Shown here in pieces: positions 1 through 56,015 of a stretch of 56,015 nucleotides of DNA. How positions within the stretch are numbered: the stretch's first letter is position 1; each line of letters opens with the position of its first letter. Position numbers and translations under genes: made by a program. This DNA comes from an uncultured Desulfobacteraceae bacterium (GTDB lineage: Bacteria; Desulfobacterota; Desulfobacteria; Desulfobacterales; Desulfatirhabdiaceae). The DNA lies in the NCBI GenBank assembly GCA_903953895.1, contig CAJBLH010000184.1:1-56015 (forward strand), given 5' to 3'. The notes beneath the pieces are model-generated. The model was not told the origin of the DNA. It saw nothing but the letters and a program-made list of their open reading frames with translations, and made no database searches.

Positions 1-80
1 AACTAAACCAAAAATACCCTCAATAAATGCTTAAGAATCAACATGTTGAAAATGTAGATTTTCTTTACAAAAATATTTTT

Positions 81-138
81 GGACTCAAAATCCTCCGCTC
101 GCAAGGGCATGTCGGTTCGATTCCGACCTCCGGCACCA
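81..138 (+). pseudogene. 3' fragment of a tRNA-Leu gene (probable att scar)
   Basis: The segment holds an anticodon arm reading CAA (Leu), a long variable arm of the kind seen in tRNA-Leu, a perfect T arm (GTCGG, loop, CCGAC), the 3' acceptor strand CTCCGGC, discriminator A and an encoded CCA. The matching 5' acceptor strand (GCCGGAG) and the D arm are absent. The sequence upstream is AT-rich and unrelated. A tRNA 3' half that stops at the anticodon stem is the usual footprint left at the far end of an element integrated by a tyrosine recombinase. The intact gene would then lie outside the window to the left. It could also simply be a decayed tRNA. Confidence 0.75.
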
Positions 139-149
139 CATAAAATCAA

Positions 150-182
150 GGGGTTATCCATTATTTTGGATAGCCCTTTTTT
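150..182. terminator. Rho-independent terminator after the tRNA-Leu fragment
   Basis: An inverted repeat (GGGTTATCC / GGATAGCCC, with one G-T pair) is followed by a T-run on the plus strand. It lies 11 bases past the tRNA CCA and was probably the terminator of the original tRNA gene. Confidence 0.6.
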
Positions 183-279
183 CGTTGATTTTGGTGATTG
201 TGCCCATCTGATTTTCCAGGTATTCCTCGAGCGAACCATATTCCGGATGCTGAAAATTTCTGATATTCGCCAGCCAGTC
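154..279 (-). pseudogene. Possible C-terminal remnant of an unrecognised protein
   Basis: On the minus strand a 41-codon open stretch runs from just after a TAA to a TAA inside the terminator. It includes WLANIRNF and PEYGSLEEYLENQMG, which read like real protein rather than random translation. There is no start codon or Shine-Dalgarno site, so it would be a 3' remnant. I do not recognise the family. It could be chance. Confidence 0.25.
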
Positions 280-629
280 TTATACCTAAAGGTTACAAAA
301 CCCTTGAGAAAAACTGGTAGAGCATTTCGCACAGCGATAAATTCGCTGTGATCGAAAAAGCCAGATCACTGTTTTAGTGCCGGTCATTCAGATTTGCTGA
401 AATATAAATGCGGTTTGGATTTTTATCGACCAGGCCGTCCGGATCACCCATTTTTTTATCTGCGTTTGCAAATTGTAAAACAAATGTAACATCCGATAAT
501 CTGCTTTGCTTTTTGGTTCCATTGTTTCAAAATGGCCGAAATCAGCCGATCGCAACTCAATCCCGCACACATCTCCGCCTGTTGTTATCCGCCGACATCC
601 AAACCCATACGCGAGGAGTACGTTAAGCC
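280..629. other. Intergenic region with one short hairpin
   Basis: No gene is supported here. The only clear structure is an inverted repeat at 330-350 (CACAGCGA / TCGCTGTG, 5-base loop) with no long T-run. A GAGGAG Shine-Dalgarno site for the next gene sits at 612-617. Confidence 0.4.
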
Positions 630-1268
630 ATGCATTATACCATATTCGATACACCTGTTATCCGGACGCTGATGCGCTGGATTTCCCTGTTTATCTTTAA
701 AATCAGAGGCTGGCGAATTGAAGGCCGGTTTCCGGAAATTTCCAGGTATGTCTTGATCGCCGCTCCCCACACATCCAATTGGGATTTTCCCATTACACTC
801 TGTCTGACCTTTGCACTGCGGGGAAAAATTTACTGGATGGGAAAAGCCAGCCTGTTCCGTTGGCCGTTTCAAGGCATGTTCAAATGGCTGGGTGGTATTC
901 CTGTTGATCGATCCAAATCCAATAATATGGTCGGCCAGATGATTCGCCAATTTTCCGCCAGCGAGCAACTGGTGGTGACCATTCCGCCTGCCGGAACACG
1001 CAGCCATGTCATGAAATGGAAAACGGGATTTTATTATATCGCTCTGGGAGCCAATGTTCCGGTGGTGCTTGGATTCCTGAACTATCGAACAAAGGTCGGC
1101 GGGATCGGTCCCGTATTTCATCCCACGGGCGATATCCATGCGGACATGCAGCATATCAGAGCCTATTATTCAGGGATTCACGGAAAGCATTCGGTACAGC
1201 AGGTATATGAGATATCCGCCAGCCCGTTCAAGGTGGATATGGAGCTGTCATCCTTTCACGGTGGATAA
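630..1268 (+). CDS. Lysophospholipid acyltransferase family protein
   Basis: This 212-residue protein resembles the PlsC/LPLAT family, which moves acyl chains onto lysophospholipids or related acceptors at the inner membrane. The hallmark HX4D motif is HTSNWD at residues 47-52. The second acyltransferase block is PAGTRS at about 120-125, where most relatives have PEGTRS, so the usual Glu is Ala. A hydrophobic segment near residues 10-25 may anchor it. The ATG follows GAGGAG with good spacing. It stands alone and converges with the kinase gene downstream. The acceptor cannot be told from sequence. Confidence 0.8.
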   Translation: MHYTIFDTPVIRTLMRWISLFIFKIRGWRIEGRFPEISRYVLIAAPHTSNWDFPITLCLTFALRGKIYWMGKASLFRWPFQGMFKWLGGIPVDRSKSNNMVGQMIRQFSASEQLVVTIPPAGTRSHVMKWKTGFYYIALGANVPVVLGFLNYRTKVGGIGPVFHPTGDIHADMQHIRAYYSGIHGKHSVQQVYEISASPFKVDMELSSFHGG

Positions 1269-1297
1269 AGACGTTGACTGTTGATCGGTGAACGTCA

Positions 1298-3316
1298 TCA
1301 CAATATTCTTTGTCGGAAATCGCCCAATGTCTTTTGACTCGTATCGAGAAAAGGCATATTCGTCGGCAGATCGATAACCTCTCTGATTTTTAGGGATAAT
1401 CCATTGATATTGAAAGGTTTCTGGATGAAACCCATACATCCGCGCAGCAGCATCTCTGCGGCTTGTCCGCCCTCGCTGTAACCGCTGCACAGCAGAACTT
1501 TAACATCCGGATTGATTTTTTTCAGAGAGTCATATGTTTCCATCCCTCCCATTTCCGGCATGACCATATCCAGGATAACGATATCGATCTTGTTTCTGTT
1601 GATTTCATACAATGCGACGGCCTGTCTGCCATTGCCGGCGGCCAGAACCTCGTAGCCTAAGGCAGAGATCATGCTTCTTGCCACATCCAGGATATCGTCT
1701 TCATCATCGACCAGGAGAATCGTTTCCGTTCCGTTCAGGATAACTTCATCAGAACGCTTGTCTTTTTCGACCTCTTGTTCAGAAGCCGGCAGGTAAATGA
1801 AAAACGTCGTGCCGATGCCGACTTTACTTTCAGCGTCGATCATGCCTTTGTGATTTTTAATGATGCCGTAGGCCGACGCAAGTCCTAGTCCGGTGCCTCT
1901 GCCCATTTCTTTGGTCGTAAAAAAAGGCTCGAAAATCCGTTGCTTGGTTTTCTCATCCATTCCGATCCCGTTGTCTGCCACCGAAATTTTGACATATTTA
2001 CCTGGCGCCAAATCGAAAGGTCTTTCAGAACAGGTATTGAGATAAACATTCTCGGTTGCCAGTGAAAGCGCACCGCCCGAGGCCATGGCCTGGGAAGCGT
2101 TGACGTAGAGGTTCAGAAATACCTGTTCGATTTGTCCTTTGTCTGCATCCACAGGCCAGATTTTCTTTTCGTACTGCTCATGGGTAATGATTTCTTTTTT
2201 CGTCCGCACAAACATCTGCGACGTTTCCCTGAGCAATGCGTTCAGATTGACAGGTTTGAGCTCATATTTTCCCCCGCGTGCAAAACCCAGAAGCTGTTTG
2301 GTGAGGTCAGCCGCACTCTGGATGCTATCTTCGATTTTTTTCAGCCGCTCCTGATGGGGGTGCGGCATATCGTTTTTTATGAGCATCAGGGAAATGTGTC
2401 CATAGATGACCATCAGCAGGTTGTTGAAATCGTGAGCGATACCTCCAGCCAGGGTACCGATGGCATTCATCTTGTTGGCCTGGTGGAGCTTTTTTTCCAG
2501 ACGTTTTCTGTCACTGATATCTCTGGCCACCCCATGAGTGCCCAGGAAAGTCAGCGAATTTCCGGATGGATCCCTGGCATACATCCCGATGCATTTCAAT
2601 TCGACGGTAACATGGTTGATGTCGGTGATAGTGTCGAGCTCGTCCTCTCTGAAGGATTTCAGCCGGAGTTCGATCCAGGAAGTTGCTCTGTCCCCGGTTC
2701 TTCTCTCGTTAAAAATCCATTTGGCATTTTCCAGATCGTCTTCATGAATGAGATATGAATAGTGCTTTCCGATGAGTCGGCTTTTTTCAATGCCCAGAAT
2801 GCGTTCAACAGAGTCGCTGACAAAAGTGAATCGGCTGTCGCTGTCGAGCGTGTAGATGATATCCGGAGAATTTTGAACAAGATATCGATAGCGGACTTCG
2901 GAGATTTCCAGTTTTTCGTGAATAGCCAATTTTTCATTTTTAAGTTTTTTCTGGTTCAGGGCGTTTTTGATGGTGGTGAGCAATTCCTCGTACTCAAAAG
3001 GTTTTCTGAGAAAATCATAGGCTCCTTTGCGTAATGCGCTTACTGCAGTCTCGACGCTGCCGTTTCCGGTAATGATTATGGCGGCTGTATCCGGGCAATG
3101 GCTGTTGATATGGTCCATCAGTTGAAGACCGCTCACTTCCGGGATGGCGAGATCCAGAAGCGCCAGGTCGAACTGACGGATCGAAAGCAAATGCTGGGCC
3201 TCCCTTCCCGAAATGGTGGTATGGATATCATATCCCTGACTGATCAGCAGAAATTTCAGGCTGTCGCAAAATCTGGGCTCATCGTCGACAATCAGAATTT
3301 TCGGGCTACAGGCCAT
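1298..3316 (-). CDS. Hybrid sensor histidine kinase (REC-PAS-HisKA-HATPase-REC)
   Basis: The 672-residue protein opens with a receiver domain (ILIVDDEP, then a phosphoacceptor block [10 protein letters not shown]). A PAS domain follows (about residues 145-260), then a HisKA helix with H in GGIAHDFNN, a HATPase domain with GIGMDE, FFTTK and GTGLGLA, and a second receiver domain with LVDDEDD and [13 protein letters not shown] placed the start at 3316 because MACSPK directly precedes the receiver domain and follows AAGGAGAG; the open frame extends 30 codons further upstream without support. No membrane segment is visible, so it is probably cytosolic. It overlaps the end of the HDOD kinase gene by 11 bases, so the two are probably co-translated and may form one phosphorelay. 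Confidence 0.88.
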
Positions 3317-5516
3317 TGGCTTCTCTCCTTGGCAATATCTTTTCCGTACAGGCGGTTGTGGGCAGTTCAACCCTGAAGGTCGCGCCGTTGCCCGGTTCGC
3401 TCTCACAATTGATCGTGCCTTTCAATGTTTGAATGATGGTATGCGCGATGGAAAGCCCAAGGCCGGAGTGATCGCCGTTTTTGGTACCGGTATAGGGCTC
3501 GAACAACCGTGTTTTGATTTCATCGGGGATGCCGGGTCCATCATCATGAAACGTAATTTCCACATATTCGGGATAGTCAAGGTCGCTGTCGGATAATCCC
3601 CCGCCCAGACGGCTGGAGACACGACAGGTTCGAATATGCAGGTTGCCGCCGTCCGGCATGGCTTCAAAGGCATTTTTCATCAGATTGATAAACACTTGTT
3701 TCAGGCTGTTTTTGTCGGCCAGGATGCCGGGGAGTTCGGGATCAGGATCGAAATGCAGTTTAACGTTGAAGTGATCCAGCAAAGGCTCCCGGGTGATTGT
3801 CAAGATATCCGATAAAACGGCATTGACATCAACGGACTCGATTTTGCTGATCCAGTCTTCGGAAGAACTGTTCAGGTTGTGAAGGATCTGGGCGACCCGA
3901 TCGATTTCTTCATTGAGAATCTGGATTTCATCCTGGGCCATGTTGGCAGCCGAAAGTTTTATCCCAAGTATTTTCAAGTAGTTCTTGATTATGCTCAGCG
4001 GATTGTTAACTTCGTGAATGATCTTTCGCGCCATGGATGAGGACGCGCCGAAGCGTTCCAATTGGATTTCTCTGAGCCTGGATTCTTTCATGCGATGGAC
4101 ACGGATGGCGACAGATGTTTGATTCACAAGCATTTTCAATGGCTTGATCTGAGTTGTCAGGTGGGAAAACTCCCGTCTGTCAATGCCGAGAACCATCACA
4201 CCGATTGTTTCACCGTAGCCTATCATGGGAATACAGATCATTCCTTCCTTTCCCAGAAGGCGAACAATCTGTTCATCGATGACGGCGGGTATGATATCCG
4301 AGCTGCGGGTGAAAGAGTCAGCGATTTTGCGTGTTTGCAGGCATTCGATCATCAGGCTTTTTTCCATCTGCAAAGAGATGAACACGTCCTTGATAATTGA
4401 AAATCGCTTGTCGGCCGGAAATGATATCCCACGAAGCCCTTGTTTTTCCGGATTGAAAATAAAGAAAAGAACCAGAGAAATATCAAAGAGGCTATGAAGC
4501 CCTTGTAAAGATTCCTTCAATATTTCGGCTTCATCGGTTGCTGCCAGCAGGTTCTCGAGTGTTCCCTGTAAAAGCGAACGATCCCTGACTTCTTTGATCA
4601 GATCGATCTGCTTGTGGCGATCATTTTCCGCCGATACGGATTCTTTGTTGGGTTCTTTGGATTTACCGGGTTCAATCCCGATATTCAACGAGTCGGCCAC
4701 AACTTTCAGTTCCGCATCGGCCTGAGACAAGAATTCTTCAACAGCCACAGGCGTAAATCCGAAAGTCTCCCGGGCGGCATGCAATCCATCGGCGAAATTC
4801 CGTCCGGGATTTTTGCAGATGGCATTGGCGACGTATAGGCATTTCACCAAAGGCAGCGCATCGTGAAGTCTATTCAGGGGATAATGGTGATACCGTACTG
4901 CGTCGGCGATGAAGGACTGAAAATTCCATTTGTCAAGCAGCCACGCACCGATTTCCGCATGACCGGCGCCGACGAACTGGTTTTCTCCGGCAAGAATCGA
5001 TTCGGGTCTGCCCTTATGGGCTTCGATAAGGTCCGAATACTGTTGTGGAAAATTCACCCACAGAATGATCTTGCCGATGTCGTGCAGCAGGCCGGCCAAG
5101 AATGCATCATCCGGATTCGGAATATTCCGGTTTATAGCGACCAGTTTTGCCAGGATCGCACAAGTTAAGGAATGCCCCCAGAACTGTTTTAAATTAAATC
5201 CTGTTTTTGTATTGACGGTCTGGAAGACTTCGTGAACGGAGCTGCATATGGCGATGTTCTTGATGGCATTTGTGCCGAGGAGTCCGACAGCGCTGTCCAC
5301 ACTGGTAATATGATACTTGTTTCCGTAATAAGCGGAATTGACCAGTTTCAGAACGCGCGTTGTCAGCGCCGTGTCTTTTCCGATGATTTTGGAAACGTCT
5401 TTGAGACTGCCATTCTCTTCGTTGCAGGTTTTCATGAGCTGAAGCAGGATGTGTGGGAGTGTTGGGATGTGTTTGAAATTGGATAATTGATCTGCCAGAA
5501 CACTATGGATCGGCAT
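3306..5516 (-). CDS. HDOD-GAF sensor histidine kinase
   Basis: This 736-residue protein begins with an HDOD domain (about residues 10-220; LPHILLQLM, LVNSAYYG, AGLLHDIGK). A GAF-like region follows (about 310-480), then a kinase core with the phosphoacceptor His in KIIHEVNNPLS, an N-box NLMKNAFEAM, DDGPGI, and a G2-box HSGLGLS. HDOD domains often occur in signalling proteins of this bacterial group. No membrane segment is visible. The ligand is unknown. Its stop codon lies inside the start of the hybrid kinase gene, which points to a two-gene unit. Confidence 0.88.
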   Translation of the reverse strand: MPIHSVLADQLSNFKHIPTLPHILLQLMKTCNEENGSLKDVSKIIGKDTALTTRVLKLVNSAYYGNKYHITSVDSAVGLLGTNAIKNIAICSSVHEVFQTVNTKTGFNLKQFWGHSLTCAILAKLVAINRNIPNPDDAFLAGLLHDIGKIILWVNFPQQYSDLIEAHKGRPESILAGENQFVGAGHAEIGAWLLDKWNFQSFIADAVRYHHYPLNRLHDALPLVKCLYVANAICKNPGRNFADGLHAARETFGFTPVAVEEFLSQADAELKVVADSLNIGIEPGKSKEPNKESVSAENDRHKQIDLIKEVRDRSLLQGTLENLLAATDEAEILKESLQGLHSLFDISLVLFFIFNPEKQGLRGISFPADKRFSIIKDVFISLQMEKSLMIECLQTRKIADSFTRSSDIIPAVIDEQIVRLLGKEGMICIPMIGYGETIGVMVLGIDRREFSHLTTQIKPLKMLVNQTSVAIRVHRMKESRLREIQLERFGASSSMARKIIHEVNNPLSIIKNYLKILGIKLSAANMAQDEIQILNEEIDRVAQILHNLNSSSEDWISKIESVDVNAVLSDILTITREPLLDHFNVKLHFDPDPELPGILADKNSLKQVFINLMKNAFEAMPDGGNLHIRTCRVSSRLGGGLSDSDLDYPEYVEITFHDDGPGIPDEIKTRLFEPYTGTKNGDHSGLGLSIAHTIIQTLKGTINCESEPGNGATFRVELPTTACTEKILPRREANGL

Positions 5517-5649
5517 ATGGTGAAGAATCCCTTTTGTGACCGGTCAAAGTTATAAAGATAAGTGACTGATTGTTGATAGTTGCCAGGAAGCCAGTTGTCA
5601 AGAAAAAAAATGAAGCTATTGAATTGTCAAAATATCATGCTGCAGATGT

Positions 5650-6150
5650 TTAATTAAATATCTGCCAGGTGGTTTCCGGGTGTGTGCCAGGCAGGGTGCA
5701 CCCCGGGAAGAATACCGTGTCACACCCTTCAGGCAGCGCGTAAAAAGAAAACAAAGGAGAACTGCCACGATTCTCATAGCCCAGAATGGCGCGATAGCGC
5801 GAAAGATTGACTTTCCCGGTATCCATCGCCTCCCGACGGATGGCGTAAAACAGATCGCCCGGCTCAAGTTTTTCCGGGCATACCGCACCGCAGAGATTAC
5901 ACAAACTGCACTCAAAGGCCACAGCCTGATGCTCAGGGTTGGAGAAATCGTATTTTTCGATGATTTCTATTGGGGTCCCGTACTCCTGGAGAAACGCACA
6001 CAGGGTTTTGCAGGCCCCGCAATCCGAACAGCCATTGCGAATATTGTCTATTGCACCCCGGAGCGAAGCGGACAATTCATCGGGTACGTCTCTGGTCTCG
6101 GCGGATACTGGAGCCTGGCAGTGGAAACGCCTGCGGTATCCGTTCAACAA
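5650..6150 (-). pseudogene. 4Fe-4S / CCG-domain oxidoreductase, 3'-truncated
   Basis: A 166-codon frame encodes two ferredoxin-type Cys clusters (CSDCGACKTLC and CSLCNLCGAVCP) and then the start of a CCG domain (VFFPGCTLPGT). Proteins of this GlpC/HdrB-like type normally continue for about 200 more residues with further CCG motifs. Here the frame stops at TAA just after WQIF and nothing homologous follows. The reading frame runs on directly from the TAA of the VTT fragment, with only a TTG as possible start. I infer a deletion remnant; a short expressed protein cannot be excluded. Confidence 0.6.
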
Positions 6151-6477
6151 TTACAGACAGGCCAGGGTGGCCCCGATGCTGCTGGCAAAAGAAATAATCA
6201 CTGTTCCGGTCAGAGTACCGAACAGGGTGCCGGCGCCAAGCCCCAGAATGGCGGCGCCAGGCAGGTTCAGAGCAACGACGGGTATATAGACGGCCACAAA
6301 AACGGCAATAATAAAAACAGGTCGATGCGTATAAATTTCAAGGAACCGTTCCCGCGATTCTTTGACAAACTCCAGGGTCAGGTATTCCTGGAGCCCCAGG
6401 GCAAAGAACAGTGCAACCAGACCTGTGATCAGGACAAGAACCAGCAGTTTCATAAGCGGCTTGGATTCAAGTGCCAT
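6151..6477 (-). pseudogene. TVP38/TMEM64 (VTT domain) membrane protein, truncated
   Basis: The 108 residues begin with a membrane helix (about 9-29) and continue into the VTT core (FVAVYIPVVALNLPGAAILGL, then FGTLTG and SFASSIGATLA). The family is usually about 200-240 residues long, and this one stops at TAA immediately after ATLACL, where the conserved second half should begin. The next codons enter the Fe-S protein frame. Because the stop is TAA it cannot be selenocysteine. It looks like a deletion that fused two neighbouring genes around a stop. Confidence 0.65.
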
Positions 6478-6492
6478 AATCAGTCTCTTTAT

Positions 6493-6640
6493 CTAATCAT
6501 CCAGGCAATCCAAAAGCAGGGTCGCGCTTGAAGCCAGCACCGGGCCACCGCCGAAAACCATGGCCATCCCGGCTGCTTCAAGAATTTCGGCCCGGGTGCA
6601 GCCTGACTCCACTGAGAAGGCGGATATCCGCCTCTCATCC
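6493..6640 (-). pseudogene. Carboxymuconolactone decarboxylase (AhpD-like) C-terminal remnant
   Basis: In the minus frame that follows the MetE-like gene, about 40 codons resemble the end of AhpD/CMD-family proteins (TRAEILEAAGMAMVFGGGP). The N-terminal half, with the CxxC active site, is missing. The remnant overlaps the last codons of the MetE-like gene and ends 16 bases before the VTT gene. CMD proteins reduce peroxides or disulfides, which would suit the thiol chemistry of the neighbouring genes. I read it as a remnant, with moderate confidence. Confidence 0.5.
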
Positions 6641-7801
6641 AAATCTTTTTCGCAGCGTCTCTGCTGCCGCAACAATGCTGCAGAGCTTTTGAAAAGCAAC
6701 ATCCTCGACGTTGACCGAGCGGCTGGCAAAACAGCCGAAACCGCAGTCGGTATTGAGAAAAAGCTGTTCCGGTCTGTAAAAATCAAGCGCTCTTGTGGCC
6801 TTTAGCACGATTTCCTCCGGAGTCTCAACTGTATCCGTCCGTGGATTGACCACGCCCAGTCCCAGTTCCCGATCCGAAAGAACCGAACCCACTACTTCGA
6901 TATCGCCGGCCCTTGGGGTGGCATATTCCAGGACAAACTGATCGATCCGCATGGGTTTTAAGGCCGGGATGAGTTTGGCGTAATCCCCTTGCAGGAGCAC
7001 CTCCTCCTGTTTGCTCCAATTGCCCCGGCAAATATGAATTCCTGTCCGAACGCCTTCGATGCCGGCGGTGATCCGGTTGATCAGTTCCGCCGCAAATTCC
7101 AGTTCCTTTCCCGCATCACGGCGGGTTGCAAGCGTTGCTCACATGAAAGTTCGCCGATCGCAGTTCTCCGACATGACAATTTCGGTGAGAACCGGTTCGT
7201 CGAACTGGACAAAGTCGCAACCGGCATCCCGCAGATCGATCAGCTCTTCCCGCAGGATTTTAACGATATCATCCGCCAGTTTTTTGTGATTGCGATAGAC
7301 TTTGCCTGTCAGGGCCCCGACCCACATGGAACGGGTAAGCAGATACGGGCCGGGCAGGGTGATTTTGACCGGTTTTTTTGATATCGTGCGGAGAAATTTG
7401 AGGTCATTAACCGCGAGGGGCTCCCGCCGTGAAAGTTTGCCGATGCAGGTGGGATTTTTCACAGCCGAGGCCGGCATGTCCATGGTTCGCAGCATTTCTT
7501 CAAATTCGGCCTTGTCTTCGACATAGTCGAGCATATCGGCCAATGACATGAGCCGGGTGCCGTCAACCTTGTCCGCGATAAAGGCGTAGAAGCTCTCCCG
7601 GCGGTGTTCACCGTCTACGATGATATCGAGACCGGCCTTTTCCTGCAGGTGAACGGTTCTGCGGATCTCGACGTCGGCGACGTTGTCAAAATCCCTGCGG
7701 GACAGGGCCTTTTTCTGAAAAGCACGCAGGGCTTTGAGCATTTCCCTGGAACGGGGCCAGGAACCGACCTGGGTGGTCGTAAATGTTTTTATGTTTGTCA
7801 T
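6635..7801 (-). CDS. MetE-like cobalamin-independent methionine synthase family protein with in-frame TGA (candidate selenoprotein)
   Basis: If the TGA at 7139-7141 is read through, the frame gives 388 residues covering the whole MetE-core family: TTTQVGSWPR near the N-terminus, VDGEHRRE, FDEPVLTE, the zinc-ligand pair H256 and C258 (IHICRGNW), and a third ligand Cys in TDCGFGC near 353. The TGA is codon 221, in RTFM-TGA-ATLA. From memory of the family, Cys occupies this position in relatives. A hairpin CCCGC-CGTGAT-GCGGG lies right after it, with G as the second loop base 20 nt from the TGA, which fits a bacterial SECIS. No other frame break is present. The organism inserts Sec in SelD. A Cys-to-stop mutation is the alternative. 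It lies 14 bases after the TusA-OsmC gene in the same operon. Confidence 0.65.
7102..7141 (-). promoter_or_regulatory. Candidate bacterial SECIS element in the MetE-like gene
   Basis: Immediately 3' of the in-frame TGA on the minus strand, CCCGC and GCGGG form a 5-bp GC stem closing a six-base loop CGTGAT. The loop G sits about 20 nt from the TGA, inside the usual 16-37 nt window for SelB-dependent recoding. This is structural inference only. Confidence 0.5.
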
Positions 7802-7815
7802 GATTTCTGCTGGAG

Positions 7816-8559
7816 TCAGACGATAGCCAGTCTGATATCCATATCCGTTCCTTTTTTGAGTGTGGCAACAAGGGGCGAGCGGTTGACCGTGCCCACCCAG
7901 ATGGTTTTAACCGTGTCCTCATCCTCGAAGGTTGAAACAAAACATTTCACCGCGATGGTCTCAAAGGAGGGGTCGCCTTGTTCCACGCCCAGATGGGCCA
8001 GGATATTGTGGAGACGGGCGCTGATAGAGATTTCGATGTCATCGACATCCAGGCCTGCACGGGCGCAGTCACTGGCAAAACCGGTGACCAGCGAACCGGC
8101 GACAGCCCCGAGCAGATATTCAATCGCGCTCGGGTAACTGTCTTTTTCCTCAAAACTGGCAGGCTGGCCGATGTCAAAAGAGAAATTTCTGGCATAGACC
8201 TTGGCGTGCTGATGCCCGGCCGATCGGACTCTGGCCCGCCACTCAAAAGACTTTGCCTCCTGCTTGTCCCGGGCAAGGGCCTGGGTCTCTGCTTCAGCCT
8301 CCAGGGCTGCCCGGCGTCTGACAAAATATCGAACGAAACCCTCTGCCGGCAGGGAGCCCAGGTATTCATGGCCTACCATCCGACACCAGGGGGGCAGATC
8401 ATCGGCAACCGTGGGTTCCCTGCTGCGCATTTCAAGAATCCCGTCCACCGGGGTCTTCAGCATGTTTTCACGGATCAGGAGGATGAGGCCGGTGCCGCAA
8501 TCCAGGTCGCCGCCATCAAATATGGCGTCAGGCCGCAGGTTTGTGAAATCGGAAATCAT
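7816..8559 (-). CDS. TusA-like domain fused to OsmC-family protein
   Basis: The protein has 247 residues. The first 75 or so form a TusA/SirA-like unit with FDGG, a Cys-Gly at 21-22 and a PWCRM motif (Cys59). The rest is an OsmC domain (about 105-245) with the helix Cys in SDCARAG and a second Cys in AVKCF, the usual pair of redox cysteines in this peroxide/thiol-handling family. The N-terminal unit is a paralogue of the separate 78-residue gene at the head of the operon. It is flanked by DsrE-like and MetE-like genes at 30 and 14 bases. I infer a role in passing or protecting protein-bound sulfur; the true substrate is unknown. Confidence 0.8.
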   Translation of the reverse strand: MISDFTNLRPDAIFDGGDLDCGTGLILLIRENMLKTPVDGILEMRSREPTVADDLPPWCRMVGHEYLGSLPAEGFVRYFVRRRAALEAEAETQALARDKQEAKSFEWRARVRSAGHQHAKVYARNFSFDIGQPASFEEKDSYPSAIEYLLGAVAGSLVTGFASDCARAGLDVDDIEISISARLHNILAHLGVEQGDPSFETIAVKCFVSTFEDEDTVKTIWVGTVNRSPLVATLKKGTDMDIRLAIV

Positions 8560-8589
8560 GGGTTAACCTGTATGAATGAAGATTAAAAA

Positions 8590-8955
8590 TCAGTAGGCAA
8601 CGCAGGGTGATCCGTTGCTCAGCCATTCCACGAGACTGGCGCCACCGGCGGGCGTAGCTCCTTCGATCAGCATGTCTTCGGTGATGCCGCGTTTTTTCAT
8701 GCAGGGGGTACATACATAGATTTTCCCTCCGGCCTTGATGAATTTATCAACGAGTTCCTTGAGCGAGGCAAAAGGCGCACCTTCATTGACCCTGACCATT
8801 TCTTCCTTGTGGGCGCACCAGACGCCATCGGAACTTAAGAAAACCATGGTTTCTTTTTCGCTGCCCTGGGCGGCATTGGCGACAACAAAGCCGAGTGTTG
8901 CTTTGTCGCCATCGGTTTTACAATGGGTGATTGACACACAAAAGGTGTTAGACAT
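8590..8955 (-). CDS. DsrE/F-like sulfur-carrier family protein
   Basis: This 121-residue protein has the compact DsrE fold signature: an N-terminal strand, a GVWCAHKEEM segment, the Cys pair in YVCTPCMKKRGI near residues 80-86, and the C-terminal block ATPAGGASLVEWL typical of the family. DsrE/TusD relatives carry persulfide sulfur on a conserved Cys. A strong GGAGG site precedes the ATG. It is 21 bases from the upstream TusA-like gene and 30 from TusA-OsmC, so all belong to one transcript. Confidence 0.85.
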   Translation of the reverse strand: MSNTFCVSITHCKTDGDKATLGFVVANAAQGSEKETMVFLSSDGVWCAHKEEMVRVNEGAPFASLKELVDKFIKAGGKIYVCTPCMKKRGITEDMLIEGATPAGGASLVEWLSNGSPCVAY

Positions 8956-8976
8956 GAAGTGTACCTCCGAATTGGG

Positions 8977-9213
8977 TTATTTAAGGGTGATAAGATAATA
9001 GGGATGTTTTTGGTCCACGAGCGTGTTGCGGGTCATGCGACACCAGGCCGGCAGTTCCATGGGCGCCCCCGGATCCCGTGAGACCACCAGAACACGGTAA
9101 CCTGAAGGCTGGGTTCGGAGATAGAGATGCAGGTTGATGATCACCCTGCCGCAGGTCTCCTCGCCGCCGTCAAATTCGTCGTCAAACTGCCAGTCGGGGA
9201 TTTCTCGGTCCAT
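8977..9213 (-). CDS. Small TusA/SirA-like protein
   Basis: The 78 residues contain FDGGEETCG (Cys21) and PAWCRM (Cys58). These match, with nearly equal spacing, the first domain of the TusA-OsmC fusion two genes downstream. TusA proteins relay sulfur as a persulfide on a Cys near the N-terminal helix; here the Cys is followed by Gly rather than the usual Pro. The Shine-Dalgarno site is weak. It is the first gene of the minus-strand sulfur operon. The family match is by pattern and is fairly distant. Confidence 0.65.
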   Translation of the reverse strand: MDREIPDWQFDDEFDGGEETCGRVIINLHLYLRTQPSGYRVLVVSRDPGAPMELPAWCRMTRNTLVDQKHPYYLITLK

Positions 9214-9874
9214 TGCTGTTTGTATCCATTGGGATATAAAAAAAATCGGTTATTATGGCATAATCAATTCAATCTTCTGTCATATCTCTGCGAATGTGTC
9301 AAATTCACTTTATCTATAATATATCGTACATTATCACCATTGGTTATAGCTTTGAATATCGGATTGACAAACCCGACGATGTGATATATTGAAATTTTGA
9401 TTCGTTTCGGACTCTGAATCGATTTCCATAATTTTCTTAAAACATGCGGTCGTTTTTTTGTGCCGTCAGAAATCCGGGACCTGAAATAACAGTGTCGTAT
9501 TCGCAGGCAAAGCCCATAGTGCTTTGCCTGACTTCTTTAAATAAAGAAAAGTTTCAAGGCTTCCATCATGTATCCATTTTTCGGCTTTACCTGAGATAGT
9601 TTGAAGAACGCCACCCGTGTTGGTGGGCGCAGGATAAGACCGAAAGATCATGTCTCTGGTTAGTTCGTAGCCGGTTGTTTTTTCCTTCCTTTCGTCTTTC
9701 CTGAACATTTCTTCCTGATTGATTTATTTTTGTCGTCGGTCCACAGGGGATACCTGCGTTCCGGCAGGCGCTCCGTTGACCTCTATTCAGTGGTTGAAAG
9801 CGCTTTTGCGCCGTATTGGGCCGGAAAAACAGGCTTTCTTCTTTGCGGGGTTTGTCCGGGAACAAGGAGGAAAA
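9214..9874. other. Intergenic region, no confident gene
   Basis: The first 200 bases are AT-rich and should hold the promoter of the minus-strand sulfur operon, though no convincing -35/-10 pair stands out. A 10-bp inverted repeat (CAGGCAAAGC / GCTTTGCCTG) lies at 9504-9530. An 80-codon minus-strand frame (9466-9708) has an AGGAAG site before its ATG but resembles nothing I recognise. Confidence 0.4.
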
Positions 9875-10351
9875 TTGATTCGTTGTGTTTACAGAAGTCC
9901 AAAATTCGACAGGCAACTGGTTTCGCTTCGCAAAGCCGGCAAAAAAGCCGCTATCGCTGCCGGCAAGGCGGACGGGATTGTCCACAGGCTGATACAGGGT
10001 TGCCGTCTCCCCGATGAAAACAGGATGGTCACCAACAATGGCGAATACCGGATCAGAAAATGTGTCAAATACGATCTCGGTGGCGGCTATCGTCTAATTA
10101 CCATTTGGCGGGGGGAGCATGTATTTGTTTCGTATATCGGAACGCACGATGAATGCGACCGCTGGATAGAAAACAACAGGCGACTACAGATTGAGGTTCT
10201 CAAGGAACGCAGTCAGGAAATTCCTGTTTCTGAAATAACGTCTGCTGTGAAAATCGAATCCCGTCCCCCGGCGGATGATGATCCCTGTATTTATCCCATT
10301 GATGAAAAATATCTCCGCATGATTTTTTGCGGATTGTCCGGCAGCGTTTGA
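9875..10351 (+). CDS. RelE-like toxin family protein
   Basis: The 158-residue protein has a RelE/ParE-type core: a basic N-terminal helix region, then YRIRKCVKYDLGGGYRL, ITIWRGEHVFVSYIGTHDEC and DRWIENNR. These proteins are mostly mRNA-cleaving toxins. I chose TTG at 9875 because AGGAGG lies just upstream. The C-terminal 45 residues are an extension beyond the usual toxin length of about 90-110. No antitoxin gene is visible on either side, so it is orphaned or has another role. The HdrA remnant starts right at its stop codon. Confidence 0.65.
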   Translation: MIRCVYRSPKFDRQLVSLRKAGKKAAIAAGKADGIVHRLIQGCRLPDENRMVTNNGEYRIRKCVKYDLGGGYRLITIWRGEHVFVSYIGTHDECDRWIENNRRLQIEVLKERSQEIPVSEITSAVKIESRPPADDDPCIYPIDEKYLRMIFCGLSGSV

Positions 10352-11051
10352 GTCGGAACATCAATATCAAACTGCTGACCCTTTCGGAAGTTAAAGAAGT
10401 CCGCGGGGAAATGGGCAATTTTGAGGTTTCGGTGTTTCAGAAAGCCCGCTATGTGGATATGGACAAGTGTATCGCCTGCGGGGCATGTATGGAAAAATGT
10501 CCCAAAAAAATGCGGCAACTGTGAAAAAAACTGTCCGGCCGGCGCTATCAATTATGCGGATACCGATAAGCATCTGACCCTTCGGGTCGGCTCGATCAAT
10601 TCTGGCGCCGGGGTTCAAGGTTTACGATCCCAGGCTGGAATGCACCATATTCTACATGGACATGCGCACCCACGGCAAAGGATTTGAAAACTGCTACAAT
10701 CAGGCCCGGGAGAAATACGGCATCCGGTTTGTCCGCTGCCGCATTCATTCGGTTTACGGCCAGACCGGAGAAAACAAAGGCCAGGTTATCGATTATGTCG
10801 ATGAATCCACCGGCAAATGGATCCGGAGCATCCATGACATGGTCGTACTTTCCGTGGGCATGGAGATTTCAGAGAAAGTCATGCGGCTGGCGGTTCAGTT
10901 GGACGTGGAACTGACCGGCGGCGGTTTTTGTAAGACCGGCTCCTTCAATCCGGTTACGACCAGTCGGAACGGTGTTTTTGTCTGCGGCGCATTTCAAGGT
11001 CCCAATGACATTCCGGAATCCCAGTTAATGGCCATGATCGCCAGTGCATAA
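10346..11051 (+). pseudogene. HdrA-like (heterodisulfide reductase subunit A) gene remnant
   Basis: HdrA is the FAD and Fe-S subunit of heterodisulfide reductase-type electron-bifurcating complexes. Here it survives as pieces in different frames: NIKLLTLSEVKEVRGEMGNF and CIACGACMEKCPKK; then, after an A7 run with a frame change and a loss of about 40 codons, CGNCEKNCPAGAINY; then another frame change into ILAPGFKVYDP, MDMRTHGKGFENCY and FVCGAFQGPNDIPES. The N-terminal FAD-binding part is gone. Multiple independent lesions make it non-functional. Confidence 0.85.
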
Positions 11052-11069
11052 AACATAGTAAAGGATAAT

Positions 11070-11631
11070 TCGGCGTCGCTGGATCTGGCCAATTCCGGAT
11101 ACCTGGTATATCTGGTGGAAAGCAAACCGGCCATCGGCGGGGTGATGGCCCAGCTCGACAAAACCTTTCCCACCAACGATTGCGCCATGTGCGTCATATC
11201 GCCCAAGCTGGTAGAGGCCGGGCGTCATCTGAACATCGAGCTCTTCACCCTGACGGAAGTCGAGGCGGTCGAGGGCCAGGTCGGGAATTTCACCGTCAAG
11301 CTGCTGGAGTACCCGCGATATGTGGACCTGGCCAAATGTACGTCCTGCGGGGAATGCGCCAAGGCCTGTCCCATCGATACCCCCAATCTGTTCGACGAAG
11401 GGCTGCGGGATCGTAAAGCCACCTATAAACTCTATCCGCAGGGAATGCCCGGCGCATGTGAGTATTCAAGGATATATCGCCCTGATTCATCAGGGAAAAT
11501 ACCGGGAAGCCCATCCGTTTCCCGGCGTTTGCGGCAGGGTCTGTCATCACCCGTGCGAAAGTGCCTGTACGCGCGGGGATGTGGATCAGCCCATGGCCAT
11601 TGAATATCTCCATCGCTTCATTGCAGACTAC
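11070..11631 (+). pseudogene. Second HdrA/GltD-like flavoprotein remnant
   Basis: A second HdrA-type gene fragment starts inside the FAD domain (SLDLANSGYLVYLVESKP) and runs through CAMCVISPKLVEAGRHLNI, CTSCGECAKACPIDTPNLF and YPQGMPGA. It then shifts frame into CPAHVSIQGYIALIHQGKYREA and FPGVCGRVCHHPCESACTRGD, a GltD-like Fe-S segment that in intact relatives follows the HdrA ferredoxin domain. Short in-frame pieces are missing at both joins. It is cut off at the MITE boundary. The cysteines at ligand positions are Cys, not Sec. Confidence 0.85.
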
Positions 11632-11767
11632 GGCTACCCACATAAGGCGGGACACTTTTGATGCGGCTCATCACTCAAATACCGGAATTGCCCCTGTCTA
11701 GACGCAGTAGGTCGGTTGCTCCCGTAAGCCCTTGTAAGTAAAATTGTCCCGGCTTATGTGGGTAGCC
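11632..11767. mobile_element. MITE-like element, 136 bp with 23-bp terminal inverted repeats
   Basis: The ends are GGCTACCCACATAAGGCGGG... at 11632-11654 and its reverse complement at 11745-11767 with a single mismatch. The 90-base interior has no reading frame. A short element with long near-perfect inverted ends and no transposase is typical of a non-autonomous IS derivative. I see no clear target duplication. It sits at the junction of the HdrA-like and MetV-like remnants. Confidence 0.7.
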
Positions 11768-12015
11768 ATTATTTTGACGGCTTATGCCCGGTGGCCCGGT
11801 GTTCCAAAAGCCTGATGAACGGCCCCTGTGGCGGCAGCGCCCAAGGGGTGTGCGAAATCAGCAAAGAGGTTCCCTGCATCTGGGATATGATCGTCCGAAA
11901 GAAAACCGAGCAGGGGAGATTGAACGATCTGCTCCACTACACCCCCGCCAAGGACTGGCGCACATCCCGGAACGGCGGTCTCCGTAAATCCATCAGGGAG
12001 GAGCTGACCCAATGA
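11768..12015 (+). pseudogene. MetV-like (MTHFR_C) C-terminal remnant
   Basis: About 80 codons match the C-terminal domain found in MetV and in fused methylenetetrahydrofolate reductases: LCPVARCSKSLMNGPCGGS, a PCIWDMI block and KDWRTSRNGG. The N-terminal 120 or more residues of a normal MetV are absent, replaced by the MITE. It overlaps the start of the metF remnant by an ATGA, so the two were once co-translated. Confidence 0.8.
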
Positions 12016-12537
12016 ACGATATCAAATCCGGAAGCAACCTCGAAAAAGTTTTGAAATCAGGTCATTTCGCCTTTACCGGCAAGTGCGGTCCGCCCAAAGG
12101 CGCCAATGTGCATCATCTCAAGGAGAAAATCGCCTTTCTTAAAGGAAACGTGGATGCCGTCAACATTACCGACAACCAGACGGCCGTGGTCAGAATGTCG
12201 AGCTGGGCCGCCTCTGCCCTGTCCATTCAGGAAGGGGTGGAGCCAAATTTTCAGATGGTTTGCCGGTACCGCAACCGCCTGGCCATGATGAGCGATATTC
12301 TGGGTGTTTATGCCCTGGGCGTCCGGAACATGCTCTGTCTTTATCATCCAGCGGCTGCGCGGCGCCGGCAAGGGAAAAGCCGCCGAAGAAGGTATCAAGA
12401 TCGCCATCGAGCAGATCGAGGAGTTCAAGGAGATGAATGGTGTTGCCGGCGTGCATCTCATGGCCATTGAATGGGAGCACCGGGTGGCGGAAATCGCGGA
12501 GCGGGCCAGGATGCTGCCGCGGCCCGTAATCCCCTGA
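12012..12537 (+). pseudogene. metF: metF (methylenetetrahydrofolate reductase) with internal deletion and frameshift
   Basis: The first 110 codons read as the N-terminal part of MetF (GKCGPPKGANV, VDAVNITDNQTAVVRMSS, GVRNMLCL). The frame then jumps into the C-terminal end (GIKIAIEQIEEF, GVAGVHLMAIEWEHRV, RPVIP, stop). At least 100 codons of the barrel are missing, including much of the FAD site. With the HdrA and MetV remnants upstream, this was probably a MetF-MetV-HdrA unit of the Wood-Ljungdahl methyl branch; an intact copy may exist elsewhere in the genome. Confidence 0.85.
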
Positions 12538-12617
12538 GCATAATGATGCCGTGATGTTCATCTGAAATTTCGGGAATATTTGCCGGAATTGAGAAAAGCC
12601 GAAGCGCCGAAATAACG

Positions 12618-12666
12618 AAACGGGGGATTGATCCATGTCATTTGCGCATGGATCAATCCCCCGTTT
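12618..12666. terminator. Strong symmetrical terminator hairpin
   Basis: A perfect 20-bp stem (12618-12637 with 12647-12666) closes a nine-base loop and has A and T runs at its ends. It follows the metF remnant by 80 bases and could act in both directions. Confidence 0.85.
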
Positions 12667-12738
12667 TCTTTGAATGTCACATCCCGATCCGGATGCACAC
12701 ATGACAATCCGGGAAGTAATATCATTGCGTTTTTGTGT

Positions 12739-12972
12739 AATTCAGACCTCGTTAATTAAAAAATGCGACGGTTTTTATTTGTAATAAAATCAAATAGTAA
12801 TGGTCATTTTATCTATATTGGACATTTTAAATTTCTTACAGCCACCATAGCACCTATATATTGATGCTATTAATCAATAAAACACCATATGATGTAGATG
12901 AACAGAAATAATATGGCTGATTTTGTCCATAATTTTGATGGAAATTGACTCGTTTTTAAAGAGGTCTGAATT
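12739..12972. repeat. AT-rich segment bounded by a 12-bp inverted repeat
   Basis: AATTCAGACCTC at 12739-12750 is matched by its exact reverse complement at 12961-12972. The 210 bases between are very AT-rich and have no gene. It may be a decayed MITE or an insertion upstream of selD. Chance is possible. Confidence 0.35.
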
Positions 12973-13057
12973 GGTGTACATATTACGGACCCATGGGGGC
13001 CACAATGTATTGGCCGTACAAAAAGGCATCGTACCGTATCATGAATAAACAGTATCC

Positions 13058-14113
13058 ATGAAAACCACGATAGATACACTTCATCTCCGATTAACCGAAA
13101 CCGTAAAAGGCGCCGGCTGAGCATCCAAACTGCCTCCGGGGGACCTGGAGAAGGCGCTGTGCGGGATGGTGTTTCCCACCAATGCCAATGTGCTGGTCGG
13201 GCTGGACTGCGCGGATGACGCCGGCGTCTATCGCGTATCCGATGACCTGGCCCTGATTCAAGCCGTCGATTTTTTCACGCCGATTGTGGATGATCCCTAT
13301 GCATTCGGTCAGATTGCCGCCGCCAATGCCCTGAGCGACATCTACGCCATGGGCGGCATTCCCAAAACCGCCATGAACCTGGTGGCCTTTCCCTTAAAAA
13401 CAATGGATATTTCCGTGCTCCGGCAGATCATTCAGGGCGGCCTGGACAAATTGACCGAGGCCGGGGTCGTGCTGATCGGTGGACACAGCATCGAAGACAG
13501 CGAGTTGAAATACGGACTGTCGGTTACCGGATTCATCCATCCCAGCCGGGTACTGACCAAAAAAACGATCCGCCCGGGGGACCGGCTGATTCTGACCAAG
13601 CCCCTGAGTACCGGCATCGTCAACACCGCGATCAAAGGGGGGCTGGCGTCTTCATCCGTCATCGAAAGCACGATTCGCTTGATGGCGACCCTGAATCGCC
13701 GGGCCGCCGAGATCATGAGCGACTACCCGGTCAGCGCCTGCACGGTCATCACGGGTTTCGGCCTGATCGGCCATCTGGCCGAAATGGTAGCAGGTTCTGG
13801 ATTTGGCATGACAATTTATGCATCAATGCTTCCCGTCATCCCGGAAGCCAGGGAATATGCCGCCATGGGCCTGGTGCCGGCGGGCGCTTACAAAAACAGG
13901 GAATTCCGGGAAAACATGGTGACCTTCGGCCCGCAAGTGGATCGGGTCCTGCAGGATATTTCTTTTGATCCCCAAACCTCCGGCGGCCTCTTGATCAGCA
14001 TTCCCGGTGCTCAGGCGGATGCGCTTCTGGCCGGACTGAAAGATCGCGGCATCCCCCACGCCGCGATCATCGGGGAAGTGACAGATGCGCCAGAACATAT
14101 TTCGGTGATTTAG
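13058..14113 (+). CDS. selD: Selenide, water dikinase SelD, itself a selenoprotein
   Basis: SelD makes selenophosphate from selenide and ATP for Sec-tRNA synthesis. Read from ATG 13058 the protein has 351 residues, with TGA at codon 21 (13118-13120) in the motif KGAG-Sec-ASK; the catalytic Lys is residue 24. After the TGA the frame stays open to the end with family blocks such as DDAGVY, VDFFTPIVDDPY, NALSDIYAMGG, GGHSIEDSE and DPQTSGGLL. A start at 13166 would remove the active site. A short stem with a G-rich loop about 18 nt past the TGA could serve as the SECIS. It proves Sec use by this organism. Confidence 0.93.
13118..13160 (+). promoter_or_regulatory. selD recoded TGA and candidate bSECIS
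   Basis: After the TGA, CTCC and GGAG close a loop GGGGGACCT, with flanking GCC/GGC able to extend the stem around a bulge. The first loop G is 18 nt from the TGA, within the spacing used by SelB. Confidence 0.6.
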
Positions 14114-14462
14114 CTGCTACATTTTCCATCTTGCATATTCACGCCTGAAAGCTGTCCATTCCGAATCTCTCTATCGGATGTGTTCTGAAAACGATTCCTG
14201 CTGTTTCTATTCCATTAAAAAAATTGACAAATGTTCCTGAAATAACATACAGGAATACTTGCCGGATTAAATTCAACAATCGGTGATGCTGTTCAAACTC
14301 AATGGTTACAGTAGTGAACTGCACGAATCCCATGATTGAGCTTCCAGGGGGGCAACATTGCTGCAGGTTGACTCGTATGGATCGTCTTTAGATGGCTTCC
14401 AGGCAAGAAGAGTCAGTCAATACGCTTTAGCCCTGATGAAATTCAAAATATTGAGGTAAATT
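14114..14462. other. Intergenic region, nothing recognised
   Basis: No gene, RNA or clear terminator is visible. The last 15 bases contain a GAGG site for the downstream gene. Confidence 0.4.
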
Positions 14463-14723
14463 ATGGCGAATATAGGATCAAAAAAAAGACCCATCGTAGC
14501 TCGCGTTCACACGGAAGAACGCGCTCAGTATGTTGCGGAAACATGCAAGGCTCACGGATGGCATTTCATCATCGGTTTTGAAATGGATAAACCAGAGGAT
14601 ATTTCCGATTTGGAAAAAGCGTTAAATCCGCCGCAACCGCTTATCTCAACGAAAGTAGGGAGGAACGATCCATGCCCATGTGGCAGTGGAAAGAAATACA
14701 AGAAATGCTGTGGAGCAGCGTGA
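14463..14723 (+). CDS. SEC-C motif metal-binding protein (PBPRA1643-like)
   Basis: This 86-residue protein ends in the SEC-C zinc motif ([19 protein letters not shown]), known from the SecA C-terminus and many small proteins. The N-terminal 60 residues match a small family of proteins that join a short domain ([22 protein letters not shown]) to this motif. The name SEC-C is unrelated to selenocysteine. Function is not known. A GAGG site precedes the ATG. It stands just before the restriction operon. Confidence 0.8.
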
Positions 14724-14806
14724 TTCTATACCAAAAGATTGGTAGACTCCGTGCCGAGCGAAAAATATGATGGATTTTATCTGTAAAGGCAGGAGATATA
14801 CGATAC

Positions 14807-16330
14807 GTGTCTGAAAACAACGAACTGGAAAAAACCCTGTGGGCGGCTGCGGACAAACTCCGTTCGAACATGGATGCTTCTGAGTACAAGCATATTGTTC
14901 TCGGCCTGATCTTTTTGAAATACATCTCGGATGCCTTCAACGATCTGTACGAGCAGCTCAAAGCAGGTGAAGGGGAGTTTGAAGGGGCCGACCCGGAAGA
15001 TGCCGATGAATACCTGGCTCACAATAGCTTCTTCGTGCCGGAAAAGGCCCGCTGGCAGTTTTTGCAGGATCGTGCCAAACAGCCGGAGATCGGTAAATGG
15101 CTCGACGAGGCGATGGATGCCATCGAAAAGATCAATCCGTCACTCAAGGGGGTGCTTCCCAAGATCTACGCAGATCCGGAACTGAACAAGCAGCGCCTGG
15201 GCGAAATCATCGATCTCATCGGCACCATCGGCTTCAACCAGAGCGGCCACAAGGCCAAGGATCTTCTGGGCCGGGTGTATGAATATTTTCTCGGTCAATT
15301 CGCCAATGCCGAAGGGAAGAAGGGAGGGCAGTTCTGGACGCCGGCAAGCATTGTCAAAGTGCTGGTCGCCATGCTCGAACCCTACCATGGACGGGTTTAT
15401 GATGGATGCTGCGGCAGCGGCGGTATGTTCGTACAAAGCGAACGCTTCGTGGAGGAACATCAGGGCAACGTCAAGAACCTGTCCATTTATGGTCAGGAAT
15501 CCAACCCCACCACCCTGCGTCTTGCCAAGATGAATCTGGCAATTCGCGGCATCGATGCCTGCATCGAGTTGGGCGATACTTTTCTAAATGATAAACACAA
15601 GGATATGAAGGCCGACTTTATCCTTGCCAATCCCCCCTTTAATGTGAGCGACTGGAGCGGTGAACACCTGCGGGAGGATAGCCGTTGGAAATTCGGCGTT
15701 CCGCCAACGGGCAACGCCAACTACGCTTGGTTGCAGCACTTCGTCCACAAGCTCAGCCCCAGCGGAACGGCGGGGATTGTGCTAGCCAACGGCAGTATGA
15801 ACTCCAACTCCGGCGGCGAGGGAGAGATCCGCAAAAACATGATCGAGGCAGGTCTGATTGACTGCATGGTGGCTCTGCCGGCCCAGCTTTTTTACAACAC
15901 CATGATCCCCGCCTGTCTCTGGTTTCTGGCCCGAAACAAGACCAACGGCAAATTCCGTAACCGTTCGGACGATATTCTCTTTATCGACGCCCGCAAGATA
16001 GGCTCCATGATCAACCGCCGTAACAAGGAGTTTTCGGACGAAGACATTGCCCAGATAACCGATACCTATCACGCGTGGCGCAATATCGGCGGACGGTATG
16101 AAGACAAGGCCGGCTTCTGTAAAGCTGCGACCCTCGAAGAAGTTCGAAAAAACAACTACGTACTCATGCCGGGCCGATATGTCGGCACCGAGGCGGAAGA
16201 GGATGATGGCATCCCCTTTGATGAAAAGATGAACGCCCTCACAGCGAGACTGGCCGAGCAGTTTGCACGGGGCAGTGAACTGGAGAAGATCATCCGGGAG
16301 AACTTGAAAGGGATTGGGTATGAGTTCTGA
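14807..16330 (+). CDS. hsdM: Type I restriction-modification system DNA methyltransferase subunit HsdM
   Basis: The 507-residue protein has the N-terminal helical HsdM domain ([20 protein letters not shown]), then [11 protein letters not shown], the SAM-binding motif [12 protein letters not shown] and the catalytic NPPF in [12 protein letters not shown]. It methylates adenine in the site chosen by HsdS. The GTG start at 14807 is preceded by AGGAGA about 10 bases upstream. It opens a six-gene unit whose genes all overlap; the next one starts inside its last codons. Length and motifs look intact. Confidence 0.93.
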
Positions 16331-17432
16331 TCTGGCCTTTTACGGCAGTCTTCTGACCGAGATCAAGGATCGGATCCGTCAGGCCCAGACACGCGCCGCT
16401 CTTTCCGCCAATTCAGAGATGATCGCGATGTATTGGGATATCGGTCGGATGATTCATCTGAGACAACAGATGGAGGGCTGGGGCGCTGGAGTCATTCCCC
16501 GGCTGACCGTCGATCTTAAAAACGAGCTGCCTGAGATCAAAGGGTTCTCCGAGCGGAATATTAAACGGATGTTAACCTTTTTCCGTGAATACCCGATATT
16601 CGGAATTGTGCCACGACCCGTGGCACAATTGGGCGGCACGGACAATCTGATGGAAAAAGTGCCGCAGCCTGTGGCACAAATGCTTGAAAGCAGCCCAAAT
16701 TTGCAGCAGCTCGCTGCAAAAATTCCATGGGGTCACAATATTCTGCTGATGGAGAAGATCAAAGACCTGCCCATCCGCCTCTGGTACATGCAGCAGACCA
16801 TCGAGCAGGGTTGGAGCCGGGATACGCTGGTGGCGATGATCAAGAGCAAAGTCCATGACCGACAGGAACAGGCGGTCAGTAATTTCTCAGTCCGCCTCCC
16901 CGTGCCGCAATCGGAGCTTGCCCGGCAGTTGCTCAAAGACCCCTATATTTTCGACTTTCTGACCCTTGAGGAACCTTTTCATGAGCGAGAACTGGAGACC
17001 GGGCTGATCCGGCACCTGGAGAAATTTCTACTGGAACTTGGGTCCGGCTTTGCCTTCGTCGGACGTCAGTATCATCTGGCAGTGAGTGACAGGGATTTTT
17101 ACCTTGATCTGCTTTTTTATCACCTCAAACTGCGCTGTTTCATCGTTATTGAACTGAAGAAGGGCGACTTCAAACCAGAGTACGCCGGCAAGATGAACTT
17201 TTACTGCTCAGTGGTGGACGACCAGCTCCGGAACGAAACCGATCAACCCACCATCGGCCTGATTCTCTGCCAGACCAAGGACCGCATCCTGGCTGAATAC
17301 AGCCTGCGCGACATCCACAAACCCATCGGAATTTCCGACTATGAGTTGACCCGCGTCCTGCCGGAGAACCTTAAATCCAGCCTGCCGACGGTGGAGGAGA
17401 TTGAAGAGGAGTTGGGAGGGAATTTGGGATGA
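16320..17432 (+). CDS. YhcG/DUF1016 family PD-(D/E)xK nuclease
   Basis: The 370-residue protein has the N-terminal DUF1016 helical region ([24 protein letters not shown]) and a C-terminal nuclease-like fold with [30 protein letters not shown], which supplies the D...ExK core. YhcG-type genes are often found within type I restriction operons. ATG 16320 overlaps the end of hsdM by 11 bases and was preferred over a TTG six bases earlier. Its role is not established; it may add a nuclease activity to the system. Confidence 0.85.
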
Positions 17433-18577
17433 GTGCTGAAGGTTGGGAAGCAATTTCACTGGAAGAAGCTATTGAATTTAAAAATGGGAAATCTTCGCAT
17501 GAGAGAAAAGATATAGGTTTAAATCCTGTTTTTGGTGGCAATGGGATAATTGGTTATACAGAAGAATCGAACAGCGACTTTGAAACCATAGTTGTAGGTC
17601 GTGTTGGTGCTTACTGTGGCAGTGTATATTACTACAAGGGAAAATGCTGGGTTACTGACAATGCGATTATTGGTAAGGTTAAGCAACCTTATGAGGGTTT
17701 GTACTTGTTCTATTTAATGAAAATGATTGATTTAAATAGTCATAGGACTGGGTCTAGCCAGCCTTTGGTAAATCAGTCAATTTTAAACTCAATACAGGTC
17801 AAAGTCCCACGCAAAAAAGTTACACAAACGCGCATTGCAGCCATCCTCTCCGCGCTGGACGATAAGATCGAACTGAACCGTCAGACCAACGCCACGTTGG
17901 AGGCCATCGCCCAGGCGATTTTCAAGGAATGGTTTGTGGATTTCCGCTTCCCCGGAGCCACCGGTGAAATGCAGGACAGCGAATTCGGCCAGATCCCGAA
18001 AGGGTGGCGGGTTGGGAGGATAGGGGATATTTGTGAACTAAATCCAAAGTTAACCCTGAGAAAAGGCACCATCTCCAAGTACGTTGAAATGAAAAATCTC
18101 TCTCAGTGCTTATTGTCAATTGAGGAGCCAAGAAAGCGTGAATTTGTGTCAGGAAGTAAATTCCAAAATGGAGACACGTTATTTGCAAGAATTACCCCTT
18201 GTCTCGAAAACGGCAAAACAGGCTTTGTTGATTTTCTGACTGATTTGGAAATTGGATGGGGCTCTACAGAATTTATTGTCTTGAGAGGAAGAAATTATAT
18301 CAACCCCTATTTTATTTATTGCTTATCGCGGCTCTCAAATTTTCGCGAATTTGCCATACAATCTATGGTCGGTTCTTCTGGAAGACAACGTGTTGTTGAA
18401 TCCATTCTATCCGATTATCCTACAGTAATTCCTGATCAAGAGACTGTGAATAATTTCTTGAACGTTGTGGAAAAAATGTTTTTTCAAGTGAAAAATAATT
18501 CTGATCAATCCGCCACTGTCGCCAAAATCCGCGACTCCCTTCTTCCCAAACTCATGTCCGGAGAGATCGAAGTATGA
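17429..18577 (+). CDS. hsdS: Type I restriction system specificity subunit HsdS
   Basis: This 382-residue subunit has two target-recognition domains (about residues 1-135 and 190-345), each followed by a conserved helical spacer. The central one includes RIAAILSALDDKIELNRQ and the C-terminal one KIRDSLLPKLMSGEIEV. The TRD sequences are AT-richer than the spacers and the rest of the operon, as expected for exchanged specificity domains. The ATG overlaps the YhcG stop (ATGA). The recognition site cannot be read from sequence. Confidence 0.92.
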   Translation: MSAEGWEAISLEEAIEFKNGKSSHERKDIGLNPVFGGNGIIGYTEESNSDFETIVVGRVGAYCGSVYYYKGKCWVTDNAIIGKVKQPYEGLYLFYLMKMIDLNSHRTGSSQPLVNQSILNSIQVKVPRKKVTQTRIAAILSALDDKIELNRQTNATLEAIAQAIFKEWFVDFRFPGATGEMQDSEFGQIPKGWRVGRIGDICELNPKLTLRKGTISKYVEMKNLSQCLLSIEEPRKREFVSGSKFQNGDTLFARITPCLENGKTGFVDFLTDLEIGWGSTEFIVLRGRNYINPYFIYCLSRLSNFREFAIQSMVGSSGRQRVVESILSDYPTVIPDQETVNNFLNVVEKMFFQVKNNSDQSATVAKIRDSLLPKLMSGEIEV

Positions 18578-19578
18578 GCGATGGGAAGAAAATCGAATTT
18601 GTCGATAATCCCGACTTCAACCGCTGGCTTGAGGAAAATTATCAGGTCTGCATTGAAGAGTATGAATACCCATCGAGCAGGGTCCTCTATAACACCACAT
18701 ACGAAGACTATATTGAAGCCCTTGGCCGCTATAATGCAGACCCCAAAATAGAATTTTCTCGAATTGAAGATAAATTTCCGTCACCTATTGCCTATTATTT
18801 TTATCAGGCAAATAACAATTACCAGAACGAACATCATCGCCTCGATTTACTCAAGTCCTGTTGGGAATCCATCGTATTTTTACTTTTCGGCCTGGTAGTT
18901 GCGGAAGCAAGACATAAAAAGTTGCAAATAAAAGACATCGGTATCACCTGGAAAACTTTTTGGAGTGATAGACTCTTTGAAAAACTCACCATCATAGAAA
19001 ACATTATTGATTACACCACCAAAAACGGCATCGTTTTTGAGTGCGCAAGATTCATTCCGATTGCCACACTGGCTGACATTAAAACCTTGAATCAAGAACG
19101 TAACGGCTTTGCCCATGCGGCTGCAAGAACGGCTGCTCAGCAGAAGGAACTGTATGAAGTCCTCTGTCCGCTGTTGGAAGACGTGCTTAAACAGCTCATT
19201 GGGCTTGAAAATGTCATCATCCTCCGCTACCACTCCTCCGAAACGCCGCTGGTCCCTCGTTGTGAAATTTTCAATGGAAGTTCTATTGAAGGACGCAAAG
19301 AGGGCATCGTTCTTAAAAAAGAAAGGTATATCGAAATTCTTGATCATTGGAATGCAAGTTCCATCTTTGCAATGATCAATGACCAAATATTTTGCCTCTC
19401 ACCCTTTATTCATTTCTCGCAAGATGCCCATGAAACCAACGCCGTTCTTTGTTTTTATAAAAAAGAAAGAAACGGGAAGTATCTCTTTGAGGTGGTAAGC
19501 AAAGCGCAGGATAAGGAATTTGAAAAAAGCTGTTTCACCACGACGGAAAATCAACTCCGTGAACTGGTGGTTCCATGA
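18574..19578 (+). CDS. HEPN-like accessory protein of the type I restriction operon
   Basis: I do not recognise a named family for this 334-residue protein. The middle (about residues 90-215) is helical and contains ERNGFAHAAA, an R-x4-H motif like the catalytic motif of HEPN ribonucleases. The C-terminal 110 residues are predicted mixed alpha/beta. No signal peptide or membrane helix is seen. It overlaps hsdS upstream and the RAYT gene downstream by ATGA, so it is translated as part of the restriction unit. HEPN proteins are common as RNA-cleaving parts of defence systems; that role is inferred here. Confidence 0.6.
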   Translation: MSDGKKIEFVDNPDFNRWLEENYQVCIEEYEYPSSRVLYNTTYEDYIEALGRYNADPKIEFSRIEDKFPSPIAYYFYQANNNYQNEHHRLDLLKSCWESIVFLLFGLVVAEARHKKLQIKDIGITWKTFWSDRLFEKLTIIENIIDYTTKNGIVFECARFIPIATLADIKTLNQERNGFAHAAARTAAQQKELYEVLCPLLEDVLKQLIGLENVIILRYHSSETPLVPRCEIFNGSSIEGRKEGIVLKKERYIEILDHWNASSIFAMINDQIFCLSPFIHFSQDAHETNAVLCFYKKERNGKYLFEVVSKAQDKEFEKSCFTTTENQLRELVVP

Positions 19579-20336
19579 GCGATAAAACCAGTTATAACCC
19601 CACCATGCATCACCGCCATTCCATCCGTTTGCGGGGGTATGATTATTCCCATGCCGGGGCGTATTTCATTACCATTTGCACCCAAAACCGAGAACGTTTG
19701 TTTGGGGAAATTACGGACGGGGAAATGAAAATGAATGACGCAGGGCAAATGGTACAAACCGTTTGGGATGAAATGCCGAATCGATTTGACGGCCTGGAAT
19801 TGGACAGATTTGTCGTGATGCCAAATCACATTCACGGCATCATTGTTTTACCCCGTAGGGGCGAATCTTGTATTCGCCCTTGCATTCGTCCATTTATTTC
19901 CCCCGGTATTCATGCCCCCATTCATTCCGATCCAACAAATGGCCGTTCAACGGATCATGGGGGTGATTTCGGGGGCCACGATCACAGGGGCGATCATGGG
20001 GGCGACGATCGCAAGGGCGATCACAAGGATCGCCCCTACGGGACATTGCCGGGTACGGTGGGACGGATATTTCAGGCATTTAAATCAATCACCACACATG
20101 AATATACGAATGGGGTTAAACAACACGGCTGGTTGCCGTTTCCCGGTAAATTATGGCAGCGCAATTATTGGGAACATATCGTCCGCAATGAATCTGAGTT
20201 GAGCCGCATTCGCGATTATGTCAAAAATAATCCCGTACAATGGGAATCGGATAGGCTTTACAGGCGGCCGACCGGTCGCATCAACGGGATCAGAGAAACC
20301 GCAACAGAATACGAGCTGGAGGAATGGATGGCATGA
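19575..20336 (+). CDS. REP-associated tyrosine transposase (RAYT, Y1_Tnp family)
   Basis: The 253-residue protein shows the RAYT signature: [20 protein letters not shown] near the N-terminus, the HUH motif MPNHIHGI, and the C-terminal block [19 protein letters not shown] with the candidate catalytic Tyr. Such enzymes nick single-stranded REP hairpins. Between about residues 93 and 155 lies a low-complexity His/Asp/Gly stretch, encoded by two inverted REP-like palindromes that leave the frame open. It overlaps both neighbours by ATGA, which is unusual for a transposase. Without the insert the length fits the family. Confidence 0.88.
19853..19880 (+). repeat. REP-like palindrome inside the RAYT gene (copy 1)
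   Basis: CGTAGGGGCGAATCTTGTATTCGCCC forms a GGGCGAAT / ATTCGCCC hairpin preceded by GTAG, the 5' tag typical of RAYT-served REP elements. An inverted partner lies 134 bases downstream. Confidence 0.7.
20014..20042 (-). repeat. REP-like palindrome inside the RAYT gene (copy 2, inverted)
   Basis: GGGCGATC / GATCGCCC with a CTAC tag on the right is the inverse orientation of copy 1. Further GGGGGCGACGATC-like partial units lie between the copies. Together they look like a BIME-type pair. Confidence 0.7.
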
Positions 20337-23300
20337 GCAGCCGACTGTATGAATCCGAAATCGAGCAGATCGTTCTTGATCTTCTTTGTGAAGAGAACGG
20401 TTACGCAGTGGTTCATGGCTCGGTGATATCCGAAGGCGCCCGCAAGGAACGAGAATACACCGAGGTCGTGCTGCAAGGCCGCCTGCGTGATGCCATTGAC
20501 CGCCTGAACCCGGCCATTCCCGCCGATGCCCGTGAGGAGGCTGTAAAGAAAGCGCTTCGCACGGTATCGGTCAATCTGCTGGAAAACAACGAAGCCTTTC
20601 ATCGGATGCTTACGGACGGCATCGATATCAAATTCTCCATCGGCGAGGGCAAGGCCAGGACCGACAAGGTCTGGCTGGTGGATTTTGCCAATCCCGACAA
20701 TAATGAATTTTTGGCGGTCAATCAGTACACGGTGCTGGAAAACCACAACAACAAACGTTCCGATGTGGTGGTGTTTGTCAACGGCCTGCCGCTTGTGGTG
20801 ATGGAGCTGAAAAACGCCGCTGATGAGAACGCCGATGTCAAGGCGGCTTTCAATCAATTGCAGACCTACAAGCAGTTGATTCCCTCACTCTTTACCTGTA
20901 ATGCCGTACTGATCATCAGCGACGGCTGGTTTGCCAAGGTCGGCACGCTCTCAAGCGAATATCCCCGCTTCATGGAATGGAAGACCGGAGATGGTGAAAC
21001 CATCATCGACACCAAGCTGCAATCCGCCCTGGAGCCGATGATCAAGGGGCTGTTGAGCAAAAGAACGCTGCTTGATGTCATCCGCCATTTCATTGTTTTT
21101 GAAAAGACCCGGGAAAAGACCATCAAGAAGGTGGCTGCCTATCATCAATATTATGCGGTGAATAAGGCCATCGAGTCAACGATTCGGGCCGCATTACCGC
21201 CGGAGGGGAAATCGCAACCCGAGTTTCACGAAGATCCGGCTAAATACGGTTTTGCCAATGCCAGGAATCAACCCCCTGGAGATAAACGGGGCGGTGTCGT
21301 GTGGCATACACAAGGAAGCGGCAAGAGTTTGTCCATGGTCTTCTACGCCGGGAAGCTGGTTCTGGCCGAGGAAATGAGCAACCCGACCCTGATGGTGCTG
21401 ACCGATCGAAACGACCTGGATCAGCAACTTTTCGAAACGTTCAGCAACTGCCAGCAACTGCTGCGCCAGACACCTGGTCAGGCTGCAAATCGTGAAGATC
21501 TCAAAAAACTGCTGTCAGTTTCTTCAGGCGGCGTGGTCTTTAGCACGATTCAAAAATTTCTCCCTGAGGAAGCGGGCTCAAAATATCCGCTGCTTTCCGA
21601 GCGGCGCAATATTGTCGTCATTGCCGATGAGGCGCATCGCAGTCAGTATGATTTTATCGACGGATTTGCCCGCCACATGCGTGATGCGCTGCCAAATGCC
21701 ACCTTTATCGGTTTTACCGGCACGCCGATTGAGAAGGAAGACAAAAACACCCAGGCGGTCTTCGGCGATTATATCGATGTGTATGATATTCAACAGGCCG
21801 TGGAAGACGGCGCCACGGTGCGCATCTACTATGAAAGCCGTCTGGCCAAAATCGAGCTTACACAAGCCGATCAAAAAGCGCTGGATGAGAGGGTCGAGGA
21901 GGTCACCGAAGGTGATGAGCTGACCGAACGGCAGAAACGCTTTGCCAGATGGACCGGCAAGGAAGCGGTGGTCGGCAGCAAGGGGAGATTGGAGCAGGTG
22001 GCAGCCGATCTGATCCACCATTTTGAACAGCGGATCGCGGCGGCGGATGGCAAGGGGATGATTGTCTGCATGAGCCGCCGGATATGTGTCGAACTGCATG
22101 CGCAGATCATAAAATTGCGCCCGCAATGGTACGACGCTGATGACGACAAGGGAACGATCAAGGTCATCATGACCGGCTCCGCCAGTGATCCGCTGGAGTG
22201 GCAGGAGCATATCCGCAATAAACCACGCCGAAAGACCATCGGCGATCGGTTGAAAGACCCGAAAGATCCGCTCAGACTGGTGATTGTCCGGGACATGCTA
22301 CTGACTGGGTTTGATGCGCCTTGTCTGCATACGCTCTACATCGACAAGCCGATGAACGGTCATAACCTGATGCAGGCGATTGCCCGGGTCAACCGGGTCT
22401 TTGGAGACAAGGAGGGCGGGCTGATCGTTGATTACATCGGCATCGCCCAGGATCTTAAAAACGCCCTGGCCATTTATACCGAAAGCAGAGGGAAAGGGAA
22501 ACTGGCCTATGATCAGGAAGTGGCCGTGGTCAGGATGCTGGAACTGCATGAAATTGTGGGGGATATGTTCGGGACCTTCGACTTCCACAGATATTTTACC
22601 TTGGAGCCGAAGGCCAAGCTGAATTTCATTCTGGATGCCGCCAACTTCATCTCTGATTTGACGGACGAAAAGGATGGGAAGACAGTCCGTAACGGTAAGG
22701 AACGGTTTAAGGAAAACGTCGTCAAGCTGCAAAAGACGTTCAGTCTGTCTGTCCCTCACCCCAAGGCCTTTGAAATACGGGATGATCTGGCTTTTTTTCA
22801 GGCGATCAAGGCCCGCTTCGCCAAATTTGACGAGCAGGGTAAAGTCCGCACCAATGAAGAAATTGAGACCGCTATCCGTCAGATTGTCAATGATGCCATC
22901 ATTTCCAAGGAAGTAATCGATGTCTTTGATGCTGCGGGAATCAGGAAACCGGATATTTCCATTCTATCGGATGAGTTCCTGGCTGAGATTCAGGGAATGG
23001 ATCGAAAGAACCTTGCCTTCGAACTATTGAAACGCCTTCTGAGCGATGAAATCAGGAATCGGGCCAAATCGAATCTTGTCCAGGGCAAGAAGTTTTCAGA
23101 GTTATTGGCCGCGGCTGTCAAACGCTACCAAAGCGGTCTGATTGATTCTGCGAAAATTATCGAAGAGCTGATTCAGCTTGCCAGAGATATTCGCGAGGCC
23201 GACAGGCGCGGCGAGAAGCTGAATTTGCGGGTGGATGAACTCGCCTTTTTCGATGCTCTTGCGGATAACCCGACAGCAGAAGCCGTGCTTGGCGACCAGA

Positions 23301-23563
23301 CACTAAAACAGATCGCCCATGAATTGGTTGACAGCGTAAGAAAAAACACCTCTATCGATTGGCAGTTAAAAGAGAGCGTACAGGCAAAATTGCGGGTTTT
23401 GGTGAAACGAATTCTCAGAAAGTACAAGTATCCTCCGGATGACCCCAGCACCGGGGAATATACCGTTTCCGTCAACAAGGTACTTGATCAAGCGGAGTTG
23501 CTGGCAGAATTCTGGATAAATGATCCACAGTCGGCTTCTATAAAAAAGGGTTTCGGTCGTTGA
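20333..23563 (+). CDS. hsdR: Type I restriction system motor/endonuclease subunit HsdR
   Basis: The 1076-residue protein has an N-terminal nuclease domain ([12 protein letters not shown] with the E-x-K pair; [13 protein letters not shown]), Walker A in [14 protein letters not shown], the DEAH box in [25 protein letters not shown], and later helicase motifs ([18 protein letters not shown]). A long helical C-terminal region binds the modification complex. It translocates DNA and cuts unmethylated targets. I chose ATG 20333 because GGAGG lies 10 bases upstream and the codon overlaps the RAYT stop. It looks complete. Confidence 0.93.
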
Positions 23564-24077
23564 AGGCAAAACGAAATCTGATACTCATCGGAATGCCCGG
23601 GGCCGGCAAAAATTCATCCAACCGAGTCCTGACAAAAAGAACGGTCCGCCCGGGAGATCAACTGATTCTGACCAAGCCCCTGGGAAACGGCATCGTCAAT
23701 ACCGCGATCAAAGGCGGGCTGGCGACTCTGGACGCCGGTAATCATTGCCAAAGTGCTGGTCGCCATGCTCGAACCCTACCATGGTCGAGTCTATGACGGA
23801 TGCTGCGGCAGCGACGGCAGGTTCGTACAAAGTGAACGCTTCGTGGAGGAACAGCAGGGCATCGTCAAGAATCTGTCCATTTATGCTCAGGAATCCAACC
23901 CCACCCCCCTGCATCTTGCCAAGATATGAGCTTCCAGAGGTAAAGGGATTTTCCGAGCGAAACATCGGGTATATGATTCGATTTTTTCGGGAATATGGCG
24001 AGCCGCCGTTTTTGCAGCAGGTTGCTGCAAAATTACAAGCGGAACAAACGAAAAATTATATTGTGACAGATACTTAG
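23560..24077 (+). pseudogene. Mosaic scar of shikimate-kinase-like, selD, hsdM and yhcG fragments
   Basis: Four pieces lie in a row. The first codes RNLILIGMPGAGK, like the start of a shikimate kinase. 23611-23723 matches selD 13531-13647. 23725-23926 matches hsdM 15333-15533 with about 17 differences in 200 bases by eye. 23926-24034 matches yhcG around 16521-16594 and 16701-16724. The last three keep the same order and strand as the intact genes 8-10 kb upstream. No full protein can be made. It is best explained as a duplicated copy of the selD-restriction region reduced by internal deletions. Confidence 0.85.
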
Positions 24078-24161
24078 CTTGGCGATGGTGCATCAATTTC
24101 GTTGACAGCTCCTACTTCACGGTATCACTATTACCGGTAATACACAACCGGAGGTTAAATC

Positions 24162-24347
24162 ATGAGAGTAACATCAAAAGGTCAGGTCACAATCCCTCAA
24201 CGCATTCGCGGGAAACTGGGGATAACCCCCGCAACAGAGGTAGATTTCATTGAGGAAAAAGGTCACATCTTTTTGGTGCAGCGAAAAGATGAAAAGGCAG
24301 GCATACGGAAGTTTGCAAAACTCCGTGGTTTGCGTCTGTCAAAATGA
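24162..24347 (+). pseudogene. AbrB-type antitoxin, C-terminally frameshifted
   Basis: The 61-residue frame encodes the swapped-hairpin DNA-binding domain of AbrB/MazE-like antitoxins (MRVTSKGQVTIPQ, RIRGKLGITPATEVDF). It ends at TGA just where the usual tail continues: that tail, MTTDEIMALTRS, is present in the next frame at 24343-24387, so one base was gained or lost near 24340. The DNA-binding part may still fold. The partner toxin gene overlaps the displaced tail. Confidence 0.7.
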
Positions 24348-24384
24348 CCACAGATGAAATCATGGCGCTGACGAGGTCGGAAGA

Positions 24385-24519
24385 ATGACCGGCGTTCTCG
24401 TGGATTCGAATATCATTTTAGACAACCTTCTGGATGACCCGAATTGGGCTGACTGGTCAGAAACTGCACTGACTGATGCCAACCAAAGTTCTGATGGGAA
24501 CTGGATGGAATGCATGTAA
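24385..24519 (+). pseudogene. PIN-domain (VapC-like) toxin, truncated
   Basis: Forty-four codons begin as a PIN toxin (GVLVDSNIILD with the first catalytic Asp, then DDPNWADWS) and end at TAA after unrelated residues. The remaining 90 or so residues, with the other acidic catalytic positions, are missing. Placed right after the AbrB gene, it is the dead toxin of that pair. Confidence 0.7.
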
Positions 24520-24569
24520 ATGGGAGCGGATCAATCTAATTGTTGTCGAGCAGAAAAATAGGAGTAAGA

Positions 24570-27197
24570 ATGTCAGCAAACTCAGACAAGCCACATCTCT
24601 GGAAAGCAGATACCCTTGAATCAATCGATTTTTTTAATGATTGGTTTTTAAGATTTGCGCCTCTCACTTATCGGCGGCAGCGTGAAATCAGAACTGGAGA
24701 AGTAGCCAATGCGCTTGAGATTACTGAAAATCTTCGATCATTAACCATTGCTTTGCTTAAGGCCAATCCGGGCATTCTGCCAATGCTCCGTATGACCGCT
24801 GCACCGCCGCTTGCTCGTGACCGGCTTGTCGGTTTGGCCTACACCAGCAAAAATCTTATATCCTCCATGGAAGGTTCCGAGGATAAGCCTTCTCGAATTC
24901 CACCAAGAATGCCTGAAGCTGAACTGGATGCCCATCTGACAAGAATTGTGGATGTTTTGTCAGAATTGGCGGATCGCGATTTGTTTCCATGGCTTGAATA
25001 TCCCTCTCTTGAGCCAACAGCGGAGGAGATGATTCGGAGTGCATCGGTCGTTGCGGATAGACTTTGTGGAGCCGCTGCCGATCCAATTATTCGAAATGCT
25101 CAGGAAAGACGTCAGTTGGCTGCGATCGGGAAATTTTTACAAACATATGGATACAGAGAGATTGCTCCTATCGACTTTGATGATTTGCTTGCCATGCCAG
25201 CGGGCACCTATACCTTCCGATGCAATGTAGCAGTCGGTTCCGAAAATTCTCCATTCAACATTCCGATTGATTGTATTATTTCGAAGCATGGACGCCAGCC
25301 AGACGAATTCCCACTTCTGGTCGAAGCAAAGTCGGCGGGAGACGCAACCAATACAAACAAGCGGAGAAAAGAAGAGGCTCAGAAATTCACCCAATTAAAG
25401 CAAAAATTTGGAGAGTACATCACCTTTATTCTGTTCCTGTGTGGTTATTTTGAACCTGGCTATCTTGGTTATGAAGCATCGGAAGGGATCGATTGGATTT
25501 GGGAGCATCGCATTAACGATTTCCTTTATTATCTGGGGAACTCAGCCTGCTCCCCTATCGCCAATCAGGTAAAAGAAGATATCGCTTCATATTCGATCAA
25601 TTTTCTGGCGATTGAAGCCGAGCGACTGCGGCGTCAAAGGGCTGTTGATTCTTCCAGGACGGCCTTGCAGCGTAATCAGCTTGGGCAGTTTTCCACTCCC
25701 TTCTCATTGGCCAACCAAATATCGTCATATACGATATCTCTTTGTCGAGATAGTCCAAAGTTATTCTTGTGTGAACCCGCCTGCGGCAGTGGCGTTTTTA
25801 TTTCAGCCAGCATTGGCCAGGGAAGAAAAGATTTCTCCTTCAGAGGTATCGAAATTGATAGCTCATATGCAAATATTTGTCGGGAACTTTTCGCTGATTA
25901 TGATGTGGAAGTAATCAATGAAGACTTTTTCAAATTCATAGATTCGGAAACTGCTCATCAACAATGCGACCTGATCATAACCAATCCGCCCTATATTCGC
26001 CACCACCATATCGAATTCACAGAAAAACGGCGTTTGCAGGATTTGGCTCGTTCAAGACTCGATATTGAGGTTAGCGGCCTATCGGGGCTTTACATTTATT
26101 ATATACTGCTATCTCACTGGCTACTTAAAAATGAAGGCATTGCATCATGGCTGATCCCAAGCGAGTTTCTTTACACAAACTACGGAAAGGCTCTACGAGA
26201 GTATTTGGCAGAGAAAGTAACACTGCTGCGGATTCACAGATTTGACGCCGATGATGTGCAGTTCGAAGATGCTCTCGTTTCATCTTGCGTCGTGACGTAT
26301 CAGAAATCCTTAAAGCCGAAAGGACATACGTTTGATCTTACAAAAGGGACTTATCACTCCCCAAAATCAACAGAAAAAATATCGAGCGTTAATTTAAGTC
26401 CACTTGAAAAGTGGTCTTTTTTCGAGTCCGCCGTTCCTGAACCAGGTAATGGAATAACTTTAGAGGATTTGTTTCATGTAACTCGAGGGTTGGCAACGGG
26501 AAACAATGATTTCTTTATATTGGATGCGAAAGAAGCCATGGAGAAAGGCGTTGAATCGGTGTTTCTTGTTCCCTTGTTGCCTGGTCCCCGAGAACTGAAA
26601 TCATCCGTCATAGAGGCAGATGCGGAAGGGTTGCCGGTTATTCCCAATAAACGTTTCTTGCTTTCTGTGACGAAGTTGCCTGAAGAATTGAAAACCAAGT
26701 TTCCTGGCGTCGTTAAGTATCTGGAAGAAGGTATTCAGAAAGGCGTTCCGGATGGGTATCTTTGTCGCTCGCGTAAAATGTGGTATTTTCAAGAAAAGAG
26801 AGATCCACCTTTGTATTTGGCAACTTACATGGGCAGGAACGGATCTGCGAATAAGCCTCCGATACGCTTTTTCCTTAACCGTTCTAAGGGGCTCGTGACA
26901 AATGTTTTTATCTGTCTATATCCAAGGCCGAATCTCCAGCGACTGTTGCGTGCAGATCCTGCACGAGAGGTAGAACTCCTGTATACACTGAATGCGATTT
27001 CTCCGGCAAACATCGAAAAAGCGGGAAGAAGCTATGGGGGGGGGTTGCAAAAGGTCGAACCCAAGGAACTCCGATCCGTGCGTTTGGAATCTACCCCTTC
27101 CTGGCTCACGATAAAAAAACTTGAGCAAGGCGAACTCTTCCATGCCCAACATATCACTTCAGCAGACAGCCAAGGCAAATCGATCGTGCTAAATTGA
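24570..27197 (+). CDS. XamI-type restriction endonuclease fused to adenine-N6 DNA methyltransferase
   Basis: The N-terminal 350 residues of this 875-residue protein resemble the XamI endonuclease family, including LLVEAKSAGDATNTNKRR (an ExK-type nuclease motif) and LFLCGYFEPGYLGYEASEGIDWIWEH. The rest is a gamma-type N6-adenine methyltransferase: QLGQFSTPFSLA, SAM site CEPACGSGVF, catalytic NPPY in DLIITNPPYIRHHH, and a long C-terminal recognition region. Restriction and methylation would be in one chain. ATG 24570 follows AGGAG; an upstream TTG is less likely. It looks complete. The sequence specificity is unknown. Confidence 0.85.
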   Translation: MSANSDKPHLWKADTLESIDFFNDWFLRFAPLTYRRQREIRTGEVANALEITENLRSLTIALLKANPGILPMLRMTAAPPLARDRLVGLAYTSKNLISSMEGSEDKPSRIPPRMPEAELDAHLTRIVDVLSELADRDLFPWLEYPSLEPTAEEMIRSASVVADRLCGAAADPIIRNAQERRQLAAIGKFLQTYGYREIAPIDFDDLLAMPAGTYTFRCNVAVGSENSPFNIPIDCIISKHGRQPDEFPLLVEAKSAGDATNTNKRRKEEAQKFTQLKQKFGEYITFILFLCGYFEPGYLGYEASEGIDWIWEHRINDFLYYLGNSACSPIANQVKEDIASYSINFLAIEAERLRRQRAVDSSRTALQRNQLGQFSTPFSLANQISSYTISLCRDSPKLFLCEPACGSGVFISASIGQGRKDFSFRGIEIDSSYANICRELFADYDVEVINEDFFKFIDSETAHQQCDLIITNPPYIRHHHIEFTEKRRLQDLARSRLDIEVSGLSGLYIYYILLSHWLLKNEGIASWLIPSEFLYTNYGKALREYLAEKVTLLRIHRFDADDVQFEDALVSSCVVTYQKSLKPKGHTFDLTKGTYHSPKSTEKISSVNLSPLEKWSFFESAVPEPGNGITLEDLFHVTRGLATGNNDFFILDAKEAMEKGVESVFLVPLLPGPRELKSSVIEADAEGLPVIPNKRFLLSVTKLPEELKTKFPGVVKYLEEGIQKGVPDGYLCRSRKMWYFQEKRDPPLYLATYMGRNGSANKPPIRFFLNRSKGLVTNVFICLYPRPNLQRLLRADPAREVELLYTLNAISPANIEKAGRSYGGGLQKVEPKELRSVRLESTPSWLTIKKLEQGELFHAQHITSADSQGKSIVLN

Positions 27198-27230
27198 GAA
27201 TTTTGTCCGGAGAGATGACGAAGGGACGAC

Positions 27231-30167
27231 ATGACTTCTTTTGAAAATCTGTTCGTGAAGTATCAAAACTTGCTGACCGAAAACAGCAATTTGAAAGAAG
27301 AAATCAGAGTCCTGAAGACTTGCCTGGCCGGTGTGGAGCTGGGGATTCCGGTTGGCGAAAGCTCCGAGCAAGGGGGTGAACCGGAGACGCCCCCGCGTCA
27401 ATCCGAAGCTTACGTATCGCCGGTCGATATCAGCAATAAGTCTGACAGCGTAGAAAAGATCAAACTCTTCATATCGCGTTTCAAGGGCCGGGATGATGTA
27501 TATGCAAGGCGGTGGGAAAACAAAAAGAAGGGCACATCCGGCTATTCGCCTTCCTGTGTGAATGAATGGAAGCCCGGCGTTTGCGCCAAACCGAAGGGGT
27601 CTTGTGCTGGCTGCACGCATAAGGAATATGCCGCTTTGGACGAAGCGGTCATCGATCAACACCTGCGGGGGAAAATTGTCGCCGGAATATACCCAATGGG
27701 ACTTGACGACACATGCTGGTTTTTAGGCATTGATTTTGATAAGGGAGAATGGCGAAAGGATATCACGGCACTGAGAGATGTGTGTGCTGAATTCGAAATT
27801 CCCGTTGCCGTTGAACGGTCTCGTTCCGGGGACGGCGCACACGCCTGGTTTTTCTTTGAAAGACAAATCCCTGCTGCTCTTGCCAGAAAATTCGGGGCTT
27901 CCCTGGTTACCTACACCATGAACAAGCGACACGAAATCACATTCAAGTCATATGACCGATTCTTCCCCAATCAAGACACGTTACCAAAAGGCGGGCTGGG
28001 AAATCTGATCGCGCTCCCTCTGCAAAAAGAAGCGAGAAAGCTTAATAACAGCGAATTCATAGACGAAAACCTCGTCTCGTATGCGGACCAATGGGCTTTT
28101 TTAGGTTCTGTCCGAAAATTGTCCGGCGATGAAGTGGAAAGCCACATATCGAGACTAACCGGCGGTAACGAATTGGGGGTTTTGAGGATAGATGAAGAGG
28201 AGGCGCCAAAGCCATGGGAATCGGTCAAGATCACGTTGACGGGAACCGATTTTCCACGACAGATCGAGATTGTGAAGGCGAACATGCTGTATGTTCCAAA
28301 GAGCGGCTTTTCTCAGCGGGGACTGAATCGGCTGAAGCGTCTTGCTGCCTTTAAAAATCCGGAGTTTTATAAAGCTCAGGCGATGCGCTTATCGACCTAC
28401 GGAAAGTCGAGAATTATCGCCTGCGCCGATGAAACCGCCGACTATCTCATGCTACCCAGAGGGTGTGAGACGGACCTTAACGCGATCTTTTCCGAATATG
28501 GAACCGAAATCACCTCTATTGACCATACCACTTCCGGTAGAAAAATCGATATCGATTTCAGCGGCACCTTGAGGGATGAGCAAGCCATCGCCATCGACAA
28601 ATTGCTCAACCATAACATCGGTGTCCTCTCCGGTACGACCGCCTTCGGTAAAACGGTTGTAGCCATCAAACTGATCGCCGAAAGAAAAGTAAACACGCTG
28701 ATCATTGTCAACCGGACCAGTCTGGTCTCCCAGTGGACCAAGCGATTGATGGAATTCCTTGCCATTCATGAGACATTGGCGGCATCCGATAACGATGGTG
28801 AAAAGAAAAGAGGAAGAAAGAAAATCAGAACCGTTATCGGGCAACTGGGACAGGGAAAAAACATTCTTGGCGGCATTATCGACATAGCACTCATACAGTC
28901 GCTCGGCAGAATAGGTGAGATAAAGGAACTCTTGAAGGATTACGGCATGATCATCGTCGATGAATGTCACCATGTCGCGGCCTTCAGCTTCGAGAACATC
29001 CTCAAGAACGCGACTGCCAAATATGTATACGGGTTGACCGCAACCCCCACTCGGAAGGATGGTCATCATCCAATCATTTTCATGCAGTGCGGTCCCATAC
29101 GGTACAGAGACGATGCAAAAAAACAGGCTGAAAAACGGCCTTTTGCGCATTATGTGATTCCAAGGTTTACTCCGTTTCGGGTTCCTATGGATAAAGATGA
29201 AAAAGATGTCTCCATCCAGGAACACTACGGGAAAATAGCGGTAAACGAAATGCGCAATCAACTGATTTTCGATGATGTGACCCAGTGCTATGAGAACGGC
29301 AGAAATTGCCTCGTTTTGACGGAAAGAACCGCCCATGTGGCACTCCTTGCAGAGAAACTGAAGAAACGAATTCCTGGCGTGATGTCGCTGACCGGAGGAC
29401 GGGGAGTGAAAGAAAGCGAAGAACTCTTTAAACAAATAGCCGACACCCCTCATGACAAGCAATTGACACTAATCGCCACGGGCAGGTACATCGGGGAAGG
29501 GTTTGATGAGCCGCGTCTCGATACCCTCTTCCTGACCATGCCGATATCATGGAAAGGCACGCTGCAGCAGTATGCGGGGAGGCTCCACAGATTGTTCGAC
29601 AGCAAGAAAGAGGTGCTGATCTACGATTATGTGGATGTTCACGTGAGAATGCTTGAAAAGATGTATCATAAGCGTCTCAACGGATATGCCGCCATCGGCT
29701 ACAAGGCAAAAGGCGGGTTTACGGTACCTGATTCGATCGATATCATTTTTAACAGAAGCAATTTCTCTCCGGTTTACGGGAATGATATCCTATCGGCTGA
29801 AAGAGAGATCCTGATAGCAAGCCCCTTTGTTACACGAAAACGCACCGTAGAGATGATGCAAATTATAGAGGCCGCTTTACGGAAAGAGGTAAGTGTAACC
29901 GTGGTGACGAGGCCTTCGCAGGATTACAGAGCAAAAGATACGGCTATGCTGCAAGAAACCCTGGATTTATTGCAAGGCGCCGGTGTGCGTATGGTATGTC
30001 GCTCGAACATCCATCAGAAATTCGCGATAATTGATCAAAGGATCGTATGGTATGGGAGTATCAACCTGTTGAGCTTCGGCAATGCGGAAGAAAGCATCAT
30101 GAGGCTCGAAAGCCCGAATATCGCCTATGAACTGATAAAAAGCCTGGAACGGACCGGAACGACATAA
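27231..30167 (+). CDS. TOTE-like AEP primase, SF2 helicase and PLD nuclease fusion protein
   Basis: The 978-residue protein starts with a coiled coil (about 1-45). Next comes a primase-like domain of the TOTE conflict type: ISRFKGRDDVYARRWENK, CAGCTHKEY, and the metal site FLGIDFDKGEW plus ERSRSGDGAHAWFFF. An SF2 helicase follows (LSGTTAFGKTVVA, IIVDECHHVAAFSF, TATPTR, QYAGRLHRLF), and a C-terminal phospholipase-D-type domain with one HxK motif (HQKFAIID). Proteins with this domain set are regarded as anti-invader systems. It follows the XamI fusion by 33 bases. All core motifs are present. Confidence 0.8.
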   Translation: MTSFENLFVKYQNLLTENSNLKEEIRVLKTCLAGVELGIPVGESSEQGGEPETPPRQSEAYVSPVDISNKSDSVEKIKLFISRFKGRDDVYARRWENKKKGTSGYSPSCVNEWKPGVCAKPKGSCAGCTHKEYAALDEAVIDQHLRGKIVAGIYPMGLDDTCWFLGIDFDKGEWRKDITALRDVCAEFEIPVAVERSRSGDGAHAWFFFERQIPAALARKFGASLVTYTMNKRHEITFKSYDRFFPNQDTLPKGGLGNLIALPLQKEARKLNNSEFIDENLVSYADQWAFLGSVRKLSGDEVESHISRLTGGNELGVLRIDEEEAPKPWESVKITLTGTDFPRQIEIVKANMLYVPKSGFSQRGLNRLKRLAAFKNPEFYKAQAMRLSTYGKSRIIACADETADYLMLPRGCETDLNAIFSEYGTEITSIDHTTSGRKIDIDFSGTLRDEQAIAIDKLLNHNIGVLSGTTAFGKTVVAIKLIAERKVNTLIIVNRTSLVSQWTKRLMEFLAIHETLAASDNDGEKKRGRKKIRTVIGQLGQGKNILGGIIDIALIQSLGRIGEIKELLKDYGMIIVDECHHVAAFSFENILKNATAKYVYGLTATPTRKDGHHPIIFMQCGPIRYRDDAKKQAEKRPFAHYVIPRFTPFRVPMDKDEKDVSIQEHYGKIAVNEMRNQLIFDDVTQCYENGRNCLVLTERTAHVALLAEKLKKRIPGVMSLTGGRGVKESEELFKQIADTPHDKQLTLIATGRYIGEGFDEPRLDTLFLTMPISWKGTLQQYAGRLHRLFDSKKEVLIYDYVDVHVRMLEKMYHKRLNGYAAIGYKAKGGFTVPDSIDIIFNRSNFSPVYGNDILSAEREILIASPFVTRKRTVEMMQIIEAALRKEVSVTVVTRPSQDYRAKDTAMLQETLDLLQGAGVRMVCRSNIHQKFAIIDQRIVWYGSINLLSFGNAEESIMRLESPNIAYELIKSLERTGTT

Positions 30168-30314
30168 ATGATGAACCAATCCCTGAGCCTATCGCATGTA
30201 AACATTATAGCGGAAAGTTCATGGTCAGAGTCCCGCCTGAGGTTCATTGATAATTGGCTCTACAGGCTGCTGAATCCGGCGTTAGCCTCAATCGTATTGC
30301 AAGCTCCAAGTTGA
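30168..30314 (+). CDS. Short unrecognised reading frame after the primase-helicase gene
   Basis: The frame starts one base past the previous stop codon and runs 48 codons (MMNQSLSLSHVNII...). Its position suggests translational coupling, but I recognise no family. It may be the 5' stub of a longer gene lost by deletion, or chance. Confidence 0.25.
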   Translation: MMNQSLSLSHVNIIAESSWSESRLRFIDNWLYRLLNPALASIVLQAPS

Positions 30315-30455
30315 GCCAGTAGAATATATGTTCTGCTTTGAGTGTAAGCGGTAAACGAATGCCTACCGACAGCATCGTGTCAATACGATGACAAATTTTT
30401 GTAGAATTTGAAAAATCCGCTCTTGGTCATCTTACGCCCTCCCGTCTTTCTTTGT

Positions 30456-30565
30456 CACTATAGACATTCAGAAAAATAATTTCGCGGTGTTATCGGTCGG
30501 AGATATACTACAGTATTATCTCCTCCCTGGCGCCTTGCGAAATGAATTTTCTGAATATCTATATA
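30456..30565. mobile_element. MITE-like element with 28-bp imperfect inverted ends
   Basis: CACTATAGACATTCAGAAAA... at 30456-30485 mirrors ...TTTTCTGAATATCTATAT at 30537-30565. The right-hand end recurs at 37274-37303, which argues for a dispersed element rather than a local hairpin. The 50-base interior has no gene. Confidence 0.6.
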
Positions 30566-30640
30566 AGCCAGTAGGTATTTTTGATTTCCAGTGGTTTATT
30601 TTTTGGCCCCTATTTTGCTTTGATGGATGTATTGCCTAAT

Positions 30641-30659
30641 GATAATGATAATCAAATGA
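30641..30659 (+). promoter_or_regulatory. Possible Fur box upstream of the hydrogenase operon
   Basis: GATAATGATAATCAAATGA matches the first 14 of 19 bases of the classic Fur consensus, i.e. two GATAAT hexamers; the third hexamer is poor. It lies 11 bases upstream of the hydrogenase start and just ahead of AGGAGG, where bound repressor would block transcription. Confidence 0.45.
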
Positions 30660-30670
30660 AAGGAGGTATC

Positions 30671-32212
30671 ATGCGAATTGGAAGAAGGGAATTTTTAAAA
30701 TACTGTATCGGGTCAGCGGCTGCCCTGGGTCTTCCCCTGTCGGCCCTAGGGAAACTGGAAAAGGCGTTTGCGGCAGGAACACTTCCAACTGTTGTCTGGC
30801 TGAACGGCGCCAACTGCACAGGGTGTACGGTCTCCTTGGCCAATAGGTTCAGTTCTCAGGCGCCGACTGATATTGCCGACCTTCTGATCAATACCATCGA
30901 TCTGGCCTTTCATCCCAATCTCATGGGAGCTGCAGGAGATCTTGCGGTGGACACCCTGATTCAGGCCACATCAGGTGAATTTATCCTTGCAGTGGACGGC
31001 GGCATACCAACGGCATTCGGAGGAAGCACCTGCATGGTCTGGACAGAAAATGGAGAAGAAGTTACGGCGTTGAAGGCAGTGCAAACCCTCGCACCAAAGG
31101 CGAAGGCGGTGCTATGCATCGGTACCTGCGCCAGTTTCGGCGGGATTCCAGCGGGAAATCCGAATCCCACCGGTATTGTGAGTGTTCGCAATGCGTCCGG
31201 CAGATCCACCATCAATATTCCGGGGTGCCCGACCCATCCGGATTGGATTATTTGGACAATAGCCCAGCTTCTTTCCGGCGCCACCGTGGTGTTGGATTCC
31301 TATGGAAGGCCAGCCGCGCTTTTTGGCTCAGAAAATGTCAATGTGCATGAGCGCTGTTCCAGAGAGGATTCGGAAGAGGCCCATACATTCGGAGAGGAAG
31401 GGCGCTGTCTCAAGGAACTTGGCTGCAAGGGGCCCAGAACACAGGCGGACTGCCCGACACGAAAATGGAACAGTGCAACGAACTGGTGTGTCGGCGCCAA
31501 CGCCATATGTCTGGGATGTACCGAAAGCGGATTTCCGGACAAGTTTTCACCGTTTTATACCAAGAGCTATTCCTATTCAGAATATCAGAAACCCGGTGCC
31601 GCGGATACAATACCGCCTGTCATGCAGGCGTTTGCCGTTCCGCAGACAGCAAACTCGCTGACAGTGGTGATTACGGTGCTATCCGCAACGGATAACATCG
31701 GTGTAGCAGGCTATCTGCTGACCGAGACTTCCACCAAGCCTTCGGCAACGGCAACCGGGTGGACAATCAATCCACAGAGTTATACGTTTGCTTCAGCGGG
31801 CGCTCAGGTGCTGTATGCCTGGGCAAAAGATGCTGCCGGCAATGTATCGGCAAGCCTGTCGGCCAAAGTTACCATCACGCTTTCATCTGGTGCGGCGGAT
31901 ATTTCGGCGCCGGCATCTCTGAATTTGGGTGATGTCGAAGTGGATGAATCGGAGACAAAGACGCTTATAGTCGCAAACAAGGGGACAGCGAGACTGGCGG
32001 TTTCAAAAGTTGAAGTGATCGGCAGCGATGCCATTGCCTTTAAACCATCCGCCACGCAGTTCACTGTAGAGGCATCGAAAGGATATGAACTGAAAATCGC
32101 ATTCAAACCGACATCCACTCGTTATTATTCTGCAACGCTCAGAATCTATTCCAATGATCCGGATACACCTGTGAAGGCAACAGCCCTGACAGGCAGTGGA
32201 ACAGATGATTAA
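30671..32212 (+). CDS. Periplasmic [NiFe(Se)]-type hydrogenase small subunit with C-terminal Ig-like and choice-of-anchor D domains
   Basis: The 513-residue protein starts with a Tat signal (RRREFLK-type, residues 5-10) and covers the small subunit to about residue 310. Cluster ligands are seen in NCTGC, GTCASFGG, PGCPTHP, VHERC, DCP, NWCVGAN and CLGC. NWC replaces the NWP of standard NiFe enzymes, a change linked to a 4Fe-4S medial cluster as in NiFeSe enzymes. Beyond this lie an Ig-like repeat (about 315-415; DTIPPVMQAF, AWAKDAAGNVS) and an ASH/choice-of-anchor D domain (about 418-510; LNLGDVEVDESETKTL, YSNDPDTPV). Normal small subunits lack these. AGGAGG precedes ATG 30671. The large subunit and protease genes follow. 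Confidence 0.85.
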   Translation: MRIGRREFLKYCIGSAAALGLPLSALGKLEKAFAAGTLPTVVWLNGANCTGCTVSLANRFSSQAPTDIADLLINTIDLAFHPNLMGAAGDLAVDTLIQATSGEFILAVDGGIPTAFGGSTCMVWTENGEEVTALKAVQTLAPKAKAVLCIGTCASFGGIPAGNPNPTGIVSVRNASGRSTINIPGCPTHPDWIIWTIAQLLSGATVVLDSYGRPAALFGSENVNVHERCSREDSEEAHTFGEEGRCLKELGCKGPRTQADCPTRKWNSATNWCVGANAICLGCTESGFPDKFSPFYTKSYSYSEYQKPGAADTIPPVMQAFAVPQTANSLTVVITVLSATDNIGVAGYLLTETSTKPSATATGWTINPQSYTFASAGAQVLYAWAKDAAGNVSASLSAKVTITLSSGAADISAPASLNLGDVEVDESETKTLIVANKGTARLAVSKVEVIGSDAIAFKPSATQFTVEASKGYELKIAFKPTSTRYYSATLRIYSNDPDTPVKATALTGSGTDD

Positions 32213-32305
32213 ACGCCTGTCGATAGTACCCGCCTTCGGGTGTTTAATATATTTCGCCGATCGTGTCGTCGTCGGCATATTTTTCTAATAGGAAAGGAAT
32301 GCGGC

Positions 32306-33742
32306 ATGAGTACAATTACAATTATGGATCCGGTGACCCGGATTGAAGGACATATGAAGGTTGAGGTAACCATCGACACGCAGAACGGACAACAGCAGAT
32401 CGTTGATGCGCGATGTACCGGTACCCTTTTTCGGGGGTTTGAGACATTGCTGGCTGGGCGAAACCCCCTGGACGCACCGGTCATTACCCAGCGGGTTTGC
32501 GGAGTCTGCCCTATTTCTCACGGGCTGGCATCGGTTCTGGCGCTTGAAAACGTTTCCGAATGGATGCCGCCCACCAATGCCAGGCTTTTACGCAACCTCA
32601 CGTTGGGGGCCAATTTTATCCAGTCCCACATCCTGCATTTTTATCTGTTGGCTGCCATGGATTATGTCTCCGGGCCGAACACTTCCCCCTGGAAGCCGGC
32701 ATGGGAAGTGGATATGAGAACGGATGCCAGGCTCGACCTGGTAGCATCCAACCTGGGAAAAGCGATTGAAGCTAGACGCCGGGCCCATGAAATGGGGGCG
32801 GTTTTTGGCGGAAAGATGCCTGCCGCTCATACCTTCATTCCAGGTGGATTCACAGCCACCGCCTCAACGCAGAGAATCAGCCAGTTCAGGACCCACCTCA
32901 ATAGTTTGACCGACTTTATCCGGGAGATATACATTCCGGATGTCGGTGTGGTGGCTGATGTATATGATGACTATTTCAGTTACGGGGCCGGTTGCAAGAA
33001 CTTGCTGGCCTTCGGTGTGTTTTCGATGAATGATTCAAATCAGGTCAAACTGTTTTCTCCGGGATATATCGAAAATTCCGAAGCTTCGATATCAAAACTT
33101 GATCCAGGCCAGATCACCGAATCGGTTGCTTTTTCCTGGTATGCGGACCAGACGGAAAACCTGGGGCCTGCGCAAGGGGCGACCGAACCGGTCTATCCAA
33201 AGGGCGATGCCTATTCCTGGCTTAAAGCCCCAAGGCTTTCCGGAAAACCATTTGAGGCAGGTCCTCTTGCCAGAATGTGGATCAACGGAGATTATCAGAG
33301 AGGGATTTCAGTGATGGACCGGCATGCGGCCAGAGCCCAGGAGGCTTTGAAGGTTGCCGAGGCGATGCAGGGCTGGCTCGATGGCCTGATCATCGGCAAC
33401 ATGTCTTACGACAAAGCTTTTGATCAGCATTCCGGCGTCGGCGTTGGTATGTCCGAGGCTCCCCGGGGAGCATTGGGTCATTGGGTAAAAATCGTCTCCG
33501 GTAAGATTTCTCAGTACCAGATCATCACCCCCACCTGCTGGAACGCTTCACCCCGTGACGGAATGTCGGTTCGGGGTCCCATGGAACAGGCGTTGATCGG
33601 TACACCCGTTTTAGATCCGACCAAGCCCATCGAAGCGCTTCGGATAATTCACTCCTTTGACCCCTGTCTATCTTGTGCGGTACACGTGATGCGGCCTGAA
33701 GGCAGACCGGTAGTGGTATGGGCCGACAACAATCAGCCATAG
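32306..33742 (+). CDS. Hydrogenase large subunit (Cys variant of the NiFeSe lineage)
   Basis: The 478-residue catalytic subunit has both Ni-binding motifs: RVCGVCPISHG near the N-terminus and DPCLSCAVH near the C-terminus. The first Cys of the second motif is the Sec position in NiFeSe enzymes and is TGT here. The tail after His (MRPEGRP...) is the peptide removed by the maturation protease. VTRIEGH and HILHFYLLAAMDY are typical family blocks. The start is ATG 32306 after GGAAAGGA. With the small subunit it oxidises or produces hydrogen in the periplasm, exported as a pair by the small-subunit Tat signal. Confidence 0.92.
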   Translation: MSTITIMDPVTRIEGHMKVEVTIDTQNGQQQIVDARCTGTLFRGFETLLAGRNPLDAPVITQRVCGVCPISHGLASVLALENVSEWMPPTNARLLRNLTLGANFIQSHILHFYLLAAMDYVSGPNTSPWKPAWEVDMRTDARLDLVASNLGKAIEARRRAHEMGAVFGGKMPAAHTFIPGGFTATASTQRISQFRTHLNSLTDFIREIYIPDVGVVADVYDDYFSYGAGCKNLLAFGVFSMNDSNQVKLFSPGYIENSEASISKLDPGQITESVAFSWYADQTENLGPAQGATEPVYPKGDAYSWLKAPRLSGKPFEAGPLARMWINGDYQRGISVMDRHAARAQEALKVAEAMQGWLDGLIIGNMSYDKAFDQHSGVGVGMSEAPRGALGHWVKIVSGKISQYQIITPTCWNASPRDGMSVRGPMEQALIGTPVLDPTKPIEALRIIHSFDPCLSCAVHVMRPEGRPVVVWADNNQP

Positions 33743-33780
33743 CCGGGAGAACGAGCAACACCGAAAAAGGGAGTACTGGA

Positions 33781-34215
33781 ATGAAGACGCTTGTTCTTGG
33801 GGTTGGCAATTTGCTCATGGGTGACGACGGTATCGGGGTTCACGCAGCAATGGCCCTGTGCAGCGAAGGAGGGATTGATGGTGCGGAGATCCTCGAGGTG
33901 GGAACTGCTATTCTGGACGCTCTGCCGGCACTCGAAGCGGCAGAGCGCATTGTTGTGATGGATGCAGTCTGTGCCGGAGAAACGCCAGGAACCATCTACC
34001 GGATACCGCTTTGTAAATGCGCCGAGAACAATTCCATTGCTTCTGTGCATGGATTGAGCTTGGTCCGGATACTGACCCTTCACGGAAAACAAATCCCCGA
34101 TAGCGTGGTTCTGGGGGTGGAGCCGGATCATATCGGCTGGTCGATGTCGCTGTCTCCCCGCGTGGCAAAAGCGCTTCCAAAACTTTTGGAAGCGGTAAGG
34201 GAAGAAATACGATAG
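33781..34215 (+). CDS. Hydrogenase maturation protease (HyaD/HybD family)
   Basis: The 144-residue endopeptidase has VLGVGNLLMGDDGIGVH at the N-terminus (the first metal-binding acid), DA near residue 61 and the HGLSL block with the third ligand near residue 90. It removes the C-terminal tail of the large subunit after nickel insertion. ATG 33781 follows AAAGGGAG; the frame is open further upstream but the homology begins here. It lies 38 bases after the large subunit gene. Confidence 0.9.
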   Translation: MKTLVLGVGNLLMGDDGIGVHAAMALCSEGGIDGAEILEVGTAILDALPALEAAERIVVMDAVCAGETPGTIYRIPLCKCAENNSIASVHGLSLVRILTLHGKQIPDSVVLGVEPDHIGWSMSLSPRVAKALPKLLEAVREEIR

Positions 34216-34242
34216 TCAGGAACGGGGCGTATTCATGAAAGT

Positions 34243-35568
34243 TCACTGAATTTCAGAAAGCCGACGACTGATGCGAATCGGGTAGTTATCTGGGTGATCG
34301 AGATATTTGTATCGGTCATCCAGACATGAAAAGCCGGCTTGAATCTTTTTTCGAATTTCCGGCAGGGTAGGGGATGGTTGAATGCGCCGGCCGTTTTCCA
34401 TGACTTTAATCAAAATGGGCGCTGTATCTTCGATTGCTTCGCTGCGGACACCCAGAATGTCTGTTAAGAATCTGCCGGTTTGGTCTGTTCTGCGGAAAAC
34501 CTGTTTTTCTCCGGCAAGGGTAATTTTTCCAGGGCTGGTTTTTTTAACATCCCGTTCGTCATATCTCGCCAGTTTATAGACCATGTCCAGGTAAGGCGTA
34601 TCGGCAGAAACGCCGAGTTTGGTTCCAACGCCGAATGCATCGATGGCCGCTCCGCTCGACAATACCTTTTCGATCTCGAACTCGTCAAATCCGCTGGTGG
34701 CAATTACCTGAACCAGATGCAGTCCAGCATCATTTAGAACTTTCCGGACCTTTCGGCTGGTCTCCACCATCTCTCCGCTGTCGATTCGGACGCCTTTCAG
34801 TAGGTGGCCTTCTCTGGCCATGTGCAGCGCAACGTTAACCGCACTGTGCGCGCCGTCAATCACATCATGTGTATCGATCAAGAAAATGCAGTTATCGGGA
34901 AAAGATCGGGCATAGGCGCGGAATGCTTCAACATCACTGCCGAGTGTCAGAACAAAGGAGTGCGCCATGGTGCCGGAAACTGGTATGCCATATGTCTTGC
35001 CGGCCAGTACATTGCTGGTTCCGGTAAAGCCGGAGATATAGGCATTTCGGGCCACCTGCATGCCCGCATCCAGGCCCTGGGTGCGGCGCAGCGAAAAATC
35101 GGCAATCGGTCTGCCTTGGGCTGCATGCACGCAGCGCAGGGCTTTGGTGGCGATATTGGTCTGAAATCCGAGAATATTGATCAGAAACGTTTCAACCAGT
35201 TGCGCCTCGGCAATGGGGGCCGTGACTTCCATCAGCGGCTCATCTGCAAAATAGATCGTTCCTTCGGGCATGGCCCAGACATCTCCGGTAAAACGGAACC
35301 GTGCAAGCGACCGGATGAATTCTTCCGAAAAAAGGTTCAAGCTCTGAAGATAATCCATATCCGATTGCGAAAAACGCATTCGCTCCAAGCCGGATAAGGC
35401 ATCATCGAGGCCGGCTGCAACGAAGTATCCCCGGTTCACTGCTGCGGATCTGCGAATAAACAGGGAAAACGTGGCATTTCCCGCCAGATGGTTTTCCATA
35501 TAGGCGAACATCATGGTCAGTTCATACAGGTCTGTGAACAGGGGGCTCAATGTGTCATCTTGGTTCAT
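34243..35568 (-). CDS. pncB: Nicotinate phosphoribosyltransferase
   Basis: The 441-residue protein joins nicotinate and PRPP in NAD salvage. It shows PLFTDLYELTM at the N-terminus, DFSLRRTQG with the phosphoribosyl-binding region, GTMAHSFV, a DTHDV block and KGVRIDSG near the active site. MNQDD at 35568 was chosen because homology begins there; the open frame extends 34 codons upstream. It converges with the hydrogenase protease gene, with 27 bases between the stops and no clear terminator. Confidence 0.92.
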   Translation of the reverse strand: MNQDDTLSPLFTDLYELTMMFAYMENHLAGNATFSLFIRRSAAVNRGYFVAAGLDDALSGLERMRFSQSDMDYLQSLNLFSEEFIRSLARFRFTGDVWAMPEGTIYFADEPLMEVTAPIAEAQLVETFLINILGFQTNIATKALRCVHAAQGRPIADFSLRRTQGLDAGMQVARNAYISGFTGTSNVLAGKTYGIPVSGTMAHSFVLTLGSDVEAFRAYARSFPDNCIFLIDTHDVIDGAHSAVNVALHMAREGHLLKGVRIDSGEMVETSRKVRKVLNDAGLHLVQVIATSGFDEFEIEKVLSSGAAIDAFGVGTKLGVSADTPYLDMVYKLARYDERDVKKTSPGKITLAGEKQVFRRTDQTGRFLTDILGVRSEAIEDTAPILIKVMENGRRIQPSPTLPEIRKKIQAGFSCLDDRYKYLDHPDNYPIRISRRLSEIQ

Positions 35569-35599
35569 AGCGTATGCAAGGTGTTGGTGTGAGCGGGGA

Positions 35600-35827
35600 T
35601 CATGCATTGTCGTTTTGTGACGAGGTGTTCGCGCCCGGCGAAACTTCCTGTACCCGTCCGATCCGGCCATCTTTTAGGCGAACTTTGATCCCGCGGGAAT
35701 GAAAAGCAGCCGATGTCAGGATATCTTTGACAATCCCGGATGTACGTTTGCCGGTTTTCTGATCTGTCTTCAAAATGATTTCGACGGGCGCGCCGGGATA
35801 AATCTCTTTACGGTGTTGACCATTCAT
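35600..35827 (-). CDS. YwbE family protein
   Basis: This 75-residue protein matches the small YwbE family by eye: PGAPVEIILKTDQKTGK, SGIVKDILT, and IKVRLKDGRIGRVQEV. The function is unknown. MNGQHRK at 35827 fits the usual N-terminus. It precedes pncB by 31 bases on the same strand, so the two may be co-transcribed. Confidence 0.8.
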   Translation of the reverse strand: MNGQHRKEIYPGAPVEIILKTDQKTGKRTSGIVKDILTSAAFHSRGIKVRLKDGRIGRVQEVSPGANTSSQNDNA

Positions 35828-35999
35828 GCTGCAGTCTCCGGATACTGTTTTGAACAATACGATAGCTTTCAAAATATGATTTTGGGTGTGTTAGCGGTCG
35901 GAGATGACCGAAAAATTCAGTAAGGTGTCCCCAGAATTCCGTTTGTCAGTCTGAAATATTGTTCCGATTCGATGGGGGCGCGACTAAGGCAGTCTCATT

Positions 36000-37088
36000 T
36001 TAACCTAACACTCCGTAGTTTAGCAAATATTTACCATCTTCCCCAGGAATAAGGTACTTTGTAGCTACCAGTTTTTTTAAATCTCGGCGGGTAGTCTGTG
36101 GAGTTATCTTGCCATACAGGAGAGAAAAGGGCCTGGTTTCCTGTAAATCCCGTATTGAAAAACTAATTGGATTGTCAAGCAGTAGGTACAGTAACTCGAA
36201 CTGTCTGTACGTTAGTAGGTTATTTTGTTTTGCAAAACGGTAATAATCCCTAAGAGTAAATTTTCTTATGGAAAAGATTATTTTGTCCTTTATACTTGTT
36301 AAGCTTGCAACAGAAGCTTCTAAACAAAATTTTACAAATGGTGTAGGGTCACTTTTTAACTTAAGGCTCCTGGAAAATGAATTGTAATATTCATCCACAT
36401 TCCTATAGTAATAATTTGACAGTTCTCTTGGAACATACTTGATATTTGCTGATTGAAGTATCATAGCCTCAATCAATCGACCGGTCCTACCGTTGCCATC
36501 CCAAAAAGGGTGTATTACACAAAAGTAGTAATGTGCCAATATAGCTCGTATAAATGCTGATACCTCAATAATGTTTATCCATTCCACAAATACATGCATA
36601 AGATTCTGTACATCATCAAGTATCTTGGGGGGCGTGTACACCCCACCATGAGCAGTGTCACCAACGTACACAGCGCCATTACGGTAATTGCCGGGTAAAT
36701 TATTTTTATGTGGTATATCCGCCGTTATTACAGCATGCAAAGCTCGTATGCTTTCTTCTGTAAGCACAAACGGTTTTTCAAGCAACTTATACGCTTGAAT
36801 TAGATTTTTTATCTCCTGCTGGTCTTTTTTTGTATACCCTGGCGCCTCCTTGCCCTCTGCAATCTTTTTTACATCCTCACCTGTTATAGCGTTGCCTTCT
36901 ATAGCGGCTGTTCCGGAGATAGAACTGTACATGATGTCGGGTTGAATTTGTGCTGCCAATTCCGGAAGTATGGGTAGATCAACAATTGTTTCATGCAGTA
37001 CAGTTGCCCGAACTAGAAGACTATCTATTTGGGAAACTTTTTCATTAAAAAAAAATTTACCAGATTTATACGTCAGAAATTCTCTCAT
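36000..37088 (-). CDS. Fic family protein (probable AMP-transferase)
   Basis: The 362-residue protein has the Fic core HPFWDGNGRTGR (about 195-206) with catalytic His, an upstream flap region, and an N-terminal inhibitory helix SGTAAIEGN that fits the S/T-x3-E-G/N autoinhibition motif. A C-terminal winged-helix-like region follows (LTYRQFELLYLLLDN). Fic enzymes transfer AMP to protein targets; the target is unknown. The gene is clearly more AT-rich than its neighbours and sits between two repeat-bearing gaps, so transfer is likely. Confidence 0.9.
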   Translation of the reverse strand: MREFLTYKSGKFFFNEKVSQIDSLLVRATVLHETIVDLPILPELAAQIQPDIMYSSISGTAAIEGNAITGEDVKKIAEGKEAPGYTKKDQQEIKNLIQAYKLLEKPFVLTEESIRALHAVITADIPHKNNLPGNYRNGAVYVGDTAHGGVYTPPKILDDVQNLMHVFVEWINIIEVSAFIRAILAHYYFCVIHPFWDGNGRTGRLIEAMILQSANIKYVPRELSNYYYRNVDEYYNSFSRSLKLKSDPTPFVKFCLEASVASLTSIKDKIIFSIRKFTLRDYYRFAKQNNLLTYRQFELLYLLLDNPISFSIRDLQETRPFSLLYGKITPQTTRRDLKKLVATKYLIPGEDGKYLLNYGVLG

Positions 37089-37375
37089 TTTTGTAGCTCT
37101 TAGTGGGCAAGTGCAACTTTACCGTGAAAATAATTAACCACGAAATACACGAAATACGCGAAAGAAAAGCATTATTTTCATTGACGGGGGTGAAGCCCGG
37201 GATGATTCATGGTCGTTTATTCCTGATTATATTGAATTTTGGGGAGTTCATTATTCCATACACCTGCTGGTTTGCGAAATGAATTTTCTGAAAGTCTATA
37301 GTGTATGTGAATCATTGGAGGGCGAGAAGGAAACTGAGCCTTGGGCTGGGTTGAAGATTCAGCCGCATCATTCTA
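37089..37375. other. Intergenic region with short repeats
   Basis: A small tandem repeat of ACGAAATAC units lies at 37139-37164. Otherwise only the MITE end at 37274-37303 is recognisable. Confidence 0.4.
37274..37303. repeat. Solo end of the CACTATAGAC-type MITE
   Basis: GCGAAATGAATTTTCTGAAAG... ending in CTATAGTG matches the right-hand end of the element at 30456-30565 almost exactly. No matching left end is seen nearby, so it may be a remnant or part of a longer degenerate element. Confidence 0.55.
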
Positions 37376-38260
37376 TTATTTCCCCCCAAGCAGTCCCTGA
37401 ACGGATTTCAGGATATCGGCCGGCAACACGATGGTTTTGGCATTGGGTGAGGCCGCCAGGTTTTTAAAGGCATCCACATAGCGCTCTCCGAGAAGATAAA
37501 CCGCCGGCAGATGGCGATCCCCGATAGCGTCCGTGACCCGCTGAATGGCTTCTTTCGTGGCATTGGCCATAATCACCTTGGCTTCTGCGTCCCTTCGGGA
37601 GGCTTCCAGCTTGCCTTCGGCTTCCTGAATCTGAGCTTCCTTGGCTCCTTCGGCATTCAATATCGCCGCCACTTTCTTTCCTTCGGCCTCGGTAATGGCA
37701 GCCCGTCGGGATCTTTCCGCTGATGCTTGCTTTTCCATGGCCTGCTGCATGGTGGGAGACGGCTTGATATCCTGGATTTCGACGGTTTTGACGACGATCC
37801 CCCAGGCCGCTACATCGTCTGAGATGCCGCCCTTCAGCTTGGATTTGATGAGTTCCCGCGAACTGAGGGCATCATCGAGATCCATCTCTCCGACAATGCT
37901 CCGCAGCGATGTCTGAATCAAGTTCACAATGGCGAACCGGTAATCGTCGATCCCGTAAACGGCTTTCTGCGGCTCGATGACGTTGATAAAGGCAAGGGCG
38001 TTTGTCATGATCACGGCATTGTCTTTGGTGATCACTTCCTGGGTCGGAATATCCAGAGAAATATCCTTGGTGATGACTTTGTAGGAAATGGCATCCAGAT
38101 AGGGGATGACGAAATTGAGCCCCGGATTCAAGGTGGAATGATATTTCCCTAATCGTTGCACCACATGTTTATACCCCTGGGGAACAATCCGCACGCCCAT
38201 GAAAATCGTCAATACGACCAGAACCGTTAAAATACCGATGACTGTCAGACCTCCTGCCAT
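37376..38260 (-). CDS. SPFH/band 7 (slipin-type) membrane protein
   Basis: The 294-residue protein has one N-terminal membrane helix (about 5-24), then an SPFH domain (RIVPQGYKHVVQRLGKYH, GLNFVIPYLD, DIPTQEVITKDN, IGEMDLDDALSSRE-like block) and an Ala/Glu-rich coiled coil (about 180-240). Such proteins form membrane microdomain scaffolds, and their genes usually pair with nfeD, as here (24 bases). A family match to QmcA/slipin is firm; the client is unknown. Confidence 0.92.
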   Translation of the reverse strand: MAGGLTVIGILTVLVVLTIFMGVRIVPQGYKHVVQRLGKYHSTLNPGLNFVIPYLDAISYKVITKDISLDIPTQEVITKDNAVIMTNALAFINVIEPQKAVYGIDDYRFAIVNLIQTSLRSIVGEMDLDDALSSRELIKSKLKGGISDDVAAWGIVVKTVEIQDIKPSPTMQQAMEKQASAERSRRAAITEAEGKKVAAILNAEGAKEAQIQEAEGKLEASRRDAEAKVIMANATKEAIQRVTDAIGDRHLPAVYLLGERYVDAFKNLAASPNAKTIVLPADILKSVQGLLGGK

Positions 38261-38284
38261 AGCATACCTCCTTTTTTTTGAAGA

Positions 38285-38734
38285 TTACTTTTTTTCCACT
38301 TTCAGCACATGTCCATCAATACCTGAAACCCGAACATAATCCCCTGGCTGAAAGAGTTCCGCACAGGTATAATCCCACTCTTCAGCCCCCAGAACTGGCA
38401 GGGTAAATCGCACTCTGCCCTTTTCAAGTGATGTTGGATTGGATTTTACGACCATTCCAACTTCCCCCAATATGGCCTCCTGCGACATGCCTGCCGTGGT
38501 TTTGTCCACCATCTTGGGCTTCAACAGGCGAAACCAGAGAAAGGTGAACACCGATGACGCCACCGTCCAGACAAACAGTTGAACGGTGAAGGAAGATTGG
38601 GGAAATAAATACAGATAAAGCCCTACCAGACAGGCCCCCAGGCCGAACCAGATGATAGTGAAAGACGGGATGAAGAGTTCTGCGCTGATTAGAATCAATC
38701 CAAAAGACAGCCAATGCCACCATAACGTACTCAT
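38285..38734 (-). CDS. NfeD family membrane protein
   Basis: This 149-residue short-form NfeD has three or four hydrophobic helices in residues 5-75 and a C-terminal OB-fold domain (EAILGEVGMVVKS, GRVRFTLPVLGAEEWDYT, GDYVRVSGIDGHVLKVE). NfeD partners stomatin-like proteins in membrane quality control. It lies directly upstream of the slipin gene on the same strand. Confidence 0.92.
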   Translation of the reverse strand: MSTLWWHWLSFGLILISAELFIPSFTIIWFGLGACLVGLYLYLFPQSSFTVQLFVWTVASSVFTFLWFRLLKPKMVDKTTAGMSQEAILGEVGMVVKSNPTSLEKGRVRFTLPVLGAEEWDYTCAELFQPGDYVRVSGIDGHVLKVEKK

Positions 38735-38953
38735 GGAAGTTCTCTCCGGATTTTCAGAAGATTTGGGTGAAAGTATTTTATCTACCTATAGCAACCGCGT
38801 TACAAGAGAGCTATTCCTAATTGCACAGGTCGAAATAAAACCTGAACGTGCAACACTGGGGAGAATATGTGACGGAGATTTGCCTGGCAGGTTGGGAGTG
38901 ACTGTTCAGAAATGAAAAAGGCTACAATTTACATCATAACCAATTGATTTTAT

Positions 38954-39029
38954 TGGTACGCCCGGCTGGACTTGAACCAGCGATCTTCAGCTCCGGAGGC
39001 TGACGCCCTATCCCCTGGGCCACGGGCGC
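38954..39029 (-). tRNA. tRNA-Arg (anticodon CCG)
   Basis: The minus strand folds as a full 76-base tRNA. The acceptor pair is GCGCCCG / CGGGCGT. The anticodon arm is TCAGC-CTCCGGA-GCTGA, with anticodon CCG. The T arm is CTGGT-TCAAGTC-CAGC like, the discriminator is A and CCA is encoded. The D arm has the GG pair. Confidence 0.93.
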
Positions 39030-39248
39030 AAAACGCATAAATATAAGCATTGATCAGATAATACAGCTTTTTAGATAATGGTTCTGAGAAAGCAACAGGG
39101 AGGAGATAGTTCTTTTTCAGTCATCCCCGACCCATAACGCACCCAAAATCTTTATCCTGAAAACTATGGTCAAAATACTAAATGAACCATAAGAATAAGT
39201 CAAGTTATAAGAAGTTCGCCCAAAAAACACATGATCTTACCTGACACA

Positions 39249-40559
39249 TTACAAGTACTGAACACTTTCTTTGGATGAACTCAGATAGGCTTTGGCTTCT
39301 CCCACAACATACAGCGACCCCGCTACACAGATCACCTCTTCAGGTTTTGCATTTCGAGCGGCAAACGCAATGGCTTCAGAGACATCCGGAATTCGCTGAA
39401 CATCAGACTGGATGGCTGCGGCAACTGGATACAGGGTGTCTACCGGCAAAGCCCGGTCTATTTTCGGGCTTGTCAGGATGACCCGGGCGCAGGCGGGAAG
39501 CAGGTACTCCAGAATGGCGGCATAGGGTTTATCCTCCAGAATACCGATGATCAGCGTGATGCGGCGGCCTTTGAGCTCAGTCTTTAAATACTTTGCCAGT
39601 TCTTTGGCTGCATTCAGATTATGGGCTCCGTCCAGAATGATCATCGGATGCTCGGAAACAACTTCCAATCGTCCCGGCCAGCGGGTATTGTCAAGACCGG
39701 TTTGAATATGCGCCAGCGAAATTTTCGGGTCATTACGGGTAAGAAGCTCGCAGGCAGCCAGAACCAGCGCAGCGTTCTCCACCTGATGACTTCCTGGCAG
39801 ACTGGTTGTTATTCCCCGCCACACATGATCCAGTCCATAATAAGAAAAGGTGCGATCGGTATTTCTGCGAACTCTGAAATCCTTTTTCAGTCGAAACAGC
39901 GATGAAGCCTGCTCTGATGCCAGACTCTCTAGAACAGAAATGGCAGAAGGCTGGGAAACGGCTGTAACGACAGGGATATTGCGTTTGATAATTCCGCCTT
40001 TTTCTCTGGCGATCTCCGCAATGGTCTTGCCAAGATACCCCTGATGCTCGAGTGACACATTGGTAATAATTGAAATTACGGGTTGAAGGACATTGGTGGC
40101 GTCCAGCCTTCCCCCCATTCCGGTTTCCACCACAGCCCAGTCCACCGCCTGCCTGTCGAATTCATACAGAGCCATAGCCGTGGTATATTCAAAAAAGGTC
40201 GGCTCCCGGTCTCCACAATGGATATCCGTGACTGCCCGGTAGGCGGAAACCACGTTTTCATCGGAAATCTGCTGATCGTTGACGCTTATCCGTTCGTTGA
40301 ATCGCACCAGGTGCGGAGATGTGTAAAGCCCGACTTTGTATCCGGATGCTTTGAGGATTGCCGCCAGAAAAGAGGCCACAGACCCTTTGCCATTGGTTCC
40401 AGCCACATGAATGCTGAAAAATCGGTTCTGAGGGTTGCCGAGTCCGGCCAGAATCTGCTGAATGGTTGACAGACCCAGTTTAATGCCGAATCGGCGAAGT
40501 CCGTACATGGACTTCAGGCAATCCGAATAAGATATGATATCGTTTGATGTCATTGGCAT
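39249..40559 (-). CDS. folC: Bifunctional folylpolyglutamate synthase/dihydrofolate synthase
   Basis: The roughly 436-residue enzyme adds glutamate to folates. The ATP site is VAGTNGKGSVASFLA, followed by YTSPHLVRFNERI, a GMGGRLDATN block and LDGAHNLNAAKEL. Two ATGs (40559, 40553) are possible; neither has a clear Shine-Dalgarno site because the rpsU terminator hairpin lies immediately upstream. Expression may depend on read-through from rpsU. Confidence 0.92.
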   Translation of the reverse strand: MPMTSNDIISYSDCLKSMYGLRRFGIKLGLSTIQQILAGLGNPQNRFFSIHVAGTNGKGSVASFLAAILKASGYKVGLYTSPHLVRFNERISVNDQQISDENVVSAYRAVTDIHCGDREPTFFEYTTAMALYEFDRQAVDWAVVETGMGGRLDATNVLQPVISIITNVSLEHQGYLGKTIAEIAREKGGIIKRNIPVVTAVSQPSAISVLESLASEQASSLFRLKKDFRVRRNTDRTFSYYGLDHVWRGITTSLPGSHQVENAALVLAACELLTRNDPKISLAHIQTGLDNTRWPGRLEVVSEHPMIILDGAHNLNAAKELAKYLKTELKGRRITLIIGILEDKPYAAILEYLLPACARVILTSPKIDRALPVDTLYPVAAAIQSDVQRIPDVSEAIAFAARNAKPEEVICVAGSLYVVGEAKAYLSSSKESVQYL

Positions 40560-40593
40560 AAAAAAGCCCGGCAAAAAAAATCTTGCCGGGCTT
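40560..40593 (-). terminator. rpsU terminator abutting folC
   Basis: On the minus strand AAGCCCGGCAA and TTGCCGGGCTT form an 11-bp stem followed by six T residues. It ends at the folC start codon, so it both ends rpsU and occupies the folC ribosome-binding region. Confidence 0.88.
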
Positions 40594-40617
40594 ATGAATT
40601 ATTTCCTGTTATAGATG

Positions 40618-40848
40618 TTATCTGGAAGCCTTGCTTCTGGAAGCAGCAATTCGCTGTCTTCTGATGGCCTCACGTTGTTTGCGCCGTTTATATTCGCTGG
40701 GTTTTTCATAACTTTTTTTCAGCTTGAGCCGCTTGAAAAGGCCATCGTTCTGAATCTTTTTTTTCAATATACGCATGGCCTTTTCCAGATCGTTATCAAA
40801 AACCTTGACCTGAATTTCCTTCACCTTTTTCGCCCCCTTCTTTACCAT
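40618..40848 (-). CDS. rpsU: 30S ribosomal protein S21
   Basis: This 76-residue, highly basic protein matches S21 throughout: IQVKVFDNDLEKAMRILKKKI, FKRLKLKKSYEKPSEYKRRK and a Arg/Ser-rich tail. It binds the small subunit near the anti-Shine-Dalgarno region. The N-terminal six residues before IQVKV are slightly longer than usual. A promoter and terminator bracket it as a single-gene unit. Confidence 0.95.
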   Translation of the reverse strand: MVKKGAKKVKEIQVKVFDNDLEKAMRILKKKIQNDGLFKRLKLKKSYEKPSEYKRRKQREAIRRQRIAASRSKASR

Positions 40849-40900
40849 CCGATTTCCTGCGTTCGATATCGTGATGGTTCATTTCTAATATACTTTTAAT

Positions 40901-40929
40901 CTAATATCCAAAAAACAATATTTTTTCAA
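40901..40929 (-). promoter_or_regulatory. Probable sigma-70-type promoter of rpsU
   Basis: On the minus strand TTGAAA (40924-40929) and TATTAG (40901-40906) are separated by 17 bases in an AT-rich stretch about 50 bases upstream of the rpsU start. The -10 box is only 4 of 6. Confidence 0.4.
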
Positions 40930-40994
40930 GAAAATTCGAATAAAAAAACTGTCGGCAATTCCGAAAAAATAAGGGGGCTGAAAATTCCGAAAAC

Positions 40995-41669
40995 TTACAG
41001 CTTGGAAATCAGCTCGTTGGCTACTTCCTTGACACTGGGTTTTCCATCCAGCGTAATATAGCGAATGCCTTTTCCGGCAGCAGCCTGATCCCTGAAATAA
41101 TAGGCAGAGGCCAGTGTGCCGTCTGAGGTGTTATAATAAATGTCATGACGTTTGCCGATGGCGGTTTCATCCTGATCATCAGCGCGGGTTTTCAATTCAC
41201 TGCCGCAAACCCGGCATTTGCCATCATTGGGCATGATGGCGTCAATATATATGTTGTTCGGGTGGTTGTTGTCTTTGACGCACAGCCTGCGCCCCATGAT
41301 TCTGTTTTTGGCTGTTTCGCGATCGAGAAGGATCTCGATTACGATATCCAGAGCCAGTCCTGCGGCCTTGAGCGCCTCATCGAGTTTGATGGCCTGGTTC
41401 TTATTTCTCGGGAATCCATCCAGAAGCCATCCAATCTTGCAATCATCCTGTTTCATGCGATCGAGAATCATGGGAATGGTAATGTCATCCGGAACCAAAT
41501 CTCCTCTATCAATATAAGCCTTGGCTTTTGCGCCCAGTTCGGTTCCTTTTCCGATATTTTCTCGAAAAATGGCCCCGGACTCGATATGGGGAGTGCTGTA
41601 TTTATCTTTTAATATTGCGCCCTGGGTTCCTTTGCCACTGCCATTGGGTCCAAAAAACAAAATATTCAT
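40995..41669 (-). CDS. adk: Adenylate kinase
   Basis: The 224-residue enzyme interconverts AMP, ATP and ADP. It has the P-loop GPNGSGKGTQG, the AMP-site block ESGAIFRENI, LLDGFPRNKNQA, GRRLCVKDNN and a lid segment with a Cys pair (CRVCGSEL). The P-loop reads GPNGSGKG rather than GPPGAGKG, and the sequence is a divergent Adk subfamily. ATG 41669 follows AGGAGA; the upstream open frame has no homology. Confidence 0.9.
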   Translation of the reverse strand: MNILFFGPNGSGKGTQGAILKDKYSTPHIESGAIFRENIGKGTELGAKAKAYIDRGDLVPDDITIPMILDRMKQDDCKIGWLLDGFPRNKNQAIKLDEALKAAGLALDIVIEILLDRETAKNRIMGRRLCVKDNNHPNNIYIDAIMPNDGKCRVCGSELKTRADDQDETAIGKRHDIYYNTSDGTLASAYYFRDQAAAGKGIRYITLDGKPSVKEVANELISKL

Positions 41670-41905
41670 GCGGTTCTCCTTTCTGATTAGACAAAACGGG
41701 TTTGACTTCTGCCGATATCCTCGGTTTGAACATAAAAAACCAATTATCTTTTGATTTGTATAAAAAAGGCGATGTAATGTCAAGAGATCATCGAACCGAA
41801 TAGACGGTCGATCCACTGCTGATTCCTGGTTGACATGAACTTTGCTGAATTACAAATTGCATTCTTATCCGTAAGTGGTATGCTGGATCCAATTAAAACA
41901 TTAGA

Positions 41906-42769
41906 ATGGACACAAAACACATGAAACTGATTCGTATGATTCACCAGGGTGAAATCAGGCCCGGCATCTGGAAGGATGGTCTGATTGTGGACCTGAAATC
42001 GATTTATCCTTCCATCCCAGATATCGGAGAAACATTTTTTGCAGAAGGCTGGCTTGAAAAACTGTTCAAGACCAGCGACCCCGGTCTTTCGCTGAACGCC
42101 CGGTTGATCAGCCCGGTTTGCCGTCCGTCCAAGATCATCTGTCTGGGAAAAAATTACGCCGAACACGCCAAAGAAGGCGGTTTCGACTATCCGGACAAGC
42201 CATTGCTGTTTTGTAAAGCCCCCAACGCGCTCAACGGCCCTTTTGATCCGATCCTGCTTCCTCAAAGCAGCGGACAGGTAGACTGGGAGGTAGAGCTTGC
42301 AGTCATTATCGGTAAAACCTGCAAGCGGATTAACCGTTCGAATGCCATGGACTATATCGCCGGTTTTTCCGTGATGAACGACGTTTCGGCAAGAGAGGCT
42401 CAGTTCGGCGACATGCAATGGTTCCGGGGGAAATCCTTTGATACGTTTGCCCCGCTTGGGCCGGTCCTGGTCACTCCCGATGAAATCGGAGATATCAACA
42501 ACCTGCAATTGACGACATGGGTAGACGGCGTCTTGATGCAGGATGGCAACACGCGTGAGTTGATTTTCAATATCCCTTTTCTGATCGAATATATCAGCCA
42601 GGACATCACCCTTATTCCCGGAGACATTATTTCAACTGGAACGCCTTCGGGTGTGGGGATATTCAGAAACCCTCCCGTGGTTCTTAAACCAGGAAATGTC
42701 GTGGAATGTCGCATCGATGCGATTGGAAGCATCATCAACCCGGTCATGGAAGGACAGCACTCGCTGTGA
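41906..42769 (+). CDS. Fumarylacetoacetate hydrolase family protein
   Basis: The roughly 287-residue protein has the FAH fold: CLGKNYAEHAKE, the metal-binding E-x-E in DWEVELAVIIG, FSVMNDVSAREAQ, GKSFDTFAPLGP, and STGTPSGVG near the end. Family members hydrolyse or decarboxylate 2-oxo-acid-type substrates with Mg or Mn. ATG 41906 or 41921 could be the start. The substrate cannot be told. Confidence 0.9.
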   Translation: MDTKHMKLIRMIHQGEIRPGIWKDGLIVDLKSIYPSIPDIGETFFAEGWLEKLFKTSDPGLSLNARLISPVCRPSKIICLGKNYAEHAKEGGFDYPDKPLLFCKAPNALNGPFDPILLPQSSGQVDWEVELAVIIGKTCKRINRSNAMDYIAGFSVMNDVSAREAQFGDMQWFRGKSFDTFAPLGPVLVTPDEIGDINNLQLTTWVDGVLMQDGNTRELIFNIPFLIEYISQDITLIPGDIISTGTPSGVGIFRNPPVVLKPGNVVECRIDAIGSIINPVMEGQHSL

Positions 42770-42817
42770 GTGCATTTTTAACAACAAGATAACATCTTAT
42801 CATCAAAGGCAATCCGC

Positions 42818-43693
42818 ATGACATCTCCCCGAACCCTTTTGAGCCGAATGGATCTTCAGGCCAAAAAGCAGTTGGGCCAGAATTTTTTATCAGATCCTTC
42901 AACTGCGGAAATGATTGTTTCTCGAGCCGGGATCAGTCCATCCGATACCGTTCTTGAAATCGGACCGGGTCTCGGGGCACTGACTTTCCCGCTGGCCGAA
43001 TGCGCCGGGCATGTCATCGCCGTTGAAAAAGACCCTCAAATCGCCGGAATGCTGAAATCCATGATTGACGGCAAACAATTGTCCCACGTTACGATCATTG
43101 AAAACGACATCCTGAAAGTCAATGTGATGGATATCGCCGATCAGGCCGGCCGCCCACTGGTGGTTATGGGAAATCTGCCCTACAATATTTCTTCCCAGGT
43201 ATTGATTCAACTGATTCAATCCCGAAAGGCCGTTTCCCGCGCTATTCTCATGTTTCAAAAAGAGCTGGCCGAGCGAATCACCTCGGAACCCGGCGTCAAA
43301 GATTATGGCCGCATTACGGTCATGCTGAAATACTGTGCCGATGTCGGCACGATCGCCACCGTCAAATCCCACCTGTTTTTTCCCAAGCCCAAGGTAGATT
43401 CGGCTGTGGTTGAAATCCGATTCAAAACCATTCTCACCTGCCCGGCGGATGATGAAGTCTTTTTGTCTCGGGTCATCCAGGCGTCTTTTGGAAAGCGCCG
43501 AAAAACCCTTAAAAATGCGCTGTCATCGAGCAACCTGAAAATCTCGGGACAACTTGCAGAAGAGGCGCTGATATGCGCTTCCATTGTTCCGTCCCGCCGG
43601 GCCGAAACGCTGTCGATAGCCGAATTCGTAGCGCTCAGCAATTGTTTGGGCAATTTTATTTCTGACATTCCTGTTCGAGGAGAATTATGCTGA
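42818..43693 (+). CDS. rsmA: 16S rRNA dimethyladenosine transferase
   Basis: The 291-residue enzyme dimethylates two adjacent adenines near the 3' end of 16S rRNA. It shows KKQLGQNFLSD, SAM motif VLEIGPGLGALT, VEKDPQIAGML, and the catalytic NLPYNIS. KSHLFFPKPKVDSAVVEI is also typical. The last codons overlap the next gene by seven bases. Confidence 0.95.
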   Translation: MTSPRTLLSRMDLQAKKQLGQNFLSDPSTAEMIVSRAGISPSDTVLEIGPGLGALTFPLAECAGHVIAVEKDPQIAGMLKSMIDGKQLSHVTIIENDILKVNVMDIADQAGRPLVVMGNLPYNISSQVLIQLIQSRKAVSRAILMFQKELAERITSEPGVKDYGRITVMLKYCADVGTIATVKSHLFFPKPKVDSAVVEIRFKTILTCPADDEVFLSRVIQASFGKRRKTLKNALSSSNLKISGQLAEEALICASIVPSRRAETLSIAEFVALSNCLGNFISDIPVRGELC

Positions 43694-44106
43694 CATATGA
43701 CGATATCTATTCATGGGAAGGATGGGGGGGGAAACTGCGACTGGGAAGCGGTAAGTGCTGGCTGCGTATTTTTGACCTCAGAAAAGATCAAACGGCAAAG
43801 GGAATTGCTTTTCTGAAACCCTTCATTGTCGTCATTACGGATGTTGCGGATAGCAAATTGACCGTTCGAAGCTGTTCGGGCCACATTGCAACCAGTGTAA
43901 CCCACGAATTCAACATTGATCCGTCCCGAATGCTCTGGGTAGAGTATTACCCACTGACCACATACGGCCAGCAAGGGGAGAAGTTGATTCCGGAACGCCT
44001 GGATGCTGTAGAATTTGAATGGCAGGAAGACAAGGCGATAAAACCCAGATGGCGCTCGCTGCAACCCCCGCTGCTGGAGGCTGTAAAACAGTTGATCGAT
44101 TCGTAG
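43687..44106 (+). CDS. Conserved hypothetical protein, 139 aa
   Basis: I recognise no named domain. The protein is soluble, with WEGWGGKLRLGSGKCWLRIFDL at the N-terminus, a Cys-containing strand VRSCSGHIATSV, and YYPLTTYG. It overlaps rsmA by seven bases, so it is co-translated. It probably belongs to a small lineage-specific family. Confidence 0.75.
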   Translation: MLTYDDIYSWEGWGGKLRLGSGKCWLRIFDLRKDQTAKGIAFLKPFIVVITDVADSKLTVRSCSGHIATSVTHEFNIDPSRMLWVEYYPLTTYGQQGEKLIPERLDAVEFEWQEDKAIKPRWRSLQPPLLEAVKQLIDS

Positions 44107-44148
44107 AGCCGACCGAGAGACCGGACTTCGGGATCATCAACTACATGG

Positions 44149-44646
44149 CTATAATTTTAAGTCTTTGAATCCCTGTAAGGAAATCTGGCCATCGGTGTTG
44201 AAGGCAATCATGGACGGTTTTAAAAAACCGCCGGCAAGATACAGTTTTCCTTTGATATTATAATTGATTTTATCTTTGCCTTTTACATCTTTCAAACATT
44301 TTGCGATATCTTCGACTGAAGAATAAATGGTCAGGGGAATAACGGCGGATTCAAGCGAAGGGATATGGGTCGGCGTATTGGAAACCCCGGATGCCAGCTT
44401 GACCTCGTCGAGATCCAGAACGCAGTCTATCCCCTTGATATCATAAGATTCATTCTGCGGGTTTACAACCCTAACCTCGATATGCAGAACGGCCTCGAAA
44501 AGGTTGATATCCTGAATTTTGATGGAGGAAAGGGTAATCCGTGGGGTTTCAGCCCGCTGGCCGGGCATGGAACATGCGGATAACATCAATACGCAGAGCC
44601 CTATGCAGCCAGCGATCAACGCATTTCGTTTATTAAAAAAACGCAT
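44149..44646 (-). CDS. LEA type 2 (WHy domain) lipoprotein
   Basis: The 165-residue protein begins with a lipoprotein signal (hydrophobic 9-22; lipobox LSAC with Cys25). The mature part is a beta-sandwich LEA-2 domain: LFEAVLHIEVRVVNPQN, IKGIDCVLDLDEVKLASGV and VIPLTIYSSVEDI. Such proteins are tethered to the periplasmic face of a membrane, often linked to desiccation or lipid transport; the role is unknown. Confidence 0.85.
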   Translation of the reverse strand: MRFFNKRNALIAGCIGLCVLMLSACSMPGQRAETPRITLSSIKIQDINLFEAVLHIEVRVVNPQNESYDIKGIDCVLDLDEVKLASGVSNTPTHIPSLESAVIPLTIYSSVEDIAKCLKDVKGKDKINYNIKGKLYLAGGFLKPSMIAFNTDGQISLQGFKDLKL

Positions 44647-44910
44647 GGTTTGATTCTTTTGTTGTTGTCAGGGTCTGTCCGAATGAAGGCTGCAGGCAAA
44701 AGAATGACCGGCATAGCAAAAAAACAACACAGCCAATGCCGATTAAACGTCCGTTTGCCCGTATATTTATTCAAGTAAAAACCACTACAAAACTGCACTT
44801 TCCTGTACGATAGATAAAATATCGCTCATTGTCAACCAGGAAAAAATTAGACGGGTGATTGCAAAAGACATCCGACATCCCTGGTGAGGGGTGCGGTAGT
44901 CCAGACGGTC

Positions 44911-45891
44911 TCAGGAATGGAGCATATCCGGATTCATTTTTTGGCGAACTCCCGGGCTTTCGATATTTTCCGCTTCGGATGCAGGAACCGTTGAAACAGC
45001 GTGCTGATACATCAAAGAGGCAATCAGGGTGTCTTTCTCCTGCCACATCTGGTTCAGATAGTTCTGAAACGTCACACGAAACTTCTTGTTTGTAAAATAG
45101 TCGCCGATCAGTTCCGAATCGATGGGGCGTGATGCCACACGCACCCGAATTTCTTTGACATCCCCGCAGAGAAACTGCCAGAAATTTCTGGCGCCCTTCG
45201 GATAAACAATGGTTACATCCAGCATCTGTTGCATTTTATCTCCCATGGCAGCCAGGACAAAAGCAATTCCACCGGCCTTGGGTTTCAGCAAATGGGCAAA
45301 CGGCGACACCTGTCTGTGGTGTTTCTCGGGCGTAAAACGGGTACCTTCCAGAAAATTCATGACCGAAACAGGCATGGTTTTAAATTTTTCACAGGCTTTT
45401 TGAGTGATTTCAAGATCTTTTCCCTTAAGTTGCGGATGCTTTTTCAAAAAGGACTTGGAATAGCGTTTCATGAATGGAAAATCCAGCGCCCACCATGCCA
45501 AACCCAGAAATGGCACCCATATCAGTTCCTTTTTTAAAAAAAACTTCAAAAAAGGGATTTTTCCATGAAAAATCTTCTGAAGCACCAGAATATCCATCCA
45601 TGATTGATGATTGGCAACGACCATGTACCAGCCTTTTTTATCCAGCGCATCCACTCCCTGAACATCCCATATAGCGGGGTTTGTCAGTTGAATATTCCAG
45701 TTGTTGATCGCTATCCAGGATCCGGCAATCCAGTTAATGGCTCTGTCGCAGTACATTCTCAAGATTCCAACAGGGATCAAAAACTTTATTATCGCAATCA
45801 GCAGCAGCGGAGTTGTCAGCAGGATGGTATTCAATAAATACAGCACCAAGGATAAACACCCAAGAACTGGGCCAGGCAGATATTTGAGCAT
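44911..45891 (-). CDS. 1-acylglycerol-3-phosphate acyltransferase-like protein (YihG/PlsC type)
   Basis: This 326-residue membrane protein starts with a long hydrophobic segment (about 8-42) and has the acyltransferase motifs NHQSWMD (HX4D) and FLEGTRF. It resembles the YihG subfamily, which esterifies lysophosphatidic acid. Start ATG 45891 has AAAGGA before it; the upstream 23 codons lack support. It differs clearly from the short LPLAT at 630. Confidence 0.88.
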   Translation of the reverse strand: MLKYLPGPVLGCLSLVLYLLNTILLTTPLLLIAIIKFLIPVGILRMYCDRAINWIAGSWIAINNWNIQLTNPAIWDVQGVDALDKKGWYMVVANHQSWMDILVLQKIFHGKIPFLKFFLKKELIWVPFLGLAWWALDFPFMKRYSKSFLKKHPQLKGKDLEITQKACEKFKTMPVSVMNFLEGTRFTPEKHHRQVSPFAHLLKPKAGGIAFVLAAMGDKMQQMLDVTIVYPKGARNFWQFLCGDVKEIRVRVASRPIDSELIGDYFTNKKFRVTFQNYLNQMWQEKDTLIASLMYQHAVSTVPASEAENIESPGVRQKMNPDMLHS

Positions 45892-46187
45892 ATCGGATTC
45901 CTTTCGACAAGTTGTACATGGATTCTCGTTGACGACCTGTTTCGTATCGGCGCATTCCATTGTTATTATTGTAGTGGTTCATGAGCTGAAATAACAGAAT
46001 AAATTTGCTTATTTACAAAAGTTTTACAGAAAATGCCGGGTGTTTCTGAGCGAATTGCAAGTTGACATCGTCTACCGGCTTGTTATAGGAAATTGGCAAG
46101 ATTACAAAAGATGTCTGGTTGCAGCCCAATATCTACAAACGATGATACAGGCTTTCAGATGTTACATCATCCCAAACTTGGCTTATT

Positions 46188-47162
46188 ATGAGTACCGATA
46201 GAATGTCTGAATCCAGATGGTATATTCATCCCATATTCATTTTTATTCTTTCCACCGTGGCTCTGGGTGTTTCGCTTTTTCTGTATATCTACTGGTATAT
46301 GGAAGTGAATACGGTTCTGTCGGACATGCTCCTGCGCTTCGACCTGGATCGGCGGCAGGTACTGGAATCCCGCACCTGGATTGTGATCCTCGTACTATCG
46401 CTTCTGGTCGGCATCATCTTGATCGGTATTCTCATCATCTTTGTCTATCAACAAAAAATATATCAGCTTTACCGGCTTCAGCACAATTTCATCAACAATT
46501 TCACCCATGAACTGAAAACACCGGTAACTTCGTTAAGGCTGTATCTGGATACGGCATTGAAATATCAACTGTACAACGAAGATCAGCTCAAATACATCCG
46601 CTATATGACTCAGGACGTATCTCGACTGTCAAACACCATCAACCGGATTCTGAACATCGCCAAAATTGAAAGTCGGAGCTATGGCGGGGAATTTCTGACC
46701 CTCGATATCGTGTCGGAAATCTCTCATTTTCTAATCAACCATGCGGACCAGTTTCGAAAAAGCCGGATACATTTCTATCATCCCAAGGGAAATTCTTATC
46801 ATTACCGGCTGAACCCTTCTTTATTTGAAATGCTGCTGATGAATATCTTGACCAATGCAATAAAATACAATACGTCTGATATACCGGAAATCGACATCAC
46901 GATCGCGTATCGATCCCATAAACTGTACATTCATTTTGCCGACAACGGCATGGGATTGGAGAGAGCGGAAATCCGAAAAATATTCCGCAAGTTCTACCAG
47001 GTCGGAAAATCAGACGACATGTCGGCCAAGGGAAGTGGGCTCGGACTGTTTCTTGTAGATACCATCGTTCGGATTCATAAGGGAAAGATCATCGCTACAA
47101 GTCCGGGAATCGGTAAAGGTTCTGTTTTTACGATCATTTTTCCATACAGAACATCTACCTGA
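46188..47162 (+). CDS. Membrane sensor histidine kinase
   Basis: This 324-residue kinase has two membrane helices (about 12-34 and 58-84) enclosing a very short periplasmic loop of about 25 residues, so it probably senses something in or at the membrane. A HisKA domain follows (NNFTHELKTPVTSL, phosphoacceptor His), then HATPase motifs NILTNAIKYN, DNGMGL and GSGLGLFL. No HAMP domain is evident. The response regulator gene follows after 14 bases. Confidence 0.9.
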   Translation: MSTDRMSESRWYIHPIFIFILSTVALGVSLFLYIYWYMEVNTVLSDMLLRFDLDRRQVLESRTWIVILVLSLLVGIILIGILIIFVYQQKIYQLYRLQHNFINNFTHELKTPVTSLRLYLDTALKYQLYNEDQLKYIRYMTQDVSRLSNTINRILNIAKIESRSYGGEFLTLDIVSEISHFLINHADQFRKSRIHFYHPKGNSYHYRLNPSLFEMLLMNILTNAIKYNTSDIPEIDITIAYRSHKLYIHFADNGMGLERAEIRKIFRKFYQVGKSDDMSAKGSGLGLFLVDTIVRIHKGKIIATSPGIGKGSVFTIIFPYRTST

Positions 47163-47176
47163 AATGCCGGACATTC

Positions 47177-47971
47177 ATGGATCAACATATGGAAACCACC
47201 GGAAAACTTCGCATTCTGGTCATTGAAGATGATGAACACATTGCCGAGGGGTTGAAACTCAATCTTTCGCTGCAGGGGTATTCCGTCCGAATCGCAGCCA
47301 ACGGATTCGCCGGCCTTCAGCAATGGAAAGAATGGCGGCCGCACCTTATCGTGCTGGATATCATGCTGCCGGGCATCGACGGGCTTTCTGTGCTTCAGAA
47401 CATCCGGCTTGTGGACGAACAACTGCCCATTCTCATTCTGTCAGCCAAGTCGGCATCCGAAGACAAGGTTAAAGGGCTGTCTTATGGCGTAGATGACTAT
47501 CTGAGCAAACCGTTCGACCTTGATGAATTTCTGCTGAGAATCGAACGTCTTCTTACCCGATCCTCCTGGAATCAGCAGCAGTCGGTAGAAGCGATATCCG
47601 TTGTTTCATCGATTCCCAGATATTTCGACTTCGGCAATAACCGGATCGACTTTGAAACCTCATCAGCCGTCACCCCCAGAGGAACCCTTCATCTTACCGA
47701 ACAGGAAATAAAGCTCCTGAAACTGTTTATCTCCCACAAAGGCAAACCCCTGTCCCGGGACAGACTGCTGGAAATCGGATGGGGCTATACCCGCGAAACT
47801 ACGACACGAACAGTTGATAATTTTATTGTCCGGCTTCGCAAATATTTTGAGGAGAATCCGCGAAAACCGGTGTATTTTAAAAGCTTGAGATCCGTCGGAT
47901 ATATTTTTGATCCGGATTTACTGACTCCGCAACCTGAAAAATCCTTTTTTCAGAAGTTTATGGACCCCTAA
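47177..47971 (+). CDS. OmpR-family response regulator
   Basis: The 264-residue regulator has a receiver domain (VIEDDEHIAEGL; phosphoacceptor Asp in LIVLDIMLPGIDG; Lys in YLSKPFDLDE) and a C-terminal winged helix (LTEQEIKLLKLFISHKGKPLSRD, RTVDNFIVRLRKYFE). Starts at 47177 or 47189 are possible. With the kinase directly upstream it forms a two-component system; targets are unknown, though an acyl-CoA ligase gene follows 35 bases later and may be co-transcribed. Confidence 0.92.
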   Translation: MDQHMETTGKLRILVIEDDEHIAEGLKLNLSLQGYSVRIAANGFAGLQQWKEWRPHLIVLDIMLPGIDGLSVLQNIRLVDEQLPILILSAKSASEDKVKGLSYGVDDYLSKPFDLDEFLLRIERLLTRSSWNQQQSVEAISVVSSIPRYFDFGNNRIDFETSSAVTPRGTLHLTEQEIKLLKLFISHKGKPLSRDRLLEIGWGYTRETTTRTVDNFIVRLRKYFEENPRKPVYFKSLRSVGYIFDPDLLTPQPEKSFFQKFMDP

Positions 47972-48006
47972 CCATCTCTTCACAACACAACAGGAGGCCG
48001 ACCCCC

Positions 48007-49746
48007 ATGACTTTACCCCCCTGGCCCACATCCCGATGGCCGAAAGACGTACAACGAGAGATTTCCGGTTTTGAAAAACCCCTGTTTTCTTTTCTGGATG
48101 ATACTGCCCGCGATTTCCCGAATCAGACCTACACGATTTTCAGCGATGGAAAGCGCTCCTATGCCCAGGTCAAGGATACGGCAGACCGCCTGGCTGCTTT
48201 CATGGCTTCCAAAGGCATTCAAAAAGGGGATCGGGTGGCGATTTTTCTTCCCAATCTTCCCCATTATCCGGCGATTTTCTTCGGAATTTTAAAAGCTGGG
48301 GCTGTCTGTGTCACTTGTAACCCGGTCTACACGGCCGCTGAGTTGAATTACCAGCTAAAGGATGCCGGCGCCAAAATGGTGTTCGCCATGGATCATCCGC
48401 AGTTTTATCCAACTGCGGTCAAGGCCATAGAAGGAACCGATGTTGAAACGGTTGTCATCTGCAATGTCAAATCCTACCTGCCGGCACTGAAGGGCTTTTT
48501 GGGCAGCTTGTTGGGAAAGATCCCAAAGGCCGGCAGTTACGTACCAGGACATCTTTTTTTTGACGATGTCGTGTCTGCCGCTTCCCCTCAGGCGCCCTGC
48601 ATCGATATCAATCCCACCCAGGACCTTGCGCTCATCATCTATACGGGCGGCACCACCGGTGTTCCCAAAGGCGCTTCCTTGACCCATGCCAATTTTGTCT
48701 TTGACAGCATGGTCGTCTTCGAATGGATACGGATTCCCCATGAACCCGGGGGCCCGCCCGAAAAAATCCGTTGTGGCGGCTTCCACTGCTATCTCGGCGT
48801 GCTACCCTGGTATCATAGTTTTGGTCTGACCCTTTGCCTGATCGGGTCCTGCACCAGCGCCAGCAGTCTGGTCTGCATTCCGGACCCAAGAGCCGGAACG
48901 CCTCCATTCACCGAGGTGCTGAAAGCCGTCCAGAAATACAAAACCACGCTGGTCATCGCCGTTCCCACCATTTATATCGCCTTTACCAATCATCCGCTGC
49001 TGGATCAGTTTGATTTGACGTCCATCATGTGTTGCGGATCAGGCGGAGCGCCATTGCCTGTCGAGGTTGCCAAAAAATTCGAAGCCAAGACCGGATGCAT
49101 CATTTTTGAAGGGTACGGTCTCAGCGAAACTGCGCCGGTCACATCCCTCAATCCCACCAATACTACGGATCGGCAATTCGGGTCGGTCGGTTTTCCAATG
49201 CCCAACACGGATGTGAAAATCGTTGATTCCAAAACCGGATTAACGGAACTGGCCCAGGGCGAAGATGGTGAAATCGCGATCAGCGGACCTCAGGTCATGG
49301 CTGGTTACTGGAATAAGCCCCTCGAAAATTTAGCAGTTTTCCGGGAAATTGACGGAAAGCGTTTTTTTCTGAGCGGCGATGTGGGCCATATCGATGCTGA
49401 TGGCTATATCGTCATCACGGACCGTAAAAAAGACTTGATTCTGGTAGGCGGATTCAACTGCTACCCCCGGGAAGTCGAGGAAGTTCTCTACACCCATCCC
49501 AAAATAGCAAACGTGGCTGTAGTGGGCATACCCGATCCCAACAGCGGCGAATCAGTCAAGGCGTTTATCCAACTGCTGCCCGGAGCCACTGCAACCGAAG
49601 CGGAAATCATGGCTTTCTGCAAAGACAAACTGGCCGGATACAAACGCCCTAAATCCATCGAATTCCGGGAAACCCTGCCGACATCTCCGGTGGGAAAAGT
49701 TCTCCGGCGTGTACTACGGGATGAAGTGTACAAAAGCGGAGCATAA
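48007..49746 (+). CDS. Long-chain acyl-CoA synthetase (AMP-binding, FadD-like)
   Basis: The 579-residue enzyme activates fatty acids with ATP and CoA. Motifs: IYTGGTTGVPKGASLTHANF (P-loop), GYGLSETAPVTS, LSGDVGHIDADGYI, DRKKDLILVGGFNCYPREVEE, and the catalytic Lys in SPVGKVLRR. AGGAGG lies upstream of the ATG. It is complete and typical of the FadD group used for growth on fatty acids. Confidence 0.92.
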   Translation: MTLPPWPTSRWPKDVQREISGFEKPLFSFLDDTARDFPNQTYTIFSDGKRSYAQVKDTADRLAAFMASKGIQKGDRVAIFLPNLPHYPAIFFGILKAGAVCVTCNPVYTAAELNYQLKDAGAKMVFAMDHPQFYPTAVKAIEGTDVETVVICNVKSYLPALKGFLGSLLGKIPKAGSYVPGHLFFDDVVSAASPQAPCIDINPTQDLALIIYTGGTTGVPKGASLTHANFVFDSMVVFEWIRIPHEPGGPPEKIRCGGFHCYLGVLPWYHSFGLTLCLIGSCTSASSLVCIPDPRAGTPPFTEVLKAVQKYKTTLVIAVPTIYIAFTNHPLLDQFDLTSIMCCGSGGAPLPVEVAKKFEAKTGCIIFEGYGLSETAPVTSLNPTNTTDRQFGSVGFPMPNTDVKIVDSKTGLTELAQGEDGEIAISGPQVMAGYWNKPLENLAVFREIDGKRFFLSGDVGHIDADGYIVITDRKKDLILVGGFNCYPREVEEVLYTHPKIANVAVVGIPDPNSGESVKAFIQLLPGATATEAEIMAFCKDKLAGYKRPKSIEFRETLPTSPVGKVLRRVLRDEVYKSGA

Positions 49747-49849
49747 TATCCCCTGCGGCAGGGTCAAAGGAATAGGGCATAGTCATCAGGTCAATGAAAA
49801 GAACGCGATGGAAATCGGAATAAAGAAATATTTCCGAAAGCCATTGCTC

Positions 49850-49963
49850 ATAAATATGGTTACCCGAATAATCAAACCCTACACCATCATCTCGGATCAT
49901 CAGCATAATTTCACTCTGGCGCTTTTCGAAACCAATTATAACACCGTCACAAATATTTTGTAA
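49850..49963 (-). pseudogene. Possible histidine-kinase ATPase-domain remnant
   Basis: A minus-strand stretch codes LMIRDDGVGFDYSGN, like the G1 box of a phytochrome-type histidine kinase, with no rest of the domain on either side. It is the only coding-like signal in the 357-base gap. It could be coincidence. Confidence 0.3.
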
Positions 49964-50103
49964 CCTTCACCGGATCAAATCGTTTTACAGACAAAAGCTG
50001 ACGAGCGTGCCGAAAGTCATTCGAAAGCTGTTGGAATTTTCCGTCGATAGGTGGAGGTTCCCATTTAACCACAACGCAATAATATGAAAAAAAGGAGAGT
50101 CTA

Positions 50104-50595
50104 ATGAAAAAACAATTTGTCCGTATGGTTCTGGTAGGTGCATTGGTTTTATTAGGGGCAGGGATGAGTTTTGCAGGGAAAGGCAAAGGAGTTGGAGATG
50201 GAACCGGGCCGATTCACGATTTTTCGAGTGGAGTTTATTTTATGTTCACAGGTGTCGTGATCGATTGTATACCGGGTAGCGGGCTGACACTGGACCTCGG
50301 CGAAGGCTTGAGCGAGCAGATTCAAGGTATCGGTCCGGTTTATTACTGGGAGAGCGAGGGGGTGGATTATCCGAACATTGGGGATGAACTGACTGCAGAT
50401 GTTTATACAGTTGAATACAACGGGGATTCTGAAAATGTGGCGATGTCGATTACAATAGATGGAGTCAAAATTCAGTTACGTGACCCTGCAACAGGAGTAC
50501 CCTTATGGCAGGGAGGTAATGGCGCATCAGGCGGCTCTGGTTCCGGCGGTCATGGTGGATCGGGATGCCCCACTCCCACCGGTGTTTCCAATTAA
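50104..50595 (+). CDS. Secreted protein with Gly/Ser-rich tail, unknown function
   Basis: The 163-residue protein has a signal peptide (basic KKQFVR, hydrophobic 8-22, cleavage after SFA). The mature part has a small beta-rich region (about 40-125) with YFMFTGVVIDCIPGSG and a Gly/Ser/His-rich tail. Two Cys residues could pair. AAGGAGAG precedes the ATG, and a strong terminator follows, so it is a single-gene unit. I do not recognise the family. Confidence 0.75.
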   Translation: MKKQFVRMVLVGALVLLGAGMSFAGKGKGVGDGTGPIHDFSSGVYFMFTGVVIDCIPGSGLTLDLGEGLSEQIQGIGPVYYWESEGVDYPNIGDELTADVYTVEYNGDSENVAMSITIDGVKIQLRDPATGVPLWQGGNGASGGSGSGGHGGSGCPTPTGVSN

Positions 50596-50657
50596 GGACG
50601 GTCGTAACCAGCAGCGGATGAGTTCCTTCTGATTTTTCAACCGCCTGATTTCCTCAT

Positions 50658-50689
50658 AAAAAGACTCTTCTGCCCAGAAGAGTCTTTTC
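50658..50689. terminator. Terminator after the secreted-protein gene
   Basis: AAAAGACTCTTCTG and CAGAAGAGTCTTTT form a perfect 14-bp stem with a short CC loop and a T-run, 63 bases after the stop codon. Confidence 0.9.
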
Positions 50690-50888
50690 TGTTTCATGCC
50701 CCATGATTAGATCTGTTCCCCTCGCCATATCTGCTTCATCCATATATCCTGTTTCTCTAATATTGGTTTATGCGGCCGTGAAATACCGGCATGAAATGTT
50801 TTTTAATTTGACCAATATAGGAAGTTCCCATAAACTCTGATATTCTGAAAAACGGTTTAAATTATCTGGGATAAAAAGAGGGATATGC

Positions 50889-51938
50889 ATGAGCTGGAAG
50901 GTGTCTCCGACGATCGATTCGATTTTGGATAAAGGTGATGATTTTACGAGCATTACCCGCGATGAGGCGTTGACCCTGTTGTCTCTGGAACTCGATTCCA
51001 GGGAAATCTATGCGCTGATGGAGACAGCCCATCGCATGTCCTGCCGGCAATTCGGCAACAAGGCCGAAAACCATTTTCATATCGGCATCAATGTTGCGCC
51101 CTGTCCTTACAATTGTTCTTTTTGCTCCCTGACGACACAAGCAGGTATTTTCAAGCATGCCATCGAGTTCAGCGAGGCGGATATTCAGAAATGGTCGGTG
51201 GATGCGGCATGTCAGGGGGCCGATGCCCTGAACATCATGACCACGGGAACATTTTCATTCGAACGGTTGCTGGCCGTCGGCCGGTTGCTGAAAAAAACCG
51301 TATCGACCCCTCTGGTCGCCAACACCCGCGACATCACCCACAAGGAAGCCGAGATGCTGCTGGATGCCGGATTTGTGGGCGCTTATCATGCCGTCCGCCT
51401 GGGAGAGGGCAGGGATACGCCGTTTGATCGCGACAAGCGAATCCGCACCATTTCGGTGATCAAGGATGTGGGGCTGTGCTGGATGAACTGTGTGGAGCCG
51501 GTTGGCCCTGAACACCGTCCGGAAGAAATCACGGATCTGATGTTTCTGGCCAGGGAACATGGCGCCACCTACAGCGGAGTTATGCGCCGGATCAACTTTC
51601 CCGGATCTCCCATGGCCGCCCACGGCATGATTACGGAGCGGGAAATGGCCCGCATGGTAGCCGTCAGCCGTCTGGTGATGGGTGATGCGCCCCGTGCCCA
51701 CTGTACCCATGAGCCCAATGCGGTATCGCTTCTGGCCGGGGCCAACCTGTTTTTCCCGGAGGTGGGGGCCAGTCCCAGAGATGGTGAGGTGGATACCGGA
51801 AAAGGCCGGGGAAAGAATATCCGGCTCTGTCGCGGCATCCAGGCTGAAATGGGCTGGAATCCGGATTTGCCGTCCAATTGCTTTGAAGCCAAAGCACACA
51901 TCGTCTGTGACTCAGCCGGAACAAAGAACTCCCCATGA
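50889..51938 (+). CDS. BioB-like radical SAM protein
   Basis: The 349-residue protein has the radical SAM Cys set C72, C76, C79 in CPYNCSFC and a BioB-like layout (FHIGINVAPCPYNC, NTRDITHKEAEMLLDAGFVGAYHAVRLGEG, GARP-like GPEHRPEEI). Biotin synthase would need an auxiliary 2Fe-2S site with matching Cys/Arg residues, which I cannot confirm. It is the first gene of a five-gene unit with an NMT1-type importer and a DUF3786 protein, so it may process an imported cofactor precursor. The final 35 residues carry two more Cys (LPSNCFEAK, VCDSAG). Confidence 0.82.
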   Translation: MSWKVSPTIDSILDKGDDFTSITRDEALTLLSLELDSREIYALMETAHRMSCRQFGNKAENHFHIGINVAPCPYNCSFCSLTTQAGIFKHAIEFSEADIQKWSVDAACQGADALNIMTTGTFSFERLLAVGRLLKKTVSTPLVANTRDITHKEAEMLLDAGFVGAYHAVRLGEGRDTPFDRDKRIRTISVIKDVGLCWMNCVEPVGPEHRPEEITDLMFLAREHGATYSGVMRRINFPGSPMAAHGMITEREMARMVAVSRLVMGDAPRAHCTHEPNAVSLLAGANLFFPEVGASPRDGEVDTGKGRGKNIRLCRGIQAEMGWNPDLPSNCFEAKAHIVCDSAGTKNSP

Positions 51939-52879
51939 AACCCTTTTTCATTCTGATTCTGCTGCTGCTCATGGGATGGCCCGCCGTTCTTCGGGCCGAT
52001 GCGTATCGTGTGGGTACCTGGAAAACGGCGCAGACCATTCAGCCGTTTTTCTATGAGAGATATCTTCCGCAGGGCGATCGTCTGGCGCTGTTTACGTTCA
52101 CCAACCCGGCTGACCAGAAGACGGCGCTTCTGGCCGGCAGCCTCGACATGTGCGGCACCACCCTGGCTCATGCCATTCAATCGGCGTCATTAGGCCAGCC
52201 AGTCGTCATTGTGGCGGCGCTCTGCAACAAAGCCTCGGCCCTGGTGGTCAAACAGGATGGAGCAGTGATGACGGAGGCCGATCTGAAGGGCAAAAAAATC
52301 GGATACGCGCCCGGCACCATGCATGAAGTCCTGCTGCGGGAGACGTTATCCCGAAACAGACTTTCCCCGGATAAAGATGTGACGCTCATCCGGGTGGATT
52401 TTTTTGATATGAACCTGGCCCTGGCCCGAAGCGGGATTGATGCGTATCTGTCCGGCGAGCCCTTTCCCAGCCAGGCGCTCGTCCAGGGATTGGGTCGAAT
52501 CCTCGCCTATCCTTATGATGATCAATCGGTAGGAACCATAAACGCCGGAATGCTGGTGACCCGGCAGATGATTGAAAAATATCCGGGTCGGGTGGCGGCC
52601 CTGGTAACAGCGCATGTGCTTGCCACCCAATATCTGACGGAGAATCGATCCGTCTGGCTGAGCAAGGCTGCTGAATTCGGAACGGCCCTTCCGGTTCTTG
52701 AAAAAGCGGCGCCGAACATGGAACTTTCATGGAACATGGATGCGGTTTTCATTCGAAATGTCCAGGCGCTGGGGGAACGGATGGCGTTTCTGAAGATCAT
52801 TCAAAAACAGCCTGATTATACGGATTTGATTGATACCTCCTTTGTTCATGCCGTCAAATCTAAACAGGATGTGAAATGA
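51935..52879 (+). CDS. ABC transporter substrate-binding protein (NMT1/SsuA type)
   Basis: The 314-residue protein starts with a signal peptide (hydrophobic 3-18, cleavage after RADA). It has the two-lobe binding fold of the NMT1/SsuA group: YRVGTWKTAQTIQPFFYE, LLAGSLDMCGTTLAHAI, ADLKGKKIGYAPGT. Relatives bind sulfonates, nitrate, taurine or thiamine-pyrimidine precursors. It overlaps the radical SAM gene (ATGA). Confidence 0.88.
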   Translation: MKPFFILILLLLMGWPAVLRADAYRVGTWKTAQTIQPFFYERYLPQGDRLALFTFTNPADQKTALLAGSLDMCGTTLAHAIQSASLGQPVVIVAALCNKASALVVKQDGAVMTEADLKGKKIGYAPGTMHEVLLRETLSRNRLSPDKDVTLIRVDFFDMNLALARSGIDAYLSGEPFPSQALVQGLGRILAYPYDDQSVGTINAGMLVTRQMIEKYPGRVAALVTAHVLATQYLTENRSVWLSKAAEFGTALPVLEKAAPNMELSWNMDAVFIRNVQALGERMAFLKIIQKQPDYTDLIDTSFVHAVKSKQDVK

Positions 52880-53667
52880 ACGACCGGACGACGCCTTATC
52901 GCCTGCTGTCATGGATCATCCCCGGGGCTTTGATAATGACCTGGTGGATGGTGAGCCGATGCGGGTGGCTTCCGGCATACCTGCTTCCCCATCCCGAAGA
53001 TATCGCAAAGAGCGGTTATGCATATGTCTTTGGGCATGCTGAAGGCGGGCCTTATTCCGGCAGATTCGTTACCGATGTAATCGCAAGCTTAGCTCGGGTG
53101 GCGCTGGGGTTTTCCATGGCTGCCGGCGTGGGGGTGCCTCTCGGCATTCTCAGCGGCCGCCTCATGTGGATGGACAAACTGCTTTCCGTATCGGTCAATG
53201 GTGTCCGGGCTGTTCCCGGTATCTGCTGGCTGCCGCTTTCACTGATCTGGTTCGGCATCGGTATGAAAACCACGGTATTTCTAATCTTCCTGGCTGCTTT
53301 TTTTCCTATCTATCTGAACGCTGCAGCCGGCGCTCGCGCCGTGCCCGCCATCCTGCTTCAGGCAGGTGCGATGATGGGCGTGGGCCGGATTCGCGGCGTG
53401 TTCGCCATTCTGATCCCGGGCGCCATGTCTCATCTCATGGCCGGGCTGCGCCTGGGTCTGGGCATTTCCTGGGCCTATCTGGTTCTGGGGGAATTGACCG
53501 GTGTTCCGAGCGGTCTGGGAGCCGTTATCATGGATGCCCGCATGTCGGGACACATCGATGTCATCATCGTCGGCATCGTGATGATTGCTTTGTTCGGGCA
53601 ATTGAGCGACTATCTGCTGAGGTGTCTGCTTCGTTGTCTGTTTAAAAGCGCCAGGCGGACTCCGTGA
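52876..53667 (+). CDS. ABC transporter permease (BPD family)
   Basis: The 263-residue permease has about six membrane helices and the EAA-loop GAMMGVGRIRGVFAILIPGA, which docks with the ATPase. It is of the SsuC/TauC type. It overlaps the binding-protein gene by four bases. Confidence 0.9.
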   Translation: MNDRTTPYRLLSWIIPGALIMTWWMVSRCGWLPAYLLPHPEDIAKSGYAYVFGHAEGGPYSGRFVTDVIASLARVALGFSMAAGVGVPLGILSGRLMWMDKLLSVSVNGVRAVPGICWLPLSLIWFGIGMKTTVFLIFLAAFFPIYLNAAAGARAVPAILLQAGAMMGVGRIRGVFAILIPGAMSHLMAGLRLGLGISWAYLVLGELTGVPSGLGAVIMDARMSGHIDVIIVGIVMIALFGQLSDYLLRCLLRCLFKSARRTP

Positions 53668-54497
53668 GTACCCGGCTGAAACTCATTTCGACCCGGGCGG
53701 CCCGGCCTCAGGCGGTTCTGGACATTAAAGGGGTCTCCCAAATATTCCGCGTCGCTCAAACCACCTGCCACGCGCTTGAAAACGTCAGCTTTCAGGCGGG
53801 GACGGGCGAATTGATCTGCATCCTGGGCCCGAGCGGCTGTGGGAAATCGACGCTTCTTAAAATTCTTTCCGGTTTCATTGCCCCCAGCGCCGGAAAAGTT
53901 GCCTTGAACGGGCTTCCGGTTTTTCGGCCAGGGCCGGACCGGTGTGTCGTTTTTCAGGAAGATGCGCTCTTTCCCTGGCTGACGGTGGCCGAAAATATCG
54001 CATTTGGATTGAAGGGCAGGGGGCTTGGCAGTCAATCGGCGCGTCAGGAAACAGAGCGGTTTTTGTCTCTGGTGAATCTTGAAGCGTTTGCCGACTACCT
54101 GCCGCGGGAGGTTTCCGGAGGGATGAAGCAGCGGGTGGCGCTGGCCCGTGTGCTGATACTGAATCCCAAAGTGCTTCTGATGGATGAACCATTCGCCGCC
54201 CTGGATGCACAGACCCGTGAAGAGATGCAGAATTTTCTGCTGGCATTGTGGAAAAAACTCTCCCACACCATTTTGTTTGTCACACACGATGTCGCCGAAG
54301 CGGTGACGCTTGCGGACCGTATTCTGGTTATGGGAAAAAATCCGGGCCGAATCCGTCACGACATCGCAGTAACTCTGAAGCGGCCCCGGATGCGGGAAAC
54401 CGACGATTTTCATCATCATTGCAAACGCCTGTACGCGCTTCTGCGTACGGGGGATACAGGAGGGATGCAATCATGCCAAAACCCCAGAATGTCATGA
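53664..54497 (+). CDS. ABC transporter ATP-binding protein (SsuB/TauB type)
   Basis: The 277-residue ATPase has Walker A GPSGCGKST, signature VSGGMKQRVALAR, Walker B VLLMDEPFAALD and the switch His in FVTHDVAEAV. It starts at GTG, overlapping the permease stop (GTGA), and its last 25 bases overlap the DUF3786 gene. Together with the two preceding genes it forms an importer. Confidence 0.92.
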   Translation: MSTRLKLISTRAARPQAVLDIKGVSQIFRVAQTTCHALENVSFQAGTGELICILGPSGCGKSTLLKILSGFIAPSAGKVALNGLPVFRPGPDRCVVFQEDALFPWLTVAENIAFGLKGRGLGSQSARQETERFLSLVNLEAFADYLPREVSGGMKQRVALARVLILNPKVLLMDEPFAALDAQTREEMQNFLLALWKKLSHTILFVTHDVAEAVTLADRILVMGKNPGRIRHDIAVTLKRPRMRETDDFHHHCKRLYALLRTGDTGGMQSCQNPRMS

Positions 54498-55282
54498 CCA
54501 TTTTTCAGCTTCTGGATAAATCCAATTGCCGGCAGTGCGGTGAAAAAACCTGCATGGCCTTTGCCGGGGCTGTATTCACCGGACGACGTCTTCTGTCGGA
54601 ATGTTCCAGGCTGGACCGGCAAATCATCATGATGTATTCCGGTACGCCGCAAAATGGGTTCGATGTGGAACAGAACCGGGATGACTATCTGGAGCAGCTC
54701 AAGAAACTCATCAATGACGTTGATCTGAAGGCGGCTACGGCACGCACCGGCGGGCGGTATGAAAATGGCAGGCTGATTATAAAAATGATGGGAAAGGATT
54801 TCAGCATCTCCACAAATGGCGCGATCTCAACCGACATTCATGTGAACCCATGGGTGGCATCACCGTTTTTCAATTATGTGCTGTATGGCAAGGGACTCGA
54901 TCCGATCGGCGACTGGCGGTCATTTCGTGAACTTGCAGACGGCAGGGAGCGCTATCCCCTGTTTCAAAAGCGATGTGAGGAACAGATGAAACAGGTGGCG
55001 GACAGTTATACCGAGTTCTTTGACGATATGGTGCATATTTTCAGCGGCAGGCAGGTGGACCCGCAGTTTCGCTCGGATATCTCCGTTGTACTGTATCCCC
55101 TGCCCAAGTTGCCTATCATGGTGTGTTACTGGCGGCCGGAAGAGGGGATGCAGTCGAGCCTCAATGTGTTTTTCGATCAGACAGCCGATCAAAACCTTGA
55201 TATCGGATCGATTTTCAGCCTGGGAGCCGGGTTGGCGCAGATGTTCACCCGGCTGGCTGGAAGGCATGGATTTGCTCAGTGA
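54473..55282 (+). CDS. DUF3786 protein with N-terminal 4Fe-4S motif
   Basis: The 269-residue protein begins with a Cys set (SNCRQCGEKTCMAFA and a later Cys at LSEC) like the 4Fe-4S module of corrinoid Fe-S and ACDS proteins. The DUF3786 domain follows (VNPWVASPFFNYVLYGKG, VLYPLPKLPIMVCYW, DQTADQNLDIGS). Function is unknown; genes of this type occur in anaerobes near corrinoid or one-carbon genes. ATG 54473 was preferred because homology begins there and GGAGGGA precedes it. Confidence 0.85.
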   Translation: MPKPQNVMTIFQLLDKSNCRQCGEKTCMAFAGAVFTGRRLLSECSRLDRQIIMMYSGTPQNGFDVEQNRDDYLEQLKKLINDVDLKAATARTGGRYENGRLIIKMMGKDFSISTNGAISTDIHVNPWVASPFFNYVLYGKGLDPIGDWRSFRELADGRERYPLFQKRCEEQMKQVADSYTEFFDDMVHIFSGRQVDPQFRSDISVVLYPLPKLPIMVCYWRPEEGMQSSLNVFFDQTADQNLDIGSIFSLGAGLAQMFTRLAGRHGFAQ

Positions 55283-55420
55283 TCCGGGGTTCCTGCGAGC
55301 CGCCATCGCATATGGCAGGTGTTGAAATGACGTAAATTATGCAATTGAAGAAATTGCTGATCCATGGTACTCGCTACATGGTCTGTGGAACAATAACAGA
55401 GATATTTGTGAGGATTGCAG

Positions 55421-55666
55421 ATGCCGGAAATCAGCAAAACAGAAAAAAAGATCGTCATCAAATTAGTTTATTATGGTCCTGCCCTGAGTGGAAAGACCAC
55501 CAACCTGATGCAGCTCCACGATATCCTGAATCCTTCCAGATGTGGCGAGTTCATGACTCTGGATACCAAAGGAGATCGGATGCTCTTTTTTGATCTTCTG
55601 CCAATGGTGGCAACGTCAACCAGCGGATACAGCATCAAACTGAAATTATTCACGGTTCCGGGGTAG
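55421..55666 (+). pseudogene. MglA-like small GTPase, truncated by TAG
   Basis: Eighty-one codons match the N-terminus of MglA/Arf-like bacterial GTPases: LVYYGPALSGKTTNL (P-loop), GEFMTLDTKGDRMLFFDLLP and KLKLFTVPG. In relatives the next residue is Gln; here CAG has become TAG. The rest (about 110 residues with the NKxD motif) is absent, and after a few more codons (LEHER...) the frame stops again. It is a remnant, not a pyrrolysine case. Confidence 0.8.
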
Positions 55667-55702
55667 CTGGAACATGAACGAAAGTCTATAAGCAGACTGA
55701 AT

Positions 55703-56015
55703 CTATAGCCCTGAAGAGGGGACGACTACCGGCTGTCCGTATTTGGCGATCTTGACCTGCATCTCAGGGCTCAATTGTTTGACAAGCTCTGCATTGTAGG
55801 CATGGGACGTCGTGTCGTCGAAAGCGGAGAGGCCAATCAGTATCCTTTGAATCCCGACGGCTCTTGCACGCGATTTTTCAGCAGGCGAGCCTTCCTTGAC
55901 CGCCGGATCGACATCGACTGCAATGATTGAAATGGTGTTGTCGCTGTTTCGGACGATATTGAATGTGCGGAACTGCTGGGGAAAATCTCGGGTCGATGCG
56001 GTCTCGACTTCCCAG
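55703..56015 (-). CDS. Metallophosphoesterase-like protein, C-terminal part (runs off the window)
   Basis: On the minus strand 104 codons read in from the window edge to TAG at 55703-55705. The segment includes TSTRDFPQQFRTFNIVRNSDN, VDVDPAVKEGSPAEKSRA and AYNAELVKQLSPEMQ, which resembles the C-terminal end of TIGR03768-type metallophosphoesterases. The catalytic part lies outside the window, so the call rests on memory of the tail only. Confidence 0.55.
   Translation of the reverse strand, partial: WEVETASTRDFPQQFRTFNIVRNSDNTISIIAVDVDPAVKEGSPAEKSRARAVGIQRILIGLSAFDDTTSHAYNAELVKQLSPEMQVKIAKYGQPVVVPSSGL

Follow-up and report, generated by a model that had tools for sequence, protein, structure and literature searches.

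A candidate selenoprotein with a MetE-type domain in a conserved cassette of sulfur-carrier genes

The window (the whole stretch of DNA analysed, 56,015 nucleotides) contains a gene for a MetE-type protein whose frame is interrupted by one in-frame TGA, which raises the question of whether this codon terminates a decayed gene, is read as cysteine, or inserts selenocysteine (Sec) into a zinc thiol methyltransferase.

A MetE-type gene with an internal TGA

The gene, which we refer to as metE(U), is a PF01717 core-MetE-type candidate selenoprotein gene at 6635..7801, and the coordinates given in the earlier note are correct, with the gene on the minus strand running from 7801 to 6635. The sole internal stop of this frame is TGA 7141-7139 at codon 221, the proposed selenocysteine (7139..7141, minus strand, context RTFM-U-ATL), and translation with TGA as U gives 388 residues followed by a terminal TGA at 6637-6635. 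An ORF listing that stops at TGA shows the gene as two truncated ORFs. The full translation matches PF01717 over residues 7-356 of 388 (125.2 bits vs a cut-off of 21); on the 324-position profile, the part 5' of the TGA covers 1-189 and the ORF 3' of it (6635-7000) covers 222-304. The frame had been described as continuous and conserved on both sides of the TGA, and this is borne out by the PF01717 matches on each side and by the part beyond the TGA, which stays open and is conserved throughout the 37 proteins aligned. The protein has a single PF01717 domain and no separate folate domain, a weak PF08267 match (29.7 bits, cut-off 27) falling in the same region, and no other PF01717 match at E ≤ 0.001 occurs in the window's own genome (G000, 5.47 Mb). 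The description as MetE-like stands as far as the PF01717 match goes, but all eight NCBIfam models that match metE(U), methionine synthase models, do so under their cut-offs (best 187.5 vs 406), the curated equivalog models for core methionine synthase do not assign the protein to that function, and membership in MetE therefore needs care.

Codon 221 and the downstream hairpin among relatives

A scan of genome contigs gave 59 loci (loci are numbered with L, genomes with G), some of which repeat genomes (apparently L026 is G001 and L043 and L066 are G002; L037 is G365), and 51 of them cover codon 221. The codon is TGA in 46, a Cys codon (TGC or TGT) in three that are 48-52% identical (labelled Dehalococcoidia for L067, Poribacteria for L068 and Bacillaceae for L069), and unalignable in two that are about 28-30% identical; TGA persists in loci with as little as 58% identity. 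In a phylum sample of 395 genomes, a search at E ≤ 1e-60 yielded seven matches; two have TGA, the other five are Cys homologues, each with TGC at codon 221, and Cys stands at this site in eight of eight Cys-form homologues (three loci and five genomes). The order of G365 has metE(U) in 22 of 257 genomes with TGA counted inside a match in all 22, the codon position being checked only for rows also among the 51 covering loci. The earlier note had proposed that the TGA replaces a Cys of relatives and that an alignment of homologues should reveal such pairs; TGA/Cys pairs are found exactly at codon 221, and the nearest relatives (L003 of G001, L004 of G002, L025 and L026) also have TGA there, hence the codon is not specific to this strain.

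These counts bear on the explanation that the earlier note had named as its main rival, a simple nonsense mutation leaving a pseudogene that terminates at codon 221. There is decay next to metE(U), which the note had also claimed and which is real only in part, as a remnant of a CMD gene at 6496-6615 (minus strand) with short ORFs beyond. Against termination at codon 221 stand the 46 of 51 loci with TGA, nearest relatives included and with identities as low as 58%, and the open and conserved frame beyond the TGA. Extra stops appear only in fragmentary matches, a TAA in L004 and a TAG in L177, the former counted in the match, while a later frame reading without this TAA omitted the L004 fragment. 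A nonsense mutation is contradicted by the conservation of the TGA, and we reject it as extremely unlikely.

The gene is patchily distributed around the window. Among seven genomes of its own genus metE(U) is present in three (G000-G002, all TGA) and absent from four, including two incomplete genomes (67% and 89%), and the rest of the relatives sample has only distant matches at 33% identity or less. A tree of 54 rows places 43 Sec rows (including the identical pair L003 and L026) on one side of a branch with support of 96/100 (94% of bootstrap trees), and splits the eight Cys proteins into two groups; we infer the root, and with it a direction from Cys to Sec, only tentatively because the outgroup branches are very long. 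Records in the Sec clade are labelled Desulfobacterota, Bacteroidota, Eisenbacteria and Myxococcota, and the window protein groups with L025, L026 and L027 within a clade whose records are for the most part Desulfobulbaceae/Desulfocapsaceae. This placement, together with the absence from four of the seven genus genomes and the distant matches elsewhere in the relatives sample, makes it likely that metE(U) was acquired horizontally.

Downstream of the TGA lies a bSECIS-like hairpin (7110..7125, minus strand) that starts 13 nt past the codon and has a 5-bp core stem (CCCGC/GCGGG) and a 6-nt loop (CGUGAU) with G in second position, and the sites involved are conserved, in agreement with the earlier note's suggestion that a GC hairpin with a loop G fits a bSECIS. 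Two more outer pairs (7108-7127) occur in many relatives and are absent from the window. The folding energy of the window hairpin is ordinary (z -0.88, equalled in 35 of 200 shuffles), and 23% of metE(U) codon positions precede something at least as stable; we rejected the energy as stand-alone evidence, since this stability is not above chance. Among the Sec genes, 41 of 43 have a best fold with a hairpin 14-37 nt after the codon and a G in the first two loop bases, the other two (L061 and L065) having a best fold without the required hairpin, and two of three Cys genes also pass; the rule is a simple ad hoc one, not bSECISearch, and is weak alone since Cys genes pass it.

Constraint on the hairpin can be seen at synonymous sites. 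When the 87 fourfold-degenerate columns of 34 dereplicated sequences are ranked by entropy, codons 226, 227, 228 and 231 all fall within the lowest seven. The third bases of codons 226-228 belong to the core hairpin (stem and loop) and that of codon 231 to the outer pair 16-33, so that four of the extended hairpin's five fourfold sites rank with the seven that vary least. The fifth, in codon 225, contributes to the outermost pair (15-34) and shows ordinary variability, like codons 222-224 and 237-238. Over 45 sequences (43 distinct), 88.4% of cells are paired vs 85.5% in shuffled sequences (a value reached by 0 of 500), and sliding the hairpin leaves 30-53% of cells paired (at most 52.5%). Two pairs have changed on both sides, C-G/U-A at columns 15-34 and C-G/A-U at 21-28; the outer pair 15-34 is C-G in 17 rows, U-A in seven and U-G in one, and 18 of the 43 distinct rows, the window included, are unpaired there. 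The changed-pair counts are not decisive, with the number of pairs reached by 44 and the number of pair types by 43 of 500 shuffles. RNAalifold returns the same 5-bp stem plus a small stem before it. At the sequence level, the signal above chance is the conservation of the codon, of the synonymous sites in the hairpin and of the pairing, and the strict Sec-type conservation at 223-231 may be due in part to the hairpin and not to the protein.

Reading of the UGA codon

The window genome encodes selB (contig C121, 382 bits, over cut-off), tRNA-Sec (contig C182, 75.5 bits, over cut-off; G73, anticodon UCA) and selA (596.8 bits). The earlier note had pointed to selD in the window as proof of UGA recoding; selD is present at 13058..14113 on the plus strand, is of the Sec type and is itself a TGA gene (13118-13120, GAG-U-ASKLPPGDL), which places UGA recoding nearby, outside the cassette to which metE(U) belongs. 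The ORF listing begins this gene only at 13166. selB and tRNA-Sec are over cut-off in 20 of 20 genomes, ten with the TGA gene, seven with the Cys form and three gene-less; since Cys-form and gene-less genomes have both, the two genes allow Sec insertion without being diagnostic of it. The tRNA-Sec model also matches in 36 of another 37 genomes, the exception being G516; the only match in G488 and G490 is selC*-like, and the best match in G500, G504 and G519 is weak (47-52 bits).

Elsewhere in the window, 14807-30167 (plus strand) holds a defence-like island, in the order hsdM-like gene (under cut-off), three genes without an NCBIfam match, a REP-associated tyrosine transposase match (under cut-off), hsdR (over cut-off), then methyltransferase-like and PrimPol/XPB-like genes (weak matches).

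The codon could instead be read as Cys by an opal-anticodon tRNA-Cys, in some lineages or at scarce selenium. Such a tRNA, selC*, inserts Cys at UGA (PMC7609411, PMC9437257, PMC11415595), and the consulted sections of these three papers name no target gene for it. Cys does occupy site 221 elsewhere, in the eight Cys homologues, and selC*-type tRNAs occur in several loci, in some of them near the cassette. Those with U73 and anticodon UCA lie at 1521-1617 (plus strand) in L033, upstream of the cassette with the tusA match from 1692; at 4402-4499 (plus strand) in L037, with the tusA match from 4578; and at 1000-1096 (plus strand) in L096. One with U73 and anticodon GCA lies at 2043-2134 (plus strand) in L065, about 2.5 kb upstream of the cassette. 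L033 corresponds to G490 and apparently to G568. The tRNA gene in both L033 and L037 is a second tRNA-Sec-like gene that sits directly upstream of the cassette, shares its strand and precedes the tusA match by 75-80 bases, and these predicted tRNAs (UCA, U73) fit the description of selC* tRNA-Cys in the part of PMC7609411 drawn on here. Further selC*-type forms lie on contigs apart from the cassette, with GCA in G476 and G485 and with UCA in G479, G488 and G493. Desulfobulbus alkaliphilus DSM 24258 (L059) has both selC* and canonical selC, neither of them on the contig that bears the cassette.

The exact 21-base selC*(UCA) pattern was found in 11 of the 257 genomes in the order of G365, all 11 with U73 and all in a single genus (g96), where it occurs in five of five genomes with metE(U) vs six of 18 others (one-sided Fisher 0.014, kinship uncorrected); selC* adjoins the cassette in two of these five carriers and lies on other contigs in three. 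Confinement to one genus speaks against Cys as the general reading, as do the 17 carriers of metE(U) that the order has beyond g96, in which the pattern is not matched within two mismatches, and the window genome itself, where the Rfam search found no UCA selC* and the single tRNA-Sec-type gene over cut-off has G73. Near the window cassette neither Rfam (E up to 10, 6400-11500) nor ARAGORN gave a match, and a selC* gene at that place was rejected. We also rejected a selC* dedicated to metE(U) alone, since six of the 11 carriers are without metE(U), so the tRNA has other uses. The likeness to the published selC*/SelB*/CysRS* system (PMC7609411, PMC9437257, PMC11415595, as far as consulted) is a U73, UCA tRNA-Sec-like tRNA beside the cassette in two genomes; unlike that system, G000 is without selC*, and G365 and G479 have neither a second SelB over cut-off nor a recognised short CysRS*. 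CysRS* was rejected as a candidate, the second CysRS being a 714-798-aa open-frame form that genomes lacking the selC*(UCA) pattern share. Because the 17 carriers outside g96 and G000 are without a selC* match, the tie between selC* and metE(U) is an association in one genus and no requirement. We consider Cys at UGA 221 very unlikely, and retain Sec as the preferred reading.

Two side observations concern these genes. The long second CysRS (714-798 aa) stands beside a normal cysS in 11 of 14 genomes (e.g. contigs C81 of G000, C17 of G365 and C23 of G476). G568 has, besides the cassette-linked one, a second selC*(UCA) pattern match with one mismatch (C418:1563-1583, minus strand, L154), whose 3' end is CCAGTCGCC, with G and not T after the stem.

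Cassette, active site and proposed function

metE(U) is the last gene of a four-gene cassette, the other three lying upstream on the same strand (all minus in the window). The first encodes a stand-alone TusA-like protein of 78 aa (8977..9213; PF01206 25.3 bits, just under the cut-off of 28.6), the second a DsrE-family protein of 121 aa with the motif C82-T-P-C85 (8590..8955; PF02635 60.1 bits) and the third a TusA-OsmC fusion of 247 aa (7816..8559; PF02566 over and PF01206 under cut-off). Of the 59 loci, 41 are testable, with at least 2.2 kb upstream plus the metE 5' end, and 39 of these, the Cys forms L068 and L069 among them, have the four genes in this order and on the same strand. The exceptions are L067, with OsmC downstream only, and L072, in which dsrE was not found; in L085-L087, three Cys loci from the same family, the available stretch shows none of the partners apart from an OsmC gene downstream. 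The cysteines of the partners are almost fully conserved in the Sec loci: Cys21 of the stand-alone TusA in 40 of 40 loci, Cys82 and Cys85 of DsrE in 42 of 42, and in TusA-OsmC Cys21 and Cys59 in 41 of 41 and Cys206 in 42 of 43 aligned.

By family resemblance, with both TusA domains under the Pfam cut-off, the cassette would act as a persulfide relay, and sulfane-sulfur chemistry is what these predicted sulfur-carrier partners suggest. In another system, thiosulfonate groups are handed on by a DsrE/TusA pair (PMC4175335). The DsrE3A-TusA modules described there resemble the cassette in their neighbouring DsrE and TusA genes with conserved cysteines; they differ in having Hdr-like and dihydrolipoamide dehydrogenase genes where the cassette has a TusA-OsmC fusion and a MetE-type enzyme, and in that DsrE3A has Cys-X7-Cys while the cassette DsrE has CxxC (C82/C85). 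No paper in the literature collection searched combines TusA, OsmC, DsrE and methionine synthase.

A second Sec, in TusA-OsmC, was rejected as a candidate: the sole internal stop seen, in L035, is a TAA at a non-Cys position (832-1566, plus strand, codon 176), and represents a mutation or an assembly error. L065 has a complete CMD gene (2646-2978). The window remnant at 6496-6615 matches no more of it than the final 40 residues, and L036 likewise has only the end of a CMD-like gene (4429-4536, final 36-40 residues). In L065 the complete CMD-like gene is followed by a 461-codon frame with cysteine clusters, which looks Fe-S, and then by the cassette. The short ORFs at 5650-6477 of the window (minus strand) look like truncated genes, one with no Pfam match and one with a weak-to-moderate match to Fer4_17 (Fe-S).

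The zinc- and homocysteine-binding residues of MetE named in PMC7857596 were mapped onto metE(U) by eye through an alignment with PDB 4ztx. All of them, His256, Cys258, Glu292 and Cys353 (zinc) and Ser14, Glu65 and Asp201 (homocysteine), are invariant in 51 of 51 proteins (43 Sec and eight Cys). The zinc ligands being invariant, Sec would therefore be added to the zinc site with no ligand replaced. Three further cysteines separate the two forms: Cys119 and Cys357 are present in 43 of 43 and Cys214 in 42 of 43 Sec proteins, and all three in none of the eight Cys proteins. Cys357 lies four residues past the zinc ligand Cys353 and is Thr in all eight Cys proteins, and for this reason a pair of Sec221 and Cys357 at the zinc site is the arrangement we prefer. 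The Sec-specific Cys357 also lends indirect support to the earlier note's suggestion that Sec would lie near the zinc site.

For MetE(U) we infer Sec insertion, substrate, methyl donor, direction of transfer and the relay as follows. The thiol substrate, homocysteine or a close analogue, would bind as a zinc thiolate at His256/Cys258/Glu292/Cys353, and this thiolate would be methylated. Located in the segment behind the FDEP motif, Sec221 would act at the zinc site together with Cys357, which is specific to the Sec form; as a redox or nucleophile couple, the two would either take sulfane sulfur from the TusA/DsrE/TusA-OsmC persulfide relay or keep the thiol reduced through it. As a whole, this scheme of zinc-thiolate methyl transfer, Sec221/Cys357 and persulfide relay is tentative.

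A simpler possibility is that MetE(U) is the cell's ordinary, MesB-like methionine synthase, which happens to use Sec, and that the sulfur-carrier genes serve another purpose. The conserved zinc and homocysteine residues named in PMC7857596 would suit it, and G000 has no other PF01717 gene, no PF02965 and only partial MetH-like genes. PF02965 is absent from ten of 15 TGA carriers searched, but is present in the carriers G365, G478, G479, G480 and G514; at E ≤ 1e-30 the metH model matches nothing in carriers G476, G477, G489 and G515, while G365, G479, G481 and G508 have long MetH-like matches, none of the 15 genomes reaching the metH-model cut-off. The genus mates G004 and G006 (98-99% complete) are without metE(U), and G004 and G007 have neither metE(U) nor a metH-model match, so other routes exist in this family. 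The low NCBIfam synthase scores given above, far under cut-off, also count against it, as does a four-gene linkage kept in records of several phyla and in the Cys forms L068 and L069. MetE(U) shares with the core methionine synthases MesA-MesD (Price 2021, PMC7857596; Deobald 2020, PMC7005905) an architecture of one catalytic MetE domain lacking a separate folate domain, and the same zinc and homocysteine residues (PMC7857596); it differs in Sec221, in Cys119/214/357, in its fixed tusA-dsrE-tusA/osmC partners and in falling under all eight NCBIfam cut-offs. Distant MesB-like proteins with a possible other function have been described (Price 2021, PMC7857596), and MetE(U) may be one of them. 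We regard a role as the ordinary methionine synthase as possible but somewhat unlikely. An involvement of the cassette in handling selenium itself, or in detoxifying alkylated metals or metalloids with Sec as a metal ligand, seems improbable: several predicted selenoproteins are assigned to mercury or arsenic handling (PMC13188914), but nothing within the cassette points to selenium or metals.

We therefore return to the selenoprotein reading. In UGA, downstream hairpin, Cys homologues and Sec machinery, metE(U) resembles the bacterial selenoprotein families listed in PMC13188914, a 2026 catalogue. Table 1 of that catalogue, with 119 bacterial selenoprotein families, contains no MetE/PF01717 family; the catalogue lists arsenite methyltransferase, MduS and methyltransferase/UXPK-star under NF008823, PF13649 and NF047649. 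A MetE-type selenoprotein was likewise not found in the consulted portions of PMC9312934, PMC8318568 and PMC12013277, or by literature search. Relative to Table 1 of PMC13188914, MetE(U) would thus be a selenoprotein family not listed so far. The TGA/Cys pair, the constraint on the hairpin, the cassette and the catalytic residues are features of the sequences themselves, and on them we put at about 0.88 the probability that metE(U), the last gene of the cassette, encodes a selenoprotein of an unlisted family, a predicted zinc thiol methyltransferase, with UGA 221 read as Sec through SelB and the hairpin.

A more far-reaching idea, to which we give only a small chance, is that the cassette is a new pathway coupling a persulfide relay to Sec/zinc methyl transfer, in which the UGA of Desulfobulbus-like genomes would be read as Sec or Cys according to selenium supply, by tRNA-Sec or selC*. 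If this were true, metE(U) would be the first named target of UGA decoding by selC*, within the consulted parts of PMC7609411, PMC9437257 and PMC11415595, and the selC* gene beside the cassette offers a concrete gene for testing whether UGA is decoded as Cys. Gene callers that halt at TGA hide the MetE(U) enzyme, and the conserved cassette makes its function accessible to genetics. The candidate would place selenocysteine in a zinc thiol methyltransferase family not listed as using it, which suggests that selenium biology may reach past the usual redox folds and be tied to sulfur-carrier proteins in a conserved cassette.
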